Shown here one piece after another: positions 1 through 63,570 of a stretch of DNA of 63,570 bases (positions within the stretch are counted from its first letter, which is position 1; every line of letters begins with the position of its first letter). The stretch comes from Chloroflexota bacterium. GTDB lineage: Bacteria; Chloroflexota; Anaerolineae; UBA4142; SHND01. The stretch spans positions 1-63,570 of the forward strand of contig JAKOPZ010000219.1 of NCBI GenBank assembly GCA_029778615.1, in the 5' to 3' direction. The position numbers and the translations under genes are program-made. The notes below the pieces were generated by a model. That model searched no databases. It was not told the origin of the DNA and saw only the letters and a program-made list of their open reading frames with translations.

Positions 1-117
1 ATTGAGGCGATGTCGTTCATCGCACGTTACTACGAGCTGTTACGACGCGCTGTTACGACGCGGCGCCCATTTTCATTGGCTGCAGGTGAGCCAACGGCTC
101 ATGGACAACTCCCTTGA
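1..117 (+). CDS. C-terminal fragment of an unidentified protein
   Basis: The window opens inside a gene read in frame 1. Its last 38 residues start IEAMSFIARYYELLRRA and end HGQLP before TGA at 115-117. The helix-like first half reads as protein; the Arg/Thr-rich tail is not diagnostic. I do not recognise the family; an M20/M28-type peptidase C-terminus is possible but is only a guess. The same sequence recurs in the duplicated copy, where it can be read from ATG 141 as MRPPGET... to the TGA at 276-278 that overlaps the next start codon. The original gene was therefore probably translationally coupled to alanine racemase before the duplication moved its stop upstream. Confidence 0.5.
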   Translation: MEAMSFIARYYELLRRAVTTRRPFSLAAGEPTAHGQLP

Positions 118-273
118 AAATCTTTTGTAGTGACGAATTCATGCGTCCGCCCGGGGAAACGATTGAGGCGATGTCGTTCATCGCACGTTACTACGAGCTG
201 TTACGACGCGCTGTTACGACGCGGCGCCCATTTTCATTGGCTGCGGGTGAGCCAACGGCTCATGGACAACTCC
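1..273 (+). repeat. 161-bp tandem duplication (two 112-bp copies visible)
   Basis: Bases 1-112 and 162-273 are identical except for one substitution (A at 84, G at 245). The repeat period is 161 bp, with a 49-bp segment between the visible copies. The first copy probably begins upstream of the window. Because 161 is not a multiple of three, the duplication moves the copied 3' end of the upstream gene into another frame. The second copy ends in an ATGA overlap with the alanine racemase start, which looks like the ancestral gene junction. Confidence 0.9.
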
Positions 274-274
274 T

Positions 275-1423
275 ATGAATTCAATTCCTCTGCGCCCCGC
301 GTGGGTGGAAATCAATACGCAAGCCATTGAAAACAATACGCGACATTTGAAAAAAATTGTCGGCGGCGCGACCGAACTCATGGCGATGGTCAAAGCCAAT
401 GCGTACGGCCACGGCGCCGTCGAAGCGGCGCGCGCCGTCCTGCGCGGCGGCGCCGATTGGCTCGGCGTGTACAGCGCGGGGGAGGGCATTGAACTGCGCG
501 AGGCGGGAATCACCGCGCCGATTCTGGTGCTCGGTCCCACGATGCCGGAATGGCTTCAAGAAGCGCTGTGGCGCGATTTGACGCTGGTGATTCCGTCACG
601 CGAACTGCTGTTTGCCTTTTCCAACGCGCTCGCGTCACATCCGGAGCAAGTGCGCGTGCATGTCAAGATTGATACGGGGATGACGCGTTTGGGTTTGGAC
701 GCGGCGACAGCGGTAGACGAGATTGTTCAGTTGGCGCGCAATGACAAGGTGTGCGTCGAAGGAATTCTCACTCACCTCGCGGTTGCCGACGACCCCCACG
801 CGCGCGGAATGGAAAACTGGGGTACGGCATTTACGCGCCGTCAATTAGAAATTTTTGCGCGCGTCGCGGAGGAATTGGAACGCGCGGGAGTGCCTTTGAA
901 ATATCGGCACGCGACCAACAGCCCCGGTTCTCTGTTTCATCTCCAGCCATTGCTGAATCTGACGCGCAGTGGAATTTTGTTGTACGGATTGCATCCGTCC
1001 GCCGACACGCCGCGTCCGGAAAATTTTGAACCCGCGTTGTCATTCAAAACGCGCGTGGCGATGGTGCGCGAGGTGCCCGCCGGACGCTTTGTCAGTTACG
1101 GCGCGACATTTGAAACGCGGCGTCCTTCGCGCGTGGGCGTCCTGATGGTTGGCTACGCGGACGGCTTTCGACGCGGACCAAAGAATTATGGCAGTGTGTT
1201 GGTGCGCGGAAAACGCGCGCCGATTATCGGGCGCGTGTGCATGGACCAAACCATGATTGATGTTACGGACATTCCGGAAGCGCAAGCGGGCGACCAAGTG
1301 GTGCTGCTCGGGAAACAGGGCAAAGAAGAATTGAGCGCAGAAGAAATCGGCGCGCAGCTCGGCACAAACAATTATGAAACGGTCACCACCATTTCCGCGC
1401 GCGTGCCGCGCATCTATGTTTGA
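275..1423 (+). CDS. alr: Alanine racemase
   Basis: This is a fold-type III, PLP-dependent racemase that interconverts L- and D-alanine for peptidoglycan precursors in the cytoplasm. At 382 aa it has the usual length. The PLP lysine is K40 in MVKANAYGHG. The C-terminal half carries SYGATF and GYADGFRRG, which belong to the second active-site tyrosine region, and VCMDQTMIDVT near the C-terminal domain. ATG 275 overlaps a TGA in the duplicated upstream sequence (ATGA). No strong Shine-Dalgarno sequence is seen, so coupling to the upstream reading frame may matter. The gene converges on the next one with only four bases between the stops and no terminator hairpin. Confidence 0.95.
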   Translation: MNSIPLRPAWVEINTQAIENNTRHLKKIVGGATELMAMVKANAYGHGAVEAARAVLRGGADWLGVYSAGEGIELREAGITAPILVLGPTMPEWLQEALWRDLTLVIPSRELLFAFSNALASHPEQVRVHVKIDTGMTRLGLDAATAVDEIVQLARNDKVCVEGILTHLAVADDPHARGMENWGTAFTRRQLEIFARVAEELERAGVPLKYRHATNSPGSLFHLQPLLNLTRSGILLYGLHPSADTPRPENFEPALSFKTRVAMVREVPAGRFVSYGATFETRRPSRVGVLMVGYADGFRRGPKNYGSVLVRGKRAPIIGRVCMDQTMIDVTDIPEAQAGDQVVLLGKQGKEELSAEEIGAQLGTNNYETVTTISARVPRIYV

Positions 1424-1427
1424 GGGA

Positions 1428-2072
1428 CTATGAGATTCCTTTGGTGCGGTAGCGTCTCTGCATCAAAATCTGAAAGACCCAAATCAGCAGCCAACCAATG
1501 CCCGCGGCGCCGCCGATGACAAAACTCAAGCCGATGACAAGTACCGCCGCAATGGGTGTCGCAAACGCGCGCGCTTGAATGTAGCGAATCAGATTTTCGT
1601 CAAGGTCCGCGCGCACGAGACGATGCTTGTATGTCGCGTGATGCCAAAACCACGCACCCGCCAAGCCGAGTGCCAGCATGTTCAAGGCATAGAGCCAAAG
1701 CGCGCCCGCAAGGTTCCCATATTCGCCGAGCACCAGCGTTGTGAACGGCATCAGCGCGATAAAAAACAGTATCAACAGGTTGCGCCCAATCAGTCCGCCG
1801 TCATAGCCGATGATGAAACGATAATAGCGATGGTGCGCGAGCCAATACACGGCGATAATCCAAAACGAAAGGGCAAACGCAAGCAAGTGTGACCATTGGT
1901 CCAGAATGGCGCGCAAGAGGTGCGCGGTTGTTTGGTCCGCACCAAGGTCGGGGACTTTGAGTTCGATTGCCAACAGCGTTATCGCAATGGCAAACACTGC
2001 ATCGCTGAAAAAAACAATGCGCTCAAGTTCAAATGTACGTTCGACGTTGGTTGGGGGTTCGGGCTGCAGCAC
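1428..2072 (-). CDS. TMEM175-family (DUF1211) potassium channel-like membrane protein
   Basis: A 214-aa integral membrane protein. The first helix carries the family signature RIVFFSDAVFAIAITLLAIE (residues about 18-37), the FSDAVFAIA motif that lines the pore in TMEM175-type channels. Further hydrophobic segments follow, giving about six helices, with a charged C-terminus (MQRRYRTKGIS). Known bacterial members conduct potassium; selectivity here is inferred. The frame opens with GTG at 2072, since the nearest ATG upstream is out of frame. It lies 77 bp downstream of the HEAT-repeat gene on the same strand, separated by a long hairpin at 2085-2130, so co-transcription is uncertain. Confidence 0.85.
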   Translation of the reverse strand: MLQPEPPTNVERTFELERIVFFSDAVFAIAITLLAIELKVPDLGADQTTAHLLRAILDQWSHLLAFALSFWIIAVYWLAHHRYYRFIIGYDGGLIGRNLLILFFIALMPFTTLVLGEYGNLAGALWLYALNMLALGLAGAWFWHHATYKHRLVRADLDENLIRYIQARAFATPIAAVLVIGLSFVIGGAAGIGWLLIWVFQILMQRRYRTKGIS

Positions 2073-2084
2073 GCAAAAACATGA

Positions 2085-2130
2085 GGGGCAAAGTCAATGA
2101 AACGTTTTCACCTTCCATTGGCTTTGCCCC
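2085..2130. repeat. Intergenic hairpin with GGGGCAAAG arms
   Basis: Arms 2085-2099 and 2116-2130 pair with one mismatch over 15 bp and have a 16-nt loop. The 3' arm ends CTTTGCCCC. No T-run follows on either strand, so it is not a standard terminator. A second hairpin with the same GGGGCAAAG...CTTTGCCCC ends lies at 57759-57810. Confidence 0.7.
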
Positions 2131-2149
2131 AAACAAAATCACATGGACG

Positions 2150-3094
2150 TTAGTTTAGAGAGAACGTACCCAGAACATTGTCCCACATGTTGCGCGGATA
2201 GCCATCCAATTCTATCGCGTCGGCATGACTCCACAACACTTCATCGTCTTCATCCAATTCAAATCGGTCTGCCATCGAACTCATCAACCATTCTTCCGCT
2301 GCTTCGCGCGCCGCTTCACGCACTTCCCGGTCGCGCGCATGACACAATTCTTCCAGTACCGGATAGGCGCGGTCATCGCCCGCGACGCCGAGCGAATAAA
2401 TTGCGCGCAATCGCAAACCCTTGTCCACGCCGCGCCCGCGCACGAGGCGGATTAAATCTTCCGTCGCTTCTTGCAAACCCAACTCGCCCGCCGCGCGCAC
2501 CGCTTCGTATTGCACATCGCGATTCGCCGAATGCAATTCCATCATCACCTGGTCGGTCCAGCGCAAATTGCCGCTGCGTCCCATCGCAAACAACGCGCTG
2601 GCGCGATAACGCGGGTCATTTTGCGAGAACGACCAATGAATCAATTCGTCCACTTCGGGGTCATCCAAAAAGGCAAGCGCTTCAATCGAATAGCGGCGTT
2701 CGTCCACCGAAAGCAGCGAATTCTGCGCGGTATCAAACAGAAAATCTACAACGCGCTGCACATCACTCTCACTCAACGCACGCTCCTCTACATCCACATC
2801 ACTAAACAGTTCGATTTCGGCATCCACGATGTAATGTCCGAGCGTTGAAATCGCGCGGGTGCGTACATCCAAATCCGGGTCGTTCTGCGATTTTGTCAAA
2901 AGTTCTTCAATCCACATCGGGTCGGCAGTGTGCCATAAACACGACACCGCTTCCGCGCGCACTTGCGCGTCGGGGTCGTCCAATAAACGGAGGACAAGTT
3001 TCGACGCGCGCGCGTCGAGCGGGCGCAGTCCGTCGGCAATGTCCGCCAGCCAATTCAATTTGTCTTTTTTTGACATGCGATGATTACGATTCAT
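2150..3094 (-). CDS. HEAT-repeat protein
   Basis: A soluble 314-aa protein made of alpha-helical HEAT (PBS-lyase-like) repeats. Recurring units include DPDAQVRAEAVSCLWH, DPDLDVRTRAISTLG, NRDVQYEAVRAAGELG and DREVREAAREAAEEW. These are classic D-x-x-V-R-x-x-A repeats and suggest a protein-interaction scaffold. The last 40 residues are acidic (FELDEDDEVLW). The start at 3094 follows AGGAC at a suitable distance; MSKK at 3076 is an alternative. No enzymatic motif is visible and no partner is identified by context. Confidence 0.75.
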   Translation of the reverse strand: MNRNHRMSKKDKLNWLADIADGLRPLDARASKLVLRLLDDPDAQVRAEAVSCLWHTADPMWIEELLTKSQNDPDLDVRTRAISTLGHYIVDAEIELFSDVDVEERALSESDVQRVVDFLFDTAQNSLLSVDERRYSIEALAFLDDPEVDELIHWSFSQNDPRYRASALFAMGRSGNLRWTDQVMMELHSANRDVQYEAVRAAGELGLQEATEDLIRLVRGRGVDKGLRLRAIYSLGVAGDDRAYPVLEELCHARDREVREAAREAAEEWLMSSMADRFELDEDDEVLWSHADAIELDGYPRNMWDNVLGTFSLN

Positions 3095-3218
3095 GTTTAG
3101 TCCTTGCGCGAAAGCGAGTAGGTTGATTCCACGCCCCGAAATTGTACGCGAATAAGTTTAGAAATCAAGCGCGGTTCTGGGACGATTTGCGAATATAATC
3201 TTGCGCGGAGGTGTGATA

Positions 3219-3746
3219 ATGCCATTCAGTCCCGAATTTCTCTTGCCGCATATTCCCGTGCTCGAAAAAGTTGTGCGCGCACTCCTCATCTATCTTTTTC
3301 TTCTCGTCGCGTTTCGTATTTTCGGAAAACGTCAGTTAGGACAATTGACGCCGTTCGATTTGGTCGTGCTGCTCATCATTTCCAATATCGTCCAAAACGC
3401 GATGATTGGCGATGACACGTCACTCGGCGGCGGCTTGATTGGCGCTACCACAATCTTAGTGGCAAATTTTGCGTTGGCTTACCTCACGTTTCACTTTCCG
3501 CGCATTGACCGTTTGGTCCAAGGCGAACCGACGATGTTGATTCAAAACGGCAAAATTCTGTATGACAATTTGAAAAAAGAATTGGTCACCGAAGACGACT
3601 TGCGGCGCGCGCTCCGCCGCAACGAAATCGAGCTCGAAACGGATTTGCCGTCGCTCAAACGCGTTGACCTCGACGAGGATGGGCAAATTACGATTATCCG
3701 CAAAGGGCGGATGACAAGAGCGAAAGATGGAGAAAAAGAGCGATAA
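3219..3746 (+). CDS. DUF421 (YetF/YcaP-like) membrane protein
   Basis: A 175-aa protein. Three N-terminal hydrophobic helices include ALLIYLFLLVAFRIFGKRQL and FDLVVLLIISNIVQNAMIGD, the conserved GKRxxxQLTPFDLVVLLIISNI region of DUF421. A small soluble C-terminal domain contains PTMLIQNGKILYDNLKKE. The function of the family is not firmly known. ATG 3219 is chosen over the TTG at 3201 because GGAGGTG sits at 3207-3213 just upstream. A TATAAT at 3194-3199 gives a leader of only about 15 nt. It is divergent from the HEAT-repeat gene. Confidence 0.85.
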   Translation: MPFSPEFLLPHIPVLEKVVRALLIYLFLLVAFRIFGKRQLGQLTPFDLVVLLIISNIVQNAMIGDDTSLGGGLIGATTILVANFALAYLTFHFPRIDRLVQGEPTMLIQNGKILYDNLKKELVTEDDLRRALRRNEIELETDLPSLKRVDLDEDGQITIIRKGRMTRAKDGEKER

Positions 3747-3882
3747 AACGCATCCGAAAACGTTATTCAAGCAGCGCAGGTCTCAATTTGAGCGCAAAGA
3801 GCACAAATGCGAATCAGCTTTACAGTTTTCGGGTGTGTTCCGGAAGAAAGGCACTCTTTCACTCACTCCAACGCGCGCGCCG

Positions 3883-5628
<1,746 letters not shown>

Positions 5629-5718
5629 TTATTATCCGACACTTGATGCAGGTCGGTACATCCAACCAACGAGTGACAGTGCCAGGCGCTGTCGTTTTCG
5701 TAATCTCACGTTCGTGAA

Positions 5719-6096
5719 TTATACCATAGTCGCGAGGTCCGCCGCCGCGCGTTTCGTGTCAAGAAACACCAAACCCAATTTCGCGTCGCGGCGCACGAGT
5801 ACCGTCAAGACCGCTTCTTCGCCCACCGCGTTCAACAACACATAGCCGCTGTTGCCGCGCACATATACCTGGTCCAATTCCCCGCGTCCCAATTCAGAGG
5901 CAATGCGTTCGCCGAGTGACAACATCGCGGCGGACATGGCAGACACACGGTCTTCTTCTGTTGTCGCGGGCAAATCCGAAGCGATGGTCAGACCATCCAC
6001 ACTAACCACTGCGGAGGCTTCAATATCGGGGCTGCTGGAACGCATATCGCGCAGGCGTTCGATGATTTTCTGGGTGCGCGTTTTCTGGTCTGCCAT
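5719..6096 (-). CDS. Roadblock/LC7 domain protein
   Basis: A 125-aa single-domain protein. The order is a short basic N-terminus (TRTQKIIERLRDMRS), then DIEASAVVSVDGLTIASDLP, then RVSAMSAAMLSLGERIASEL, then VYVRGNSGYVLLNAVG, then AVLTVLVRRDAKLGL. This is the five-strand, two-helix roadblock fold. In bacteria such proteins bind or regulate Ras-like GTPases such as MglA, or act as scaffolds; no GTPase gene is adjacent here, so the partner is unknown. The start at 6096 is preceded by AAGGAGAGAG on the minus strand. A perfect terminator lies about 100 bp downstream. Confidence 0.85.
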   Translation of the reverse strand: MADQKTRTQKIIERLRDMRSSSPDIEASAVVSVDGLTIASDLPATTEEDRVSAMSAAMLSLGERIASELGRGELDQVYVRGNSGYVLLNAVGEEAVLTVLVRRDAKLGLVFLDTKRAAADLATMV

Positions 6097-6195
6097 AACG
6101 TCTCTCTCCTTGAAAGAAAAAGGTCAACTTGTCACCAAAACAGCGCAAGGGTAACACAACTGATTTTGAGTGTCAATAGGAAGGTAAACGGGAGG

Positions 6196-7137
6196 TCAAA
6201 CCACTCCCGCGAATTCCGGCGCAAAATGCGCGAGCGTTGCGCGGATTTCGGCGCGTGTGGGCATGTTGTGCCCCGTGCCCAATTTTTGTACTTTGGTCGC
6301 GCCGGTCGCGTTCGCCACAACCGCGAGCGTTTTCAAATCCCAACCGTGCAAGTAGCCGTATAAAATCGCGCCCGTTGTACTGTCGCCTGCGCCAGTGAAA
6401 TCGAGCGGCTCTACCTTGAACCCGTCCACCTCGACTTGAGCTTGCGCGGTCAGCAAAAGCATTCCCCGCGCGCCGCGTTTCAGCACAACCAATTGCGAAC
6501 CGTTTTCAATTAAAAATTTTGCCGCCGTCCGCGCGTCGTCCAAATTTGTCAGCCGTTGTGCTTCCTCTTCATTGACGAGCAAAACATCCGCCAGCGCTGC
6601 GACTCGGACATGCCAATTCAAATCCAGCGCGGGATTGCCCGGACCCGGGTCAAAGAAAATCTTTACGCCCGCGCGTTTCGCGATTTCAAACGCATCGAGA
6701 ATCATCTGCGGCATTTCAGGAATTTCCACCCAACCGTCGGCAAACAATGCGTCCGCGCTTTGGATTGCCGCGCGCCATTCGTCCGTTAACGCGCGCACCG
6801 TCAAGTTTCCCGCATAACCCAGATACGCGGGTTCGCGTTGTTCGTCCACCAGCACACCCGCGACCGGCGTTTTACTCTCCGCTGTAGTGATGACTAGAGT
6901 CGTCCCAATTCCCTCGCGCTGTAATCCCGCCAAAACAATATCGCCAAACGCATCGTGTCCCACTTCGCCCATACACGCGACAGGCAAGCCGAAACGCGCC
7001 GCCATAATGGCAATGTTTGTCGCGCCGCCCGGACCAATTTCCAAATGCGAAAGCGGCTTCAAGTCTTGCGCGACGACGGGAAAGCGCGGAATACGCATCG
7101 CCAAGTCCGCAATCATATCGCCCATTACAATGACCAT
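6196..7137 (-). CDS. PfkB-family sugar kinase
   Basis: A 313-aa ribokinase-like ATP-dependent kinase. It has the N-terminal substrate-binding signature GPGGATNIAIMAARFG and the C-terminal PfkB signature DFTGAGDSTTGAILYG, where the second D is the catalytic base. FFDPGPGNPALD and LLVNEEEAQRL are typical internal motifs. The substrate cannot be read from the sequence: ribose, fructose, adenosine or another sugar are all possible. ATG 7137 is preceded by AGGAGG on the minus strand; the longer frame to 7476 would run through the divergent STAS promoter and is rejected. Confidence 0.87.
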   Translation of the reverse strand: MVIVMGDMIADLAMRIPRFPVVAQDLKPLSHLEIGPGGATNIAIMAARFGLPVACMGEVGHDAFGDIVLAGLQREGIGTTLVITTAESKTPVAGVLVDEQREPAYLGYAGNLTVRALTDEWRAAIQSADALFADGWVEIPEMPQMILDAFEIAKRAGVKIFFDPGPGNPALDLNWHVRVAALADVLLVNEEEAQRLTNLDDARTAAKFLIENGSQLVVLKRGARGMLLLTAQAQVEVDGFKVEPLDFTGAGDSTTGAILYGYLHGWDLKTLAVVANATGATKVQKLGTGHNMPTRAEIRATLAHFAPEFAGVV

Positions 7138-7269
7138 GATGCCTCCTGCGCTGCATTGTAACACGCACCGCGCGGCACGTTCTCGCCAGAGTTCTATGAT
7201 ATAATCCGCGTCAGCTTGCATCGCCCATTTTATTCCGGACGTACTGTCCGCGTCAAAGGAGAAAGTCCG

Positions 7270-7605
7270 ATGGCATTTCAAGTCAACACCAAACTTTTGA
7301 AACGTGTCGCGTTGGTCGAGGTCAGCGGACGCGTTGATTCCAACACGGCGCCACAGTTTGAAGCGGCTGTTCAGAAATTGATTGACGACGGACGCTATCG
7401 GATTGTGATTGATTTGTCGGGCACGCAGTATATGAGCAGCGCTGCGTTTCGCGTTTTGATTTCCTCGCTCAAACAAGTGAAACGGCGCGGCGATGTGCGG
7501 ATTGCCGGCGCTTCGCCAAAATTAAAGGACGTGTTCAAACTCGGCGGCTTTGACGAGCTATTCAAATTTTATGATAATGGAGTGGATGCCGTCGGCAGTT
7601 TTTGA
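7270..7605 (+). CDS. STAS-domain anti-sigma factor antagonist
   Basis: A 111-aa SpoIIAA/RsbV-like protein. It begins with VNTKLLKRVALVEVSGRVD and contains VIDLSGTQYMSSAAFRVL, where the serine pair after YM is the expected phosphorylation site. FKLGGFDELFKFYD is the C-terminal helix. Such proteins bind anti-sigma kinases in partner-switching pathways. No anti-sigma kinase is adjacent, although the sensor cluster at 20.7-42 kb may include a functional link (speculative). ATG 7270 is preceded by AAAGGAG; a TATAAT lies at 7200-7205. Confidence 0.88.
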   Translation: MAFQVNTKLLKRVALVEVSGRVDSNTAPQFEAAVQKLIDDGRYRIVIDLSGTQYMSSAAFRVLISSLKQVKRRGDVRIAGASPKLKDVFKLGGFDELFKFYDNGVDAVGSF

Positions 7606-7683
7606 TTTTTGCTTGCATCGCACGTCAACTCATATTACCGAGTGCAGCAGAAAATCCGGCTGCGCTCTTTTTTTTTGCGACCC

Positions 7684-9318
7684 ATGTCCCAACGATTTCT
7701 GTTTGTCAGCGCGCTGTGCGCGGCGCTGCTGCTCGCGCTTTTGCCGAACGCGGCGCGCGCCCAAAATCCCGACCCTTCCTCGCAAGCCTTCAATGAACTC
7801 GTGGGCGCGGGCTATGATGTCATCGAAATTGGCGATTTGCCCGACGCGCAGGGCAACCCAGACCCCAATTCCATTTACGTCGAAATGGAAACCGTGACCA
7901 CCGATTTCAATGACCGCTATCTGATTAATCAGACCCTGCTCGGGTTCCGCGCGCTCAACCGTTATTTTCCCAACCGTCAAAATTTTGTTGTCGTTCTGCA
8001 TTTCGACCATTGGTTGTATTTTTTCGTCACCACACCGCCCGATTGGGACGATTTGCTTTCCAAACGCGTCACGGTTGCTGATTTTTGGAAGACCCAAGTC
8101 AATCAATTGCGGATTTATGACACGACCGCGCGCAAATACGTCACCGCCAAAGATTTTGTCAATATTCTCCAAACCAACAAGAATCAGACCAACAAAGATT
8201 TTTCCGGACAGGCAAAAAGTCCACTGCCGCCCGTCAACACGAATCCAAACGCGCAAGCCGAAAACATTTTGCTCGAGCCGTCCACCACGTACTTGCCTGC
8301 GGATGGCGTGACGCAAGCATTCTTGCTCGCAACCTTGACCGACAAGGATTTTGCGGGCTTGCCCGGACGCGGGGTGAATTTTACGTACGAGGTGCGCGGG
8401 CAAGAGGAACGCGCGCTGCCCACCGCACAGACTGACAAGTTCGGCACCGCGCGTTCCAAAATCGCGTCGTCGCGTCCGCTCGCGCAGGTGCTCTTGCGCG
8501 CGTCCACGTCCACGCTGAACGCGTCCGCGCAAATGATTGTCGGCAGCGCGCCGGGGCAGGACACGAAAAAGCAAGAAGCGGCAGTCGTGGACGGATTAAA
8601 AGCGCAAGGGTATCGTGACGCCGATGCGGGATATGTGGAATACACGGGACCCGCCGGCAATACGATTCGGCAGGGCATTGCGGCGGTGCGCGTCACGTCT
8701 AACGCGTTCGACCGCCAAGTGTATTCGCAGCTCTCGCGCATGTTGGGCACCTTGCGCGCGGTCATGCCCAACGCGAATTTTCTGCGCCCGCTATTATTGT
8801 ATGCCGCCGCCGACGGGCACGATTACACCATGTTGTTTACACTGCGCGCCGATTTGTGGGATGCCTATCTGCGCGGGGACATGAGCGAGAATCAATTGTG
8901 GGCGAGCTTGAGTTATGACGGCGCGGTGAATGAAAACGGCGTGCGGACCAATGAAAAAGATTTTCTCTCGAAAAATTTCAGCGGCGCGAATCCGACGCTC
9001 TATTCGAGCGTAACGCGTTCACTCGAAACCACACTGACTGCCGAAGAGTGGGGCGAACAATTGAATCTCGCGTCGTTTCAGGTGCCCGTCGGGGGTTTTG
9101 CCGATTCGTTTCGCGTGACGGAATTGAGCGGCAGCGCGAACGGATTTCAACTGTACGCGACGCCCGATTACAACACGCCGGTTTTTACCTTTACCTCCGG
9201 CAATGACGAGGTGTTGAAAACACTGCGGCTTGGCGAAGGACAATATATTGTCGCCGTAACAGGCGAACATGCTCCCGCCAAAGCCGCGCTGGAGTTTATC
9301 GAACATTTGGCGCGTTGA
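7684..9318 (+). CDS. Secreted protein with a bacterial Ig-like domain
   Basis: A 544-aa exported protein of unknown function. The signal peptide is FLFVSALCAALLLALLPNAARA with likely cleavage before QNPDP. The N-terminal part alternates aromatic strands (NRYFPNRQNFVVVLHFDHWL). Residues about 220-310 resemble a Big-1 (invasin-like) Ig domain (LPADGVTQAFLLATLTDKD, GLPGRGVNFTYEV). I do not recognise the C-terminal half, which may be beta-rich. ATG 7684 is chosen because it places the signal peptide at the N-terminus. The stop lies 23 bp before the next secreted protein, so the two are probably co-transcribed. Confidence 0.75.
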   Translation: MSQRFLFVSALCAALLLALLPNAARAQNPDPSSQAFNELVGAGYDVIEIGDLPDAQGNPDPNSIYVEMETVTTDFNDRYLINQTLLGFRALNRYFPNRQNFVVVLHFDHWLYFFVTTPPDWDDLLSKRVTVADFWKTQVNQLRIYDTTARKYVTAKDFVNILQTNKNQTNKDFSGQAKSPLPPVNTNPNAQAENILLEPSTTYLPADGVTQAFLLATLTDKDFAGLPGRGVNFTYEVRGQEERALPTAQTDKFGTARSKIASSRPLAQVLLRASTSTLNASAQMIVGSAPGQDTKKQEAAVVDGLKAQGYRDADAGYVEYTGPAGNTIRQGIAAVRVTSNAFDRQVYSQLSRMLGTLRAVMPNANFLRPLLLYAAADGHDYTMLFTLRADLWDAYLRGDMSENQLWASLSYDGAVNENGVRTNEKDFLSKNFSGANPTLYSSVTRSLETTLTAEEWGEQLNLASFQVPVGGFADSFRVTELSGSANGFQLYATPDYNTPVFTFTSGNDEVLKTLRLGEGQYIVAVTGEHAPAKAALEFIEHLAR

Positions 9319-9341
9319 AAAAAACGCGCAGCGGAACGAAT

Positions 9342-10775
9342 ATGAATGTGAGAACTTGGAGCAAACGAATTCTTTATCTCGGCGCGTTGCTGCTGGCGCT
9401 CTTGCCTTGGGCATCCGCGCACGCACAAAGCAGTATTGACCTCGCGCTCAAGGATGTGATTGTGGCGCAAGCAATCAATGGCGAACCGTTGATTCTCGGC
9501 AAACTCACCGTCGTGCGCGCGGTGGTCAGCGCACCGAGCGCGGCAGAGGTCAAAGTGAGCGTCGAGTTTGACGGAAAATCATTTACGCAAACTCAGCGCG
9601 TTGTGGACGACCCAACGTTTGTGGATGTGTTTGTCGGCGCGCCGCAAAATTTTCGGACGCAAACGATTAACGTGCGCGTGGAACCGAACGACGAAACGAG
9701 CGACCCGAATCTCTCGAACAATACCAAAGCGGTCACGCTGCCGATGGTGAAACCGAACGAAAAAATTATCGCGTATTTTCTGCCGGTGGATTGGACGCCC
9801 GAACAACGCACCCGGTACAACTTTGACACAACATTTCCCAAGTTTGTCCAAGAGAACGCCATCTATCTGCGCGCGACGTATCCGCTTGCCGCCGACCAAA
9901 TCGCGGTAGATTCGACGAACGTGCCGCATATGCTCGCGGCGAATGAAAAAAGTCTGGCAAACAATCAAGGCGACTTTGACGCAATTTCTTCGCATCTCTT
10001 GTATGCGAGCATTTCCCTCGCGGCGCGGCGTTTGAAACCGGACGCGACTTTGGTGGTGGGTGTGTTTCCCCCGGGTTGGTTCGCCGCGCACGGCAACAAG
10101 TCCGCGCTCGGCTTGGCATTGTCGGACGTCAAAGGCACGGTGACGGCGCAATATGTGTTGACGGACGCGACCACGTCGGCGCACGAACTCGCGCATTTGT
10201 TTTGGTTGTACGAAGATTACGATTATTCCATCAAACCGACGCGTCCGTTCACGTACGTAGACCGTTCGGGCTATTATGTGGAAAAGAAAATTCCCGAAGA
10301 AATTTCGGACCAAAAAAAAATCCCGACGTTTCTGTCCGCGTATTCGCCCGACGCGCCGAGTTGGGTGGATACGCGCGCGTATGAATACCTCACCGCGAAA
10401 TTTACCATCGCCAGCGGCGGACAAGTAAGCGAGCCGTTAATTTTGGCGGCGACGATTGCGCGGCAAATTGAACCCGACGACCAAAATTTTCCGAGCGATT
10501 ATTCGGCTGGCTATCAGCGTTTTGAACCAAAACAAACGGTGTATGTGAGCGTGGGCGCGGCAGGGATGCGCGGCGGTGAAAAATTAGAGGCGCGCTGGTT
10601 TCAAGAAAACGCCCAAGTGTTTACCGACAGCCAAATTCTCAAAGCGGGTAACGGTTGGTACGCGTTCTCACTGCGTAATCGCAACGGCATGCCGGAAGGC
10701 AATTATCGCGTGGACATTTATTTGGATGGCACACTGACCAAATCGAGCAAGTTTCAAGTAAAGAGCAGTCAATAA
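9342..10775 (+). CDS. Secreted putative zinc metallopeptidase with CARDB-like and Ig-like domains
   Basis: A 477-aa exported protein. The signal peptide ends near ASAHAQ. Residues about 35-130 resemble a CARDB domain (LKDVIVAQAINGEPLILGK, PNDETSDPNLSNNTKAVTL). TSAHELAHLFWLYEDYDY at about residue 279 carries an HELAH zinc-binding site (HExxH) with a following acidic cluster that may supply the third ligand. The C-terminus is a beta-sandwich (GNGWYAFSLRNRNGMPEGNY, VDIYLDGTLTKS). Peptidase activity is inferred from one motif and could be lost. ATG 9342 is chosen over TTG 9315. A strong terminator follows directly. Confidence 0.7.
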   Translation: MNVRTWSKRILYLGALLLALLPWASAHAQSSIDLALKDVIVAQAINGEPLILGKLTVVRAVVSAPSAAEVKVSVEFDGKSFTQTQRVVDDPTFVDVFVGAPQNFRTQTINVRVEPNDETSDPNLSNNTKAVTLPMVKPNEKIIAYFLPVDWTPEQRTRYNFDTTFPKFVQENAIYLRATYPLAADQIAVDSTNVPHMLAANEKSLANNQGDFDAISSHLLYASISLAARRLKPDATLVVGVFPPGWFAAHGNKSALGLALSDVKGTVTAQYVLTDATTSAHELAHLFWLYEDYDYSIKPTRPFTYVDRSGYYVEKKIPEEISDQKKIPTFLSAYSPDAPSWVDTRAYEYLTAKFTIASGGQVSEPLILAATIARQIEPDDQNFPSDYSAGYQRFEPKQTVYVSVGAAGMRGGEKLEARWFQENAQVFTDSQILKAGNGWYAFSLRNRNGMPEGNYRVDIYLDGTLTKSSKFQVKSSQ

Positions 10776-10809
10776 AAAATGCGGACGAAAAATTTTTCGT
10801 CCGCATTTT
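10776..10809 (+). terminator. Terminator after the secreted protein pair
   Basis: A perfect palindrome has arms 10781-10792 (GCGGACGAAAAA) and 10793-10804, flanked by A-rich and T-rich tracts, followed by ATTTTC. It sits six bases after the stop codon and could act on both strands. Confidence 0.8.
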
Positions 10810-10813
10810 CATT

Positions 10814-11023
10814 TCATGGCACCGGAGCTTTGACGAGCTTGATGGGTCCTCGAAAGCCGTCGAGCGCAATCGTCGTCCCGTTCGTGGTAGAAATTTCTAT
10901 CGTGTGCGTGCCCGCACCCAAGCCGATATAGAGTTTGCCAAACGGCGCGTCCGCAGGATGACGGCAAACGGAATCGCAACCAGAGACTTGACCGTTTGCA
11001 TGGCTGCTCCGCATGGCAAATCT
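10814..11023 (-). pseudogene. C-terminal remnant of a secreted beta-domain protein
   Basis: The minus-strand frame closes at 10814 and is open back to a TAA at 11024-11026. The last 45 residues read as real protein: GKLYIGLGAGTHTIEIST, then NGTTIALDGFRGPIKL and VKAPVP. This L-x-x-G-x-H-T-I-E-I pattern is common at the end of carbohydrate-binding or jelly-roll modules. No N-terminal part, signal peptide or ribosome-binding site is visible, so it appears to be a decayed fragment. It fills most of the gap 10810-11131. Confidence 0.45.
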
Positions 11024-11131
11024 TTACAGCGGTTGGAAAGCATAGCGCGGTGCGCGTGAAAATGACCTTAAAATTTGCCGCGCCGCCAATTAAATTTACA
11101 AAGCCATACCAACGTAGTAAAATGCCAGCCG

Positions 11132-12163
11132 ATGATTCCTCCTGTAATTCAGGATTTGCGCGCGCTAGCAGAACTCGAAGCGCACGGCGTTGAATTCGAT
11201 CTGGAACGAGCGCGCCTTTCTTCTACTTCGCCAATGACGGACGCACTCGCGTCGCATGTTTCGTTCGGGAACATGGGCGCGGAAACGTTTGTCTTGTACA
11301 CGCACGGGCGCAAACGGCACCCGCTCGGCGTGGTACAAGCGCGCTTGCGCAAGAACCGCCCCGAAGCGGACATCACGTTTATTGCTCCCTCGCTGGAATA
11401 TGACCCCGACGCGGTGACGACGTGGTATCGGCTCCTTGCCGAGGCAACCAACAGTTTTGGCGAAATGGGCGTGCAGCGCATTTTCGCGCAGCTGCCCGGC
11501 GGGAACGGCGCGGAAGAAGTCTTTCGGCAGGCGGGCTTTACCACGTTCACACGCGAAGATATTTTTGTCATGTCGCGTGAAGGCATTGCCGCACGCGCCC
11601 ACAAAAATGTCAATGTGACGCTACGCCGAATGCGGAAACGCGATGCGTGGAACGTCTTGCGGTTGTACTCGGCGATTACGCCGCGCAATGTCCAGCACGC
11701 GGAAGCGATGCGAACGACCGAGGGCGCGCTCGGAAAATTGGATGACTGGTGGGAAAATTTGAACGGCACAAGCTATTTGTTTGAACGCCCGCTGGACGGG
11801 ACAAATGCGTTGGCGGGTGTCGTACGGGTTACGCGCGGACGCCTGGCATCGTGGGTGCGCTTGCATTTGCATCCCAACGCCCTTCACTATGCGGACGAAA
11901 TGGTTGCGGAAATGATTGCGCTCGTCAGTAAAACGCGCGCGCGTCCCATTTATGTGGGCGTGCGCGACTATGAGGGCGGAATTCGCGCGGCACTGCAAGC
12001 CGCGGGCTTTGCATTCGAGATGGAACGCAGTCACATGGTCAAACATACGACTGTGCGTGCGCGCGAACCGGTCCCCTGGCTCGCGCCGGTTTTTGAAACA
12101 CCAAACGTTACCGCGATTCACACCTCGCAACATTCGCGCGAGGTGAAAGGAAACGCGGGATAA
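11132..12163 (+). CDS. GNAT-like acetyltransferase-fold protein
   Basis: A 343-aa cytoplasmic protein with two halves of similar layout. The first has LGVVQARLRKNRPEADITFI and FGEMGVQRIFAQLPGG followed by VFRQAGFTTFTREDIFVM, and the second has VTLRRMRKRDAWNVLRLYSA and ALQAAGFAFEMERSHMVKH. This fits a tandem GNAT fold with the strand-helix Q/R-x-x-G-x-G/A region poorly conserved. I cannot name a substrate and activity is uncertain. ATG 11132 follows a TAGTAAAAT stretch, suggesting a short leader; no Shine-Dalgarno sequence is seen. A tandem-word palindrome separates it from the next gene. Confidence 0.6.
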   Translation: MIPPVIQDLRALAELEAHGVEFDLERARLSSTSPMTDALASHVSFGNMGAETFVLYTHGRKRHPLGVVQARLRKNRPEADITFIAPSLEYDPDAVTTWYRLLAEATNSFGEMGVQRIFAQLPGGNGAEEVFRQAGFTTFTREDIFVMSREGIAARAHKNVNVTLRRMRKRDAWNVLRLYSAITPRNVQHAEAMRTTEGALGKLDDWWENLNGTSYLFERPLDGTNALAGVVRVTRGRLASWVRLHLHPNALHYADEMVAEMIALVSKTRARPIYVGVRDYEGGIRAALQAAGFAFEMERSHMVKHTTVRAREPVPWLAPVFETPNVTAIHTSQHSREVKGNAG

Positions 12164-12171
12164 TTTTCCAT

Positions 12172-12231
12172 GACGTTTGACGCAAGACGTTTGACGGAAC
12201 TCTGCCGTGAAACGCAAAATGTGAAACGTCC
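12172..12231. repeat. Tandem-word palindrome
   Basis: The 5' arm repeats GACGTTTGACG twice (near 12172-12196). The 3' arm (12205-12231) carries the reiterated complement CCGTGAAACGC and GTGAAACGTCC. It lies between the GNAT-like gene and the ATPase gene and is not followed by a T-run. Confidence 0.55.
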
Positions 12232-12243
12232 ATTCATAAATTG

Positions 12244-13836
12244 ATGGAACAAACTTTAACTGACGACCTTCAAGTATTAACCTCCGTGTTGCCGCCACAA
12301 ATACAGTCGGCGCTGAATGAGATTAACGACCCGAACAATTTGGTCGAAATTATTCTGGACCTTGGACGGCTGCCCGAAGCGCGTTTTGCGAGCGGCGAAA
12401 AATATCTTTCGCAACATGAAATTACCGAAGCAGATATTGATTACATTGTGGCGCGCATCGGAGATTTTTCTGCGGACAATCGCGCGGGCATTCCGCGCAC
12501 CCTGCACCGCATCTCGGCGATTCGCAATCGCAAAGGACGCGTGGTCGGGTTGACATGTCGCGTCGGACGTGCTGTGTTCGGCACGATGGACATTATTCGC
12601 GATATTGTCGAGTCGGGCAAAAGTGTTTTGCTGCTCGGACGCCCCGGCGTGGGCAAGACGACCATGCTGCGCGAAGCCGCGCGCGTTTTGGCGGACAGCA
12701 AGCGCGTGGTCATCGTTGACACGTCAAACGAAATCGGCGGCGACGGCGATATTCCGCATCCCGCGATTGGCAAAGCGCGGCGGATGCAAGTGCCGACGCC
12801 TTCGTTGCAGCACGAAGTGATGATTGAAGCCGTTGAAAATCACATGCCCGAAGTCATCGTCATTGACGAAATCGGACGCGAACTGGAAGCCGAAGCCGCG
12901 CGGACGATTGCGGAACGCGGCGTGCAGCTCATTGGCACCGCGCACGGGCAGACGCTGGAAAATCTGCTGATGAATCCAACGTTGATGGATTTGGTCGGCG
13001 GGATTCAAAGCGTTACGCTTTCGGACGAAGAAGCGCGGCGGCGCGGCACACAAAAAAGTATTCTGGAACGCAAGGCGCCGCCCACATTCGACATCTTGGT
13101 CGAAATCCAAGACCGTCATCGCGTGGCAGTGCATAACGATGTCGCCGCTTCCGTAGATTCGCTTTTGCGCGGACGCCCACTGCCGCCGGAAATTCGCACG
13201 CGCAATGTGGAAACGGGCGAAACAGAAATCAGTCGCCCCGAAACGCGTTTGCACATGGCGCCGCGCGCGAGTGAACGCATGGCGGCGCGCCGCGAACGCG
13301 AACGCGGCAACGGCAAAATGGGCGACCGTCCGGCGATGGCTGGACGAGCGCGTGAACCGGGCGCGCCGCGCAAAACGCTCGCAGTGTATCCGTACGGCGT
13401 GAGTCAGGACCGTCTCGAAACAGCAGCCAAAGCATTGGAAGTGCCGGTACGCATTGTGGGAGACGCGGAAGAGGCGGACGCGGTATTGACGTTGAAAAAT
13501 TATTACAAGAAACGTCCCGCGCCGATTGTGGATGCGGAACGCGCGGGGATTCCCGTCTATGTCCTGCGTTCCAACACCATCGCGCAAATGGAAGGGATTC
13601 TCGAAGACCTTTTCGATGTGGCGCCCAAAGACGACCCTTTCGCCCTCGCCATGACGGAAACGGATGACGCGATTCAACGCGTGTTGAGTGGCGCGCATTC
13701 GGTGGAGCTGGCGCCGCAAAGCGCGTTCATTCGTCGCTTTCAACACGAACGCATCCGTCAGGCAAATCTCTTTTCGCGTTCGTTGGGCAAGGAACCCAAA
13801 CGTCGCGTGCGCGTGTATGCGAGTGAAGTAGGTTAG
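12244..13836 (+). CDS. R3H-domain AAA ATPase, SpoIIIAA/Ycf45-like
   Basis: A 530-aa ATPase. Walker A is [10 protein letters not shown] at about residue 132; Walker B is [17 protein letters not shown], followed by [14 protein letters not shown], all typical of the SpoIIIAA/Ycf45 ATPase group. A basic low-complexity linker ([20 protein letters not shown]) leads to a small domain ([18 protein letters not shown]). The C-terminal R3H-type segment is [20 protein letters not shown], expected to bind single-stranded nucleic acid. The precise role in non-sporulating bacteria is unknown. ATG 12244 is preferred over TTG 12241. A tandem-word palindrome follows, then tmk. Confidence 0.85.
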
Positions 13837-13840
13837 TGCA

Positions 13841-13904
13841 ATGGTGTGATAGTGCAATAGTAAAAACTATCGCACTCTTCCACTAACGCACTATCGCACT
13901 ATTC
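13841..13904. repeat. Tandem-word palindrome upstream of tmk
   Basis: AGTGCAATAGT (13851-13861), an AAAA loop and ACTATCGCACT (13866-13876) form an 11-bp stem with one mismatch. The ACTATCGCACT word is repeated at 13890-13900 just before the tmk start codon, so two alternative hairpins are possible. One of them would sequester the translation start region. Confidence 0.6.
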
Positions 13905-14546
13905 ATGTTCATCACCATCGAGGGCATGGACGGCAGCGGCAAGTCTACGCAAGCGAAACAGTTGGCGGAGTATTTGCGCGACAAGTTTGGCGCGGAAAAA
14001 ATTGTGCTCACACGCGAACCGGGCGGCACGGAAATCGGCGAACAAATCCGCGCGGTGATTCATTCATTACAGAATCAAGAGATGTCGAGCGTGACGGAAT
14101 TCTTGTTGTACAATGCCGCGCGGGCGCAAGTCGTCGCGCAGGTGATTCGCCCCGCGTTGGCGCAAGGGAAAATTGTTTTGTGTGACCGCTATGCGGACTC
14201 GACGCTCGCGTATCAAGGTTACGGGCGCCAGCTGGATTTGGACATGGTGACGCGCGTGATTCATTATGCAACGGGCGGTTTAACGCCCGATGTAACGTTT
14301 TATATTGATATTTCGATTGAGGAAGGATTGGCGCGGCGGAATCACGGACACGCGCGCGGCGAAGAACTGAATCGCATGGATACGCAAACGCGCGAATTTT
14401 ACGAACGCGTGCGGCGCGGCTATGAAACGCTGATGGCGCAAGAGCCAACGCGTTGGGTGCGCGTGAACGGCGCACGCGAAATCGGCGCGGTGCAAAATGA
14501 AATGCGCGGGACGCTGGAAGCAATTCTGAAAACCAACGCGGGGTGA
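13905..14546 (+). CDS. tmk: Thymidylate kinase
   Basis: A 213-aa cytoplasmic enzyme that phosphorylates dTMP to dTDP. The P-loop is GMDGSGKSTQ near the N-terminus, the dTMP-binding segment TREPGGTEIG, and the DR motif CDRYADSTLAYQGYG. The LID region is RRNHGHARGEELNRM, with arginines expected for catalysis. Length is normal. ATG 13905 lies at the edge of a palindromic repeat and no Shine-Dalgarno sequence is visible. The following gene is darA, an order also known in Firmicutes (tmk-yaaQ), although a hairpin with a T-run separates them here. Confidence 0.95.
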   Translation: MFITIEGMDGSGKSTQAKQLAEYLRDKFGAEKIVLTREPGGTEIGEQIRAVIHSLQNQEMSSVTEFLLYNAARAQVVAQVIRPALAQGKIVLCDRYADSTLAYQGYGRQLDLDMVTRVIHYATGGLTPDVTFYIDISIEEGLARRNHGHARGEELNRMDTQTREFYERVRRGYETLMAQEPTRWVRVNGAREIGAVQNEMRGTLEAILKTNAG

Positions 14547-14563
14547 TTGGCAACTGTCGTCAT

Positions 14564-14600
14564 GGTGACGAAAAATGCCGTCACCCCGTTTTCTTTTTTT
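14564..14600 (+). terminator. Terminator between tmk and darA
   Basis: GGTGACG (14564-14570) pairs with CGTCACC (14579-14585) around an 8-nt loop, followed by CCGTTTTCTTTTTTT. The T-run is strong, the stem short, so partial read-through into darA is plausible. Confidence 0.7.
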
Positions 14601-14626
14601 CTCACAAACCCCAAGGAGGAGTTCTC

Positions 14627-14956
14627 ATGAAATTGGTCATAGCGATTGTGCAGAGCGACGATGCGGGCGCGTTGAGCGACGCGCTGCGCGAAGCAAATTT
14701 TCAGTCTACGCTCGTCAGCAGCACCGGCGGCTTTTTACGCGAAGGCAACGGCACGCTTTTTGTCGGCGTGAATGACGACCAGGTGGACGCGGTGTTGAAA
14801 ATCATCAAAGAGAACTGCACGACGCGCACGCAATTCGTGAATCCGATGCCGCCGGTGATGGAACCGGGCGAATTGTACATGCCGCCGCCGGTTGAAGTAC
14901 AGGTTGGCGGCGCGGTGGTGTTTGTGGTGGATGTGGACCGCTTTGAAAAGTTTTAG
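14627..14956 (+). CDS. darA: Cyclic-di-AMP receptor, PII-like (DarA/PstA)
   Basis: A 109-aa trimeric PII-like protein. It matches the family from MKLVIAIVQSDDAGALSDAL through FQSTLVSSTGGFLREGNG to LFVGVNDDQVDAVLKIIKEN and the C-terminal VEVQVGGAVVFVVDVDRF. The STGGFL loop region is where the family binds c-di-AMP. Downstream targets of DarA are not established, and no c-di-AMP cyclase is in this window. ATG 14627 is preceded by AAGGAGGA (14613-14620), one of the best ribosome-binding sites in the window. Confidence 0.92.
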   Translation: MKLVIAIVQSDDAGALSDALREANFQSTLVSSTGGFLREGNGTLFVGVNDDQVDAVLKIIKENCTTRTQFVNPMPPVMEPGELYMPPPVEVQVGGAVVFVVDVDRFEKF

Positions 14957-14977
14957 TTGGCAGGTTGCGGAACGTAG

Positions 14978-14996
14978 GGCAAATTTGAAATTTGCC
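14978..14996. repeat. Short perfect inverted repeat
   Basis: GGCAAATTT (14978-14986) and AAATTTGCC (14988-14996) pair perfectly around one G, flanked by GTA and TAC. It could be a dyad operator or a small hairpin after darA. No T-run follows. Confidence 0.5.
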
Positions 14997-15082
14997 GTAC
15001 ACTCTCACAGGAGGGAACAGTTGGGACCTTGAGCTCGTCCATCCATTGATACCAACCTTTATTTTTTGTTCAAGGAGATTGA

Positions 15083-15436
15083 TTGTGGATCAATCAAAAT
15101 TCAACGCACAACGCACAACGCACATCGCACAACATACCAACCTTGAGGGTGGATGAGAGAACGCGGCGCGTGTGGACGGGCGAACAAGACTTGCTGCTGA
15201 CGCGATTGCAATACGAGGTCTTGGTATATTTGGCGCAGCGCGCGGGACATGTCGTATCGTATCAAGAATTATGGCGCGAGGTGTGGAAGCATACGAGTCC
15301 GCTGGATGATGGCGCGCAGCAGACCGTGCGGCAAACGCTCAAACGATTGAAAAGAAAGTTGGGCGCTGGATTTTTATATACTGTGCGAGACGTGGGATTA
15401 TGGATGGACGATGGGAATTTGGAAATTCAAAGTTAA
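15083..15436 (+). CDS. Stand-alone OmpR/PhoB-type winged-helix protein
   Basis: A 117-aa protein. After a 17-residue N-terminal tail made of reiterated CAACGCACAACGCAC-type DNA, the domain starts at TLRVDERTRRVWTGEQDLLL and includes LTRLQYEVLVYLAQRAGHVV, the SYQELWREVW segment and the recognition helix QQTVRQTLKRLKRKLG, ending in LYTVRDVGLW. This is the Trans_reg_C DNA-binding domain without a receiver domain. It may bind DNA constitutively. TTG 15083 is chosen because AAGGAGA lies at 15072-15078 and no ATG or GTG is available in frame upstream of the domain. A terminator follows. Confidence 0.75.
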   Translation: MWINQNSTHNAQRTSHNIPTLRVDERTRRVWTGEQDLLLTRLQYEVLVYLAQRAGHVVSYQELWREVWKHTSPLDDGAQQTVRQTLKRLKRKLGAGFLYTVRDVGLWMDDGNLEIQS

Positions 15437-15441
15437 AACAA

Positions 15442-15474
15442 AGCAGTAGGAGTTGCCCTACTGCTTTTTCTTTT
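15442..15474 (+). terminator. Terminator after the winged-helix gene
   Basis: AGCAGTAGG (15442-15450) pairs with CCTACTGCT (15457-15465) and is followed by TTTTCTTTT. The palindrome begins six bases after the stop codon. Confidence 0.85.
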
Positions 15475-15585
15475 CACGCGAACGAAAAATTTGTACCGTA
15501 TTTGTACCAAGATTTTAATGTTACGTGACGCGATTCAACGTATCCTCTCAGCGATGAGTTTTGCCTTCTCTGCAAGGAGGATTCC

Positions 15586-16485
15586 ATGTCCGAACGTTCC
15601 CCGCGCAAATCAGGTCTCTCTCCTTCGCCTCTTGCGCTGGCGCTTGCCATTGTCCTCGCGACCATCACTACTTTAGGAGCAGTCTATTTTTTCACGATAG
15701 GACTAACTGCTCCCAGCCCCGCACAGACGGGCGCGTTCGCAAAATCGAATGAGCTGCCAACCAAAGTCGCCAAGCAAGAGGCGCTCGCAAAAGCCACCGC
15801 GACAGAACCACCTGCCACCGAAGAACCGACCGAACTTGCTACATCTACCCTGACCATCCCCGAAGAACAGCCCCAGTCAACACCTTACATTCCAGGTCCA
15901 ACGGCACAATTCTCGAAATGGATTCCTGTGGAAGAATGGTTGACTTATACCGACGAGCAAGCGCGATTCAGCGTCAAGTATCCACCGGATTGGTATCTGG
16001 TTACCGTCCCGAAAGAATACCGCGTCTTTGGCTCGACGACATCCCTCTACAGTTACGACATAAACAATCCCGCTCTCGCCATTGAAGGGAAATCCGGCAT
16101 AGAACATCCCAACTACACAAAAATTGAGATCGGAGTTGCGTGGAATCTTGAGGCAATAGGAAGTTCCTTCGTGCCGGGTGAGAGCATTTTTGATTGGGCG
16201 CAGCGTAATTTGGATTACAGTACCATAGCGGCGAATGAGACCGAATCTACGAATGCGATTTTTGTCCGCGAAGAACGGCACGTTGAGGTCGGCGGCAAAC
16301 CCGCGTATATGCACGTTGTATCCTCCTCCAAAGTCCAAACACCCTCCAAACGCAATTCAAGCGTAGGCATCTATGTCAAGAATGGGGAACTGCTTACCAT
16401 CATCCATTATCCTCTAGAACCAGAAGATAGTTTTAATGCACGCGTCCTGCAAGCGATTTTGGATTCGATTGTATTTAGCGAGTAG
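15586..16485 (+). CDS. Membrane-anchored protein of unknown function
   Basis: A 299-aa protein. One N-terminal membrane helix (SPLALALAIVLATITTLGAV, about residues 14-33) is followed by a Thr/Glu/Pro-rich extracytoplasmic linker (ATEPPATEEPTELATSTL) and a C-terminal domain beginning WLTYTDEQARFSVKYPPDWY. The FSVKYPPDWY start resembles PsbP-like or DUF1795-like domains seen in many surface lipoproteins, but I cannot assign a function. The ribosome-binding site GCAAGGAGG precedes ATG 15586. Codon and word use is less GCGCG-rich than the neighbourhood, consistent with a transferred segment shared with the next gene. Confidence 0.7.
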   Translation: MSERSPRKSGLSPSPLALALAIVLATITTLGAVYFFTIGLTAPSPAQTGAFAKSNELPTKVAKQEALAKATATEPPATEEPTELATSTLTIPEEQPQSTPYIPGPTAQFSKWIPVEEWLTYTDEQARFSVKYPPDWYLVTVPKEYRVFGSTTSLYSYDINNPALAIEGKSGIEHPNYTKIEIGVAWNLEAIGSSFVPGESIFDWAQRNLDYSTIAANETESTNAIFVREERHVEVGGKPAYMHVVSSSKVQTPSKRNSSVGIYVKNGELLTIIHYPLEPEDSFNARVLQAILDSIVFSE

Positions 16486-16561
16486 GAAAAAATCTGCAAC
16501 TGACAGCGACAAGCCCCGTTCTTCGGTGGGCATAAGAATCTAAATTCTTGGAGGAACCGCA

Positions 16562-17224
16562 ATGAAACCTGCTAACACGATTCGAATAAAACTCCTTCCG
16601 TTCCTCGTTTCGATGATTGTTCCAATGCTCTTGCTCGGTCTCCAACAAGTGTTTGCTTCTCCTTCAGACAGACCACACCCGGCGCCAATCGCAGAGGCAC
16701 ATCCGCCTGCTGGTACACCTACTCCGCTTAGCGGCTATCGTCTCCCTTTCGACCGTCGGTTCAAGAGTCTGATCAGTAATGGTCCAGGCGAAGGGCTGCA
16801 CACTGGCAAGTCAAGGGAAGCCATTGATTTTGCCCCAATTGGTTGGAACGAAGTGCTAGCAGCAAAGGCAGGAACTATTTACATCAATAGACAATATGGC
16901 GATTGGGGGTATTTGGTTATTATTGCCCATGACGATGGTTTTCATACTTATTATGCACACTTGAATGGCTTTGGGATTGTGGGTGAGAGAACGCCTGTTA
17001 CACAGGGGCAAACGATTGGTATAGTCGGTGCTTCCGGCTGGGCTACCGGTGTTCATCTCCATTTTGAAGCGCGCGATCAAATGACCCCAACGCCGAATCC
17101 GCCTGCAACGATAAATCCGCAGGCAGCAAATGGTGGTGACTCCACAAATCCTTCGGTACGAATGTTTGCGCCTTTCGGGAATCCAACTTCAGGTGCTGCA
17201 ACATTCGCAAATTACATACCATAG
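16562..17224 (+). CDS. M23-family peptidase, apparently frameshifted
   Basis: The intact frame gives 220 aa. An N-terminal hydrophobic segment (LLPFLVSMIVPMLLLGL) acts as signal or anchor. The LytM domain has HTGKSREAIDFAP (first His and Asp zinc ligands), ILAKAG-type strand VLAAKAGTIYINRQYG, YYAHLNGF, and the C-terminal HLHFEARD (third His). It should cleave peptidoglycan cross-bridges or act as an inactive LytM factor. The frame stops at 17222-17224, but the protein-like sequence continues in another frame to 17507 (see the next entry). ATG 16562 follows TTGGAGG. Confidence 0.82.
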   Translation: MKPANTIRIKLLPFLVSMIVPMLLLGLQQVFASPSDRPHPAPIAEAHPPAGTPTPLSGYRLPFDRRFKSLISNGPGEGLHTGKSREAIDFAPIGWNEVLAAKAGTIYINRQYGDWGYLVIIAHDDGFHTYYAHLNGFGIVGERTPVTQGQTIGIVGASGWATGVHLHFEARDQMTPTPNPPATINPQAANGGDSTNPSVRMFAPFGNPTSGAATFANYIP

Positions 17225-17507
17225 CAACACGGAAGCCTACTCCGTAGAAATAACCCGAGGGCAAAACCAATTTGTGCCACCAGCGGCGACCGTGCTTCCG
17301 CATGGCGTCTCTCTCGCCTCCAGAGACTTTGCGGTTGAAACGAGAACCCACAAGCATTTTATTCACGTTCGCGCATATGACGCGACGACCGGACGATGGG
17401 CGCCAGAAGATGAAGTCGCACATCAGGGTCCCTATAAAATCGGGCTGAGCTGTCCATCCAGTTTGCCTCCCGGTTACCAAGATAACACTGCTGATGACGA
17501 TCCATAG
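17225..17507 (+). pseudogene. Out-of-frame continuation of the M23 protein
   Basis: From about 17215 the frame shifted by one base reads YHSNTEAYSVEITRG, then FVPPAATVLPHGVSLASRD, then THKHFIHVRAYDATTGRW and GPYKIGLSCPSSLPPGYQD, stopping at 17505-17507. Removing one A near 17214-17217 would fuse it to the M23 frame (ATFANY-YHSNTEAYS), giving about 315 aa. The segment looks like a beta-rich C-terminal domain. Either a sequencing error or a real mutation is possible. It occupies most of the gap between the M23 stop and the groL terminator. Confidence 0.55.
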
Positions 17508-17560
17508 AAACACGCGAGTCAAGTACGAAGGACTTGCTTATGAGCGACAAATGATGTTAG

Positions 17561-17595
17561 AAAAAACGGCGTCTCAAATTGAGACGCCGTTTTTT
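17561..17595. terminator. Bidirectional terminator between the M23 gene and groL
   Basis: Arms 17561-17577 and 17579-17595 are fully complementary (AAAAAACGGCGTCTCAA and its reverse complement) around a single base. The A-run and T-run at the ends make it functional for both the plus-strand M23 transcript and the minus-strand groL transcript. Confidence 0.9.
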
Positions 17596-17629
17596 CTGTC
17601 CAGTGATGACTGCCGACTGCTTACTCGAT

Positions 17630-19350
<1,721 letters not shown>

Positions 19351-19653
19351 TTAATTTTGAACAACTGCGAGAATGTCTTTTTCTGAAAGAATCAACACTT
19401 TTTTGTCGCCGATTTTGATTTCCGTGCCGCTGTATTTGGCGAAAATGACGCGGTCGTCCACGGCGACTTCGAGCGGCAAGCGTTTCTTGCCATCTTCGTC
19501 CCAGCGACCGGGACCGACGGCGAGAATTTTGCCTTCTTGGGGTTTTTCCTTTGCCGTCTCGGGCAGCAAGAGACCACTCGCAGTGGTTTCATCGCGGTCG
19601 AGCGGTTCCACAATCACGCGGTCGGCAAGTGGACGCAAGTTTTGGTCTGCCAT
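19351..19653 (-). CDS. groS: Co-chaperonin GroES (Hsp10)
   Basis: A 100-aa lid of the chaperonin. [20 protein letters not shown] begins the fold; the mobile loop is around [37 protein letters not shown] is the roof hairpin, and [20 protein letters not shown] completes the barrel. Start and length are canonical. It is the first gene of the operon, 73 bp ahead of groL, downstream of the perfect CIRCE at 19769-19795. Confidence 0.97.
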
Positions 19654-19768
19654 TGTATGATGCTCCTTGGTGATGGATTGTAACTAACGAATTTCACGTC
19701 ATCTCAAACCATCGAGTCGGCGTCTTGGCTCGGCGTTTTGAGATACCTTGAAATCACACAGAAAGAGG

Positions 19769-19795
19769 TTAGCACTCGTTTGCGGGGAGTGCTAA
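19769..19795 (-). promoter_or_regulatory. CIRCE element (HrcA operator)
   Basis: TTAGCACTC (19769-19777), nine bases, and GAGTGCTAA (19787-19795) match the CIRCE consensus perfectly. It lies right downstream of the -10 element, so bound HrcA would block initiation at groS-groL. No hrcA gene is in the window. Confidence 0.97.
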
Positions 19796-19804
19796 CCGAT
19801 TCAA

Positions 19805-19832
19805 AATATAGCACAGAAATCCGCGTTGTCAA
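19805..19832 (-). promoter_or_regulatory. groESL promoter
   Basis: Read on the minus strand, TTGACA (19832-19827) is followed by a 16-bp spacer and TATATT (19810-19805), an excellent housekeeping-sigma promoter. The start of transcription should fall next to or inside the CIRCE dyad. Confidence 0.9.
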
Positions 19833-19869
19833 GAGGATTTCTAAAATTTTTTTGTAAAAATTTCCTTAC

Positions 19870-20121
19870 AGGACTTTCGCTCAGTTGTCATTTCGAGCCG
19901 TCTTTGCGAGAAATCTCAGTGGAAAAACCGAGATTTCTCAACTCAATGTGCAACTCTTTCGCGGGACAAATGTCATTTCGAGCCGTTCCCTCAATGCTTC
20001 GGGACAAGTTTTGCGAGAAATCTCATTCGCACCTTGCGAGATTTCTCGCTCCGCTCGAAATGACAAAAATGTTGCACATTAGGTATTTCTCACTCCGTTC
20101 GAAATGACAAGCGAAAGTCCT
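19870..20121. mobile_element. MITE-like nested palindromic element (252 bp)
   Basis: The element is bounded by the 12-bp perfect inverted repeat AGGACTTTCGCT (19870-19881) and AGCGAAAGTCCT (20110-20121). Inside are nested dyads: TGTCATTTCGAGC at two places (starting near 19887 and 19971), CGAAATGACA twice (near 20056 and 20099), GAGAAATCTC/GAGATTTCTC pairs, and TGTGCAAC with GTTGCACA. No transposase is encoded. The remaining intergenic sequence to 20500 shows no gene that I can support. A related element lies at 58846-58998. Confidence 0.65.
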
Positions 20122-20499
20122 ACCATATAAGGTTATCGGTCGCCGCGGCAAGTTGTTCGGAAGGTACAGATGGGCTGCCGCAAAAAAAAATTTATCCGCA
20201 CACGCGATGGAAAATGATGTATGGGCAAAGCGGTCGTTGAACTGTCTGACCACTGCGCGAAAATTTTTGCGACTGCTTTGCCGCTGCTTGATGAAAATTT
20301 TCCAAACAATCTGATGACATTTCAAAATTCGTTGCTACAAATGACGCGTTCTCTGCTATGATAGTTTGCACCGCGCGTGGACAGCAATCGCTCTCACACA
20401 TGGTTCGCGAGCGCCTCGCTATTGCAGCATCCATTCTGTGTTCCATCGTTGTAATCAAATTGACATCGGAAACAAGTTGTCAAGTACATGTATCCTATT

Positions 20500-20700
20500 G
20501 AGAATAGGCGTCACAGGCACGTACAATTTTGTCGTTACGAATGGCACTGCCGCGTCTGTTTGGAACACTCCGGCAGCACCAATGGGGGAGATGCGCGATG
20601 CTTCGATCCTCCACTCGGTCAATGAGAGACCAGTGGAGTTTTTGCGTTTGCCTTGCCCCTCTTTTCGGGTTCCCGTTGTTCTTATGATTTCGGAGGATTG
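20500..20700 (+). promoter_or_regulatory. Possible structured leader with terminator-like hairpin
   Basis: CTCCACT and GGTC (20609-20620, with one bulged C) pair with GACC and AGTGGAG (20628-20638), followed directly by TTTTT (20639-20643). A further stem is possible upstream (CTGCCG with CGGCAG, around 20549-20575). The hairpin lies about 57 nt before the first sensor gene, which is where an attenuator would be. It does not match a riboswitch class that I recognise. Confidence 0.4.
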
Positions 20701-23700
20701 ATGAACGCTTCACCGGTGTTTGGACCTCAACCATTTTCGCGCCAACAACGCAGTCTCCTCGTTGCCATCGCGGGGCTTTTGCTGGTCATCCTCACGCTCG
20801 GCGTCCTTCTCACGCTAAACGATTTGTTGGCGGGCGGCGCCGCATCCGGTCAAATTATTTTGCCCGCAATTTTGCTGCTGGCCGCGTTGGCATTGACGAC
20901 GGCTGTGGTTTTGTTCGCCATGTCCTTTCGACGCTCGGTTGGCGCAGAATTTACCCGCGCGTATCAATCGCTCGAATCCGAAGTGCTGGAACGTAAACGC
21001 GCCGAAGAGGCGCTCCGCTCCCAAAATGAATATTTTGCCGCGTTGAATGAAACCGCGCTCGGTCTCATCGGGCGACACAATTTGAATGAACTGCTCGCCG
21101 ATATTTTGAAACGCGCGGGCGATTTGGTGGGAACCCAAAACGGCTATGTCTTTTTGCTCGACCCCGAAACCGGCGAAATGGTCATGCGCGTTGGCGTGGG
21201 CGCGTATCAAGAATTTGTGGGCAACCATGCACAGCGGGGTGTTGCCTTGGCGGGCAAAGTTTGGCAAACCGGCGAAGCGGTGAATGTTGACGACTATCGC
21301 AATTGGAGCGGGCGCCTCGCCGACCCCAGCCGCAATATTTTGCGCGCCGTCGTTGGCATGCCGCTCAAGCGCGCGTCCGAGACGGGTGATGGTTCGCAAG
21401 AAGAGGTCATTGGTATCATCGGTTTGGCGCATCTGGAACCGGACAAACGCTTCGGTCCGACCGAGATGGACGTATTGAATCGGTTCGTCGCGCTCGCCGC
21501 GATTGCGCTAAACAACACGCAACTGTACGAATCCGCCGAACGCGAATTGGAGCAGCGCCGTTCCGCCGAAAAGGCGCTCGCATACGAACGCGACCTTCTC
21601 CGCGCGCTCATGGACAATGTGCCCGACATGATTTTTTTCAAAGACCGCGAATCGCGTTTTGTCCGCAGCAATCCCGCGCACTTGAAAAATCTCGGCGCCG
21701 CGAGTATGGAAGAGGTGTTTGGCAAGACCGACCTCGACTTTTTTCAGTCCGATGCCGCGCGAACGTATGTTGAAAATGAGCGCCGCATTGTGGAAACGGG
21801 CGTTCCGATGCTTAACGAGCTGGAGGCGGTGCCGTTGCCCGATGGCGCGAACTTGTATTTCTCCAGCACCAAAGTGCCATGGCGCGACGCCGAAGGCAAT
21901 ATCATCGGCACGTTGGCGATTTCGCGCAATATCACCGACCTCGTTCTCGCAGAACAAAAATTGCAAGATGAAGTGGCAGAACGCCAGCGCACAGAACAGT
22001 TCCTCGATTCGATTGTTGAAAACTTGCCGACGATGCTCTTTGTCAAAGACGCGCAGAATCTTCAGTTTGTGCGTTGGAACAAAGCCGCCGAAACGATTAC
22101 CGGACGTGCGCTCTCCGACATGCTCGGCAAGAATGATTATGACTTGTTCCCAAAGGACGAAGCTGATTTCTTTGTCTCCAAAGACCGCGAGACCTTGAAC
22201 GGTTCCCAAGTCCTGGACATTCCCGAAGAACCCATTGCGAACGCGAGCGGCGAAATTCGGTGGCTGCACACGAAAAAATTCCGCGTGATGGGCGCGGACG
22301 GCAAGCCCGCGTATCTGGTCGGCATTTCCGAAGATATTACCGAACGCAAACGCGCGGAACAAGAAGTGCGCGAAGCGCGCGAATTTTTAGAGACGCTCGT
22401 CAACAACATTCCGTTGGGCATTTTTGTCAAAGACGCAGCAGAGCTCCGCATGGTGCGCTGGAACAAAGCGAACGAGGTCATCACCGGAATTCCCGCCGCC
22501 CAAGTGATGGGCAAAACCGACCATGACCTGTTCCCGAAAGAGATTGCGGATGCTTTTGTCGCCAATGACCGCGCCACACTCGCCAGTGGTCAACTGTGGG
22601 ACACCCCCGAAGAACCAATCCAAACAGCCGAGCGCGGCTTGCGCTACCTGCACACGAAAAAAATCCCGCTGAACGACGCAACCGGCAAGCCGGCATTTTT
22701 GCTCGGCATCTCGGAAGATGTGACCGAACGCAAACGCGCAGATGACGCACTGCGCGAGAGTGAAGAGCGCTATCGCGATTTGTTTGAAAACGCGAACGAC
22801 TTGATTCAGTCCATCAGTGTGGACGGGCGCTTTTTGTTTGTCAATCAAGCGTGGAAAAATACGCTTGGCTATGATGATCAAGATATCGCCAACATGCGTT
22901 TCGTTGACGTGGTGCATCCCGATGGGCGCGCAGATTATTTTGAGCAAGTGGAAAAGGTCTTGCGCGGCGAAACCGTTTCTGAAATGACCGCGCAGCTCTT
23001 GACCAAAGACCGCCGCAAAGTGTGGGTCGAGGGAAGTGTCTCGCCGCGTATGGTGGACAACAAAGTGGTTTCGACACGCGCCATTTTCCGCAACGTGACC
23101 GAACGGCGTCTCGCAGAGGAACAAGCGGCATTCCAAAACGCGCTCCTCAACGCGCAGAACGACGTCTCGCCCGATGGCATTCTCGTTATCGGCAACGACG
23201 ACCGCGTCCTTTCTTTTAACAAACGCTTTGTCGAATTGTGGAACATTCCGCCCGAAGCGCTCGCAGATGGAAATGCCGAAGCAATGCGCGAGGCAGTGCG
23301 CGCGCAACTTGCCAACCCCGACGAGTGGGTGACGCGCACGGGCGCAATTTACATGCAGCAAGACAAGAGTTCGCATGACGAAATCAATTTCAAAGATGGT
23401 CGCGTGTTTGAACGCTACAGCGCGCCCGTCAAGAACGCAGAGGGCGCTTATCTGGGACGCGTTTGGTTTTTCCATGATGTGACCGAAATCAAACGCGCGG
23501 AACAAGAAGTTCGCCGCATTGTGGAATCGGCGGCGGCGGTGTTCTGGCGTTCCACCGTAACGGACTTGCATGACGAAACTTTGGACGCGCGCGGGTATCA
23601 CTGGGAGACGTATGTTTCCAATTTCGATTCGTTATCCCGCCGCATCCCATTGCGCCGCGAGCCCGGTCAATCCGATTTGGACGCGTGGTATTTCAGTTGG

Positions 23701-26472
23701 TTAGAGCAAGACCGCGAATTGATGAACGTACGCAGCTCCTCGGCGCTCCGAAATGGACAAGACAGTTATCAGCAGGAATTTCGGTTGCGTGACGCGAACG
23801 GCAAACTGCATTGGATGTACGAAGACGCGCGCATTACACGAGTGGACCCAGATCATTTTGAAGTAGTCGGCGTCACCATTGACATCACGGACCGCAAGCA
23901 GGCGGAAGAAGAGTTGCAGTACGAGCGTTATCTGCTCGATTCGTTGATGGACAATTTGCCGCACTATATCTATTTCAAAGACACCGAGAGTCGCTTTACG
24001 CGCATCAACCGCGCGCAGGCGGCACATCTTGGCTTGGAGCATCCATCCGAAGCGCTCGGCAAGTCGGACTTTGATTTCTACAGCCAAGAGCATGCTCGCC
24101 CGGCATACGAGGACGAGCAGACGATTATTCGAACGGGCGAACCAATCATTAACAAAGAAGAGCTCGAAACATATCCGGACGGCACAAAGCGTTGGGCGTC
24201 GGCGACGAAATTGCCGCTTCGACGCGGCGGCGAGATAATCGGAACCTTTGGGATTAGTCTTGATATTACCGAGCAAAAACTTGCCGAAGAGGCGCTCCGG
24301 GCGAATGAAACGCTTTATCACTCGCTGGTCGAAACCATTCCACAGTCTCTGACGCGCAAAGACCGCGAAGGACGCGTGACGTTTGGCAATACGCGCTTTT
24401 TCGAAGACACGGGCAAAGGTCCGGCGGATTTGTATGGCAAGACCGATTTCGATTTCCATCCGCGCGAATTGGCAGAAAAATATTGGCAAGATGATTTGCG
24501 CGTGCTGCGCGATGGCGAGACGATTGACACCATTGAACCGCACGAACGCGGCGACGGCACCCGTATCACCGTCCATGTGCTCAAGACGCCCATTCGAAAT
24601 CACCTCGGCGAAATTGACGGCATGCAAATCATGTTCTGGGATATTACCGAAGAACAACGCCGTCAGGAAGAAATTCGCAAACAGAATGCGTACTTGAACG
24701 CGCTGCAAGAAACGTCGCTCGGTTTGATGCAGCGTCTCGACGTGAACGCGTTGTTGGAAGATATTGTGGCGCGCGCCGGCGCGCTGGTGGGCACGGAAAA
24801 TGGTTACGTGTTTTTGCGCGACGCGGACTTTGAGGAAATGGAAATGCGCGTTGGCGTCGGCGCGTATGAAGGGTTTGTCGGACGCCGCACACGCATTGGG
24901 GTTGGATTGGCAGGGCAGGTGTGGGAGTCCGGCGCGCCAATTGTGGTAGATGATTATCGAAACTTTGGCGGACGTCTCGCCGATGCGAGCCGCGACATTC
25001 TGCGCGCGGTGGCGGGCGTGCCACTGCGCTCCGGCTCTGAAGTGATTGGCGTCATCGGGCTTGCCTTTTTGGACGAAGAGCACAAGTTCGGACCGGCGGA
25101 AATTCAGGTGTTGGAACGTTTTGCGCAGCTGGCGACGATTGCGCTCGACAATGCGCGTTTGTATGAAACGGCGCAGGAGGAACTGGCGGAACGCTCGCGT
25201 GTGGAAACCGCGCTCGCGCAGCAGCTGCGTGAAACGGAATTGTTGAACCGCGTTACCAATCACGCGGTGAGTTTGGATGTGGACACGGCGCTTGGCGCAA
25301 TTTGCCGCGAGCTGGCACAATACTTTGGCGTGGAACAGTCCGGCATTGCGCTGTTGAGTGAGGACGGCGAAACGCTCACCGTTGTCGCGGATTATTCCCC
25401 GCACAACGAATCCAAAGTTGTCGGTTACGTGATTCCGGTCAAAGGCAATCCCTCGACGGAAATTGTTTTGCAAACGCGGCGCGCCGTTGCCTTTGCCGAC
25501 GCGCAGACCGACCCGCGTCTCGCTCCGATTCACGACTTGATGAAAACGCGCGACACGGCTTCAATTTTGATTGCGCCACTTTTCGTGCGCGACGAAATCA
25601 TCGGCACGCTCGGCATTGATTCCACCACCCGACGCGAATTTTTGGAAAGCGAAGTTGCCTTGGTTCAACGTATCGCGCTCTCTATCTCTACCGCGTTGGA
25701 AAACGCGCGCTTGTTCCGCGCCGCGCAGCAAGAGTTGGCAGAACGCCGCCGTGTGGAACAAGAGATGCGTCAACGCAATCAAGAGCTCGAAGTGATTAGC
25801 CGCGTCTCTGCCGTCATGACCACAAATATTGACATGATTACGGCGCTCGAAACGCTTGCGCGCGAGTTGGTGCAAACGTTCCGCGCGCGCAACTGCGGCA
25901 TTGCGCTTTTGAACAATGACAAGACGAGTCTGACGGTTGTCGCCGACGCGCTCAGTTCGGAACATGAAGAGCACGCGGTCGGGATTGTGATTCCATTGGA
26001 AGGAAATCTTTCTTCGCAATACGTCGTCGAAAATCGCCGCTCGCTCGTGATACCGGATGCGCAGACCGACCCGATGACCGAGCCGATTCACGAACGAATG
26101 CGTCAACGCCAGACCAAATGTCTCGCCATCATTCCCTTGATGTCAGGCGGCGAAGTCATTGGCACCATCGGGTTGGATACCACAGACCCGAACCATGTCT
26201 TTAGCGATGAAGAAATCCGTCTCGCCGAAACGATGGCGAACCAGATGGCGAATGCGATTGAGAAACAGCGTTTGTTTGACCAGACCAAAGAGCGCGCGCG
26301 CCGCGAGCAATTGACGCGTGAAATTGGCGCGCACATGACGCGCTCGCTCGACCTGGAACAAATTTTGCAAACGACTGCGCGCGAGCTGAGTCAGGCGCTT
26401 GGCGCATCGCACGCGGTGGTACGAATGGGTGCAGGTGAAATGCAAAGCAACGGGGGGAATGGACACAGCTAG
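20701..26472 (+). CDS. Giant membrane sensor, TM2-GAF-PAS8-GAF3, no kinase domain
   Basis: A 1923-aa protein. Two membrane helices (about 18-39 and 52-76) and a coiled coil are followed by GAF1 (about 111-280), eight PAS domains (about 297-1320) and GAF2-4 (about 1330-1493, 1509-1670, 1690-1858). It ends in half a GAF (LEQILQTTARELSQAL). PAS2 and PAS3 are near copies (FVKDA, MGKTDHDLFPKE, PEEPI, LHTKK, GISEDITERK). GAF1 and GAF2 carry the VDDYRN..GRL motif shared across this cluster. I find no H-box, HATPase, GGDEF, EAL, cyclase or PP2C domain, so it lacks an output and must signal through partners. ATG 20701 follows CGGAGGA. It heads a five-gene plus-strand cluster. Confidence 0.85.
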   Translation: MNASPVFGPQPFSRQQRSLLVAIAGLLLVILTLGVLLTLNDLLAGGAASGQIILPAILLLAALALTTAVVLFAMSFRRSVGAEFTRAYQSLESEVLERKRAEEALRSQNEYFAALNETALGLIGRHNLNELLADILKRAGDLVGTQNGYVFLLDPETGEMVMRVGVGAYQEFVGNHAQRGVALAGKVWQTGEAVNVDDYRNWSGRLADPSRNILRAVVGMPLKRASETGDGSQEEVIGIIGLAHLEPDKRFGPTEMDVLNRFVALAAIALNNTQLYESAERELEQRRSAEKALAYERDLLRALMDNVPDMIFFKDRESRFVRSNPAHLKNLGAASMEEVFGKTDLDFFQSDAARTYVENERRIVETGVPMLNELEAVPLPDGANLYFSSTKVPWRDAEGNIIGTLAISRNITDLVLAEQKLQDEVAERQRTEQFLDSIVENLPTMLFVKDAQNLQFVRWNKAAETITGRALSDMLGKNDYDLFPKDEADFFVSKDRETLNGSQVLDIPEEPIANASGEIRWLHTKKFRVMGADGKPAYLVGISEDITERKRAEQEVREAREFLETLVNNIPLGIFVKDAAELRMVRWNKANEVITGIPAAQVMGKTDHDLFPKEIADAFVANDRATLASGQLWDTPEEPIQTAERGLRYLHTKKIPLNDATGKPAFLLGISEDVTERKRADDALRESEERYRDLFENANDLIQSISVDGRFLFVNQAWKNTLGYDDQDIANMRFVDVVHPDGRADYFEQVEKVLRGETVSEMTAQLLTKDRRKVWVEGSVSPRMVDNKVVSTRAIFRNVTERRLAEEQAAFQNALLNAQNDVSPDGILVIGNDDRVLSFNKRFVELWNIPPEALADGNAEAMREAVRAQLANPDEWVTRTGAIYMQQDKSSHDEINFKDGRVFERYSAPVKNAEGAYLGRVWFFHDVTEIKRAEQEVRRIVESAAAVFWRSTVTDLHDETLDARGYHWETYVSNFDSLSRRIPLRREPGQSDLDAWYFSWLEQDRELMNVRSSSALRNGQDSYQQEFRLRDANGKLHWMYEDARITRVDPDHFEVVGVTIDITDRKQAEEELQYERYLLDSLMDNLPHYIYFKDTESRFTRINRAQAAHLGLEHPSEALGKSDFDFYSQEHARPAYEDEQTIIRTGEPIINKEELETYPDGTKRWASATKLPLRRGGEIIGTFGISLDITEQKLAEEALRANETLYHSLVETIPQSLTRKDREGRVTFGNTRFFEDTGKGPADLYGKTDFDFHPRELAEKYWQDDLRVLRDGETIDTIEPHERGDGTRITVHVLKTPIRNHLGEIDGMQIMFWDITEEQRRQEEIRKQNAYLNALQETSLGLMQRLDVNALLEDIVARAGALVGTENGYVFLRDADFEEMEMRVGVGAYEGFVGRRTRIGVGLAGQVWESGAPIVVDDYRNFGGRLADASRDILRAVAGVPLRSGSEVIGVIGLAFLDEEHKFGPAEIQVLERFAQLATIALDNARLYETAQEELAERSRVETALAQQLRETELLNRVTNHAVSLDVDTALGAICRELAQYFGVEQSGIALLSEDGETLTVVADYSPHNESKVVGYVIPVKGNPSTEIVLQTRRAVAFADAQTDPRLAPIHDLMKTRDTASILIAPLFVRDEIIGTLGIDSTTRREFLESEVALVQRIALSISTALENARLFRAAQQELAERRRVEQEMRQRNQELEVISRVSAVMTTNIDMITALETLARELVQTFRARNCGIALLNNDKTSLTVVADALSSEHEEHAVGIVIPLEGNLSSQYVVENRRSLVIPDAQTDPMTEPIHERMRQRQTKCLAIIPLMSGGEVIGTIGLDTTDPNHVFSDEEIRLAETMANQMANAIEKQRLFDQTKERARREQLTREIGAHMTRSLDLEQILQTTARELSQALGASHAVVRMGAGEMQSNGGNGHS

Positions 26473-26589
26473 TGTCCGGGACGCGCGCGTGGCGAGGGAA
26501 ACAGGCGCGCGTTAAATCCCTATCCCTCATCAATGTCCGCGCACTCGTCAAGGTGCGGCAGGGCAACATCATCTACCTCGGAGGGTACA

Positions 26590-27381
26590 ATGCCTGAGAA
26601 ACAAAGCATGGACATACATGTTCCCAATGCTGCGCGCGTGTATGACTATTCGCTCGGCGGCTCGCATAATTTTGAGGCAGACCGTCAGGCGGCAGAGTTT
26701 ATGTTTACGCTCGTTCCTTCGACCAAGAAATGGGTGCGCTTGTTGCGAATGTTTTTGCACGACGCAGCACAAGAACTCTCGGCTCAGGGTTTCACTCATT
26801 TCCTCGACCTCGCATCAGGTCTGCCCACAGTGGAACACATCCATTCCACTCTGCCCGATGCCAAAGTAATTTATGTGGACAATGACCCCGTTGTCGTCAG
26901 TTACGGAATGGAAATTTTGGGGAATAGTCCCAACGTCCGTTTTCTCGAAGCCGATATTCGCGATATAGATTCGGTCCTGGCTTCGCCCGTGATTCCGGAA
27001 GTGTTTGGCAGCAATCGTCACGTGGCGATTGGTTTGAACGGTGTCACGGTCTTTTTGTCTGATGAGGAAATTCAACGCATCATGCAGGCAACGTACGACT
27101 GGGCAGCGCCGGGCAGCAAAATGTGGATTACATGGGAAACCCAAGCCGCAGGCGCCATGACCCCGCAATGGGGACAGTTTCTTGGCATGTTTGAACAAAT
27201 GGGTTCGCCGATGCACCTCGTCCCCGAAGACAAGGCGCGCGAATTGGTGAAACCATGGCAGCCCGATGCGCGCGGTTTTCGCCCCATTACCGATTGGCTG
27301 AACTTGAACGGTTACATTTCTGAATCCGACCGCGAGGGCGTGGGTTTGGAATTTTATGGTGTATACGTAGAGAAACCGTAA
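26590..27381 (+). CDS. SAM-dependent methyltransferase, PF04672-like (DUF574)
   Basis: A 263-aa protein. The family signature is at the N-terminus: IHVPNAARVYDYSLGGSHNF then EADRQAAEFM. The Rossmann SAM site is FLDLASGLPTVEH with the acidic strand end VIYVDNDPVVVSYG, and FLEADIRD follows. The C-terminal part (GFRPITDWLNLNGYI, GVGLEFYGVYVEKP) completes the fold. Members of this family are mostly actinobacterial and substrates are generally unknown. ATG 26590 follows GGAGGG. It lies between two kinase-less sensor genes on the same strand, which suggests a role in the same pathway, for example modifying a sensor or its ligand; this is inference. Confidence 0.85.
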   Translation: MPEKQSMDIHVPNAARVYDYSLGGSHNFEADRQAAEFMFTLVPSTKKWVRLLRMFLHDAAQELSAQGFTHFLDLASGLPTVEHIHSTLPDAKVIYVDNDPVVVSYGMEILGNSPNVRFLEADIRDIDSVLASPVIPEVFGSNRHVAIGLNGVTVFLSDEEIQRIMQATYDWAAPGSKMWITWETQAAGAMTPQWGQFLGMFEQMGSPMHLVPEDKARELVKPWQPDARGFRPITDWLNLNGYISESDREGVGLEFYGVYVEKP

Positions 27382-27391
27382 CGGAAGTTTT

Positions 27392-27434
27392 CTGAGCATT
27401 GTCTGCGCGCAAGCTCAGCGCAGACAATGCTCAG
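27392..27434. repeat. Perfect intergenic hairpin inside the sensor cluster
   Basis: CTGAGCATTGTCTGCGC (27392-27408) and its exact reverse complement (27418-27434) form a 17-bp stem with a 9-nt loop. No T-run follows, so it is more likely an mRNA stability or processing hairpin than a terminator. Confidence 0.75.
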
Positions 27435-27471
27435 GCAGTGGTTGCCTTTTTCGCGGCGCAGGGAGACTTGC

Positions 27472-30400
27472 ATGACAACAATGGATTCACCCGCACAGAA
27501 AATCACGCGTGCCGAACCGACCCTTCAAGACGCGCGGGAGCGTTTGCGCCAAGCGGCGCCGCGCTTGCGTGACCTGGTGGTCCAAGAGATTCGGGCAAAC
27601 ACGGTGGAAATGGTTGGACCCTTTTCCTCAATGCGGCAAATTCCTGCGCTGGCAGAACAGATTGTGGCGCAATTTCTGGATGTCGTCAGTGACGGCATCA
27701 CGGCGGCAGAAATGCAAGAGCGTCTGCAGAGTTGGGTGCAGCGCGGTTTGGGACCGCAAGGCGCGTTTGCGATTGCGGATACGCTCTTTGATGCAGGGAT
27801 GGAAATTGACAAATGTCTCGCGCCCGCGCTGACCAATTATCGTCGTTGGTTCACCACCGGCTATGAAGCGGCGCGGCGTACAGAAATTTTGCGTGACCAA
27901 GAACGAATGCAGCGCAGCTTGTCTGCCGCGCTCGAACGACAAATCTCCAGTGAACGCGCGTTACGCGCCTCGTTGCAGCGTCGTCAGGGACAGCTGGAGC
28001 TCGCGGCAGAGTTGGCGCGCCTCACCGGTTCGACGCGCGACCTCGACGAACTGTTATCTGTTGCCGTGCGGCATCTGTTTGAAACCTTGCAGCTCGATTT
28101 TGTGGGAATTTATTTGTTGGATGATTTCCAGTCGTGGGCGGTTTTGCGCGCGGGTTCGGGCGCCGCAGGCAGTGCGCTGTTGACGCAGGGCTATCAAATC
28201 AAATTGGATACCGATTCACCCTTGAGCCGCGCCGCGAATCAAGGTGAACCGCTTTTGCTCGTGGATGGAAAATTTCGCGGCTCTCTTTTTGTGCAACCGC
28301 TGCTTCCCGCGATGGCACAAGCGATTGTGGCGCCGCTTGTCACGCGCGGACAATCGCTTGGCTTTTTGACCCTGCACAGCCAGGACCGCGACAAGTTCAC
28401 AAGCCAAGACCTCACCGTTCTTTCCATCATTGCAGACAATTTGGGGCACGCCATCGAAAACGCCCAACTCTTTGCTCAAGCACAATCCAATTTGCAGGAA
28501 CTGGAACGCGCTCAACGCGGCTTTGTCCGCGAATCGTGGGCGGACGAATCACTCACCAAAAAAATTGTTTATTCTCAAACCGCAGACAAGTTTGATTTGG
28601 AAACGGTACAAGCGCAGTCCGTCCTCAGCGAAAGCGGCAACGGCAGCGCGCCGGATGGCGCGTTGAGCGTTCCGATTACTTTGCGTGGTCAAGTCATCGG
28701 GACGGTGGATTTAATTGATGTGACGCAAGCGCGTAACTGGAGCGAGAGCGACAAGGCGCTGGCGTCCAGCGTGGTGGAACAAATGGCGCTCGCGGTCGAA
28801 AATGCGCGCTTGTTTGAACAGTCACGGCAGCGCGCCCAAGAGCTGACCGCCATCAACGAAATTACCAACGTCATTTCACAGCAGCTGCATATTGACCGCT
28901 TGTTGGCTGAAGTCCACGCGCAAGTAGAACGCGTGATGCCTGCCGACGCGTTCTTTGTCAGTCTGTATGATGAAGCGAATGACTCGATTGCGTATCCGTT
29001 TATTTATGATGATGGCAAGCGCTATGAAAGTCCAAGCGCCCCGCTCGCGCCGCGCGGGTCATTACGCCAAGTGGTAAACACGGGCAAATCCATCCTCATC
29101 AATCGCACCCCACAAGAAATTTCAGAGGCGCGGGCGCGCATGAACAGCGAGACCGCGATGGGCGATATGTCCAAAGTGTCCGCGTCGTTGCTGTATGCGC
29201 CGCTGCGTCTCGGCGAACGCGTCGTCGGCGTTATCTCGGCGCAGAGTTATGAACCCAACGCCTATTCGCCGCGCGATGTCGAATTGTTGGAAGGGATTGG
29301 CATTCATGTCGCCGTCGCGTTGCAAAATGCGCGACTCTTTGAAGCCACCCAAACGCGCGCGCAGGAGACTGCCATCATCAACGAAATGGCGCGCGAGCTC
29401 TCCGGCGAATTGGACCAGGACAATCTCTTTGGGATTGTTTATAAATATCTTCCGCGTTTGATGCCGATGGACGCGTTTATTGTGTGGTTCTATGACGCCG
29501 CCTCCAATACGATTACGCGTCCCGCGCTGTACGATTTGGGCGTCAAGTATCCGCCTGCCATGACGCCCGTCGCGCCCACAGACCGTCTCGTACAGATTCT
29601 GGAAACGAACGAGGCGTTGACCATCAATCGCTCGCGGCAAGAGCTGGAGAATGAAGCAGGCGACACCCGCGACACGATGGGTTCACTGCAAATTGCGGCA
29701 TCATTGCTTTATGCTCCGCTGCGGATTGGTAATCAGATACGCGGATTCGTTTCCGTCCAATCGTACGAGTTCAACGCGTATGGCGGACCGCAAGCGGCGT
29801 TGCTGCAAAGCATCAGCAGTTACCTTGCGACGGCGTTGGAAAATTTGCGGCTCTTTCAAGAAATTCAAGCCGCCCTTTCCGAAACACAGCTCTTGTATCG
29901 CATCGGCGCGCAATTGAACCAAGTTACTTCGCTGGATGAATTGGTACGGATTGCGGCGCAGCCCGGCTTTGAGCAGGGCGCAGGTTCGGCGCAGTTGCTA
30001 TTGATGGAATATCAAGGTGCGGGCAATCCCGTCGCCGCCAATGTGGTCGTGAGCTTGGTTGCGCCCGGTGAACCCGCCGTGTTGTCGGGCTATGTGCATT
30101 TTCCAATTCGTGAATTTCAACTCGGGCAAGCCATGCTCGCAAATCCGCGCGAATTGGTGATGATTGAAAATGTCGAGACGCATCCGCAGCTGGATGCGTC
30201 AACGCGGCGAGTCTTGTTGGAATCGAATGACCGCGCGGTGGTGTTGTTGCCGCTCAGTGTGGAGCAACGCATTCTCGGCGCGATTGCAATTGGGTGGGCG
30301 GTCCCGCACAGTTTTAATCTGCAAGAACGCCGCGTGTATCAAGCGTTGGCTTCGCAGTTGGCATTGGTGTTGAACAATCGTTTGTTGTTTGAACAAACCG

Positions 30401-32760
30401 AGCAGGCGCTGGCAGAAACACAAACGTTGTATGAAATCGGCGCGCGGCTGAACGCGGCGACGACCTTGCAAGAAGCGTTGGAAGCGGCAGCCGGTCCTGC
30501 CATCGTGATGGGCGCCGTCAGCGCGTCTCTGCTGCACGTGCACACCGATTCTCAGGGTGAACCGCAAGAATTGGAATTGCTGGCGACATGGCCCCGCGAC
30601 CCGAACAATCCGTTGGCTGTTGGCGCTCGCTTTGGCGCCGAGTTCCTTTCCGGCGACCGTTCGTGGATTGAGCAGCCGAACGAACCGCGCGTGCTAAGCG
30701 ACATTGAAAATGACCCGGACATTAGCCAAGCTGCCAAACAACTGTACATGGCGCGCGGTCTGAAAGCGAGCGCCTTACTCCCCCTCAAAATTGGTTCACG
30801 CTGGATTGGGATGTTGAGCCAGAGCTGGCAAGAACCGCACAACTTTACGGCGCGCGATATACGACTCTTTCGCTCGATTATGGGACAGACGGCGACGGTG
30901 ATGGACAACCGCGCACTGTTTGCCCAAACGCAAGCGGCGTTGGCGCTGACCGAAAACTTGTATCGCGCGAGTCAAGCCCTCTCCGCCGCGAGTGATTTGC
31001 AAGAGCTGGTGCGCGCCGTTGCCGAATCGGTGCGGATTCCCAGCGTCAATCGCGCGGTGCTCTTGATTCTGGAACGCGATGAGAATGACGAATTGGATTC
31101 AATGCACGTTGCCGCAAATTGGTACAGCGGCGAAGGTTTGGAACCGACGCCGGTCGGCACAAATTATCCGCGCCAGATTTTTCAGGCAATCCCGATTGTG
31201 TTGGGACGCACGGTGGAATTTTTCAACGATACGTCAAACGAACAACGGCTCGACCCTTCGTCGCGTGCATTGTTTGCGCGGCAGCAGATTGTTTCCGTCG
31301 CGCTGATGCCATTGTGGGTTGGTGGAATGCAGCGCGGCGCATTACTCTTGGAAACGCAAACGCCGCATGTCTTTACGGATGACGAAACGCGTGCGTTGGT
31401 GTCGCTTGCGCCGCAGCTCGCCATCGCGATTGAAAACCGCCGTTTGTTTGATGCCACACAAGAGGCGTTGGCACAAACGCAAGACGCGTTGAATCAGGTC
31501 CAGGAAGCGCAGGAACGTTTGAACTTGCAGTACCAAACGGCAAACATTTTGGCGCGCGCCACGTCGTTCGGACAAGCCGCGCCGCTCCTCTTGCAGAATA
31601 CATGTCGTTCGCTCAATTGGCAGATGGGCGAGTATTGGACAGTGGACGAGACGTTTAATCGTCTCGTGTTGTCGCACGTGTGGACGGAAGATGACCCCGA
31701 GCTGCAAGACTTTGCTTCGGATTCCTACGGCTTGACGTTTGGACCGGGTGAGGGCTTGGCGGGGCGAACGTGGGCAGAGGGTCAGCCCATTTGGGTCGCG
31801 GACCTTGCAACGGATACGGGGTTCAAACAATTGGGCAAGGCGACGCGGGCAGGACTTGTGAGCGCACTCGCGTTTCCTTTGCAAAGCGAAGCGCGTCAAT
31901 TTGGCGTGACTGTCTTTTTTAGCACGCATCCTCAAGTGATGGACGATACGTTGATGACGACAATGATTGGTGTAGGCAGTCAAATCGGACAGTACATCGA
32001 ACGGCGGCGCGCGGAAGAAGCAGTGCGCCAGCAGAATACCTACCTCACGGCACTACATGATACGACACTCGGTCTGATGGGACGTCTCGACCTTGATGAA
32101 CTTTTGCAGAATATCATCACGCGCGCAGGTGAATTGGTCGGCACAGAACATGGCTATGTGCATTTGATTGAACCTTCGGGCAATGAATTGCGGATGCGCG
32201 TCGGGATTGGTATTTATCAGGATTTTATTGGCACGCGCGTAAAAATGGGGCAAGGGCTGGCGGGGACGGTTTGGCGCAATGAAGAAGCAATTGTGGTGGA
32301 CGACTATCGCAATTGGCAAGGACGTTTGCCGATGGTTGACCGCGATGTGCTGCGCGCAGTGGTCGGCGTGCCGTTGAAATCAGGAAATCAAACGGTCGGC
32401 GTGTTGGGCTTGGCGTCACTGGAAGAGGGACGCAAATTTTCTACAGCGCAAACCGAAGCGTTGGAGCGGTTCGCCGAATTGGCGGCGGTGGCGTTGGACA
32501 ACGCGCAGCTGTACAACTCGACCCAGCAAGCGCTCCAGCAAACACAGCGGCTTGCCCAACGTGAAAAAGCGAGCGCCGAAATTGCTGATAAATTGTATGC
32601 CGCACCGGATGTCAAAAGCGTGCTGCAAACGGCGGCGCAAGAGCTGCTTCGTAACACCGGCAGTCGGCGCGCGGTCGTGCGTTTGAATTTGGGCAAGAAT
32701 GGCAAAGCGAACGATAAAGATTCCGTCGCCGCGTCTGCCGAGCCCGATACGACTGTCTAA
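27472..32760 (+). CDS. Giant soluble sensor, helical N-domain plus eight GAF domains, no kinase
   Basis: A 1762-aa protein with no membrane segment. The N-terminal 15-150 region is helical ([39 protein letters not shown]) and recalls RsbR-type N-domains, though I cannot prove homology. GAF1 is at about 173-335, a half-GAF at 343-448 ([14 protein letters not shown]), then GAF2-GAF8 from 456 to 1685, each ending in N-A/R-R/L-LF-type helices. GAF8 carries [11 protein letters not shown]. The C-terminal cap [20 protein letters not shown] mirrors that of the first sensor. No transmitter domain is present. ATG 27472 follows CAGGGAGA. The gene is followed by only 34 bp before the kinase gene. Confidence 0.85.
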
Positions 32761-32794
32761 AGGCGTGTGGCTGTGGATTGGAGAGAAAAGTATC

Positions 32795-35700
32795 ATGGCG
32801 CTTAACCACGAACAAAGCGAACGCTCGCAGAGGTCAAAATTTCGAATTGAATTGGTGATTGCGCTGATTGGCGTACTGACGTATGCGATTTCGGCAGTCG
32901 TCTATGCGTTGTACGGATTCGTGTCGCAAACGTCCAGTCTGTACTGGAGCGCGCTCATTCAGGTACCGAATGCGTTGGTGTGGTTATATGTGCTTGTGCG
33001 CGTGCTCAAGCGTCAAGATGCCCGGAGCGCGTTTGAAATCGCCTTTGTCTTTTTATTTGTGACCGCGCCGCTGAATTCGTTGTTTATTGCAGGCATCGGC
33101 GCGATTGTGGGACTCGGCACCGGCATTGCTGCGGTCGCGGCGGTAGGATTGGTCTTGCCAAATCGGCGCGTGCAGTGGTTCATGATTGGCGCGGTCATTT
33201 CTGCAATTGTTTCGTTTTTGCTCGACCTGTTTGGCTCCGCTGCCCGCGTCAATCCGGCGCTGCCGAACAGTACAAATAACATTCTCATTGCCGTCGCGAC
33301 CATCATTGTTCTGCTCCTGCTCATTAGCCAATTCCGCAATTTTTCTCTCCGCACCAAGCTCATTACCGTTTTCGTCGCCCTCGCCGTTATTTCCACACTT
33401 GGCATCACGCTCGTTTCCGCGCAAGCCATTCGCGATAGTCTGTCGTCCACGTTGGCGCGCGACTTGAGGACGCGCGCACAAGCTGCCGCGCTGGCTGTGG
33501 GCATTACGATGGACCGCAACGTGGACCGCTTGCTCACGCTGACGCTCGACCGCAATGTGCAGGACGCCATTCAAAGCGTTGACGATGCGTATCCGAGTCA
33601 AGCGCCAGCGCGCACACAACTCATTGCCGAAAACACAAAACGTTGGGAAAGCGCGAATCCACAAGACCGCGTAATTCAAGACGCGCTCAATAGCCCGTTA
33701 TCATCCAGTTTGCACAAGTTCAGCAGCGTGTTTCCCGGCAACAAAGAAATGTTCATGACCGACGCGTTTGGCGCGGTTGTCGCGGCGACGGATTGGCAGC
33801 CGACGTATGATTTTTCAAACGCCGAGTGGTGGCGCATCTCGTACAACGCTGGTCGCGGCACCGTGTACATCGGGCAGCCCGAATTCAATCCGATGATTAA
33901 CGAATATGGTATTCGGATTGCGATGCCGATTTATCAAGTGGGCACTCCAAAAGTGGTCGGCGTCTTGCACAGCATTTTCACGTTGAACGCGTTGCAGCAA
34001 ACCTTGTTTCTCAACAATTTTGGACAGACCGGCAAAATTGACTTGTTATTTCCGACGGGACAAATTCTCACTTCCGATGGAACATTTCGCGCACTGACTG
34101 CCGACGAATTCACACAAATCAAAGCGGGTATTGGCGACCCGCTTGCGGTGTTGGACTATCGCGGAACGCCGCTGCTCTCGGGGCAGGGTGTGGTCGGCGT
34201 GACGGACGTACAGCCGGAACCGTATTTGCGCTCGAGCGCATGGCGCGCGATTGCAACCGTTCAAGAAGAAGAAGTTTTGGGCGCGATTGAAGCAGGCGCG
34301 CAAGCAGCGCTCTTGGCAGGCATCGTCAGTATCGGCATTGCGATTTTGGTCGCGCTCCTTCTCGCACAATTCTTGACGCGTCCGATTCGACGGCTCACCA
34401 CAGTGGCGGAAGAAATCCAAAGCGGCAATCTCGCCGCGCGCGCGCCGGTGGAAACGGGAGACGAAATCGGCGCCTTGGCGCGCACGTTTAACGGGATGAC
34501 CGCGCGGTTGCAAGACACGTTGATGGGTTTGGAACTGCGCGTAACGGAACGCACGCGCGAATTGTCGCAGGCGAATTTGAATCTCCAAGCCAACAGCGCG
34601 TATCTCTCGGCATTGAGCGATACATCCGCCGGTCTGTTCGAACGCCTCGATGTAAGTGAATTGCTGCACGCGATTTTGGAACGCGCAGGCGCGCTGGTGG
34701 GCACCCAACACGGATTCGTCTTTTTCTCGGAACCGGGCGACAGCGAAATTGAAATGCGCGTGGGCGCGGGTCTGTACGATGATTTGGTGGGCACGCGCGC
34801 ACAGCCCGGCATCGGTTTGGCAGGCACTGTTTGGCAGTCCGGTCAGCCGATGACGATTGAAGACTATCAAAAGTGGGAAGGGCGTTTGCCGGGGTCGCGC
34901 CGTGATGCGCTGCGCGCGATTGTGGCTGTCCCGCTCAAACGCGGCGGCGGCGTCGGCAGCCAGGATGATGAAACCGTCGGCGTCATCGGTCTCGCGTATA
35001 CGGATGGCGAACGCAAATTTGGCAAGACGGAAGTGGAAATTCTCCAGCGGTTCGCGCAGCTCGCGTCCATTGCGTTGGACAATGCGACGCTGTATGCGAA
35101 TTCCGAACAGCGCGTGCAAGAGCTCGGTGTGCTCAACAGCATCAGCCAAATCATTGTCCAGCCCGGCGATTTCAAAACGACGATTGAACGCGTAGGCGAA
35201 AAGATTCGAAACAGCTTTGACGCTGACTTTGGTTATTTCGCGCTGGTGAATCAAGAATCGAATCTGATTGAATTTCCTTATGCGGTGGATGACGGGGCGC
35301 GCATTGAACTGGAACCGATAAAGCTGGGCGAAGGCATTACGTCGCAGGTTATTCAAACAGGCGAACCGGTGCTGTTGACCCACGCGACCGCAGGCGATTA
35401 CGAACGACTCGGCGCGGTAGATTCGGGTGATGGCAGTTCGCCGCATTCGTTGTTGGCGGTGCCTGTGCGTACGGGTGAGCAGGTCATTGGCGCGCTTTCG
35501 GTGCAACGCGTTGCGCAGGACCGCCCGTTCACGGACGAGGACCTGCGTTTGTTGACCACCATCGCGACCAACGTCGGCGTCGGCGTCGAAAATGTGCGGC
35601 TCGCGGAGGCGACTCTGCGGCGCGTGCAAGAACTCTCCGCGTTGAATCGCATCAGCGCGATTTTGAACACGCCTGCCGAGTTTCGCTCACGCTTGCATCA

Positions 35701-38700
35701 AGTCGGTTTTGAACTGGCAAAAATCTTTCAGGTATCGAGCGTGTACATTGCCATGTACGATGTCGTTCATGACATGGTAGAAATGCCGTTCTTTGTGGAA
35801 GACGGAATCGAACAAGAAATTCCGCCGCGCCCGCGCGGGACCGGCTTGGTTTCGCACATGCTCCAAACGCGCGAACCGCTTGTCATCAATCACAACATGC
35901 AGCAGCGCTTTGAGGAACTGGGCGGCATTTGGATTGGCAATTCGGATGTGCAAACCAAGTCGTATCTCGGCGTGCCGCTCGTCGTCGGCAACACGGCGCT
36001 GGGCGCGATTGCATTGAACGCGGAAACCGAAAATCGGTTTACGGATGCGGACTTGAAATTCTTGCAAACGCTCGCGGCGACGGTGGCTGCCGCGATTGAA
36101 AATGCGCGCCTCTTGGAGCAAACGCAAGAACGCGCGCGCGAGCTCGCCGCCGTGAACTCGCTGGCGCGTGAAATTACGCAGCAGCGTTCGCTTGCCAGTC
36201 TGTTTGACCAGGTGTATTTGCAAGTCAAGTCCGTCTCTTCTGCCGACGGGCTGGTGTTGAGTTTGTACGACGAAGGTACGGATACGCTGACGGTGCCGTT
36301 TTTGATTGACGAAGGAGAACGCCACCAGATTACGCCGGAGGCGCTGCAATGGGAACGCACATATGCGGCGCAAGTCCGCACGGGCGAACCCATCTTGATT
36401 AACAGCACACCGGAACAAGTGGCAGAGCTCGAGGCACATCCTGCCGTGGCGGGCAGCGGGCGCGCGTCGCGTTCGCGTCTGTATATTCCATTGATGGCGG
36501 GCGCGAATTTTCTGGGCATGCTGTCGGTGCACAGCTATACCTACAACGCGTATACACAACGCGATGTTGCGGTGTTGACCGGTCTCGCGAGTCACATTGC
36601 CGTCGCGTTGGAAAACGCGCGTTTGTTTGAACAAACGCAGAACGCGTTGGCAGAAACCAATCGGCTCTATCGCATCACCGAAGCGGCGAACGCGGAGACC
36701 GACGAACTCGCGTTTTACAAACGCGTGCACGAAATCGTCGGCGAAGCCATGGACGCCAAAAATTTCTTTGTTGCTCTGTACAACGAAGCGGATTCGACGC
36801 TCGACATGGCGTACTATGTGGACGAAAAAGATGTTTTGCCCGAAATGCCTTTGCGCCGCGTGAACATGGGGTCGGGTGTCACCGCGTATGTTTTGCGGAC
36901 GCGTAAACCGCTGCGCGCGACCCGCGCCGAGATTAAAGCATTGGCGGAGCGCGGAGAATTGCAACAACACGGCGGCGAGTCCGAGGCGTGGCTCGGCGTG
37001 CCGATGTTGGTCGGCGATAAACCGATTGGCGTAATTGCGGTGCAAAGTTATGCGCCCGGGGCAGTGTATTCCGAGCGCCACGAACAAATCTTGGTGCGTC
37101 TATCGCAGGCGCTTGCGAATGCGATTGAGCGGAAACGTGCCGAAGAAGCGCTGCGCCAGAGCCAAGCGCAATTGGCAGAAACGATGCGGCTCACGCGTCT
37201 GGGCAATTGGGAATACGATGTCGCGTCCGATACGTTCACCTTCAACGACGATTTTTATGCCATGATGCGAACGACGGCAGAGCGCGAAGGCGGTTATACC
37301 ATGCACTCTGCCCAATATGCCGAGCGCTTTGTGTATCCCGAAGACGCGCCGATGGTGGGACAAGAAGTTGTGGCGGCGCTTGAAACGACCGACCCAAATT
37401 ATCTCAAGCAGCTTGACCATCGCGTTTATTTTGGCGATGGACAGCTCGGCTATGTGTCTGTGCGGATTCGTGTGCGCAAAGATGCGGCGGGGCGCACGGT
37501 GCAAACGTATGGCGCCAATTTGGATATTACCGACCGCAAGCGCGCGGAGATTGAACTTCAGGCGGCGCTCGACGAAACACAGCGCCTCGCCGAGCAAGCG
37601 CGCGAATCGGCATCGCAAGTGACCGCGCTGAACCGCCGCTTGACGCGCGAAGGTTGGCGCGAATATTTGGAGCAGCTGAACTCGCGTCTGGTGGTGGAAG
37701 CCGGCGGTGAGGAATATGGAAACGGTAACGGCGCGCTCACTCCCGAACGCAGCGGCGGGCACAACGGCGACAATGGGAACGACGCGAACGGGAACGGCAA
37801 GGAAAAAATCTTGGTGCCGATTCAACTGCGCGGCGAAGTCATCGGCGAAATCGAATTGGAGCCGGACCAGACCGCGCGCCCGATGACGCCGGAAGATATG
37901 GGCTTGGTCACGCACATTGCCGAAAACATTGGCTTGGCGCTCGACAATGCGCGGCTCTTTACGGAAACCCAACGTCGGCTCACCGAACTGGACGCGTTGA
38001 ACTCGATTTCGCTCGCGGTCACCAGCGAACTTGAATTGGATTCACTGTTGAACGTCATTGGCGAGCAGCTGCGCTCGATATTCGAAGTCCAAAATATCTA
38101 TATCGCGCTGTATGATTCGCAAACGCAGATGATTTCGCTGCCGTACTTTGTCAATGACAACGAGCGTGTTACGGTGGAGCCCATCCCGTATGGTGAAGGC
38201 ATTACCTCGCACATTATCCGAACGCGCGAGCCGTTGATTATCAATTCGAATGTTACCGCGCGTATGGTAGAGCTGGGCGCGCGCGTGTTCGGGAATCCCG
38301 CGCGTTCGTATCTCGGCGTCCCGATTTTCGTCGGCGATGATGTAACAGGTGTTATCAGTATTCAAAGCACAGAGCGCGAAGGATTGTTCGACGAGGCGAA
38401 TGTGCGGTTGATGGAAACGATTGCGGCAACGGTTGGCACCGCCATTCAGAACGCGCAATTGTATGGCGCCATGCAGCAAGAGGTTGTGGTGCGCCAGCGC
38501 GCCGAAGAAGAAATCAAATTGTCCTTGAAGGAAAAAGAAGTGCTGCTCAAAGAAATTCATCACCGCGTCAAAAACAATCTGCAAATTATCACGTCCCTGC
38601 TCAATTTGCAGTCGGCACAAATCAAAGACCCCGACGCCATCATGCTGTTCCGCGAAAGTCAATCGCGGGTGCGCTCGATGGCGCTGATTCACGAAAAATT

Positions 38701-39133
38701 GTACCAGTCCAAAGATTTGGCGCGGATTGATTTCGACGGCTATCTGCGCGACCTCATGGTGTACTTGTTCCGTTCATACGCGGCGAACCCGGACCAAATT
38801 CGTACACACATTGAATCCGGCAATATGTATCTCGGCATTGACACCGCGATTCCGTGCGGCTTGATGATTAGCGAATTGGTCACCAACACCATCAAGTACG
38901 CGTTTCCAAACGGCAGACGCGGTAATTTGTATGTGAGTATCGGACCCGAAGATGATGGACATTTGACCTTGCTGGTCAGAGATGACGGCGTTGGATTTCC
39001 CGAAGGTTTCGATTGGCGCGAGAGTGATTCGCTGGGGCTGCAATTGGTGAGCACCCTCACGTCACAATTGCACGGCACAGTTCAAGTGGACGGCAAGAAC
39101 GGCACCAGTTTCAAAATTACGTTCCCGGGTTAA
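32795..39133 (+). CDS. Membrane Cache-HAMP-GAF-PAS sensor histidine kinase, HisKA_2 type
   Basis: A 2112-aa kinase. About six membrane helices (17-185) are followed by a helix (188-210), an extracytoplasmic Cache-like domain (about 215-495), a helix (503-527) and HAMP (to about 582). GAF1-5 follow (about 598-1443), then a PAS (about 1463-1582), a half-GAF ([14 protein letters not shown]), GAF6 (about 1729-1890) and the transmitter. The H-box is [14 protein letters not shown] with His1922/1923, typical of HisKA_2 (HWE-related). The HATPase has [23 protein letters not shown] and [15 protein letters not shown]. It is complete and should autophosphorylate. ATG 32795 is chosen to place the first helix near the N-terminus. 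GAF1 has the related motif [10 protein letters not shown]. Confidence 0.9.
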
Positions 39134-39209
39134 GTTTCAGGCGTAACGCATGTTAGAATAATCGCCGCGCATGAGCGCGGACGGGCAAATTTGAGAGAGG
39201 TGGGATGGT

Positions 39210-42062
39210 ATGAACGATACGCGGATTATGATTGTTGAAGATGAACGGATTGTAGCCAAAGATTTACAATTTCGCTTGCAAGGTCTCGGTTATCAAGTCG
39301 CGGCGATGGCGTCCGAAGGAAATGATGCGATTGCCAAAGCGACCGTCGCGCGTCCGCATCTGGTCTTGATGGATATTCGCATCGAAGGCGACATTGATGG
39401 AATTCAAACCGCCGAAGCCATTCGTTCCGAGTTGGATATTCCGGTTGTGTTTCTCACCGCGTATGCCGACCAGGCAACCTTGGCGCGCGCCAAAATTACA
39501 GAACCCTTTGGGTACATTCTGAAACCGTTTGAGGAACGCGAACTGCAATCCACAATCGAAATCGCGCTGTATCGTCACAAAGCGGAACAGCGTTTGCGCG
39601 AAAGCGAAAAGCGTTATCGTTCGCTGGTGGACAACAGTCAAGGGCTCATTTGGACCCACGACCTCACGGGCGTGCTCATGTCCATCAATCCGGCGGCGGC
39701 GCATCTTCTCGGTTACGAACCCGCCGAAGTGGTGGGGCGCGACCTGCGCGAATTTGTGCCTGAGGAGCACCATAGCGCGCTCGCTCAATATCTTGAACGC
39801 ATGAAAGAACAAGAGAGTGATGATGGCATTGTTCAAGTCGTCACGCGCGGTGGCGATACGCGTCTCTTGCAATACCGCAACGTGCGTCACGATGAACCCG
39901 GACGCGAACCGTACATTCTGGCACACGCGGCGGATGTGACAGACCGCTTGCGCGTGGAACAAGTCCTGCGTGACCAGAATGCGTATCTCACCGCGCTGCA
40001 CGAGACCACTCTCGGTTTGATGAGCCGTCTCGACTTGGAAGATTTGCTCGAACAAATCATTGCGCGCGCGGCGGGACTCGTCGGCACAGAGCACGGTTAT
40101 GTCTTTTTGCTTTCGCCGCAGCGCGATGCGAATGGCGAACAAGAAATGATTATGCGGGTTGGGATTGGCGCGTACAACGGTTTCAAGGGTACCAAAGCCA
40201 ACAAAGGTGTTGGGCTGGCAGGCACAGTTTGGCAGACCGGGGAACCGCTGGTGGTGGACGATTATCGCAATTGGCAGGGGCGTCTCGCGTTGTCTTCGCG
40301 CGACATTTTGCGCGCCGTTGCGGGTGTGCCGCTGAAATCGGGCGCGCAGTCGGTGGGCGTTATCGGTCTCGCCTATTTGGAAGAGGGACGTTATTTTGGC
40401 AAGCAAGAAATGCAGGCGCTCACGCGCTTTGCCGAACTCGCGTCCATCTCGTTGGACAATGCGCGTTTGTACGAAGCGGTGCAGACCGAATTGCGCGAAC
40501 GCAAACGCGCCGAAGACCAATTGCGGAGCGCAGAAAATTTTCTCGGCACGGTGGTGGACAACTTGCCGTACATGATTTTTGTCAAGGACGCGCAAGACTT
40601 GCGTTTTGTGCGCTTCAACAAAGCGGGCGAACACCTGCTCGGAACAACCACCGCCGCGCTGTTGGGCAAGAATGATTACGATTTCTTTCCCACCGAAGAA
40701 GCAGTGTTCTTTGAAAAAAAGGACCGCGAAACACTCGCCTCCGGCAAAATCACCGACATTCCCGAAGAACCTATCGAAACGCCTCACGGCAAGCGTTTTT
40801 TGCACACCAAGAAAATTCCGGTGCTCGACCCCGACGGACAGCCGAAATATCTGCTCGGCATTTCAGAAGATATTACCGAACGCAAGCTGGAAGAAGAGCG
40901 TCAGCGCGCCTTTGAGCGCAAACTTCAGGAGACGCAAAAATTGGAATCGCTCGGCGTGCTCGCGGGTGGTATCGCGCACGATTTCAATAATTTGCTCGTG
41001 TCCATTTTGGGCAATGTCGGTCTCGTGCTGGTTGACCTTGAACCCGATTCACCTGTGCGCGAACCTGTGGAGCAAATCAAAGTTGCCGCTCAACGCGCTG
41101 CTGACCTCACGCGGCAGATGTTGGCATATTCCGGCAAGGGACGCTTTGTGCTCCAGCGCATCAATCTCAACAGCGTCATTACCGAGATTACGCAGCTGCT
41201 TCAAGTGTCCATCAGCAAAAGTGCCACGCTCCGTTTCAATCTGATGCAAAATTTGCCGCCGATTGAGGGCGATGTGACCCAAGTGCGTCAGGTATTGATG
41301 AACCTCATCGTCAATGCCTCTGACGCGTTGGGCGACAAACAGGGCACCATTGGACTGACGACGGGCATCGTGAACGCCGACCGCGAATATTTGGCGGGCA
41401 GCTTTATGGCGCCCGAACTGCCGGAAGGGCGTTACGCATTTGTCGAAGTTGCGGATGACGGTGTTGGCATGGACCGCGAAACGCAGGGCAAAATTTTTGA
41501 CCCGTTCTTTACGACCAAGTTCACAGGACGCGGTTTGGGGCTCGCGGCGGTGTTGGGCATTGTGCGCGGGCACGGTGGCGCAATCAAAGTCTACAGCGAA
41601 CCCGGGCAGGGCTCGGTTTTCCGCATCCTTTTCCCTGTCAAAGACGCCCCGCACGAAGTTGAAAAAGCCCCGGCTGATATGCTCAAAGCCAAAGGGAATG
41701 GGACGGTTTTGGTCATTGACGATGAAGAGGTGGTTCGCAATGTGACCAAACGCATGTTGGCGCGCATCGGTTACACTCCGCTCCTCGCCGAAGATGGTCC
41801 CAACGGCATTGAAGTCTATCAAAAACACAAGGATGAAGTGGTCTGCGTGCTTTTGGATATGACAATGCCCCGCATGAGCGGCGAAGAAACGCTCGGCAAT
41901 CTAAAGCGCATCAACCCAAATGTGCGGGTCTTGCTGATGAGCGGCTATTCCGAACAAGAAGCCAGCAACCGCTTTAACGGCAAAGGCGTTTCTGCCTTTA
42001 TGCAAAAACCCTATACTCCGCAGGATTTGCAGGCAAAATTGAGCGAGATTCTGGAAGATTGA
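39210..42062 (+). CDS. REC-PAS-GAF-PAS hybrid histidine kinase
   Basis: A 950-aa cytoplasmic protein. REC1 (1-120) has Asp55 in LVLMDIRI and the lysine in ILKPFEE. PAS1 is at about 135-250, GAF at 259-423 ([11 protein letters not shown]), PAS2 at 444-563 (near-identical to PAS2/PAS3 of the first sensor). HisKA has GGIAHDFNNLLVSILGNV with His590; HATPase carries LMNLIVNASDAL, EVADDGVGM and FTGRGLGLAAVLGI. REC2 (about 831-950) has Asp883 in VCVLLDMTMPRMSGEE. Starting with a REC domain suggests it receives phosphate, plausibly from the preceding kinase, then relays it to REC2. No HPt or DNA-binding output is nearby. ATG 39210 follows GAGAGGTGGG. A terminator follows at 42120. Confidence 0.92.
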   Translation: MNDTRIMIVEDERIVAKDLQFRLQGLGYQVAAMASEGNDAIAKATVARPHLVLMDIRIEGDIDGIQTAEAIRSELDIPVVFLTAYADQATLARAKITEPFGYILKPFEERELQSTIEIALYRHKAEQRLRESEKRYRSLVDNSQGLIWTHDLTGVLMSINPAAAHLLGYEPAEVVGRDLREFVPEEHHSALAQYLERMKEQESDDGIVQVVTRGGDTRLLQYRNVRHDEPGREPYILAHAADVTDRLRVEQVLRDQNAYLTALHETTLGLMSRLDLEDLLEQIIARAAGLVGTEHGYVFLLSPQRDANGEQEMIMRVGIGAYNGFKGTKANKGVGLAGTVWQTGEPLVVDDYRNWQGRLALSSRDILRAVAGVPLKSGAQSVGVIGLAYLEEGRYFGKQEMQALTRFAELASISLDNARLYEAVQTELRERKRAEDQLRSAENFLGTVVDNLPYMIFVKDAQDLRFVRFNKAGEHLLGTTTAALLGKNDYDFFPTEEAVFFEKKDRETLASGKITDIPEEPIETPHGKRFLHTKKIPVLDPDGQPKYLLGISEDITERKLEEERQRAFERKLQETQKLESLGVLAGGIAHDFNNLLVSILGNVGLVLVDLEPDSPVREPVEQIKVAAQRAADLTRQMLAYSGKGRFVLQRINLNSVITEITQLLQVSISKSATLRFNLMQNLPPIEGDVTQVRQVLMNLIVNASDALGDKQGTIGLTTGIVNADREYLAGSFMAPELPEGRYAFVEVADDGVGMDRETQGKIFDPFFTTKFTGRGLGLAAVLGIVRGHGGAIKVYSEPGQGSVFRILFPVKDAPHEVEKAPADMLKAKGNGTVLVIDDEEVVRNVTKRMLARIGYTPLLAEDGPNGIEVYQKHKDEVVCVLLDMTMPRMSGEETLGNLKRINPNVRVLLMSGYSEQEASNRFNGKGVSAFMQKPYTPQDLQAKLSEILED

Positions 42063-42119
42063 GTCCTCAATTTTGCAGAGAAAAATCTGGCAGAGAAACT
42101 TGACGACGAGTTTAGAACG

Positions 42120-42148
42120 ATGGGCGGTCTTGGGACCGCCCATTTTTT
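42120..42148 (+). terminator. Terminator closing the sensor cluster
   Basis: ATGGGCGGTC (42120-42129) pairs with GACCGCCCAT (42134-42143) around TTGG and is followed by TTTTT. It lies 58 bp after the hybrid kinase stop and before HMG-CoA reductase. Confidence 0.88.
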
Positions 42149-42254
42149 GTTCAGAAACGCGATGATTGTATCTCGTTTCACAACCCTGATAGCTTTTGAC
42201 AGCGGCTTTAGAGAAAATTGCAGAAGAAAGCACGTATCATCATCGAGGCGACCA

Positions 42255-43475
42255 ATGGAATATTCGTCACGTTTAGAGGGTTTTTATAAATTAACGCCCG
42301 GTCAACGAATAGAGTGGCTTGCCGCGATTGCAGATTTGGATTCCGCTCAAGTTGACGATTTATTGAACGGGGGACTGGAACTTGACCAAGCTGACCGTCT
42401 CATCGAAAACGTGGTCGGTTTGTACAGTCTCCCTTTTGGCATTGCCGCGAACTTTACAATAAATGACCGGGATTATTTGGTTCCTATGGTGACGGAAGAG
42501 CCGTCAATCGTCGCGGCTTGCAGCAACGCGGCAAAAATTGTGCGCGCTTCGGGCGGTTTTCACGCCAGCGCCCAAGAACCGATTCTGGTCGGTCAAATTC
42601 AAGTCATTTTTGAGATGGATGAGGAGTCCGGCGACGATGCTTCGAAATTGCCGGAACTGATTGAAAAACTGCGCGCGAGCCATCGCGCCATCATGGCGGC
42701 GCGCCCAGAGCTCCTCGAATTGGCGAACGAGCCGCATCCGAACCTGCTGAAACGCGGCGGCGGCGCGCGCGATATTTCCGTGCGCGAGTTTTTTGATACG
42801 CGCAGTGGTCCCATGCTGGTCGTCTATCTTGCTTTTGATACACGCGACGCGATGGGTGCAAATTTGGTAAACACTGCCTGCGAAAAAATCGCGCCGCGCG
42901 TAGCGGAACTGACCGGCGGACGCGTCCATTTGCGAATTCTCACCAATCTTTCTGACCGTCGTATTGCGCGCGCGACCTGCCGCGTCACACCGGACGCGCT
43001 GGGCGGGGAGCAAGTGGCGAAATTGGTGGTCGAAGCCCAAGTGCTCGCCGAAGTAGACCGCTATCGCGCCGCAACACACAACAAAGGCATCATGAATGGG
43101 ATTGACGCGCTCGCCATCGCGACGGGAAACGATTTTCGCGCGATTGAAGCCGGCGCGCACGCGTACGCCGCGCGCGAAGGTGGCTATCGTCCCTTGACGC
43201 ATTGGGAAGAGGCGTCGAACGGCGATTTGATTGGCTCGCTTGAACTGCCGCTCGCGGTGGGCATTGTCGGCGGACTGACCAAAATTCATCGTGTCGCCCA
43301 AATTGCTTTGCGAATTCTGGATGTGAAAACGGGACCCGAACTTGCGGCGGTGATGGCAAGTGTCGGGCTTGCCCAAAATCTCGCCGCGCTTCGCGCCCTC
43401 GCGACGGATGGCATTCAAAAAGGTCATATGAAACTGCACGCGCGGCGTTTGGAAAATATCGCGAGTCAGACTTGA
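42255..43475 (+). CDS. mvaA: Hydroxymethylglutaryl-CoA reductase, class II
   Basis: A 406-aa enzyme that interconverts HMG-CoA and mevalonate with NAD(P)H. Class II signatures are ENVVGLYSLPFGIAANF at about residue 50, EEPSIVAACSNAAKIV, DAMGANLVNTACEKI and NKGIMNGIDALAIATGNDFR. Class II enzymes are degradative in some bacteria and biosynthetic in others (for example staphylococci). Being next to HMG-CoA synthase and a thiolase argues for synthesis of mevalonate here. ATG 42255 gives the usual N-terminus; the longer frame to 42120 would begin in a terminator hairpin and is rejected. Confidence 0.95.
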   Translation: MEYSSRLEGFYKLTPGQRIEWLAAIADLDSAQVDDLLNGGLELDQADRLIENVVGLYSLPFGIAANFTINDRDYLVPMVTEEPSIVAACSNAAKIVRASGGFHASAQEPILVGQIQVIFEMDEESGDDASKLPELIEKLRASHRAIMAARPELLELANEPHPNLLKRGGGARDISVREFFDTRSGPMLVVYLAFDTRDAMGANLVNTACEKIAPRVAELTGGRVHLRILTNLSDRRIARATCRVTPDALGGEQVAKLVVEAQVLAEVDRYRAATHNKGIMNGIDALAIATGNDFRAIEAGAHAYAAREGGYRPLTHWEEASNGDLIGSLELPLAVGIVGGLTKIHRVAQIALRILDVKTGPELAAVMASVGLAQNLAALRALATDGIQKGHMKLHARRLENIASQT

Positions 43476-43541
43476 GAATCATTCGCTTTCAAAACAACGT
43501 ATGTCTAGTGACAAACGAAAGAGCTCCAAAAACAAACCACT

Positions 43542-44597
43542 ATGCAAGTAATGAAACCAAAACGAGACGTGGGAATTGTCGGGTACGGCAGTTACGTGCC
43601 GCGCTTTCGCATCAAGGCGCACGAGATTGCGCGCGTGTGGGGCGGGGCAGAGGACGCGCTGCCGATTGACGAAAAAGCTGTACCCGGTCTCGACGAAGAC
43701 ACCATCACAATGAGCATTGAAGCCGCGCGCAACGCAATGGCGCGCGCCCAGATTGACGCACAGCAATTGCGCGCCGTGTGGGTCGGCAGTGAATCGCATC
43801 CATACGCGGTGAAACCATCTTCAACGCTCGTGGCAGAAGCGTTGGGCGCGAGTGGCGCAGTGTTGGCAGGCGATTGGCAGTTTGCGTGCAAAGCCGGCAC
43901 GGAAGCGATGCAAGCGGCGATTGCACTCGTAGGCAGTGAGATGGCAGATTACGCGTTGGCGATTGGCATGGATACCGCGCAAGGTCGTCCCCACGACGCG
44001 CTCGAATACACAGCAGGCGCGGGCGGCGCGGCATTCGTCATGGGTCCGGCGGAAAACGCAATCGCGATGCTCGAAGCATCGTATTCGTACGTCACCGATA
44101 CCCCTGATTTTTTCCGCCGCGCGTACCAACACTATCCCGAGCACGGCAATCGTTTCACCGGCGAACCGGCATACTTTGACCATACGCTGACGGCGACGCG
44201 CAATTTTTTCGACTCGATGAATTTTTCGGCGCGCGATTTTCAATGGGCGATTTTTCATCAGCCCAACGTAAAATTTCCGCTGCAAGCCGCACACCAACTC
44301 GGCTTTACGCGCGACCAAGTTATGCCCGGCTTGCTCGTGGGCAAAATCGGTAACACGTACGCGGGCGCGGCGTTAATTGGAATGACGAATGTTTTGGACA
44401 ATGCGAAACCACAGGACCGCATCTTGCTCGTCTCGTTCGGTTCCGGCGCGGGCAGTGATGTATTTTCGTATGTCGTGACGGACAAAATTTTGGAACGCCG
44501 CGATTTGGCGAGACGCACCGCGTTTTATTTGGGACGCCGCGAAACGATTGATTACGCGCAGTACGTGCGCTTTCGAAACAAGTTGGTGATGAATTGA
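43542..44597 (+). CDS. Hydroxymethylglutaryl-CoA synthase, archaeal type
   Basis: A 351-aa thiolase-superfamily enzyme that condenses acetoacetyl-CoA and acetyl-CoA to HMG-CoA. It has [20 protein letters not shown], the nucleophile Cys116 in [13 protein letters not shown], and the active-site His in [10 protein letters not shown]. The [16 protein letters not shown] and [12 protein letters not shown] motifs fit the short, archaeal form (about 350 aa) rather than the longer bacterial or eukaryotic mvaS. In archaea this enzyme forms a complex with a thiolase and a DUF35 protein, and both are encoded 0.6-2.2 kb downstream here. ATG 43542 has no clear Shine-Dalgarno sequence. Confidence 0.93.
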
Positions 44598-44648
44598 GCA
44601 GCGAACATTTGGCGTAACGTTTGTAGGTCGAAAAGCGAGAAGCGAGAA

Positions 44649-45107
44649 ATGATTCACGAAATTTCCGAATATCTAAATTCCATCGAACGCCAACGCGCGA
44701 AAATTTTCGCGACATTGGAAAATGCCCCGCGTGACGCGTGGAATTGGGCGCCGACGAATGACGAAACCAATTCGCTGTTTGTGCTTGCCACGCACGTCAT
44801 CGGCTCTGAGCACGGCTGGATTTTTGAAATTCTCGGACGCGGCGCGGAAACGCGCAATCGCCCGGCAGAATTTTTAGCCAAGGGCGAATCTCTCGACGCA
44901 CTGCGCGCGGAATACGAACGCGTCGGCAACGAGACGCGCGAAATTTTTGAACATTTGACGGAACAAGATTTGTCCACAACGCGCTATCGTGAATCACATG
45001 GCGATGTGAGCATGCGTTGGATTATTCTGCATGTCATCGAACATTCATCGGAACATTTGGGACAGATGGAATTGACGAAACAGTTGTGGGAAGCGAAACG
45101 AGACTAG
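44649..45107 (+). CDS. DinB-family four-helix protein
   Basis: A 152-aa protein of the DinB/YfiT-like superfamily, typically a metal-binding four-helix bundle with thiol- or metal-dependent transferase roles. Candidate metal ligands are the histidine in LATHVIGSEHGW and the pair in ILHVIEHSSEHLGQME, whose H-x3-H spacing is characteristic. The substrate is unknown. It sits between HMG-CoA synthase and thiolase without an obvious role in that pathway. The C-terminus (EAKRD) reaches into a tandem-word palindrome, which supplies the stop codon. ATG 44649 is preceded by GCGAGAAGCGAGA. Confidence 0.8.
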   Translation: MIHEISEYLNSIERQRAKIFATLENAPRDAWNWAPTNDETNSLFVLATHVIGSEHGWIFEILGRGAETRNRPAEFLAKGESLDALRAEYERVGNETREIFEHLTEQDLSTTRYRESHGDVSMRWIILHVIEHSSEHLGQMELTKQLWEAKRD

Positions 45108-45164
45108 AGACTAGAGACTAGAAATTCTCAAACCCAATCTCTAGTCTCTAATCACCAGTCTCCA
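45100..45164. repeat. Tandem-word palindrome between dinB and thiolase
   Basis: The 5' arm is three copies of GAGACTA (45100-45122). The 3' arm (45138-45163) reads TCTCTAGTCTCTAATC and CAGTCTCC. It contains the dinB stop codon and lies just before the thiolase start. It closely resembles the 51821-51881 element in sequence as well as design. Confidence 0.65.
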
Positions 45165-45170
45165 ATCTTT

Positions 45171-46325
45171 ATGCGTGACGTTTCAATCATTGGAGTCGGA
45201 CAAACACCCGTGCGCGAGCATTGGGAACTCAGTTTGCGCGAACTGGCGGTCCAAGCCGTTCTCGCCGCGATGCAAGACGCGCATGTCGAGGATGTGGACG
45301 CGCTGTATGTCGGCAATATGTTGAGCGGCGAATTGACGCGCCAAGAACATCTCGGCGCGTTGATTGCCGACCAACTCGGACTGACGGGCATTGCCGCGAT
45401 GAAAATTGAAGCCGCGTGCGGGGCGGGCGGCAGCGCAGTCCACGCGGCGCATCTTGCCGTCGCGTCGGGACAATATCGGCGCGTGGCGGTGGTCGGCGTG
45501 GAAAAAATGACCGACTTGTGGAATGGCAGTGTGACGGCGGGTCTGGCGATGGCGGCGGATGGCGAATACGAAGCCGCAAACGGTATTTCGTTCGTCGGTC
45601 TGAATGCGATGATGATGCGCCGCTATATGTACGAATATGATTTGGTCGAAGAAGATTTCGCGCCGTTCGCGCTCAACGCGCACGCCAACGCGGTGCACAA
45701 TCCGAACGCGATGTTTCGCAAAGCCGTGACGCTCGAGCAATTCACCAAAGCGAAAAAAGTGGCGGACCCGATTTCGTTGTTTGATTCGTCGCCCATCTGT
45801 GATGGCGCGGCGGCGTTGATTCTTTCGCGCAGTGAAAATTTGAATGGGAACGCCGCGCGCGCAATTTCGATTGCGGCAAGCACGAGCGCGACGGATACGC
45901 TCGCGCTGCATGACCGCCAAGACCCGTTGTGGCTGCGCGCGGTGGAACTCTCTTCCATCAAAGCATACGCGCAAGCGGGCATCACGCCGCAAGATATTGA
46001 TTTGTTTGAACTGCACGATGCGTTCTCGATTGTGGCACCCATGTCGCTCGAAGCGGCGGGTTTTGCCCAACGCGGCGCCGGCGCGTATCTCGCGCGCGAT
46101 GGCGGAATTTCGATTCACGGAAAATTGCCCATCAGCACAATGGGCGGCTTGAAAGCGCGCGGACATCCCATCGGCGCGAGCGGCGTGTATCAAGTGGTCG
46201 AAGCCGTTCAACAATTGCGCGGTGAAGCAGGCAAAAATCAAGTGCCCAACGCGCGCGTCGCCATGACGCAATCGCTCGGCGGCGTCGCGGCGACGGCGGT
46301 GACGCACATTTTGAAAGGCAAGTAG
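45171..46325 (+). CDS. Acetyl-CoA acetyltransferase (archaeal-type thiolase)
   Basis: A 384-aa thiolase. The nucleophilic cysteine is C83 in IEAACGAGGSAVHAAH, and the catalytic histidine is H332 in KARGHPIGASGVYQVVEAV. As in archaeal and SCP2-type thiolases, the C-terminal Cys-Gly-Gly-Gly motif is replaced by QSLGGVAATAVTHILKG. It should make the acetoacetyl-CoA used by HMG-CoA synthase. Its neighbours, HMG-CoA synthase and a DUF35 protein, match the archaeal complex that channels acetoacetyl-CoA. ATG 45171 directly follows a palindromic repeat. Confidence 0.92.
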   Translation: MRDVSIIGVGQTPVREHWELSLRELAVQAVLAAMQDAHVEDVDALYVGNMLSGELTRQEHLGALIADQLGLTGIAAMKIEAACGAGGSAVHAAHLAVASGQYRRVAVVGVEKMTDLWNGSVTAGLAMAADGEYEAANGISFVGLNAMMMRRYMYEYDLVEEDFAPFALNAHANAVHNPNAMFRKAVTLEQFTKAKKVADPISLFDSSPICDGAAALILSRSENLNGNAARAISIAASTSATDTLALHDRQDPLWLRAVELSSIKAYAQAGITPQDIDLFELHDAFSIVAPMSLEAAGFAQRGAGAYLARDGGISIHGKLPISTMGGLKARGHPIGASGVYQVVEAVQQLRGEAGKNQVPNARVAMTQSLGGVAATAVTHILKGK

Positions 46326-46391
46326 AGAGTAGAGATAAGAGATTGGGGAATTGTCTCATCCCTCATCCCTCATCCCTCAGCCCTTATTCCC
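46325..46391. repeat. Tandem-word intergenic repeat
   Basis: AGAGTAGAGATAAGAGAT-type words are followed by four CTCATCC-type words and CCTTATTCC. The complementarity between halves is weaker than in the other elements, but the tandem-word design is the same. It fills the thiolase-DUF35 gap. Confidence 0.45.
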
Positions 46392-46796
46392 ATGGCAGAA
46401 AATCTCGCTCCCAATTGGCGTTTGCGCGAGCAGCGCTATCAACTCGTCGGCAATGTGTGTTTGAAATGCGGCGCGAAATTTTTTCCGCCGCGCCAAGTGT
46501 GTACCCAATGTCGCGGCACGGAATTTGAAGCATTTCAATTCAGCGGCAAAGGCGAATTGTATTCGTTCACCACGCTGCATTCCGTACCCGCCGGGTTCGA
46601 ATCCTACGCGCCCTATTCGGTCGGCATGATTAAATTGGACGAAGGTCCGCTTGTCGAAGCGATGTTGACCGATGTGAATCAAGACAAACTCGCGATTGGA
46701 ATGCGAATGGAAATGGTCACGCGCAAGATTCGCGAAGAAGAAGGCGAGCGCGGCTTGTTGGTGTACGGCTACAAGTTTCGGCCGATTGCAGAATGA
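46392..46796 (+). CDS. Zinc-ribbon OB-fold protein (DUF35), thiolase/HMGS partner
   Basis: A 134-aa protein. The N-terminal rubredoxin-like zinc ribbon has two Cys pairs in CLKCGAKFFPPRQVC and CRGTEFEAF (C-x2-C...C-x2-C). The OB-fold half includes GELYSFTTLHSVPAGFESY and VGMIKLDEGPLVEAMLTD. In archaea, DUF35 proteins bridge acetoacetyl-CoA thiolase and HMG-CoA synthase in one complex; the same trio is present here. Start and length fit the family. A strong terminator follows. Confidence 0.92.
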   Translation: MAENLAPNWRLREQRYQLVGNVCLKCGAKFFPPRQVCTQCRGTEFEAFQFSGKGELYSFTTLHSVPAGFESYAPYSVGMIKLDEGPLVEAMLTDVNQDKLAIGMRMEMVTRKIREEEGERGLLVYGYKFRPIAE

Positions 46797-46827
46797 AAAA
46801 ATGATTGAACGAAGAAATGATTGAACG

Positions 46828-46869
46828 AAAAAAATGCGGCGCACAATCCTTTGTGCGCCGCATTTTTTT
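46828..46869. terminator. Bidirectional terminator after the DUF35 gene
   Basis: Arms 46828-46846 and 46851-46869 are perfectly complementary (19 bp including A7/T7 ends) around TCCT. It closes the mevalonate gene group. Confidence 0.92.
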
Positions 46870-46988
46870 GATTTCGAAATGATTTGTTGATTTTGTCCCG
46901 CCGCGCGGAAATGATTCGACAGGTTTACGAGCGTTGGAGATGCTTTTTGTCGTCTGCGCGCGTCAATGGGCGCGGCGCGCGTTTCTTG

Positions 46989-47006
46989 TATAATGACACG
47001 CGCGTA
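46989..47006 (+). promoter_or_regulatory. TATAAT promoter, near-leaderless
   Basis: A perfect TATAAT at 46989-46994 lies only 11 bases before the ATG at 47006. Transcription should start about 1-6 nt before the start codon. No clear -35 and no Shine-Dalgarno sequence are seen. Confidence 0.65.
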
Positions 47007-47977
47007 TGAACCATTCCAATATCGAAACAACGCCCGCGCTCTCGGCGCTCGTCGTCATTCCCGATACATTTGAAACGGTTGCGCGCACGCTGCACGCGCT
47101 CCAACAACAAAGTTGCCGCGAACGCCTCGAAATTGTCATGGTCGTTCCATCCGCGCCGTACGCAAAAATCCCCCTGCGCGCGTTGAACGACTTTGATTCG
47201 TATCAAATTATCGAGTTGCCGAATCTGACGTATGCGTCGGCGATGGCAGAAGCGGTGCGCCGCGCGCGTGCGCCGTTGGTGGTGATGACCGAAGACCACG
47301 CGTTTCCCGCGCCGAACTGGGCGGAGCGTCTCATTGCCGCGCATCAAAAACCGTTCGCGGCGGTGGGTCCTATGGTGCGCAACGCGAATCCAACGGGTTT
47401 GATTAGTTGGGCGGATTTTTTTATCGCGTATGGCAAATGGGCAGAGCCGCTCGCTTCGGGCAGGCAAGATTTTTTGATGGGACACAACAGTTCGTACAAA
47501 CGCGCCGCGCTGTTGGAATACGGCGCGGAATTGGAAAAAATGCTCCAAGCGGAAACGGTGTTGTTTTACGACCTCGCGGCGCGCGGCGCGGAATTTTGGC
47601 TCGAAGCGACAACCTATGTGGCGCATCTCAATTTTGAAAAACCGCGCGCCTGGCTGCGCGCGACGTGGTATCAAGCGCGCGTGTTTGCGGCACAACGCGC
47701 GACGCGGATGTCTCGGACGCGGCGGCTGCTTTACGCGTTCGCGGCGCCGCTGATTCCGTTTGTACGGTTTCGGCGCGTGCGCCGCGACATTGTGCGGACA
47801 AAATTTTCGGCGCACCCGCGCGTGGGGTTGTATGCGCTCGTGTTGGCGAATCTGTTCGTGGACGCAGCGGCGCAGGCACTCGGCTATTTATTTGGACGCG
47901 GCAGCGCACATTCTGCAGATATGGACCACGAATTTCACCGCGAGCGCTATATTAAATTCCATCCAACGGGCGAATGA
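47006..47977 (+). CDS. Family 2 glycosyltransferase
   Basis: A 323-aa GT-A fold enzyme. SALVVIPDTFETVARTLHAL begins the nucleotide-binding half; the DXD-equivalent region is VVMTEDHAFPAPNWAERL, and GPMVRNANPTGLISW and LMGHNSSYKRAAL belong to the acceptor half. The EDH in place of a DXD may still bind metal. A basic hydrophobic C-terminal helix region (TRRLLYAFAAPLIPFVRF) suggests membrane association. It is co-transcribed with the next GT2 gene (4-bp overlap ATGA). The sugar donor and acceptor are unknown. Confidence 0.82.
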   Translation: MNHSNIETTPALSALVVIPDTFETVARTLHALQQQSCRERLEIVMVVPSAPYAKIPLRALNDFDSYQIIELPNLTYASAMAEAVRRARAPLVVMTEDHAFPAPNWAERLIAAHQKPFAAVGPMVRNANPTGLISWADFFIAYGKWAEPLASGRQDFLMGHNSSYKRAALLEYGAELEKMLQAETVLFYDLAARGAEFWLEATTYVAHLNFEKPRAWLRATWYQARVFAAQRATRMSRTRRLLYAFAAPLIPFVRFRRVRRDIVRTKFSAHPRVGLYALVLANLFVDAAAQALGYLFGRGSAHSADMDHEFHRERYIKFHPTGE

Positions 47978-48888
47978 ATCAAGCACCTGCGTTTTCCATT
48001 ATCATTCCCACGCACAATCGCATCTCGGCGCTGGCGGCGTGTCTGGAAGGAATTGCTGCGCTCGGCGGCGTCACCTTTCAGGTCATTGTCGTCAATGACG
48101 GCGGCGAAGCAATTCCCGCGCGACTGGCGCGCGCTTGCGCGGCAAGGTTCCCGCTGACAATTTTGAATCAACCTCATCGCGGCGCGGGCGCGGCGCGTAA
48201 TTTGGGCGCGAAACATGCGCCCCATTCATGGCTCGCGTTTCTCGACGATGATTGCGTACCCGCGCACGATTGGCTTGTCCAGCTCCAACGCGCGGCGGAA
48301 AAAAATCCGCACGCGGTGCTCGGCGGCGATACGCGGAATGGGCTGCCGCACAATCTTTATGCGGAAGCGAGTCAATCCTTGCTTGCGTTTTTGTACGACT
48401 ATTATCATGCGTCCTACGCCGAGCGCGCGCAACTCCCATATTTTGCTTCGAATAATTTCGCTCTCGCGCGCCGCGCGTTTCAAGCCATCGGTGGTTTCGA
48501 TGAGGATATGGCTTTTGCCGAAGACCGCGATTTGGGCGCGCGGCTCGCGGCGGCGGGTCATCCTTTTGTGCGTGTGCCGGAAGCATGTGTCTACCATTAC
48601 CGCGCGATGGATTTGAAATCGTTCTGGCTCCAGCATTACTCGTACGGCGCGGGCGCGCATCAATATCACCGTCATCGCGCGCGCGGTGCGACGATGACAG
48701 TGCGTCCCGAACCGCTTTATTTTTATACCGCTCTGTTGCGCTTTCCATGGCAGCAGCGGCACGCGCGTGCGGCGCGGCTGGCGTGTCTCGTCGCGCTCGC
48801 GCAGCTGGCTAACGCGTGCGGATTTTTTCATCAAGCCTCGCGCGCGCGTTGGCGCGGGGATTCGTCTCTGGCGCGTAATTCGTTATAA
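47974..48888 (+). CDS. Family 2 glycosyltransferase
   Basis: A 304-aa GT2 protein. FSIIIPTHNRISALAACL, the nucleotide-proximal VIVVNDGG and the metal site LAFLDDDCVPAHDW are clear, followed by GGFDEDMAFAEDRDLGARL, which holds the catalytic ED. A C-terminal hydrophobic segment (LACLVALAQLANACGFF) may contact the membrane. ATG 47974 overlaps the preceding stop. The pair is likely to act on a cell-surface glycan; UDP-glucose dehydrogenase 3 kb downstream could supply UDP-glucuronate, but the link is inference. Confidence 0.88.
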   Translation: MNQAPAFSIIIPTHNRISALAACLEGIAALGGVTFQVIVVNDGGEAIPARLARACAARFPLTILNQPHRGAGAARNLGAKHAPHSWLAFLDDDCVPAHDWLVQLQRAAEKNPHAVLGGDTRNGLPHNLYAEASQSLLAFLYDYYHASYAERAQLPYFASNNFALARRAFQAIGGFDEDMAFAEDRDLGARLAAAGHPFVRVPEACVYHYRAMDLKSFWLQHYSYGAGAHQYHRHRARGATMTVRPEPLYFYTALLRFPWQQRHARAARLACLVALAQLANACGFFHQASRARWRGDSSLARNSL

Positions 48889-48935
48889 TCGCCAACGCCA
48901 AGTGTTGGACTCAAACAGCGAGGTACAAACCGCGC

Positions 48936-50090
48936 ATGAATTTTTTTCCGACGATTCAACGCAGTGTCAAAGCGGGCGTGATTGATTTGGCATGGGGTCA
49001 GCCCGACCCAAGTTTATTGCCGGTGGACGAGATGCGGCGCGCGGGCGAAATCGCGCTCGACGAGTTTGGTTGGGAGATGCTCGATTACGGCGCGGAAGCG
49101 GGCGCGGGACCGTTACTTGATTTTTTGCGCGCGCGCATCGAGCGGACTGAAGGGCGGACGCTCGCTCCCGACCAAATCATTACGACGGCTGGTATTTCGG
49201 ATGCGCTGGACCAAATCTGCACGTTTCGCACGCAACCGGGCGATACGGTCCTCATCGAAGCGCCAACCTATCATCTCGCCGTAAAAATTTTGCGCGACCA
49301 TCTGCTCGACATTGTGCCGATTCCCACCGATGAAGAAGGTTTGCGCGTCAATGACCTGCAAGCGATTTTGGCAGAGCTCAAGCACGCGGGCAAGCATCCA
49401 AAATTTCTCTATACGATTCCCACGTTTCACAATCCGACCGGCGTGAGTTTGAGCGAAGGACGGCGGCGCGGGTTAATCAAAGTCGCCGCGCAGGAAAATC
49501 TGCTGCTCGTCGAAGATGATGTGTATCGCGAGTTGGCGTACGATGAACCTGCGCCGCCGTCATTGTGGTCGCTTGCGCCTGACGGCGTTGTTTTGCGGAT
49601 GGGGTCGTTTGCCAAATCGTTTGCGCCCGGCGTGCGGCTCGGTTTTTTGACGGGCAGCAAAGAATTTCTTTCCAGAATGACCGGCGGCGGTTTGCGCGAC
49701 AGCGGCGGCGGCGTAAATCATTTCACGGCAATGCTGCTGGGCGCCGCCTGCCGCGCGGGGCTGTATGATTCGCAAATCGAAAAATTGCGCGCGGCGTATC
49801 GCGAACGCCGCGATGTCTTGGCGGAGACAGTGCGCGCGGAATTGCCGCTCGCAGAATTTATCAAACCGGGCGGCGGGTTTTTTATTTGGCTCTATTTTCC
49901 GGACAATGTAGATACGCAGGTGCTGCGCGCGTACGCGCCCGAACACGGCGTGGATTTTGTGCACGGCGCGCGCTTTTTTGTCGAAGGCGGTGGAACCAAT
50001 GCGCTGCGTTTGGCATTTAGTTTGTATCCGCCGCACGAATTGCAAGAGGCGACCAAACGCCTGCGCCGTGCGCTGGACGCGGCGCGCTAG
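48936..50090 (+). CDS. PLP-dependent class I/II aminotransferase (LysN/MocR-like)
   Basis: A 384-aa fold-type I aminotransferase. It has IDLAWGQPDPSLLP, the PLP-phosphate and ring contacts TAGISDALDQIC, IPTFHNPTGVSLSEGRR, VEDDVYRELAYDE, the Schiff-base K227 in MGSFAKSFAPGVRLGF and a C-terminal LRLAFSLYPP. The closest recognisable group is 2-aminoadipate/aromatic transaminases related to MocR C-domains; the substrate is not determinable. A TATAAT at 48884-48889 overlaps the preceding gene's stop, giving a 40-nt leader. Confidence 0.88.
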   Translation: MNFFPTIQRSVKAGVIDLAWGQPDPSLLPVDEMRRAGEIALDEFGWEMLDYGAEAGAGPLLDFLRARIERTEGRTLAPDQIITTAGISDALDQICTFRTQPGDTVLIEAPTYHLAVKILRDHLLDIVPIPTDEEGLRVNDLQAILAELKHAGKHPKFLYTIPTFHNPTGVSLSEGRRRGLIKVAAQENLLLVEDDVYRELAYDEPAPPSLWSLAPDGVVLRMGSFAKSFAPGVRLGFLTGSKEFLSRMTGGGLRDSGGGVNHFTAMLLGAACRAGLYDSQIEKLRAAYRERRDVLAETVRAELPLAEFIKPGGGFFIWLYFPDNVDTQVLRAYAPEHGVDFVHGARFFVEGGGTNALRLAFSLYPPHELQEATKRLRRALDAAR

Positions 50091-50122
50091 CCGCGTGTTC
50101 TTGGATTCTTGGAGCGGTACGT

Positions 50123-50128
50123 TATAAT
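50123..50128 (+). promoter_or_regulatory. TATAAT of a near-leaderless small gene
   Basis: A perfect TATAAT lies eight bases before ATG 50137, matching the leaderless layout seen for the obg and 47006 genes. This shows the broken small gene still has its promoter. Confidence 0.6.
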
Positions 50129-50136
50129 CATTCCAC

Positions 50137-50358
50137 ATGAGCCCGCCGCGTCTTGCCAAATGGCAATATGATGAATTGAATGCGCAATACGGCAACACAC
50201 CCGCCCTGAACGATGGCTAGAGCGCGAGTGGTGAGCATTACATTTTGTTTGGTTTGCTAAAAGAATTTGGATTTAACCCGCTTTCGAGGCAAGAAGCAAT
50301 GGCACTTGCAGAGGAGTTGTTGGCGGAGGGATGGCGCGATGAAGAATCAACTTCCTGA
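50137..50358 (+). pseudogene. Small gene interrupted by an in-frame amber codon
   Basis: From ATG 50137 the frame gives MSPPRLAKWQYDELNAQY and then NTPALNDG before TAG at 50218-50220. The same frame continues SASGEHYILFGLLKEFGF, then NPLSRQEAMALAEELLAEGW, ending at TGA 50356-50358. Both halves look like one helical protein of 73 residues. The last 20 bases overlap the start of the next gene (ATG 50339), which is typical of coupled small genes. It may be a nonsense pseudogene, an amber read-through gene or a sequence error. I do not recognise the family. Confidence 0.55.
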
Positions 50359-50662
50359 TTGGCTCAAGCCCGGGCAACTCGTCGAATTCGCGTTCTGTGT
50401 TGGTCAAGTTATTGATATTGCAGTCTCGCCTGAGCGTGTGATGGTCCTTGTCAAATCTCCAAAAGGGATTTGGCGCAATCACCCGTCAGAGTGGCTGGAA
50501 TTCAAAGAAGGCGCCATCAAACCTGCCACACTAGAGCGCGCCGAAAGGGACATTGAACTATATCGGGGCTATATTCTCAAAATGTTGGACGAACTCGACG
50601 CAACAAACGATTCATGGCAAAGCCAGTTTTCAAATCCGGAAATTGTCCCGTCCGCAGCTTGA
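50339..50662 (+). CDS. Small hypothetical protein
   Basis: A 107-aa protein. The N-terminal half is beta-like (LPDWLKPGQLVEFAFCVGQ, VIDIAVSPERVMVLVKSP), with NHPSEWLEFKEG in the middle, and the C-terminal half is helical (TLERAERDIELYRGYILKML). I do not recognise the family. ATG 50339 follows GGCGGAGGG and overlaps the end of the broken gene by 20 bp. It ends one base before the CoA-transferase start. The stretch 50.1-50.66 kb is less GCGCG-rich than its surroundings, consistent with an acquired pair. Confidence 0.6.
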   Translation: MKNQLPDWLKPGQLVEFAFCVGQVIDIAVSPERVMVLVKSPKGIWRNHPSEWLEFKEGAIKPATLERAERDIELYRGYILKMLDELDATNDSWQSQFSNPEIVPSAA

Positions 50663-50663
50663 T

Positions 50664-51857
50664 ATGGAAAACGTCCTCTCTGACATTCGCGCCCTCGATT
50701 TGACGCAGGCGATGGCGGGTCCCATTTGCGGGATGCTGCTCGGCGATTTCGGCGCGGATGTGATTAAAATCGAACGCCCCGGCACGGGCGACCAATCGCG
50801 GGGTTGGGGTCCGCCGTTTGTACAATCCGAGTCCGCGTATTTTCTCTCCGCGAATCGCAACAAACGTTCCCTCACGCTGAATCTCGACAAACCCGAAGCG
50901 ATTGAAATTTTGCATGAACTCGCGCGCGGCGCGGATGTTTTTTTGGTGAATCAACCTTCATTGGCGTCGCTGCAAAAACGCAAGCACGATTACGAAACGC
51001 TGCGCGCCATCAATCCGCGACTGATTTATGTCTCGATTACAGGTTATGGCTTTACGGGACCCAAAGCAGGACTCGCCGGTTATGATTTGGTCGCGCAGGG
51101 CGAAGCAGGGCTGATGAGTTTTACGGGTAACCATGATTGGGAACCGATGCGCTATCCCGTTCCCATCGCGGACATTACCACAGGCATTTACGCCGCGCTG
51201 GGCGTCCTCGTCGCCTTGCGCGCGCGCGAGCAAAATGGCGCGGGACAATTTTTGGATATGGCATTGTTCGATTCGCAGCTCACGTGGCTCAATCACATCG
51301 GCAGCAATTATTTGAATGCGAACGTCGAGCCGCAGAAAATCGGCAACACGCACGCGAGCATTGTCCCGTACCAAGTTTTTCGCGCGCGCGACAAATACCT
51401 CATCATTGCCGTCGGCAGTGAAGCGTTGTGGAAAAAATTTGTGCGCGTCTTGAACGCGCAAGATACATTCGGCGCGGACGAACGTTTTCAATCTAATCGC
51501 TCGCGCAATCAACATCGCGCCGAGTTGATTGAAAACATTCAGCGCATTCTCGAAACCGAAATCGCCGCCTATTGGGTGGAAAAATTGCGCGCGGAGGAAA
51601 TTCCGTGCGGTCCTATCAACACTGCCGCCGATGCGTTGAACGACGCGCAAACGCGCGCACGCGGCATGATTGCGGAAATCGAACACCCGCTTCTCGGCGT
51701 CGCCAAAAGCGTGGGCAATCCGATTCATCTCTCCGCTACGCCGATAACGTATCGCCGGCATCCGCCTTTGCTCGGCGAACATACGGAGCAAATTTTGCGC
51801 GAGTTGGGAAAATCAAATGCGGAGATTGGAGACTGGAGACTCCATCAAGTCATCTAG
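50664..51857 (+). CDS. Class III (CaiB/BaiF) CoA-transferase
   Basis: A 397-aa enzyme that moves CoA between carboxylic acids. It has ALDLTQAMAGPICGMLLGDF, GADVIKIERPGTGDQSR and RNKRSLTLNLDKPEA. The catalytic aspartate is D170 in PIADITTGIYAALG, at the position of Asp169 in formyl-CoA transferase. ARGMIAEIEHPLLG and PPLLGEHTEQILREL are typical late motifs. Substrates are not predictable. The last dozen residues (AEIGDWRLHQVI) are encoded by a tandem-word palindrome that has grown into the gene, so the native C-terminus may be shorter or altered. Confidence 0.92.
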   Translation: MENVLSDIRALDLTQAMAGPICGMLLGDFGADVIKIERPGTGDQSRGWGPPFVQSESAYFLSANRNKRSLTLNLDKPEAIEILHELARGADVFLVNQPSLASLQKRKHDYETLRAINPRLIYVSITGYGFTGPKAGLAGYDLVAQGEAGLMSFTGNHDWEPMRYPVPIADITTGIYAALGVLVALRAREQNGAGQFLDMALFDSQLTWLNHIGSNYLNANVEPQKIGNTHASIVPYQVFRARDKYLIIAVGSEALWKKFVRVLNAQDTFGADERFQSNRSRNQHRAELIENIQRILETEIAAYWVEKLRAEEIPCGPINTAADALNDAQTRARGMIAEIEHPLLGVAKSVGNPIHLSATPITYRRHPPLLGEHTEQILRELGKSNAEIGDWRLHQVI

Positions 51858-51881
51858 TCTCCACTCTCTAGTCTCTCACCT
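51821..51881. repeat. Tandem-word palindrome overlapping the CoA-transferase 3' end
   Basis: GGAGATTGGAGACTGGAGAC (from 51821) is answered by AGTCTCC, CTCTAGTCTCTC and ACCTC (51856-51881). It contains the last codons and stop of the CoA-transferase gene, and lies just before the ribosome-binding site of the next gene. The GAGACT word is shared with 45100-45164. Confidence 0.65.
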
Positions 51882-51895
51882 CAAGGAGTTTTATT

Positions 51896-53254
51896 GTGCG
51901 ACGAATCACTGTTCTCGGCGTCGGTTACGTGGGACTGGTCACCGGCGCGTGTTTTGCGGATTTGGGAAATCAAGTCATTTGTTTGGATGTGATTCCCGAA
52001 AAGATTGAAAAACTCAAACGCGGCGAACTGCCGATTTATGAACCGGGTTTGGAAGAGATGGTCCAACGCAACGCGGCGGCAGGACGCTTGGCGTTCACCA
52101 CCAGCTATGCGGAAGCAATTCCGAATGCGGAATTTATTTTTGTCGCGGTGGGCACGCCGTCCGGTGTGGATGGCGAGGCGGATTTGAAATACATTCGCAG
52201 CGCGGTCGAAAATATCGCCGCGCATCTCACGAACTATACCATCATTGTCAACCGCAGTACGGTCCCCGTCGGCACCGGCGACTCGACCGCGCAGACATTG
52301 ATTGAACGCGGCAAAAAACAGGGAATTGATTTTCAAGTCGTTTCCAACCCCGAATTTACGCGCGAAGGTTCCGCGATTTACGATTTTCTCAATCCCGACC
52401 GCGTCGTGTTGGGCTCGGTGGATCCCAAAGCCGCCGAAGCGGTGGCAGACCTTTATCGCGTCTTTACCAAAAATTTAATGATTACCGATTTACGCACCGC
52501 CGAAATGATAAAGTACGCCTCGAACGCGTTTCTTGCCATGAAAATTTCATTCATTAACGAAATCGCTTCCATCTGTGAAAAACTTGGCGCGGATGTGCAG
52601 CAAGTGGCGGCGGGCATGGGGCAAGACCAACGCATCGGCGCGGCATTTCTTAATGCGGGCTTGGGCTTTGGCGGCAGTTGTTTCCCCAAAGACGTAAAAG
52701 CGCTGACGTACATGGCAGAGGTAAACGGGCTCCATCCGCAGCTCTTGCGCGCGGTCATGGACATTAATCGCGACCAACGTCGCCGCGTGATTGTGCATCT
52801 GCGGCAGTCGCTTGGCACACTGCGCGGCAAAACGGTTGGCTTGCTCGGGCTCGCGTTCAAACCCAACACCGACGATATTCGCGAAGCGGCGGCAATTGAT
52901 TTGGCGCACATGCTTTCCACCGAAGGCGCGCACTTGCGCGCGTACGACCCGGTGGCAATGGAAAACGCGCATCGGATTTTGGACGGCGTAACGTTTTGTT
53001 CCGACGCGTACCAAGTGGCGGCGGGTGCAGACGCGGTGATTCTCGTCACCGAGTGGAACGAATTCAAACAGTTAGACATGCCGCGCCTGTTCAATTCGAT
53101 GCGGCGCAAAGTGTTTCTCGACGGACGCAATGTGTATGACCCGCTCGAAATGCAAGCGCATGGCTTTGAATATCGCGGGGTAGGGCGACCGCTCAACGCG
53201 CCGAATGGCGAACTCGTCCGCGCGCCCGAACGTGAAGCCATGCCTGTCGCGTAA
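51896..53254 (+). CDS. ugd: UDP-glucose 6-dehydrogenase (or GDP-mannose dehydrogenase)
   Basis: A 452-aa NAD-dependent enzyme that oxidises a nucleotide sugar to its uronate. It has the Rossmann [47 protein letters not shown] and the catalytic Cys262 in [16 protein letters not shown]. The C-terminal domain has [17 protein letters not shown] and [17 protein letters not shown]-glucose is the more likely substrate. GTG 51896 follows CAAGGAG. It should supply UDP-glucuronate for surface glycans, possibly to the nearby glycosyltransferases. Confidence 0.93.
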
Positions 53255-53256
53255 CC

Positions 53257-53589
53257 GTGATTGTTTATGCGGTGCGCGAATTCCGGCGCGCGCGTTGGTC
53301 CCAAACGGCGCCGCATGTGATTGAACAAAGCGCGACAGAATTTGGGTTACACAAGGTTTTAAAAAAACGGCGCGCGGCGCGCTGGCACTGGCATTTCAAA
53401 ACCGGCAAACGCAGCGGTACGCTCGAAGTGACTCTGCACCGCGACGCACAACGCGTGGTGGTCAGCGTTCACCAAAATCGCGTCGGCGAAGGAGAGTGGG
53501 CAAAAAAATTGGCGCCGCAGTTTGCCCAAACATTGGCGCACAAAGTGCAGGGTCGAGTCGAAATTCCAAATGCTCCGGACGGGCGTTGA
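53257..53589 (+). CDS. Small basic hypothetical protein
   Basis: A 110-aa protein. The middle is strongly basic (LHKVLKKRRAARWHWHFKTG) and is followed by a beta-like stretch TLEVTLHRDAQRVVVSVHQN. I do not recognise the family. GTG 53257 begins two bases after the ugd stop; the 3' end overlaps the acpS start by 20 bp. This tight spacing suggests translational coupling in an ugd-hypothetical-acpS transcript. Confidence 0.55.
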   Translation: MIVYAVREFRRARWSQTAPHVIEQSATEFGLHKVLKKRRAARWHWHFKTGKRSGTLEVTLHRDAQRVVVSVHQNRVGEGEWAKKLAPQFAQTLAHKVQGRVEIPNAPDGR

Positions 53590-53938
53590 TTTTATCGAAG
53601 TGGCGCGCATTCAAGCGTCCATTGTCCAGTACGGCGAACGCTTTACGCGGCGTGTGTACACCGATGGAGAAATCGCGTACTGTGCGGGACGTGTCACTTC
53701 GCTTGCCGCGCGATTCGCCGCAAAGGAAGCGGTAAGCAAATTGCTTGGCGTTGGCATTCAACATCGCGACGGCGTGGACTGGCGCGAAATTGAAGTTGTC
53801 TCTGCCGCGAACGGCGACCCGAGCGTCAAGTTGTACGGCAAAGCGGAACGGCGCGCGCGAGAATTGGGACTGGCAGAAATCGCGCTGTCATTTTCACACA
53901 CGCACGAACACGCGATTGCGTTTGTGGTGGGGCAATAA
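53570..53938 (+). CDS. acpS: Holo-[acyl-carrier-protein] synthase
   Basis: A 122-aa trimeric phosphopantetheinyl transferase that activates acyl carrier protein. It has the first motif TGVDFIEVARIQ (Asp7, metal ligand) and the second motif RFAAKEAVSKLLGVG (Glu, Lys). The C-terminal strand is IALSFSHTHEHAIAFVV. ATG 53570 starts in the upstream gene and gives the canonical N-terminus; a longer frame to 53522 is rejected. A terminator with T-run directly follows. Confidence 0.92.
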   Translation: MLRTGVDFIEVARIQASIVQYGERFTRRVYTDGEIAYCAGRVTSLAARFAAKEAVSKLLGVGIQHRDGVDWREIEVVSAANGDPSVKLYGKAERRARELGLAEIALSFSHTHEHAIAFVVGQ

Positions 53939-53944
53939 ATCTGA

Positions 53945-53975
53945 AAAAAAATCGGGCATCACGCCCGATTTTTTA
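53945..53975. terminator. Bidirectional terminator between acpS and a convergent gene
   Basis: ATCGGGC (53951-53957) pairs with GCCCGAT (53963-53969) around ATCAC, extended by A- and T-runs. It serves the plus-strand acpS transcript and overlaps the end of the minus-strand glycosyltransferase gene. Confidence 0.85.
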
Positions 53976-55203
53976 TTTCTGCGTTTTGGAAGGGTTCGCG
54001 CTCACGCGCAAGCTGTTCAAGCCACTCGACCGCAAATGTCTGATTCGGCAGCGCGTGCATTTCTTGTTTCACGCGCGCAATGTTTTGGCGATAGGTTGGA
54101 TTTTGCAAAACGTCTTGTGCCGCCGCGCGCATGTTTGTAGGTGTCAACGCGTCGAGTTGAATCACGCGTCCCAGATTTTGTTGTCCGACAATATGGGCGT
54201 TGAAAAATTGGTCAGCAATCAGTGGCACAACGACCAATGGCAAACCCACATCGAACGCGGCGAGCATACTATTGCTTCCGCCGTGCATTACGAACAAATC
54301 GCAGTGCGGCAGCAATAACGTTTGCGGAATATATCGCTCGATATGCACATTGTTCGGCTGCGCGCCAAAATCTGCCGGGTTCTTGTCGCGCCCAAGCGTA
54401 ACAATCAAATTGATGGGTAACTCGCGCAATCCTTCGATTATGGTTTGCATCACGCGCGGGTACAAGTCCGGCTCGTTGTTGACCTCTGTGCCGAGCGTGA
54501 CATAGACGGTTGGCTGCGCGGGCAATTGTGCAATCCATTCGGGCAATGTTTCGCGATTCACGTTATCGAAAAGTTGCGGGCGAACAAAACGCGTCGTCAG
54601 AGGAATCGAACGCGGGGCGGGAATGCCAACCGCGTGCAGTGCAAAACTTGGCGGCGCATAGGCGAGATAAAGAAAACGGTAGAGTGAATTCAAAGCGGGG
54701 TCAGCTCCAAGTCCCCAATGTTCGCGCAGCGGGTTCAATCGCGTCGCCGCGTCGCGTTCAAAAATGTTCATTCCCTGCAGCGCGGTGGTGAACGCAACGG
54801 TCGCGTGCGGCAAACCCAAATGTTCCGCCGCAATGACCGCGCCATATTCCGCGCCTTCACGAATCAACAGGTCTGGTTTCCATCTTTTCCCAATCTCAAC
54901 CAACGCGGGCAAATTCAAACGCGGGATGATGCCGCAAAAGAGTTGCGTGTAGATAAACAACTCGCCTTGAAAGCCGCCGGGCATCGCGTCGCGTGCGCGT
55001 TTGAATTGTTGATATTCGGGGTCGTGTTCACGGTCACCGCCGATGGGAAAAAATTCCAAACCCGCGTGCTCGATGCGCGGGCGAACAAATTCGCGCGCGG
55101 CAAATGCGACAACATGTCCCGCGTCTTGGAGCGCGCGCGCGAGTGGAATGAGCGGATGCAAATGTCCAACGCCCGGCGTCGTACAAAACAAAAAACGCCG
55201 CAT
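53959..55203 (-). CDS. GT1-family (UGT/MGT-like) glycosyltransferase
   Basis: A 414-aa GT-B fold enzyme. The N-terminal half begins FLFCTTPGVGHLHPLIPLAR and has LIREGAEYGAVIAAEHLGLP. The donor half has TVYVTLGTEVNNEPDLYPRV and the signature MHGGSNSMLAAFDVGLPLVV followed by PLIADQFFNAH. Such enzymes usually glycosylate small molecules or lipids. ATG 55203 overlaps the upstream stop by one base (TGATG), so it is coupled to the amidase-glycosidase gene. The 3' end overlaps the acpS terminator. Confidence 0.9.
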   Translation of the reverse strand: MRRFLFCTTPGVGHLHPLIPLARALQDAGHVVAFAAREFVRPRIEHAGLEFFPIGGDREHDPEYQQFKRARDAMPGGFQGELFIYTQLFCGIIPRLNLPALVEIGKRWKPDLLIREGAEYGAVIAAEHLGLPHATVAFTTALQGMNIFERDAATRLNPLREHWGLGADPALNSLYRFLYLAYAPPSFALHAVGIPAPRSIPLTTRFVRPQLFDNVNRETLPEWIAQLPAQPTVYVTLGTEVNNEPDLYPRVMQTIIEGLRELPINLIVTLGRDKNPADFGAQPNNVHIERYIPQTLLLPHCDLFVMHGGSNSMLAAFDVGLPLVVVPLIADQFFNAHIVGQQNLGRVIQLDALTPTNMRAAAQDVLQNPTYRQNIARVKQEMHALPNQTFAVEWLEQLAREREPFQNAEIKNRA

Positions 55204-57746
55204 CACGGTTTGACCACATTGATTTGTGTCACACCGGCGCGGTCCGCCACGATATTATTTTCTTCTTGAATCAGACCCGCCCAATAGTCCACACTCTGCC
55301 GCCGATTCAAACGCACGAACCCGACGACCACTGCCGATTGTCCGGGCGCGAGATTGGTGCCCAGCCCCCAGCGGTACGGAAAAACGTGCGCGTCCACATT
55401 CCCGCGTCCTTCGTAATCCACGCCGACGCGCCATGTGCCTTGAACAGGCGCGAACCCTTTGGTCAAAAAATTGTCGCCTTCGTTGTACAAAAAACCGACA
55501 TTGGGTCCTTGCGAGACAAGCGTTTGGGATGAATCATTTTTGACCGTCACTTTGACTTGGACAATCTGTCCTTGCTCCAACGTCGTCGGCATGAACTGGA
55601 CGTTGGTGATGCGTGGCTTGCCGACAGGAGGCGGCGTTTGGGAATGGACGGCAATGTTGGTTGCGCCTTGATGGTCTTGGAGCCAGCTGACTTGTTCGCG
55701 CACCAGTCCCGCCCAATAATTTTGCGTGACGACGCGGTTCAAACGAATCGCGCCGTGAATGACGCGTGTTTCGCCGGGATTCAACGGCGCGCCGAAACCC
55801 CACCGGTAGGGATGGTCAATACCCGTTCGCGCATCAAAATCAATGCCCACACGAAACGCATCGCGCTGTTCCACAAAGCCATGCGCCAAAAATGATTCAC
55901 CTTCGAGGTAGGTGAAATTTGGATTGGGCGCTTGCGTCGCGAGAGTTGCGTTGCTCCCGTTGCGGACCGTGATGCTCACATTCAGAATCTGACCTGCATC
56001 GAGCAGAGTCGGGGCGAGCGTGACATTTGTAATTTCCACCGTGCCGTCCGGCGGAGGCGGGGCGTGCTGCGCGAGTTGTTGGAACGCGAACCACGCGGGG
56101 CGCTGGCTGCGCGCATTGTCCACCAAGCCCCACACGTTATCACTCTCGCGCCATGTGAACCAAAACGCTTCCGTGACTTGATTGCGTCCTACCTCATCGA
56201 GAATGGCAAACGCGCGCCGCATGTAATCCGCGACCGCTTGCGGCGGCGACAATGTGCCCCAGTTGTACGCGAGCTGCGCGCCTATTTCAGTAATCCACAG
56301 TGGTCTACCTGCAATCGCGCGCGCGGTGTTGATGGAATGGCGGAGTTCGCCCAAACCCCAGTTTGCAAATGGGAACCCGTCCGCGCGCTCGGCGTACAAA
56401 TGCCAACCGGCAAAATCGAACGCGTTCGGCGCGGCGGCGGTAACCGCGCGCAAATAATCGAATCCTTCGCCGCAGCAGATGCCTGCCGAAACAACCAGCA
56501 CGTCAGGATTGACCGCTTTGATTTTTGGATATGCCGCGTTCAACAGCGCGGCGTACCGCTCCGGCGGAATTTTTTGAACGTCGGGCTCGTTCCAGATTTG
56601 GAGCGCGTGAATTTTGCCGCGATAAAACTGCGCGACGCGCTGCGCGAGATTGGACGCGGTGGTGACATAGCTGTTCCACTCGGCGTTGTCCGACGGCGGC
56701 GTTTGTCCGAGCGATTCGAGATTGACGAGCGCGAGAATTTTGATATTGGCGTTTGCCGCGTTCACGCGTTCCAGCAGCCAGTCGAGTTCGGTATTTTGTC
56801 CCGTACTGAAATTTTGATATTGCGCGAACAACAGGACGCGCAGCCACTGCGGTGCGAGCTCGCGCAGTTCGTTCTCGGGCGGCGTGACCGCATCGCGGAA
56901 TCCGGGATTGAGACACAGGGACGGAAACAACCGCGCTGTCGGAACGGTCGCCGCCGCTTCAAAAAAGTTCGGCTGTCGGTTGTTAAAGCTATAGGGCGTA
57001 ATGTACCAGCGCTGGACGGTGAATCCTTCGCGCGAGAAATCCACATAGCCGTAAATGTCAACGTCCGTATCGCGCAACTGCGTAATCACGGTTTGTGTGG
57101 GAAGCGAGAGCAGCGCGGTTGTGCCGTAAATGTGTTTTGTGCCGGATTGCGGAACGACCATTTTCAAAAGACGCGTTGTATTGGCATCCGCCGCCATCGT
57201 TTCCAAATTCACGTGCGGTCCGGGACAATTCGCGCGGTCAATGTTGTCAATCGCATAGTGTCCAATCAGACTGCGATACGGCACCCACCAAATATCAAAT
57301 TGTTCCGCGAGCCAAACGAGCAGTGCGTTGTTTGCGGCGTACATTTCCGCCGTCCACGTCTGTTGATAAAATCCTTCATGCTCGATGCTGAGGGTATAGA
57401 AATTTGGATTTTGACCCGGCACAATATCTTGCCATGTTGGCGATACGCGCACGCCGCGCGTATTCGTCCAAAAACCGCCGTTCGGCTGCGCGGCATCCGC
57501 GTTCCAACGCAAACCGTTTGCCCATGCGCCGTCGTTCACGGAAACGAGCTGCGCCACGCGTCCGTCTTGAGCAATCACAAAATGCGCGGAAGAATTTGGA
57601 TTGAGCTGCGCGTCCTGAAGCCAACGCACGGCGGCGGCATAGCTGCCTTCTGCGATGTGAATACAAACCGCGCGGCGTCCTTGATTGCCGGGAAACAATT
57701 TAGTCGTTTCAAATTTTTCTGCGGTCGGGTACCAGTCGAGTGGCAT
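55203..57746 (-). CDS. Amidase_2 plus glycoside hydrolase (clan A-like) plus tandem Ig-like repeat protein
   Basis: An 847-aa fusion. The N-terminal N-acetylmuramoyl-L-alanine amidase has His30 in VCIHIAEGS, the glutamate in LSIEHEGFY, and IGHYAIDNIDRANCPGPH with the late His and Cys. A TIM-barrel glycosidase follows; the acid/base lies in LQIWNEPDVQ (Glu387) and the probable nucleophile in LWITEIGAQ (Glu487). Two beta repeats of about 130 residues (567-700, 708-847) share EGESFL/EGDNFL, YRWGFG/YRWGLG and YWAGL. No signal peptide is visible, so export is unexplained. ATG 57746 is chosen over the TTG at 57752. It is coupled to the GT1 gene downstream. Confidence 0.8.
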   Translation of the reverse strand: MPLDWYPTAEKFETTKLFPGNQGRRAVCIHIAEGSYAAAVRWLQDAQLNPNSSAHFVIAQDGRVAQLVSVNDGAWANGLRWNADAAQPNGGFWTNTRGVRVSPTWQDIVPGQNPNFYTLSIEHEGFYQQTWTAEMYAANNALLVWLAEQFDIWWVPYRSLIGHYAIDNIDRANCPGPHVNLETMAADANTTRLLKMVVPQSGTKHIYGTTALLSLPTQTVITQLRDTDVDIYGYVDFSREGFTVQRWYITPYSFNNRQPNFFEAAATVPTARLFPSLCLNPGFRDAVTPPENELRELAPQWLRVLLFAQYQNFSTGQNTELDWLLERVNAANANIKILALVNLESLGQTPPSDNAEWNSYVTTASNLAQRVAQFYRGKIHALQIWNEPDVQKIPPERYAALLNAAYPKIKAVNPDVLVVSAGICCGEGFDYLRAVTAAAPNAFDFAGWHLYAERADGFPFANWGLGELRHSINTARAIAGRPLWITEIGAQLAYNWGTLSPPQAVADYMRRAFAILDEVGRNQVTEAFWFTWRESDNVWGLVDNARSQRPAWFAFQQLAQHAPPPPDGTVEITNVTLAPTLLDAGQILNVSITVRNGSNATLATQAPNPNFTYLEGESFLAHGFVEQRDAFRVGIDFDARTGIDHPYRWGFGAPLNPGETRVIHGAIRLNRVVTQNYWAGLVREQVSWLQDHQGATNIAVHSQTPPPVGKPRITNVQFMPTTLEQGQIVQVKVTVKNDSSQTLVSQGPNVGFLYNEGDNFLTKGFAPVQGTWRVGVDYEGRGNVDAHVFPYRWGLGTNLAPGQSAVVVGFVRLNRRQSVDYWAGLIQEENNIVADRAGVTQINVVKP

Positions 57747-57758
57747 TGGCAAAAGGAG

Positions 57759-57810
57759 AGGGGCAAAGCATTTTCAAACATGCGCGCACGTTTGAAAATG
57801 CTTTGCCCCT
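57759..57810. repeat. Perfect 21-bp inverted repeat with GGGGCAAAG ends
   Basis: Arms 57759-57779 and 57790-57810 are exactly complementary around a 10-nt GC-rich loop. It sits between the reductase gene and the amidase-glycosidase gene on the minus strand. No T-run follows. Its outer ends match the 2085-2130 hairpin. Confidence 0.8.
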
Positions 57811-57831
57811 GCGACAAAAAATTATCTCAAT

Positions 57832-58713
57832 TTAGAGTGTGTCTTCGCCTCCGTCCACACGTACGGTGGTGCCGCTAATCCAATGCACGCGCGGGTCCAT
57901 CAACGCGACGAACGTAGCGGCAATATCTTCGGGCGTGGTGAGGCGTTCGCCCGGATTGCGGCGCAGCGCTTCGGATTTAATCACGTCCGCGCCGGGAATC
58001 ATTCGCATCGCCGGCGTGTCTGTCACCCCAGCTTCGAAACAATTGACGAGAATGCCGCGCGGACCGAGCTCACGCGCGAGCTGCCGCGTGTGCGCTTCCA
58101 ACGCCGCTTTCGCCGCCGAGACCGGACCATAGCCGTACCACGCGCGCCGCGAGCCCGCGCTGGTCATCGAAAACACTTTGGAGCCGCGGTCCAACAGACG
58201 CACACGGCACAAGTCCTGCACCCAATAGACCATCGAGTTTGCCATCACGTCGAGCGTCATTTCCATTTGTTTACGCGAGGTCTGTTCTTTGAGATTGTCC
58301 GACACAAACGGCTGCAATGAACCAAACGCGACCGAGTGCAGCATTCCTTTGATAGCGCCCTTGTGGTCTTGGAGCGCGTTTGCCAAGATGCTGAGCGCGG
58401 CATCGCGATTGTTTTCATCGGCGAGATTCAAGCCGCCAAAATCAACGGGCTTGCCGGTCAATACTTCGGCGATGCCCGCAAGCACTTCCAACCGATTTTC
58501 ATCGCGCGCCACATTCTTGTTCCAAAATTTCACCTGCGCGCCGGTGGCGGCGATTTCTTGCACCAACGCGTTTACGCGCGGCATCGCGCCGGCGCGGTCA
58601 AGATGCACACCAAAAATATTGAACCCTGCTTCCGCTAACGCTTTGGAACACGCCGCGCCAAAACCGGAAGACGAACCGAGAATGAGAACCCAACCTTTGT
58701 CATGAGAGGGCAT
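57832..58713 (-). CDS. SDR-family enoyl-ACP reductase-like protein (FabI/FabL)
   Basis: A 293-aa short-chain dehydrogenase. The cofactor motif is VLILGSSSGFGAACSKALAE. The catalytic pattern is YGPVSAAKAALEAHTRQLA, with Tyr and Lys six residues apart as in FabI/FabL-type enoyl reductases rather than the Y-x3-K of typical SDRs. LHSVAFGSLQPF and SGTTVRVDGGED fit the group. It may reduce enoyl-ACP in fatty acid synthesis, although a related reductase role cannot be excluded. ATG 58713 follows AAGGAG on the minus strand. FabL is slightly favoured over FabI from the Gly-rich start. Confidence 0.8.
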   Translation of the reverse strand: MPSHDKGWVLILGSSSGFGAACSKALAEAGFNIFGVHLDRAGAMPRVNALVQEIAATGAQVKFWNKNVARDENRLEVLAGIAEVLTGKPVDFGGLNLADENNRDAALSILANALQDHKGAIKGMLHSVAFGSLQPFVSDNLKEQTSRKQMEMTLDVMANSMVYWVQDLCRVRLLDRGSKVFSMTSAGSRRAWYGYGPVSAAKAALEAHTRQLARELGPRGILVNCFEAGVTDTPAMRMIPGADVIKSEALRRNPGERLTTPEDIAATFVALMDPRVHWISGTTVRVDGGEDTL

Positions 58714-58834
58714 GATGGCTCCTTAGAAACACGAACAAAATGGCTGTGCAAAAATGCTGTCCGGCCAAATTCAACGGATTCGTTGCACAGCGCGAGTCCG
58801 ATAAATTCATTTTGTTGGCGTTTCATGATGAGGT

Positions 58835-59009
58835 ATCAGGAAAATAAGGCGACTGCCAAGTCCCTTGACAAGGATATGTCATTTCGAACCCCTCAATCCT
58901 TCGGGGTAAACTCTGTGAGAAATCTCGTTTGTCACGAAAGGTTGAGATTTCTCGCATCCGCTCGAAATGACAATTGGCGCGACTTTGCAGTTGCCTTGAT
59001 CAGGAAAAT
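58835..59009. mobile_element. MITE-like palindromic element with flanking direct repeats
   Basis: A core of about 152 bp (58846-58997) has imperfect terminal inverted repeats: AAGGCGACTGCCAAGTC (58846-58862) and the complement GACTTTGCAGTTGCCTT (58981-58997), 15 of 17 paired. An exact 11-bp direct repeat ATCAGGAAAAT flanks it (58835-58845 and 58999-59009), resembling a target-site duplication. Inside are TGTCATTTCGA, GAGAAATCTC, GAGATTTCTC and CGAAATGACA, shared with the element at 19870-20121. The rest of the 58714-59080 gap shows nothing else that I can support. Confidence 0.72.
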
Positions 59010-59080
59010 TACAAGATGACGTGCTGCCATAACGGCTGCCAGACTATATAACACCATCGCGCGTTTTTGGTAACGGCGCA

Positions 59081-60972
<1,892 letters not shown>

Positions 60973-60973
60973 T

Positions 60974-60979
60974 TATAAT
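60974..60979 (+). promoter_or_regulatory. Lipoprotein gene -10 element
   Basis: A perfect TATAAT lies 32 bases before ATG 61011, with TTGGAGG in the leader. It is divergent from the obg promoter, so the two may share a regulator. Confidence 0.55.
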
Positions 60980-61010
60980 TTCAAAATCAGTTTGGAGGCA
61001 AAATTTTCAA

Positions 61011-61502
61011 ATGACCCAAAAAAATTTCGTGCTCTCTACGTTCCTGCTGACTGTCACCGTTTTCCTGTTTGGCTGCGCGGCAGCACCAACCGCAACGCCG
61101 AACGCGCCCCAAGTGCTGGCAACGCTCCCGCCGCAAGGCGACGATATTCTGGTAACGTACCACAAGAGCGGTGGCTTTGTCGGGATTGACGAAACGTTGA
61201 TTGTCCATCACGGCGGACTCTTGGAATTGAACACGCGCCAAGGACAATCCAAAAGTTTGCAAGTGAACGAGCCCGTCATTCAACCTCTGCGCCGCTTGCT
61301 CGAGCAAAAAGATTTCGGCGAACTCGCGGAACGTTATCCGGCGCCCGGCGCAGATTTGTTTGTGTATAGCATCACGGCGCGGACGGCAAACGGCGACCTC
61401 AAAACTGTGACGACAATGGATGGCGCCAAGCAGCCGGAATATCTTGGCATTCTCATCGGGATGCTCGAACAACTGCGAACCATTGTCACGAAAAATGGAT
61501 AG
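61011..61502 (+). CDS. Small lipoprotein of unknown function
   Basis: A 163-aa exported lipoprotein. The signal peptide STFLLTVTVFLF is followed by the lipobox LFGC, so the mature protein starts at the Cys before AAAPTATPNAPQ. The remaining domain includes ILVTYHKSGGFVGIDETLIV and LRRLLEQKDFGELAERYPAP. I recognise this last pattern only as common in lipoproteins of this lineage. ATG 61011 follows TTGGAGG and a TATAAT; the frame to 60957 is rejected. A tandem-word palindrome lies downstream. Confidence 0.8.
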   Translation: MTQKNFVLSTFLLTVTVFLFGCAAAPTATPNAPQVLATLPPQGDDILVTYHKSGGFVGIDETLIVHHGGLLELNTRQGQSKSLQVNEPVIQPLRRLLEQKDFGELAERYPAPGADLFVYSITARTANGDLKTVTTMDGAKQPEYLGILIGMLEQLRTIVTKNG

Positions 61503-61519
61503 CGCCGCGCGGCAGCGCA

Positions 61520-61597
61520 ACCGGTTAACAACCGGGTAGTAACGGAACGCGGCAACAACGGAACGTGGTAGCAACGGAACCCGGTTCCGTTGCTACC
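61520..61597. repeat. Tandem-word palindrome with a perfect 15-bp stem
   Basis: GGTAGCAACGGAACC (61567-61581) and GGTTCCGTTGCTACC (61583-61597) pair perfectly around one C. The 5' flank holds two degenerate copies of the same word (GTAGTAACGGAACG and GCAACAACGGAACG). It directly precedes the proline racemase family gene and is not followed by a T-run. Confidence 0.75.
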
Positions 61598-61608
61598 CCC
61601 ACAACATC

Positions 61609-62670
61609 ATGCGACTCACAAATCTCGTACAAGCAATTGATTTGCACGCAGGCGGCGAACATGGACGCGTCATCGTCGGCGGCGTGCTGGATGTGCCCGG
61701 CAAAACGATGTATGAAAAGATGCAGTATTTTCAAACGCACCGCGACGATTTGCGTTTGCGAATGCTGCGCGAGCCGCGTGGCTATCCTGCCGCGAACTGC
61801 AACTTGATTTTGCCGCCAACCAACCCGCGCGCGGACGCGGGTTTTATCATCATGGAGCAAACCGAGTACGTGCCCATGTCGGGAACGAATACGATTTGCA
61901 CAACCACCGCGCTGTTGGAAACGGGCATGTTGCCGATGCACGAACCGTACACGGATATTGTTCTCGAATCTCCGGCGGGGCTTGTGCCAGTGCGCGCGCA
62001 TTGCGCAAACGGCAAGGTGACGGGTGTGACTTTTACGAATGTTCCCGCGTTCGCGGTGCATCTCGATACGCCGGTTGAGGTCCCGCATCTCGGCACGGTA
62101 AAGGTAGATGTCGCGTGGGGCGGCATGTTTTATTTCATCGCGGAAGCGGCACAGTTCGGTTTGAAAATTTCGCCCGACGAGGGCAAAGACATTGTGCGGA
62201 TTGGCGAAATGATTAAAGCGGCGGTGCGCGAACAATTGCCCGTCGCGCATCCCGAAAATCCAAACATCAAGGATGTGACGATTGGAATTTTGTCCGCGCC
62301 GCCTTTCTCGCACAACGCGGATTCCAAAAATGCCGCGATTGTTTCGACAAACATTTTGGATTGGAACAATCCCGCGACGTGGACCGGCGCGCTGGACCGT
62401 TCGCCGTGCGGCACCGGCACGTGCGCGAAAATGGCGGCTCTGTACGCCAAAGGTAAACTCGCGCTCGAGCAAGATTTTCGTCACGAAGGAATTTTGGGAA
62501 CAGTGTTCACCGGCAGATTGATTCAAGAAACGCGCGTCGGAAATTTCCGCGCGGTGGTGCCGACGCTTACGGGGACTGCGTGGATTACGGGAATGGCGAC
62601 ATATGGTGTTGACCCCGCCGACCCGTTTCCGAACGGTTTCACTGTTGGCGATATTTGGGGCGCGACCTGA
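61609..62670 (+). CDS. Proline racemase superfamily enzyme with Ser in place of the first Cys
   Basis: A 353-aa ProR-superfamily enzyme. The first active-site motif is VPMSGTNTICTTTALLETG, with Ser91 where proline racemase has the first catalytic Cys. The second motif DRSPCGTGTCAKMAAL retains Cys267. Members with Ser at the first position have been linked to trans-3-hydroxyproline dehydration or 4-hydroxyproline epimerisation rather than proline racemisation, so hydroxyproline metabolism is the more likely role. No hydroxyproline operon partner is adjacent. ATG 61609 lacks a clear Shine-Dalgarno sequence and follows a palindromic repeat. Confidence 0.85.
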   Translation: MRLTNLVQAIDLHAGGEHGRVIVGGVLDVPGKTMYEKMQYFQTHRDDLRLRMLREPRGYPAANCNLILPPTNPRADAGFIIMEQTEYVPMSGTNTICTTTALLETGMLPMHEPYTDIVLESPAGLVPVRAHCANGKVTGVTFTNVPAFAVHLDTPVEVPHLGTVKVDVAWGGMFYFIAEAAQFGLKISPDEGKDIVRIGEMIKAAVREQLPVAHPENPNIKDVTIGILSAPPFSHNADSKNAAIVSTNILDWNNPATWTGALDRSPCGTGTCAKMAALYAKGKLALEQDFRHEGILGTVFTGRLIQETRVGNFRAVVPTLTGTAWITGMATYGVDPADPFPNGFTVGDIWGAT

Positions 62671-62704
62671 CGGAACGCAGGCAAGTGAAAGTGAAAAATT
62701 GCAC

Positions 62705-62733
62705 TTGACCTTTCGTCTGGTTCCAAGTATCAT
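62705..62733 (+). promoter_or_regulatory. rex promoter
   Basis: TTGACC (62705-62710), a 17-bp spacer and TATCAT (62728-62733) form a good promoter. The half-site array of the next entry begins directly downstream, so a repressor there would block initiation. Confidence 0.75.
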
Positions 62734-62784
62734 TTGTGAAATTCTGTGGAATTTCATCACAAGTTCGTCACAAGTTCGTCACAA
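62734..62784 (+). promoter_or_regulatory. Candidate Rex operator array
   Basis: TTGTGA (62734-62739) is followed by three TCACAA half-sites (62757-62762, 62768-62773, 62779-62784). The last three are spaced exactly 11 bp, one helical turn. TTGTGA/TCACAA is the Rex half-site, but the standard 6-bp palindromic spacing is absent. The array overlaps the expected start of the rex transcript, which suggests autoregulation. Confidence 0.6.
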
Positions 62785-62842
62785 ACAATTCCGACGCGCA
62801 TGACCCCAACGACGCGGGAGCGTGAGGCGCTATGAGGGAGAA

Positions 62843-63466
62843 ATGTCAAATCCGAATCACCATGTTCCGGCAATTGTAATCGGACGGTTGCCACTCTATT
62901 TACGCGCGTTGACACAACTTTCCAGTGAAGGCAGGCGCGTCACGTCGTCCCAAGAACTCTCTGAAAAATTGGGTTTTTCTTCGGCGCAGATTCGCAAAGA
63001 CCTGTCCTACTTTGGTGAGTTTGGCAAGCAAGGCACCGGCTATGAAATCGAATTTCTGGAAAAATCATTGCGCGAAATCCTTCAGGTGCACCACGTTTGG
63101 GAAATGGCGTTGGTCGGCGCGGGTGATTTGGGACATGCGCTTGCAAACTATGACGGCTTTGAAGCGCGCGGCTTTCGCATCGCCGCGATTTTCGATGCGG
63201 ACCCCCAAAAGATTGGTACGCTGATGGGCGAATGGCGCGTCCAGCCGATTGAAGAGATGCGCCAAATGCTGCGCGCACAGCATATTCATGTTGCCATCAT
63301 CGCGGTGCCCGCCGCCGCCGCGCAATCGGTCGCGGACGAATTGGTCGAAGGCGGCGTGCGCGCGATTTTGAATTACGCGCCGACGACCTTGAGCGTACCC
63401 CCGCGCGTCAAGGTCTATCATATTGACCCTGTGGCGGGATTGCAGAGCATGACGTATTATCTCTAA
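62843..63466 (+). CDS. rex: Redox-sensing transcriptional repressor Rex
   Basis: A 207-aa dimeric repressor that senses the NADH/NAD+ ratio. The N-terminal winged helix has [19 protein letters not shown] and the recognition region [19 protein letters not shown]. The Rossmann domain has [19 protein letters not shown] and [14 protein letters not shown]. Its targets usually include fermentative and respiratory genes. ATG 62843 follows GAGGGAGA; the ATG at 62832 is out of frame. The promoter carries a half-site array and a terminator closes the gene. Confidence 0.95.
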
Positions 63467-63501
63467 CCGGGACAGTGCCACGCCTTTCAGCGGTTGAGCC
63501 A

Positions 63502-63536
63502 AAAAACGAGCCCTCCAAACTGGAGGGCTCGTTTTT
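63502..63536 (+). terminator. Terminator after rex
   Basis: Arms 63502-63517 and 63521-63536 (AAAAACGAGCCCTCCA and its complement) are perfectly paired around AAC. The sequence to the window end shows no further gene. Confidence 0.9.
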
Positions 63537-63570
63537 ATCGAATCATCACGAATGCGGCATTCCTAACGAA

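Follow-up and report, generated by a model that had tools for sequence, protein, structure and literature searches.

The window analysed here, a stretch of 63,570 nucleotides from a Chloroflexota bacterium, carries a cluster of five genes, two of which encode large sensors with no evident means of passing a signal on. The question raised by this locus is where the signals of these sensors go. The answer that we favour, with a probability of about 0.6, is that the cluster belongs, as a small example, to a group of Chloroflexota loci, the tailed sensor arrays, in which kinase-less receptors signal in trans, through a common C-terminal tail, to the kinase or kinases at the end of the array. The sequence comparisons below lend good support to a coupling of the sensors with the neighbouring kinase; the tail is the putative coupling element, through which docking may occur.

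Organization and conservation of the five-gene cluster

The five open reading frames, here called g1 to g5, are all intact and lie on the + strand between positions 20701 and 42062, in agreement with the original prediction, whose domain orders are also borne out by Pfam. g1 (20701 to 26472) encodes a membrane sensor of the order TM-GAF-PAS(x8)-GAF(x3) followed by half of a GAF domain, and Pfam recognizes in it a GAF, a PAS series and three GAF domains. g2 (26590 to 27381) is a SAM-dependent methyltransferase of the PF04672 family (E = 4.6e-43; 148 bits against a curated cut-off of 26, covering profile positions 4-231 of 268) with the PDB relatives 2qe6 and 3giw; its reading frame opens at 26533, but a GGAGG-like site favours the start at 26590. 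g3 (27427 to 32760, the start being either 27427 or 27472) encodes a soluble sensor in which Pfam sees GAF domains only. It had been described as a string of eight GAF domains; we count nine GAF-type stretches, one of them degenerate, preceded by a helical N-terminal domain of about 170 residues (27514 to 28017) that is unknown to Pfam and for which no PDB relative was found by sequence. g4 (32795 to 39133) is a TM-Cache-HAMP-GAF-PAS-GAF-HisKA_2-HATPase kinase with its kinase part at about 38552-39127 (Pfam: Cache-HAMP-GAF-HisKA_2-HATPase; the PAS domain was recognized by eye). Finally, g5 (39210 to 42062) is a hybrid kinase of the order REC-PAS-GAF-PAS-HisKA-HATPase-REC, in which REC and HATPase_c exceed the Pfam cut-offs while HisKA, at 25.0 bits, falls just under its cut-off of 26.9; the H-box GGIAHDFNN is visible in the translation.

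The intergenic gaps, predicted to span 34-117 bp, measure 117, 45-90, 34 and 76 bp from g1 to g5, the second depending on the start of g3. GGAGG-like ribosome sites are found at the starts of g1 (20701) and g5 (39210) as well as at that of g2. The single strong terminator proposed for the end of the cluster was likewise recovered (+ strand, 42119 to 42150; hairpin at 42119-42144 plus a U-tract, fold -25.4 kcal/mol, z -5.4), and none of the four gaps between g1 and g5 contains a terminator-like site. The original prediction had also described g1 and g3 as lacking any output domain and had named a hidden one as grounds for giving up its view; neither Pfam nor NCBIfam finds a transmitter, cyclase, GGDEF/EAL, phosphatase or DNA-binding output domain in either protein, and their NCBIfam matches to whole regulators cover the GAF/PAS parts only.

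The host (a 6.0-Mb assembly in 372 contigs) and five relatives give a sample of six genomes for the genus. The locus is present, linked and in the same surroundings in all six, each copy encoding, besides two to three sensors that lack a kinase, a single HisKA_2 kinase and a single REC-first hybrid kinase; unlinked genes in related genomes would have counted against the original prediction. Within the locus, conservation is highest for g5 (80-88% identity across the genus), and the sensors differ in domain number, deletions, insertions and domain shuffling being frequent among them. Their frames are nevertheless long and open in every species. In three genomes (G001, G003 and G004), a third kinase-less sensor resembles the Cache-HAMP-GAF part of g4 without the kinase end, and a separate HisKA_2 kinase is present. 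In G004 (L029:6035-17370), the C-terminal part of g1 and g3 are fused in one reading frame of 2749 residues after a run of N; this lends weak support to a g1-g3 partnership and could be an assembly effect.

The methyltransferase, which the original prediction listed as a part of the cluster, is found in four of the six loci and is absent from two; it is an accessory and not a core part. The G003 copy could be taken for a pseudogene, an interpretation that we rejected since its in-frame stop comes before the real start codon and the gene is intact. It should be noted that one locus (L017:12910-14682, corresponding to G001:C9:44910-46682) has a tandem pair of PF04672-related genes, a full-length and a shorter one, that are only about 34% identical.

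As for the surroundings, a divergent groESL pair lies upstream of the cluster (groES was recognized by eye from its sequence), and a CIRCE element, TTAGCACTC-N9-GAGTGCTAA, lies upstream of these two genes at window positions 19769-19795. Directly past the terminator (42120-46325) are genes for HMG-CoA reductase, an HMG-CoA synthase-like protein, a DinB-like protein and thiolase, and genes of matching size also lie downstream of the cluster in the other genomes of the genus.

A half-GAF tail and the arrays that carry it

g1 and g3 end alike, a feature that the original prediction missed and that is likely the coupling element. Both finish in a tail of about 54 residues that represents the start of a GAF domain only, namely helices 1 and 2 and strand 1 (a1-a2-b1). 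The tail of g1 lies at 26278 to 26436 (+ strand; profile A1, E = 6.6e-27) with 11 residues left before the stop, and that of g3 at 32536 to 32697 (+ strand; E = 1.6e-27) with 20 residues left. The C-termini are alike in all sensors of the genus loci, and the third sensor of the three genomes mentioned above bears the standard tail, while g4 and g5 have none. The consensus after the last GAF helix is RxAxREK..EI........D...ILQTA..EL...G...AVVRLN, with the stop 1-31 residues later; strand b1 is weakly conserved or absent in many tails. Clear tails occur in the host genome in g1 and g3 only; two weaker matches from the whole genome continue beyond the end of the sequence pieces that contain them and are therefore internal.

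The position of the tail is exclusive. A profile built from 16 tails gave, in regions of 17 genomes, 103 terminal matches (1-38 residues to the stop, median 15) and 2 weak internal ones. A broader profile of 57 tails matched 123 proteins with scores of at least 20 bits, never farther than 60 residues from the stop and never in an internal GAF, the top internal score being 17.2; some of the scored tails sat in the training sets, and the 16-tail test is the cleaner one because most of its matches were unseen. The possibility that the tail is simply an ordinary GAF start was thus rejected. dN/dS values of the tail, mostly 0.03-0.3, indicate purifying selection. We also considered whether the tail is better conserved than the neighbouring domain as a general rule: this holds for a large part of the genus and for certain arrays but fails in the family f29, several arrays of which conserve the tail no better than the preceding 225 residues, and tail conservation was therefore dropped as a general support.

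The tail profile is matched at an E-value of 1e-6 or better in 44 of 150 genomes of the class and, with a stricter cut-off, in 35 of 301 genomes of a phylum sample, some of them outside the class. Matches in 3 of 198 actinobacterial genomes were rejected as tails since all of them lie inside the protein, 354-364 residues before the stop. In other Chloroflexota, genes with the tail follow one another on the same strand, 4-13 to an array, and are separated by short gaps or overlap; near-complete genomes, e.g. the single-contig G046, have arrays of up to 12-13. Among 70 tailed proteins scanned with Pfam, all have GAF domains, 31 have HAMP, 15 dCache and 15 MASE11; HisKA, HATPase, REC, GGDEF, EAL and HTH are found in none. 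A histidine kinase, usually with two C-terminal REC domains, lies no more than two genes past the last sensor in all 28 arrays with a readable 3′ side, one of these matches (G148) being weak. In the window locus, too, the tails stand no more than 60 residues before the stop, no copy is internal, and a kinase adjoins the sensors.

The sensor-then-kinase layout thus recurs across the class; widespread in Chloroflexota and apparently undescribed, it suggests that many receptors are joined to one kinase, in the manner of chemotaxis receptors. The original proposal that the two sensors serve as inputs for the neighbouring kinases is strengthened by this recurrence, by the lack of a hidden output domain and by the linkage in the whole genus; the physical circuit is still inferred.

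Genes at the array end

Three array families, f29, f51 and f52, have a ParA-type ATPase gene between the last sensor and the kinase. The identity of two scanned products is clear (PF13614, E = 3e-51 and 1e-48), and about 15 further ParA genes were recognized by their start sequence. In the locus L084, for example, the ParA gene (7784-8572) precedes the array kinase (4669-7818) and overlaps its start, and a dedicated ParA before the kinase is also found in L127, L128, L134, L139, L140 and L146. The ParA-linked kinases start with M[PS]KKxxxxKRLDxLFxxI, resembling the start of ParB in such genomes (MAQRKGLGKGLDALI in G267).

A PF04672 methyltransferase occupies the position of ParA in G063, G144 and a Thermoflexales record (L009/G136), and the enzyme adjoins array kinases in two other families, f11 and f23. 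The hybrid kinases of the methyltransferase-linked group, from other Chloroflexota, carry the g3-type N-terminal domain (hhalign probability 97.9%, E = 5.5e-13). The simplest history would be that g3 derives from such a kinase by loss of the transmitter, with a tail in its place.

In many arrays the gene after the kinase encodes a fusion of an intact receiver with an enzyme resembling threonine synthase (PDB 2d1f, E = 1e-43; e.g. L084:2998-4650, L128:3984-5636 and L138:4579-6249). Tail and fusion occur together in 39 of 150 genomes, with 5 genomes having the tail only and 6 the fusion only (Fisher p = 4e-24, relatedness being ignored). A literature search returned nothing relevant on threonine-synthase-REC proteins. 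The window locus contains neither this fusion nor a ParA gene.

Possible routes from sensor to kinase

The tail was modelled with AlphaFold2 in a tailed sensor of 453 residues (mean pLDDT 84) and in the last 278 residues of g3 (mean 88). In both models, the last GAF domain continues as one helix into the tail, and a second helix then completes a helical hairpin; confidence is high for the tail helices (about 90 in g3), and the b1 segment is unpaired and of low confidence. The unpaired b1 in these models fits an incomplete domain that would await a partner. A Foldseek search with the model of the 453-residue sensor returned ordinary GAF relatives only. A candidate partner is found in f29, where 15 of 16 kinase heads detected match the last part of the GAF profile only, i.e. 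the complement of the tail. The head of these kinases is an orphan C-terminal half of a GAF domain and, together with the tail, could make up one whole domain, which suggests split-GAF pairing in f29-type families. The kinases of the window genus have no such head (g4 begins with TM/Cache and g5 with REC, and no orphan GAF half is present at either start), so that the tail would have to pair with the helices of an intact GAF domain in g4 or g5.

What can be read from the sequences is the tail, its exclusively C-terminal position, the absent output domains, the kinase linkage and the constraint. From these we picture several GAF/PAS receptors, membrane-bound and soluble, that have no kinase but share the half-GAF tail and that would pass their signals in trans to the array-end kinases, the recipients in the window being g4, of the HisKA_2 type, and the hybrid kinase g5 with its leading REC. 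Going by what is familiar from these protein families, our guess is that g4 passes its phosphoryl group on to the N-terminal REC of g5 in a phosphorelay. The methyltransferase may modify an array protein or its ligand.

A rather unlikely alternative is that the sensors couple by general GAF/PAS and coiled-coil hetero-oligomerization, the tail being a cap or dimerization element and not a docking site. The four large proteins g1, g3, g4 and g5 do share one closely related GAF domain each (44-61% identical), and the frequent rearrangement of the sensors would suit this view. However, a mere cap has no need for one tail sequence in 123 proteins with differing preceding domains, and the tail is found also on sensors that otherwise match a kinase. 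It is more doubtful still that the sensors are substrates of the PF04672 enzyme, which would methylate residues of sensors or kinases in a CheR-like receptor adaptation. Its place inside the window locus and beside the kinases of f11 and f23 would agree with this, as would a weak similarity of g2 to LCM carboxyl methyltransferases (E = 0.0065), but the enzyme is missing from a third of the genus loci and ParA takes its place in f29, f51 and f52.

The sensors could also signal to an unlinked partner, with the kinase linkage a regulatory convenience. CheY-like REC genes do lie within array loci, yet a kinase adjoins every readable array, in several families, which makes this improbable. Least of all do we expect the kinase-less sensors to be decaying or passive kinase remnants with no signalling role. 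The domain that g3 has in common with intact hybrid kinases would be explained in this way, but open frames throughout the genus, purifying selection and a standard tail argue against decay, as do arrays of up to 12-13 sensors in near-complete genomes such as G046. We therefore retain signalling in trans through the tail as the preferred reading. A more elaborate version of it is tentative and, taken as a whole, doubtful: the arrays may form a distinct class in which up to a dozen receptors plug their half-GAF into a GAF socket of one hybrid kinase, with, in several families, a dedicated ParA that would position the array by reading the ParB-like kinase peptide, and with an output in the form of the threonine-synthase-like enzyme under control of its receiver.

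Precedents for a GAF protein that has no kinase of its own and controls a histidine kinase in trans are CvnF8-CvnA8 (PMC13343842) and NreA-NreB (cited in PMC8199190). The likeness, a GAF protein that lacks a kinase and whose gene adjoins a kinase gene, extends to all six genus loci and to the 28 readable arrays (one of them weakly); as those systems are described in these sources, they differ in having one small GAF protein per kinase, no common C-terminal tail and no arrays of 2-13 large sensors. Chemosensory arrays (MCP-CheW-CheA) similarly connect numerous receptors, which are not kinases themselves and have one signalling segment in common, to one kinase, and a ParA homologue positions a cytoplasmic receptor cluster in the PpfA/TlpT system (PMC6829392), comparable to the ParA-type protein beside the arrays of several tailed families, some arrays having a methyltransferase as well. 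In contrast, the tailed arrays have no MCP signalling domain, CheW or CheA: PF00015 is found in none of 70 tailed sensors nor in the genus loci scanned, no CheW or Hpt is present among the neighbours scanned, the kinases scanned are HisKA or HisKA_2 proteins including HisKA hybrid kinases, and the common segment is half a GAF domain. Multi-GAF/PAS hybrid histidine kinases have the same input domains, and some sensors match such kinases cut before the transmitter, but the tailed arrays split input and transmitter between genes and provide several inputs per transmitter. The solved PF04672 proteins (Tfu_2867, 2qe6; the DUF574 protein, 3giw), of which family g2 is a clear member, have no known function, and their link to sensory arrays is not described in the literature searched.

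The original claim that no described pathway has this composition agrees with our search of the literature, in which subscription journals are thinly covered and neither the tailed-array layout nor a half or split GAF nor Anaerolineae GAF clusters were found described; the composition is, however, not peculiar to the host genome. We provisionally regard the layout as new. If our reading is right, Chloroflexota have a second way, unrelated to chemotaxis receptors, of connecting numerous receptors with a single kinase. The tail of 55 residues would then be the point at which to test this, and through it an output could be predicted for many output-less ‘GAF domain-containing proteins’. The repeated occurrence of ParA genes hints at positioning within the cell, and that of the threonine-synthase-REC genes at an output into metabolism.

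Some sensor arrays also include genes for periplasmic substrate-binding proteins (L018:5073-6260, L077:13115-14128 and L088:17064-18038, with Peripla_BP_6, ABC_sub_bind and NMT1 domains), hinting at a delivery of ligands to the sensors.
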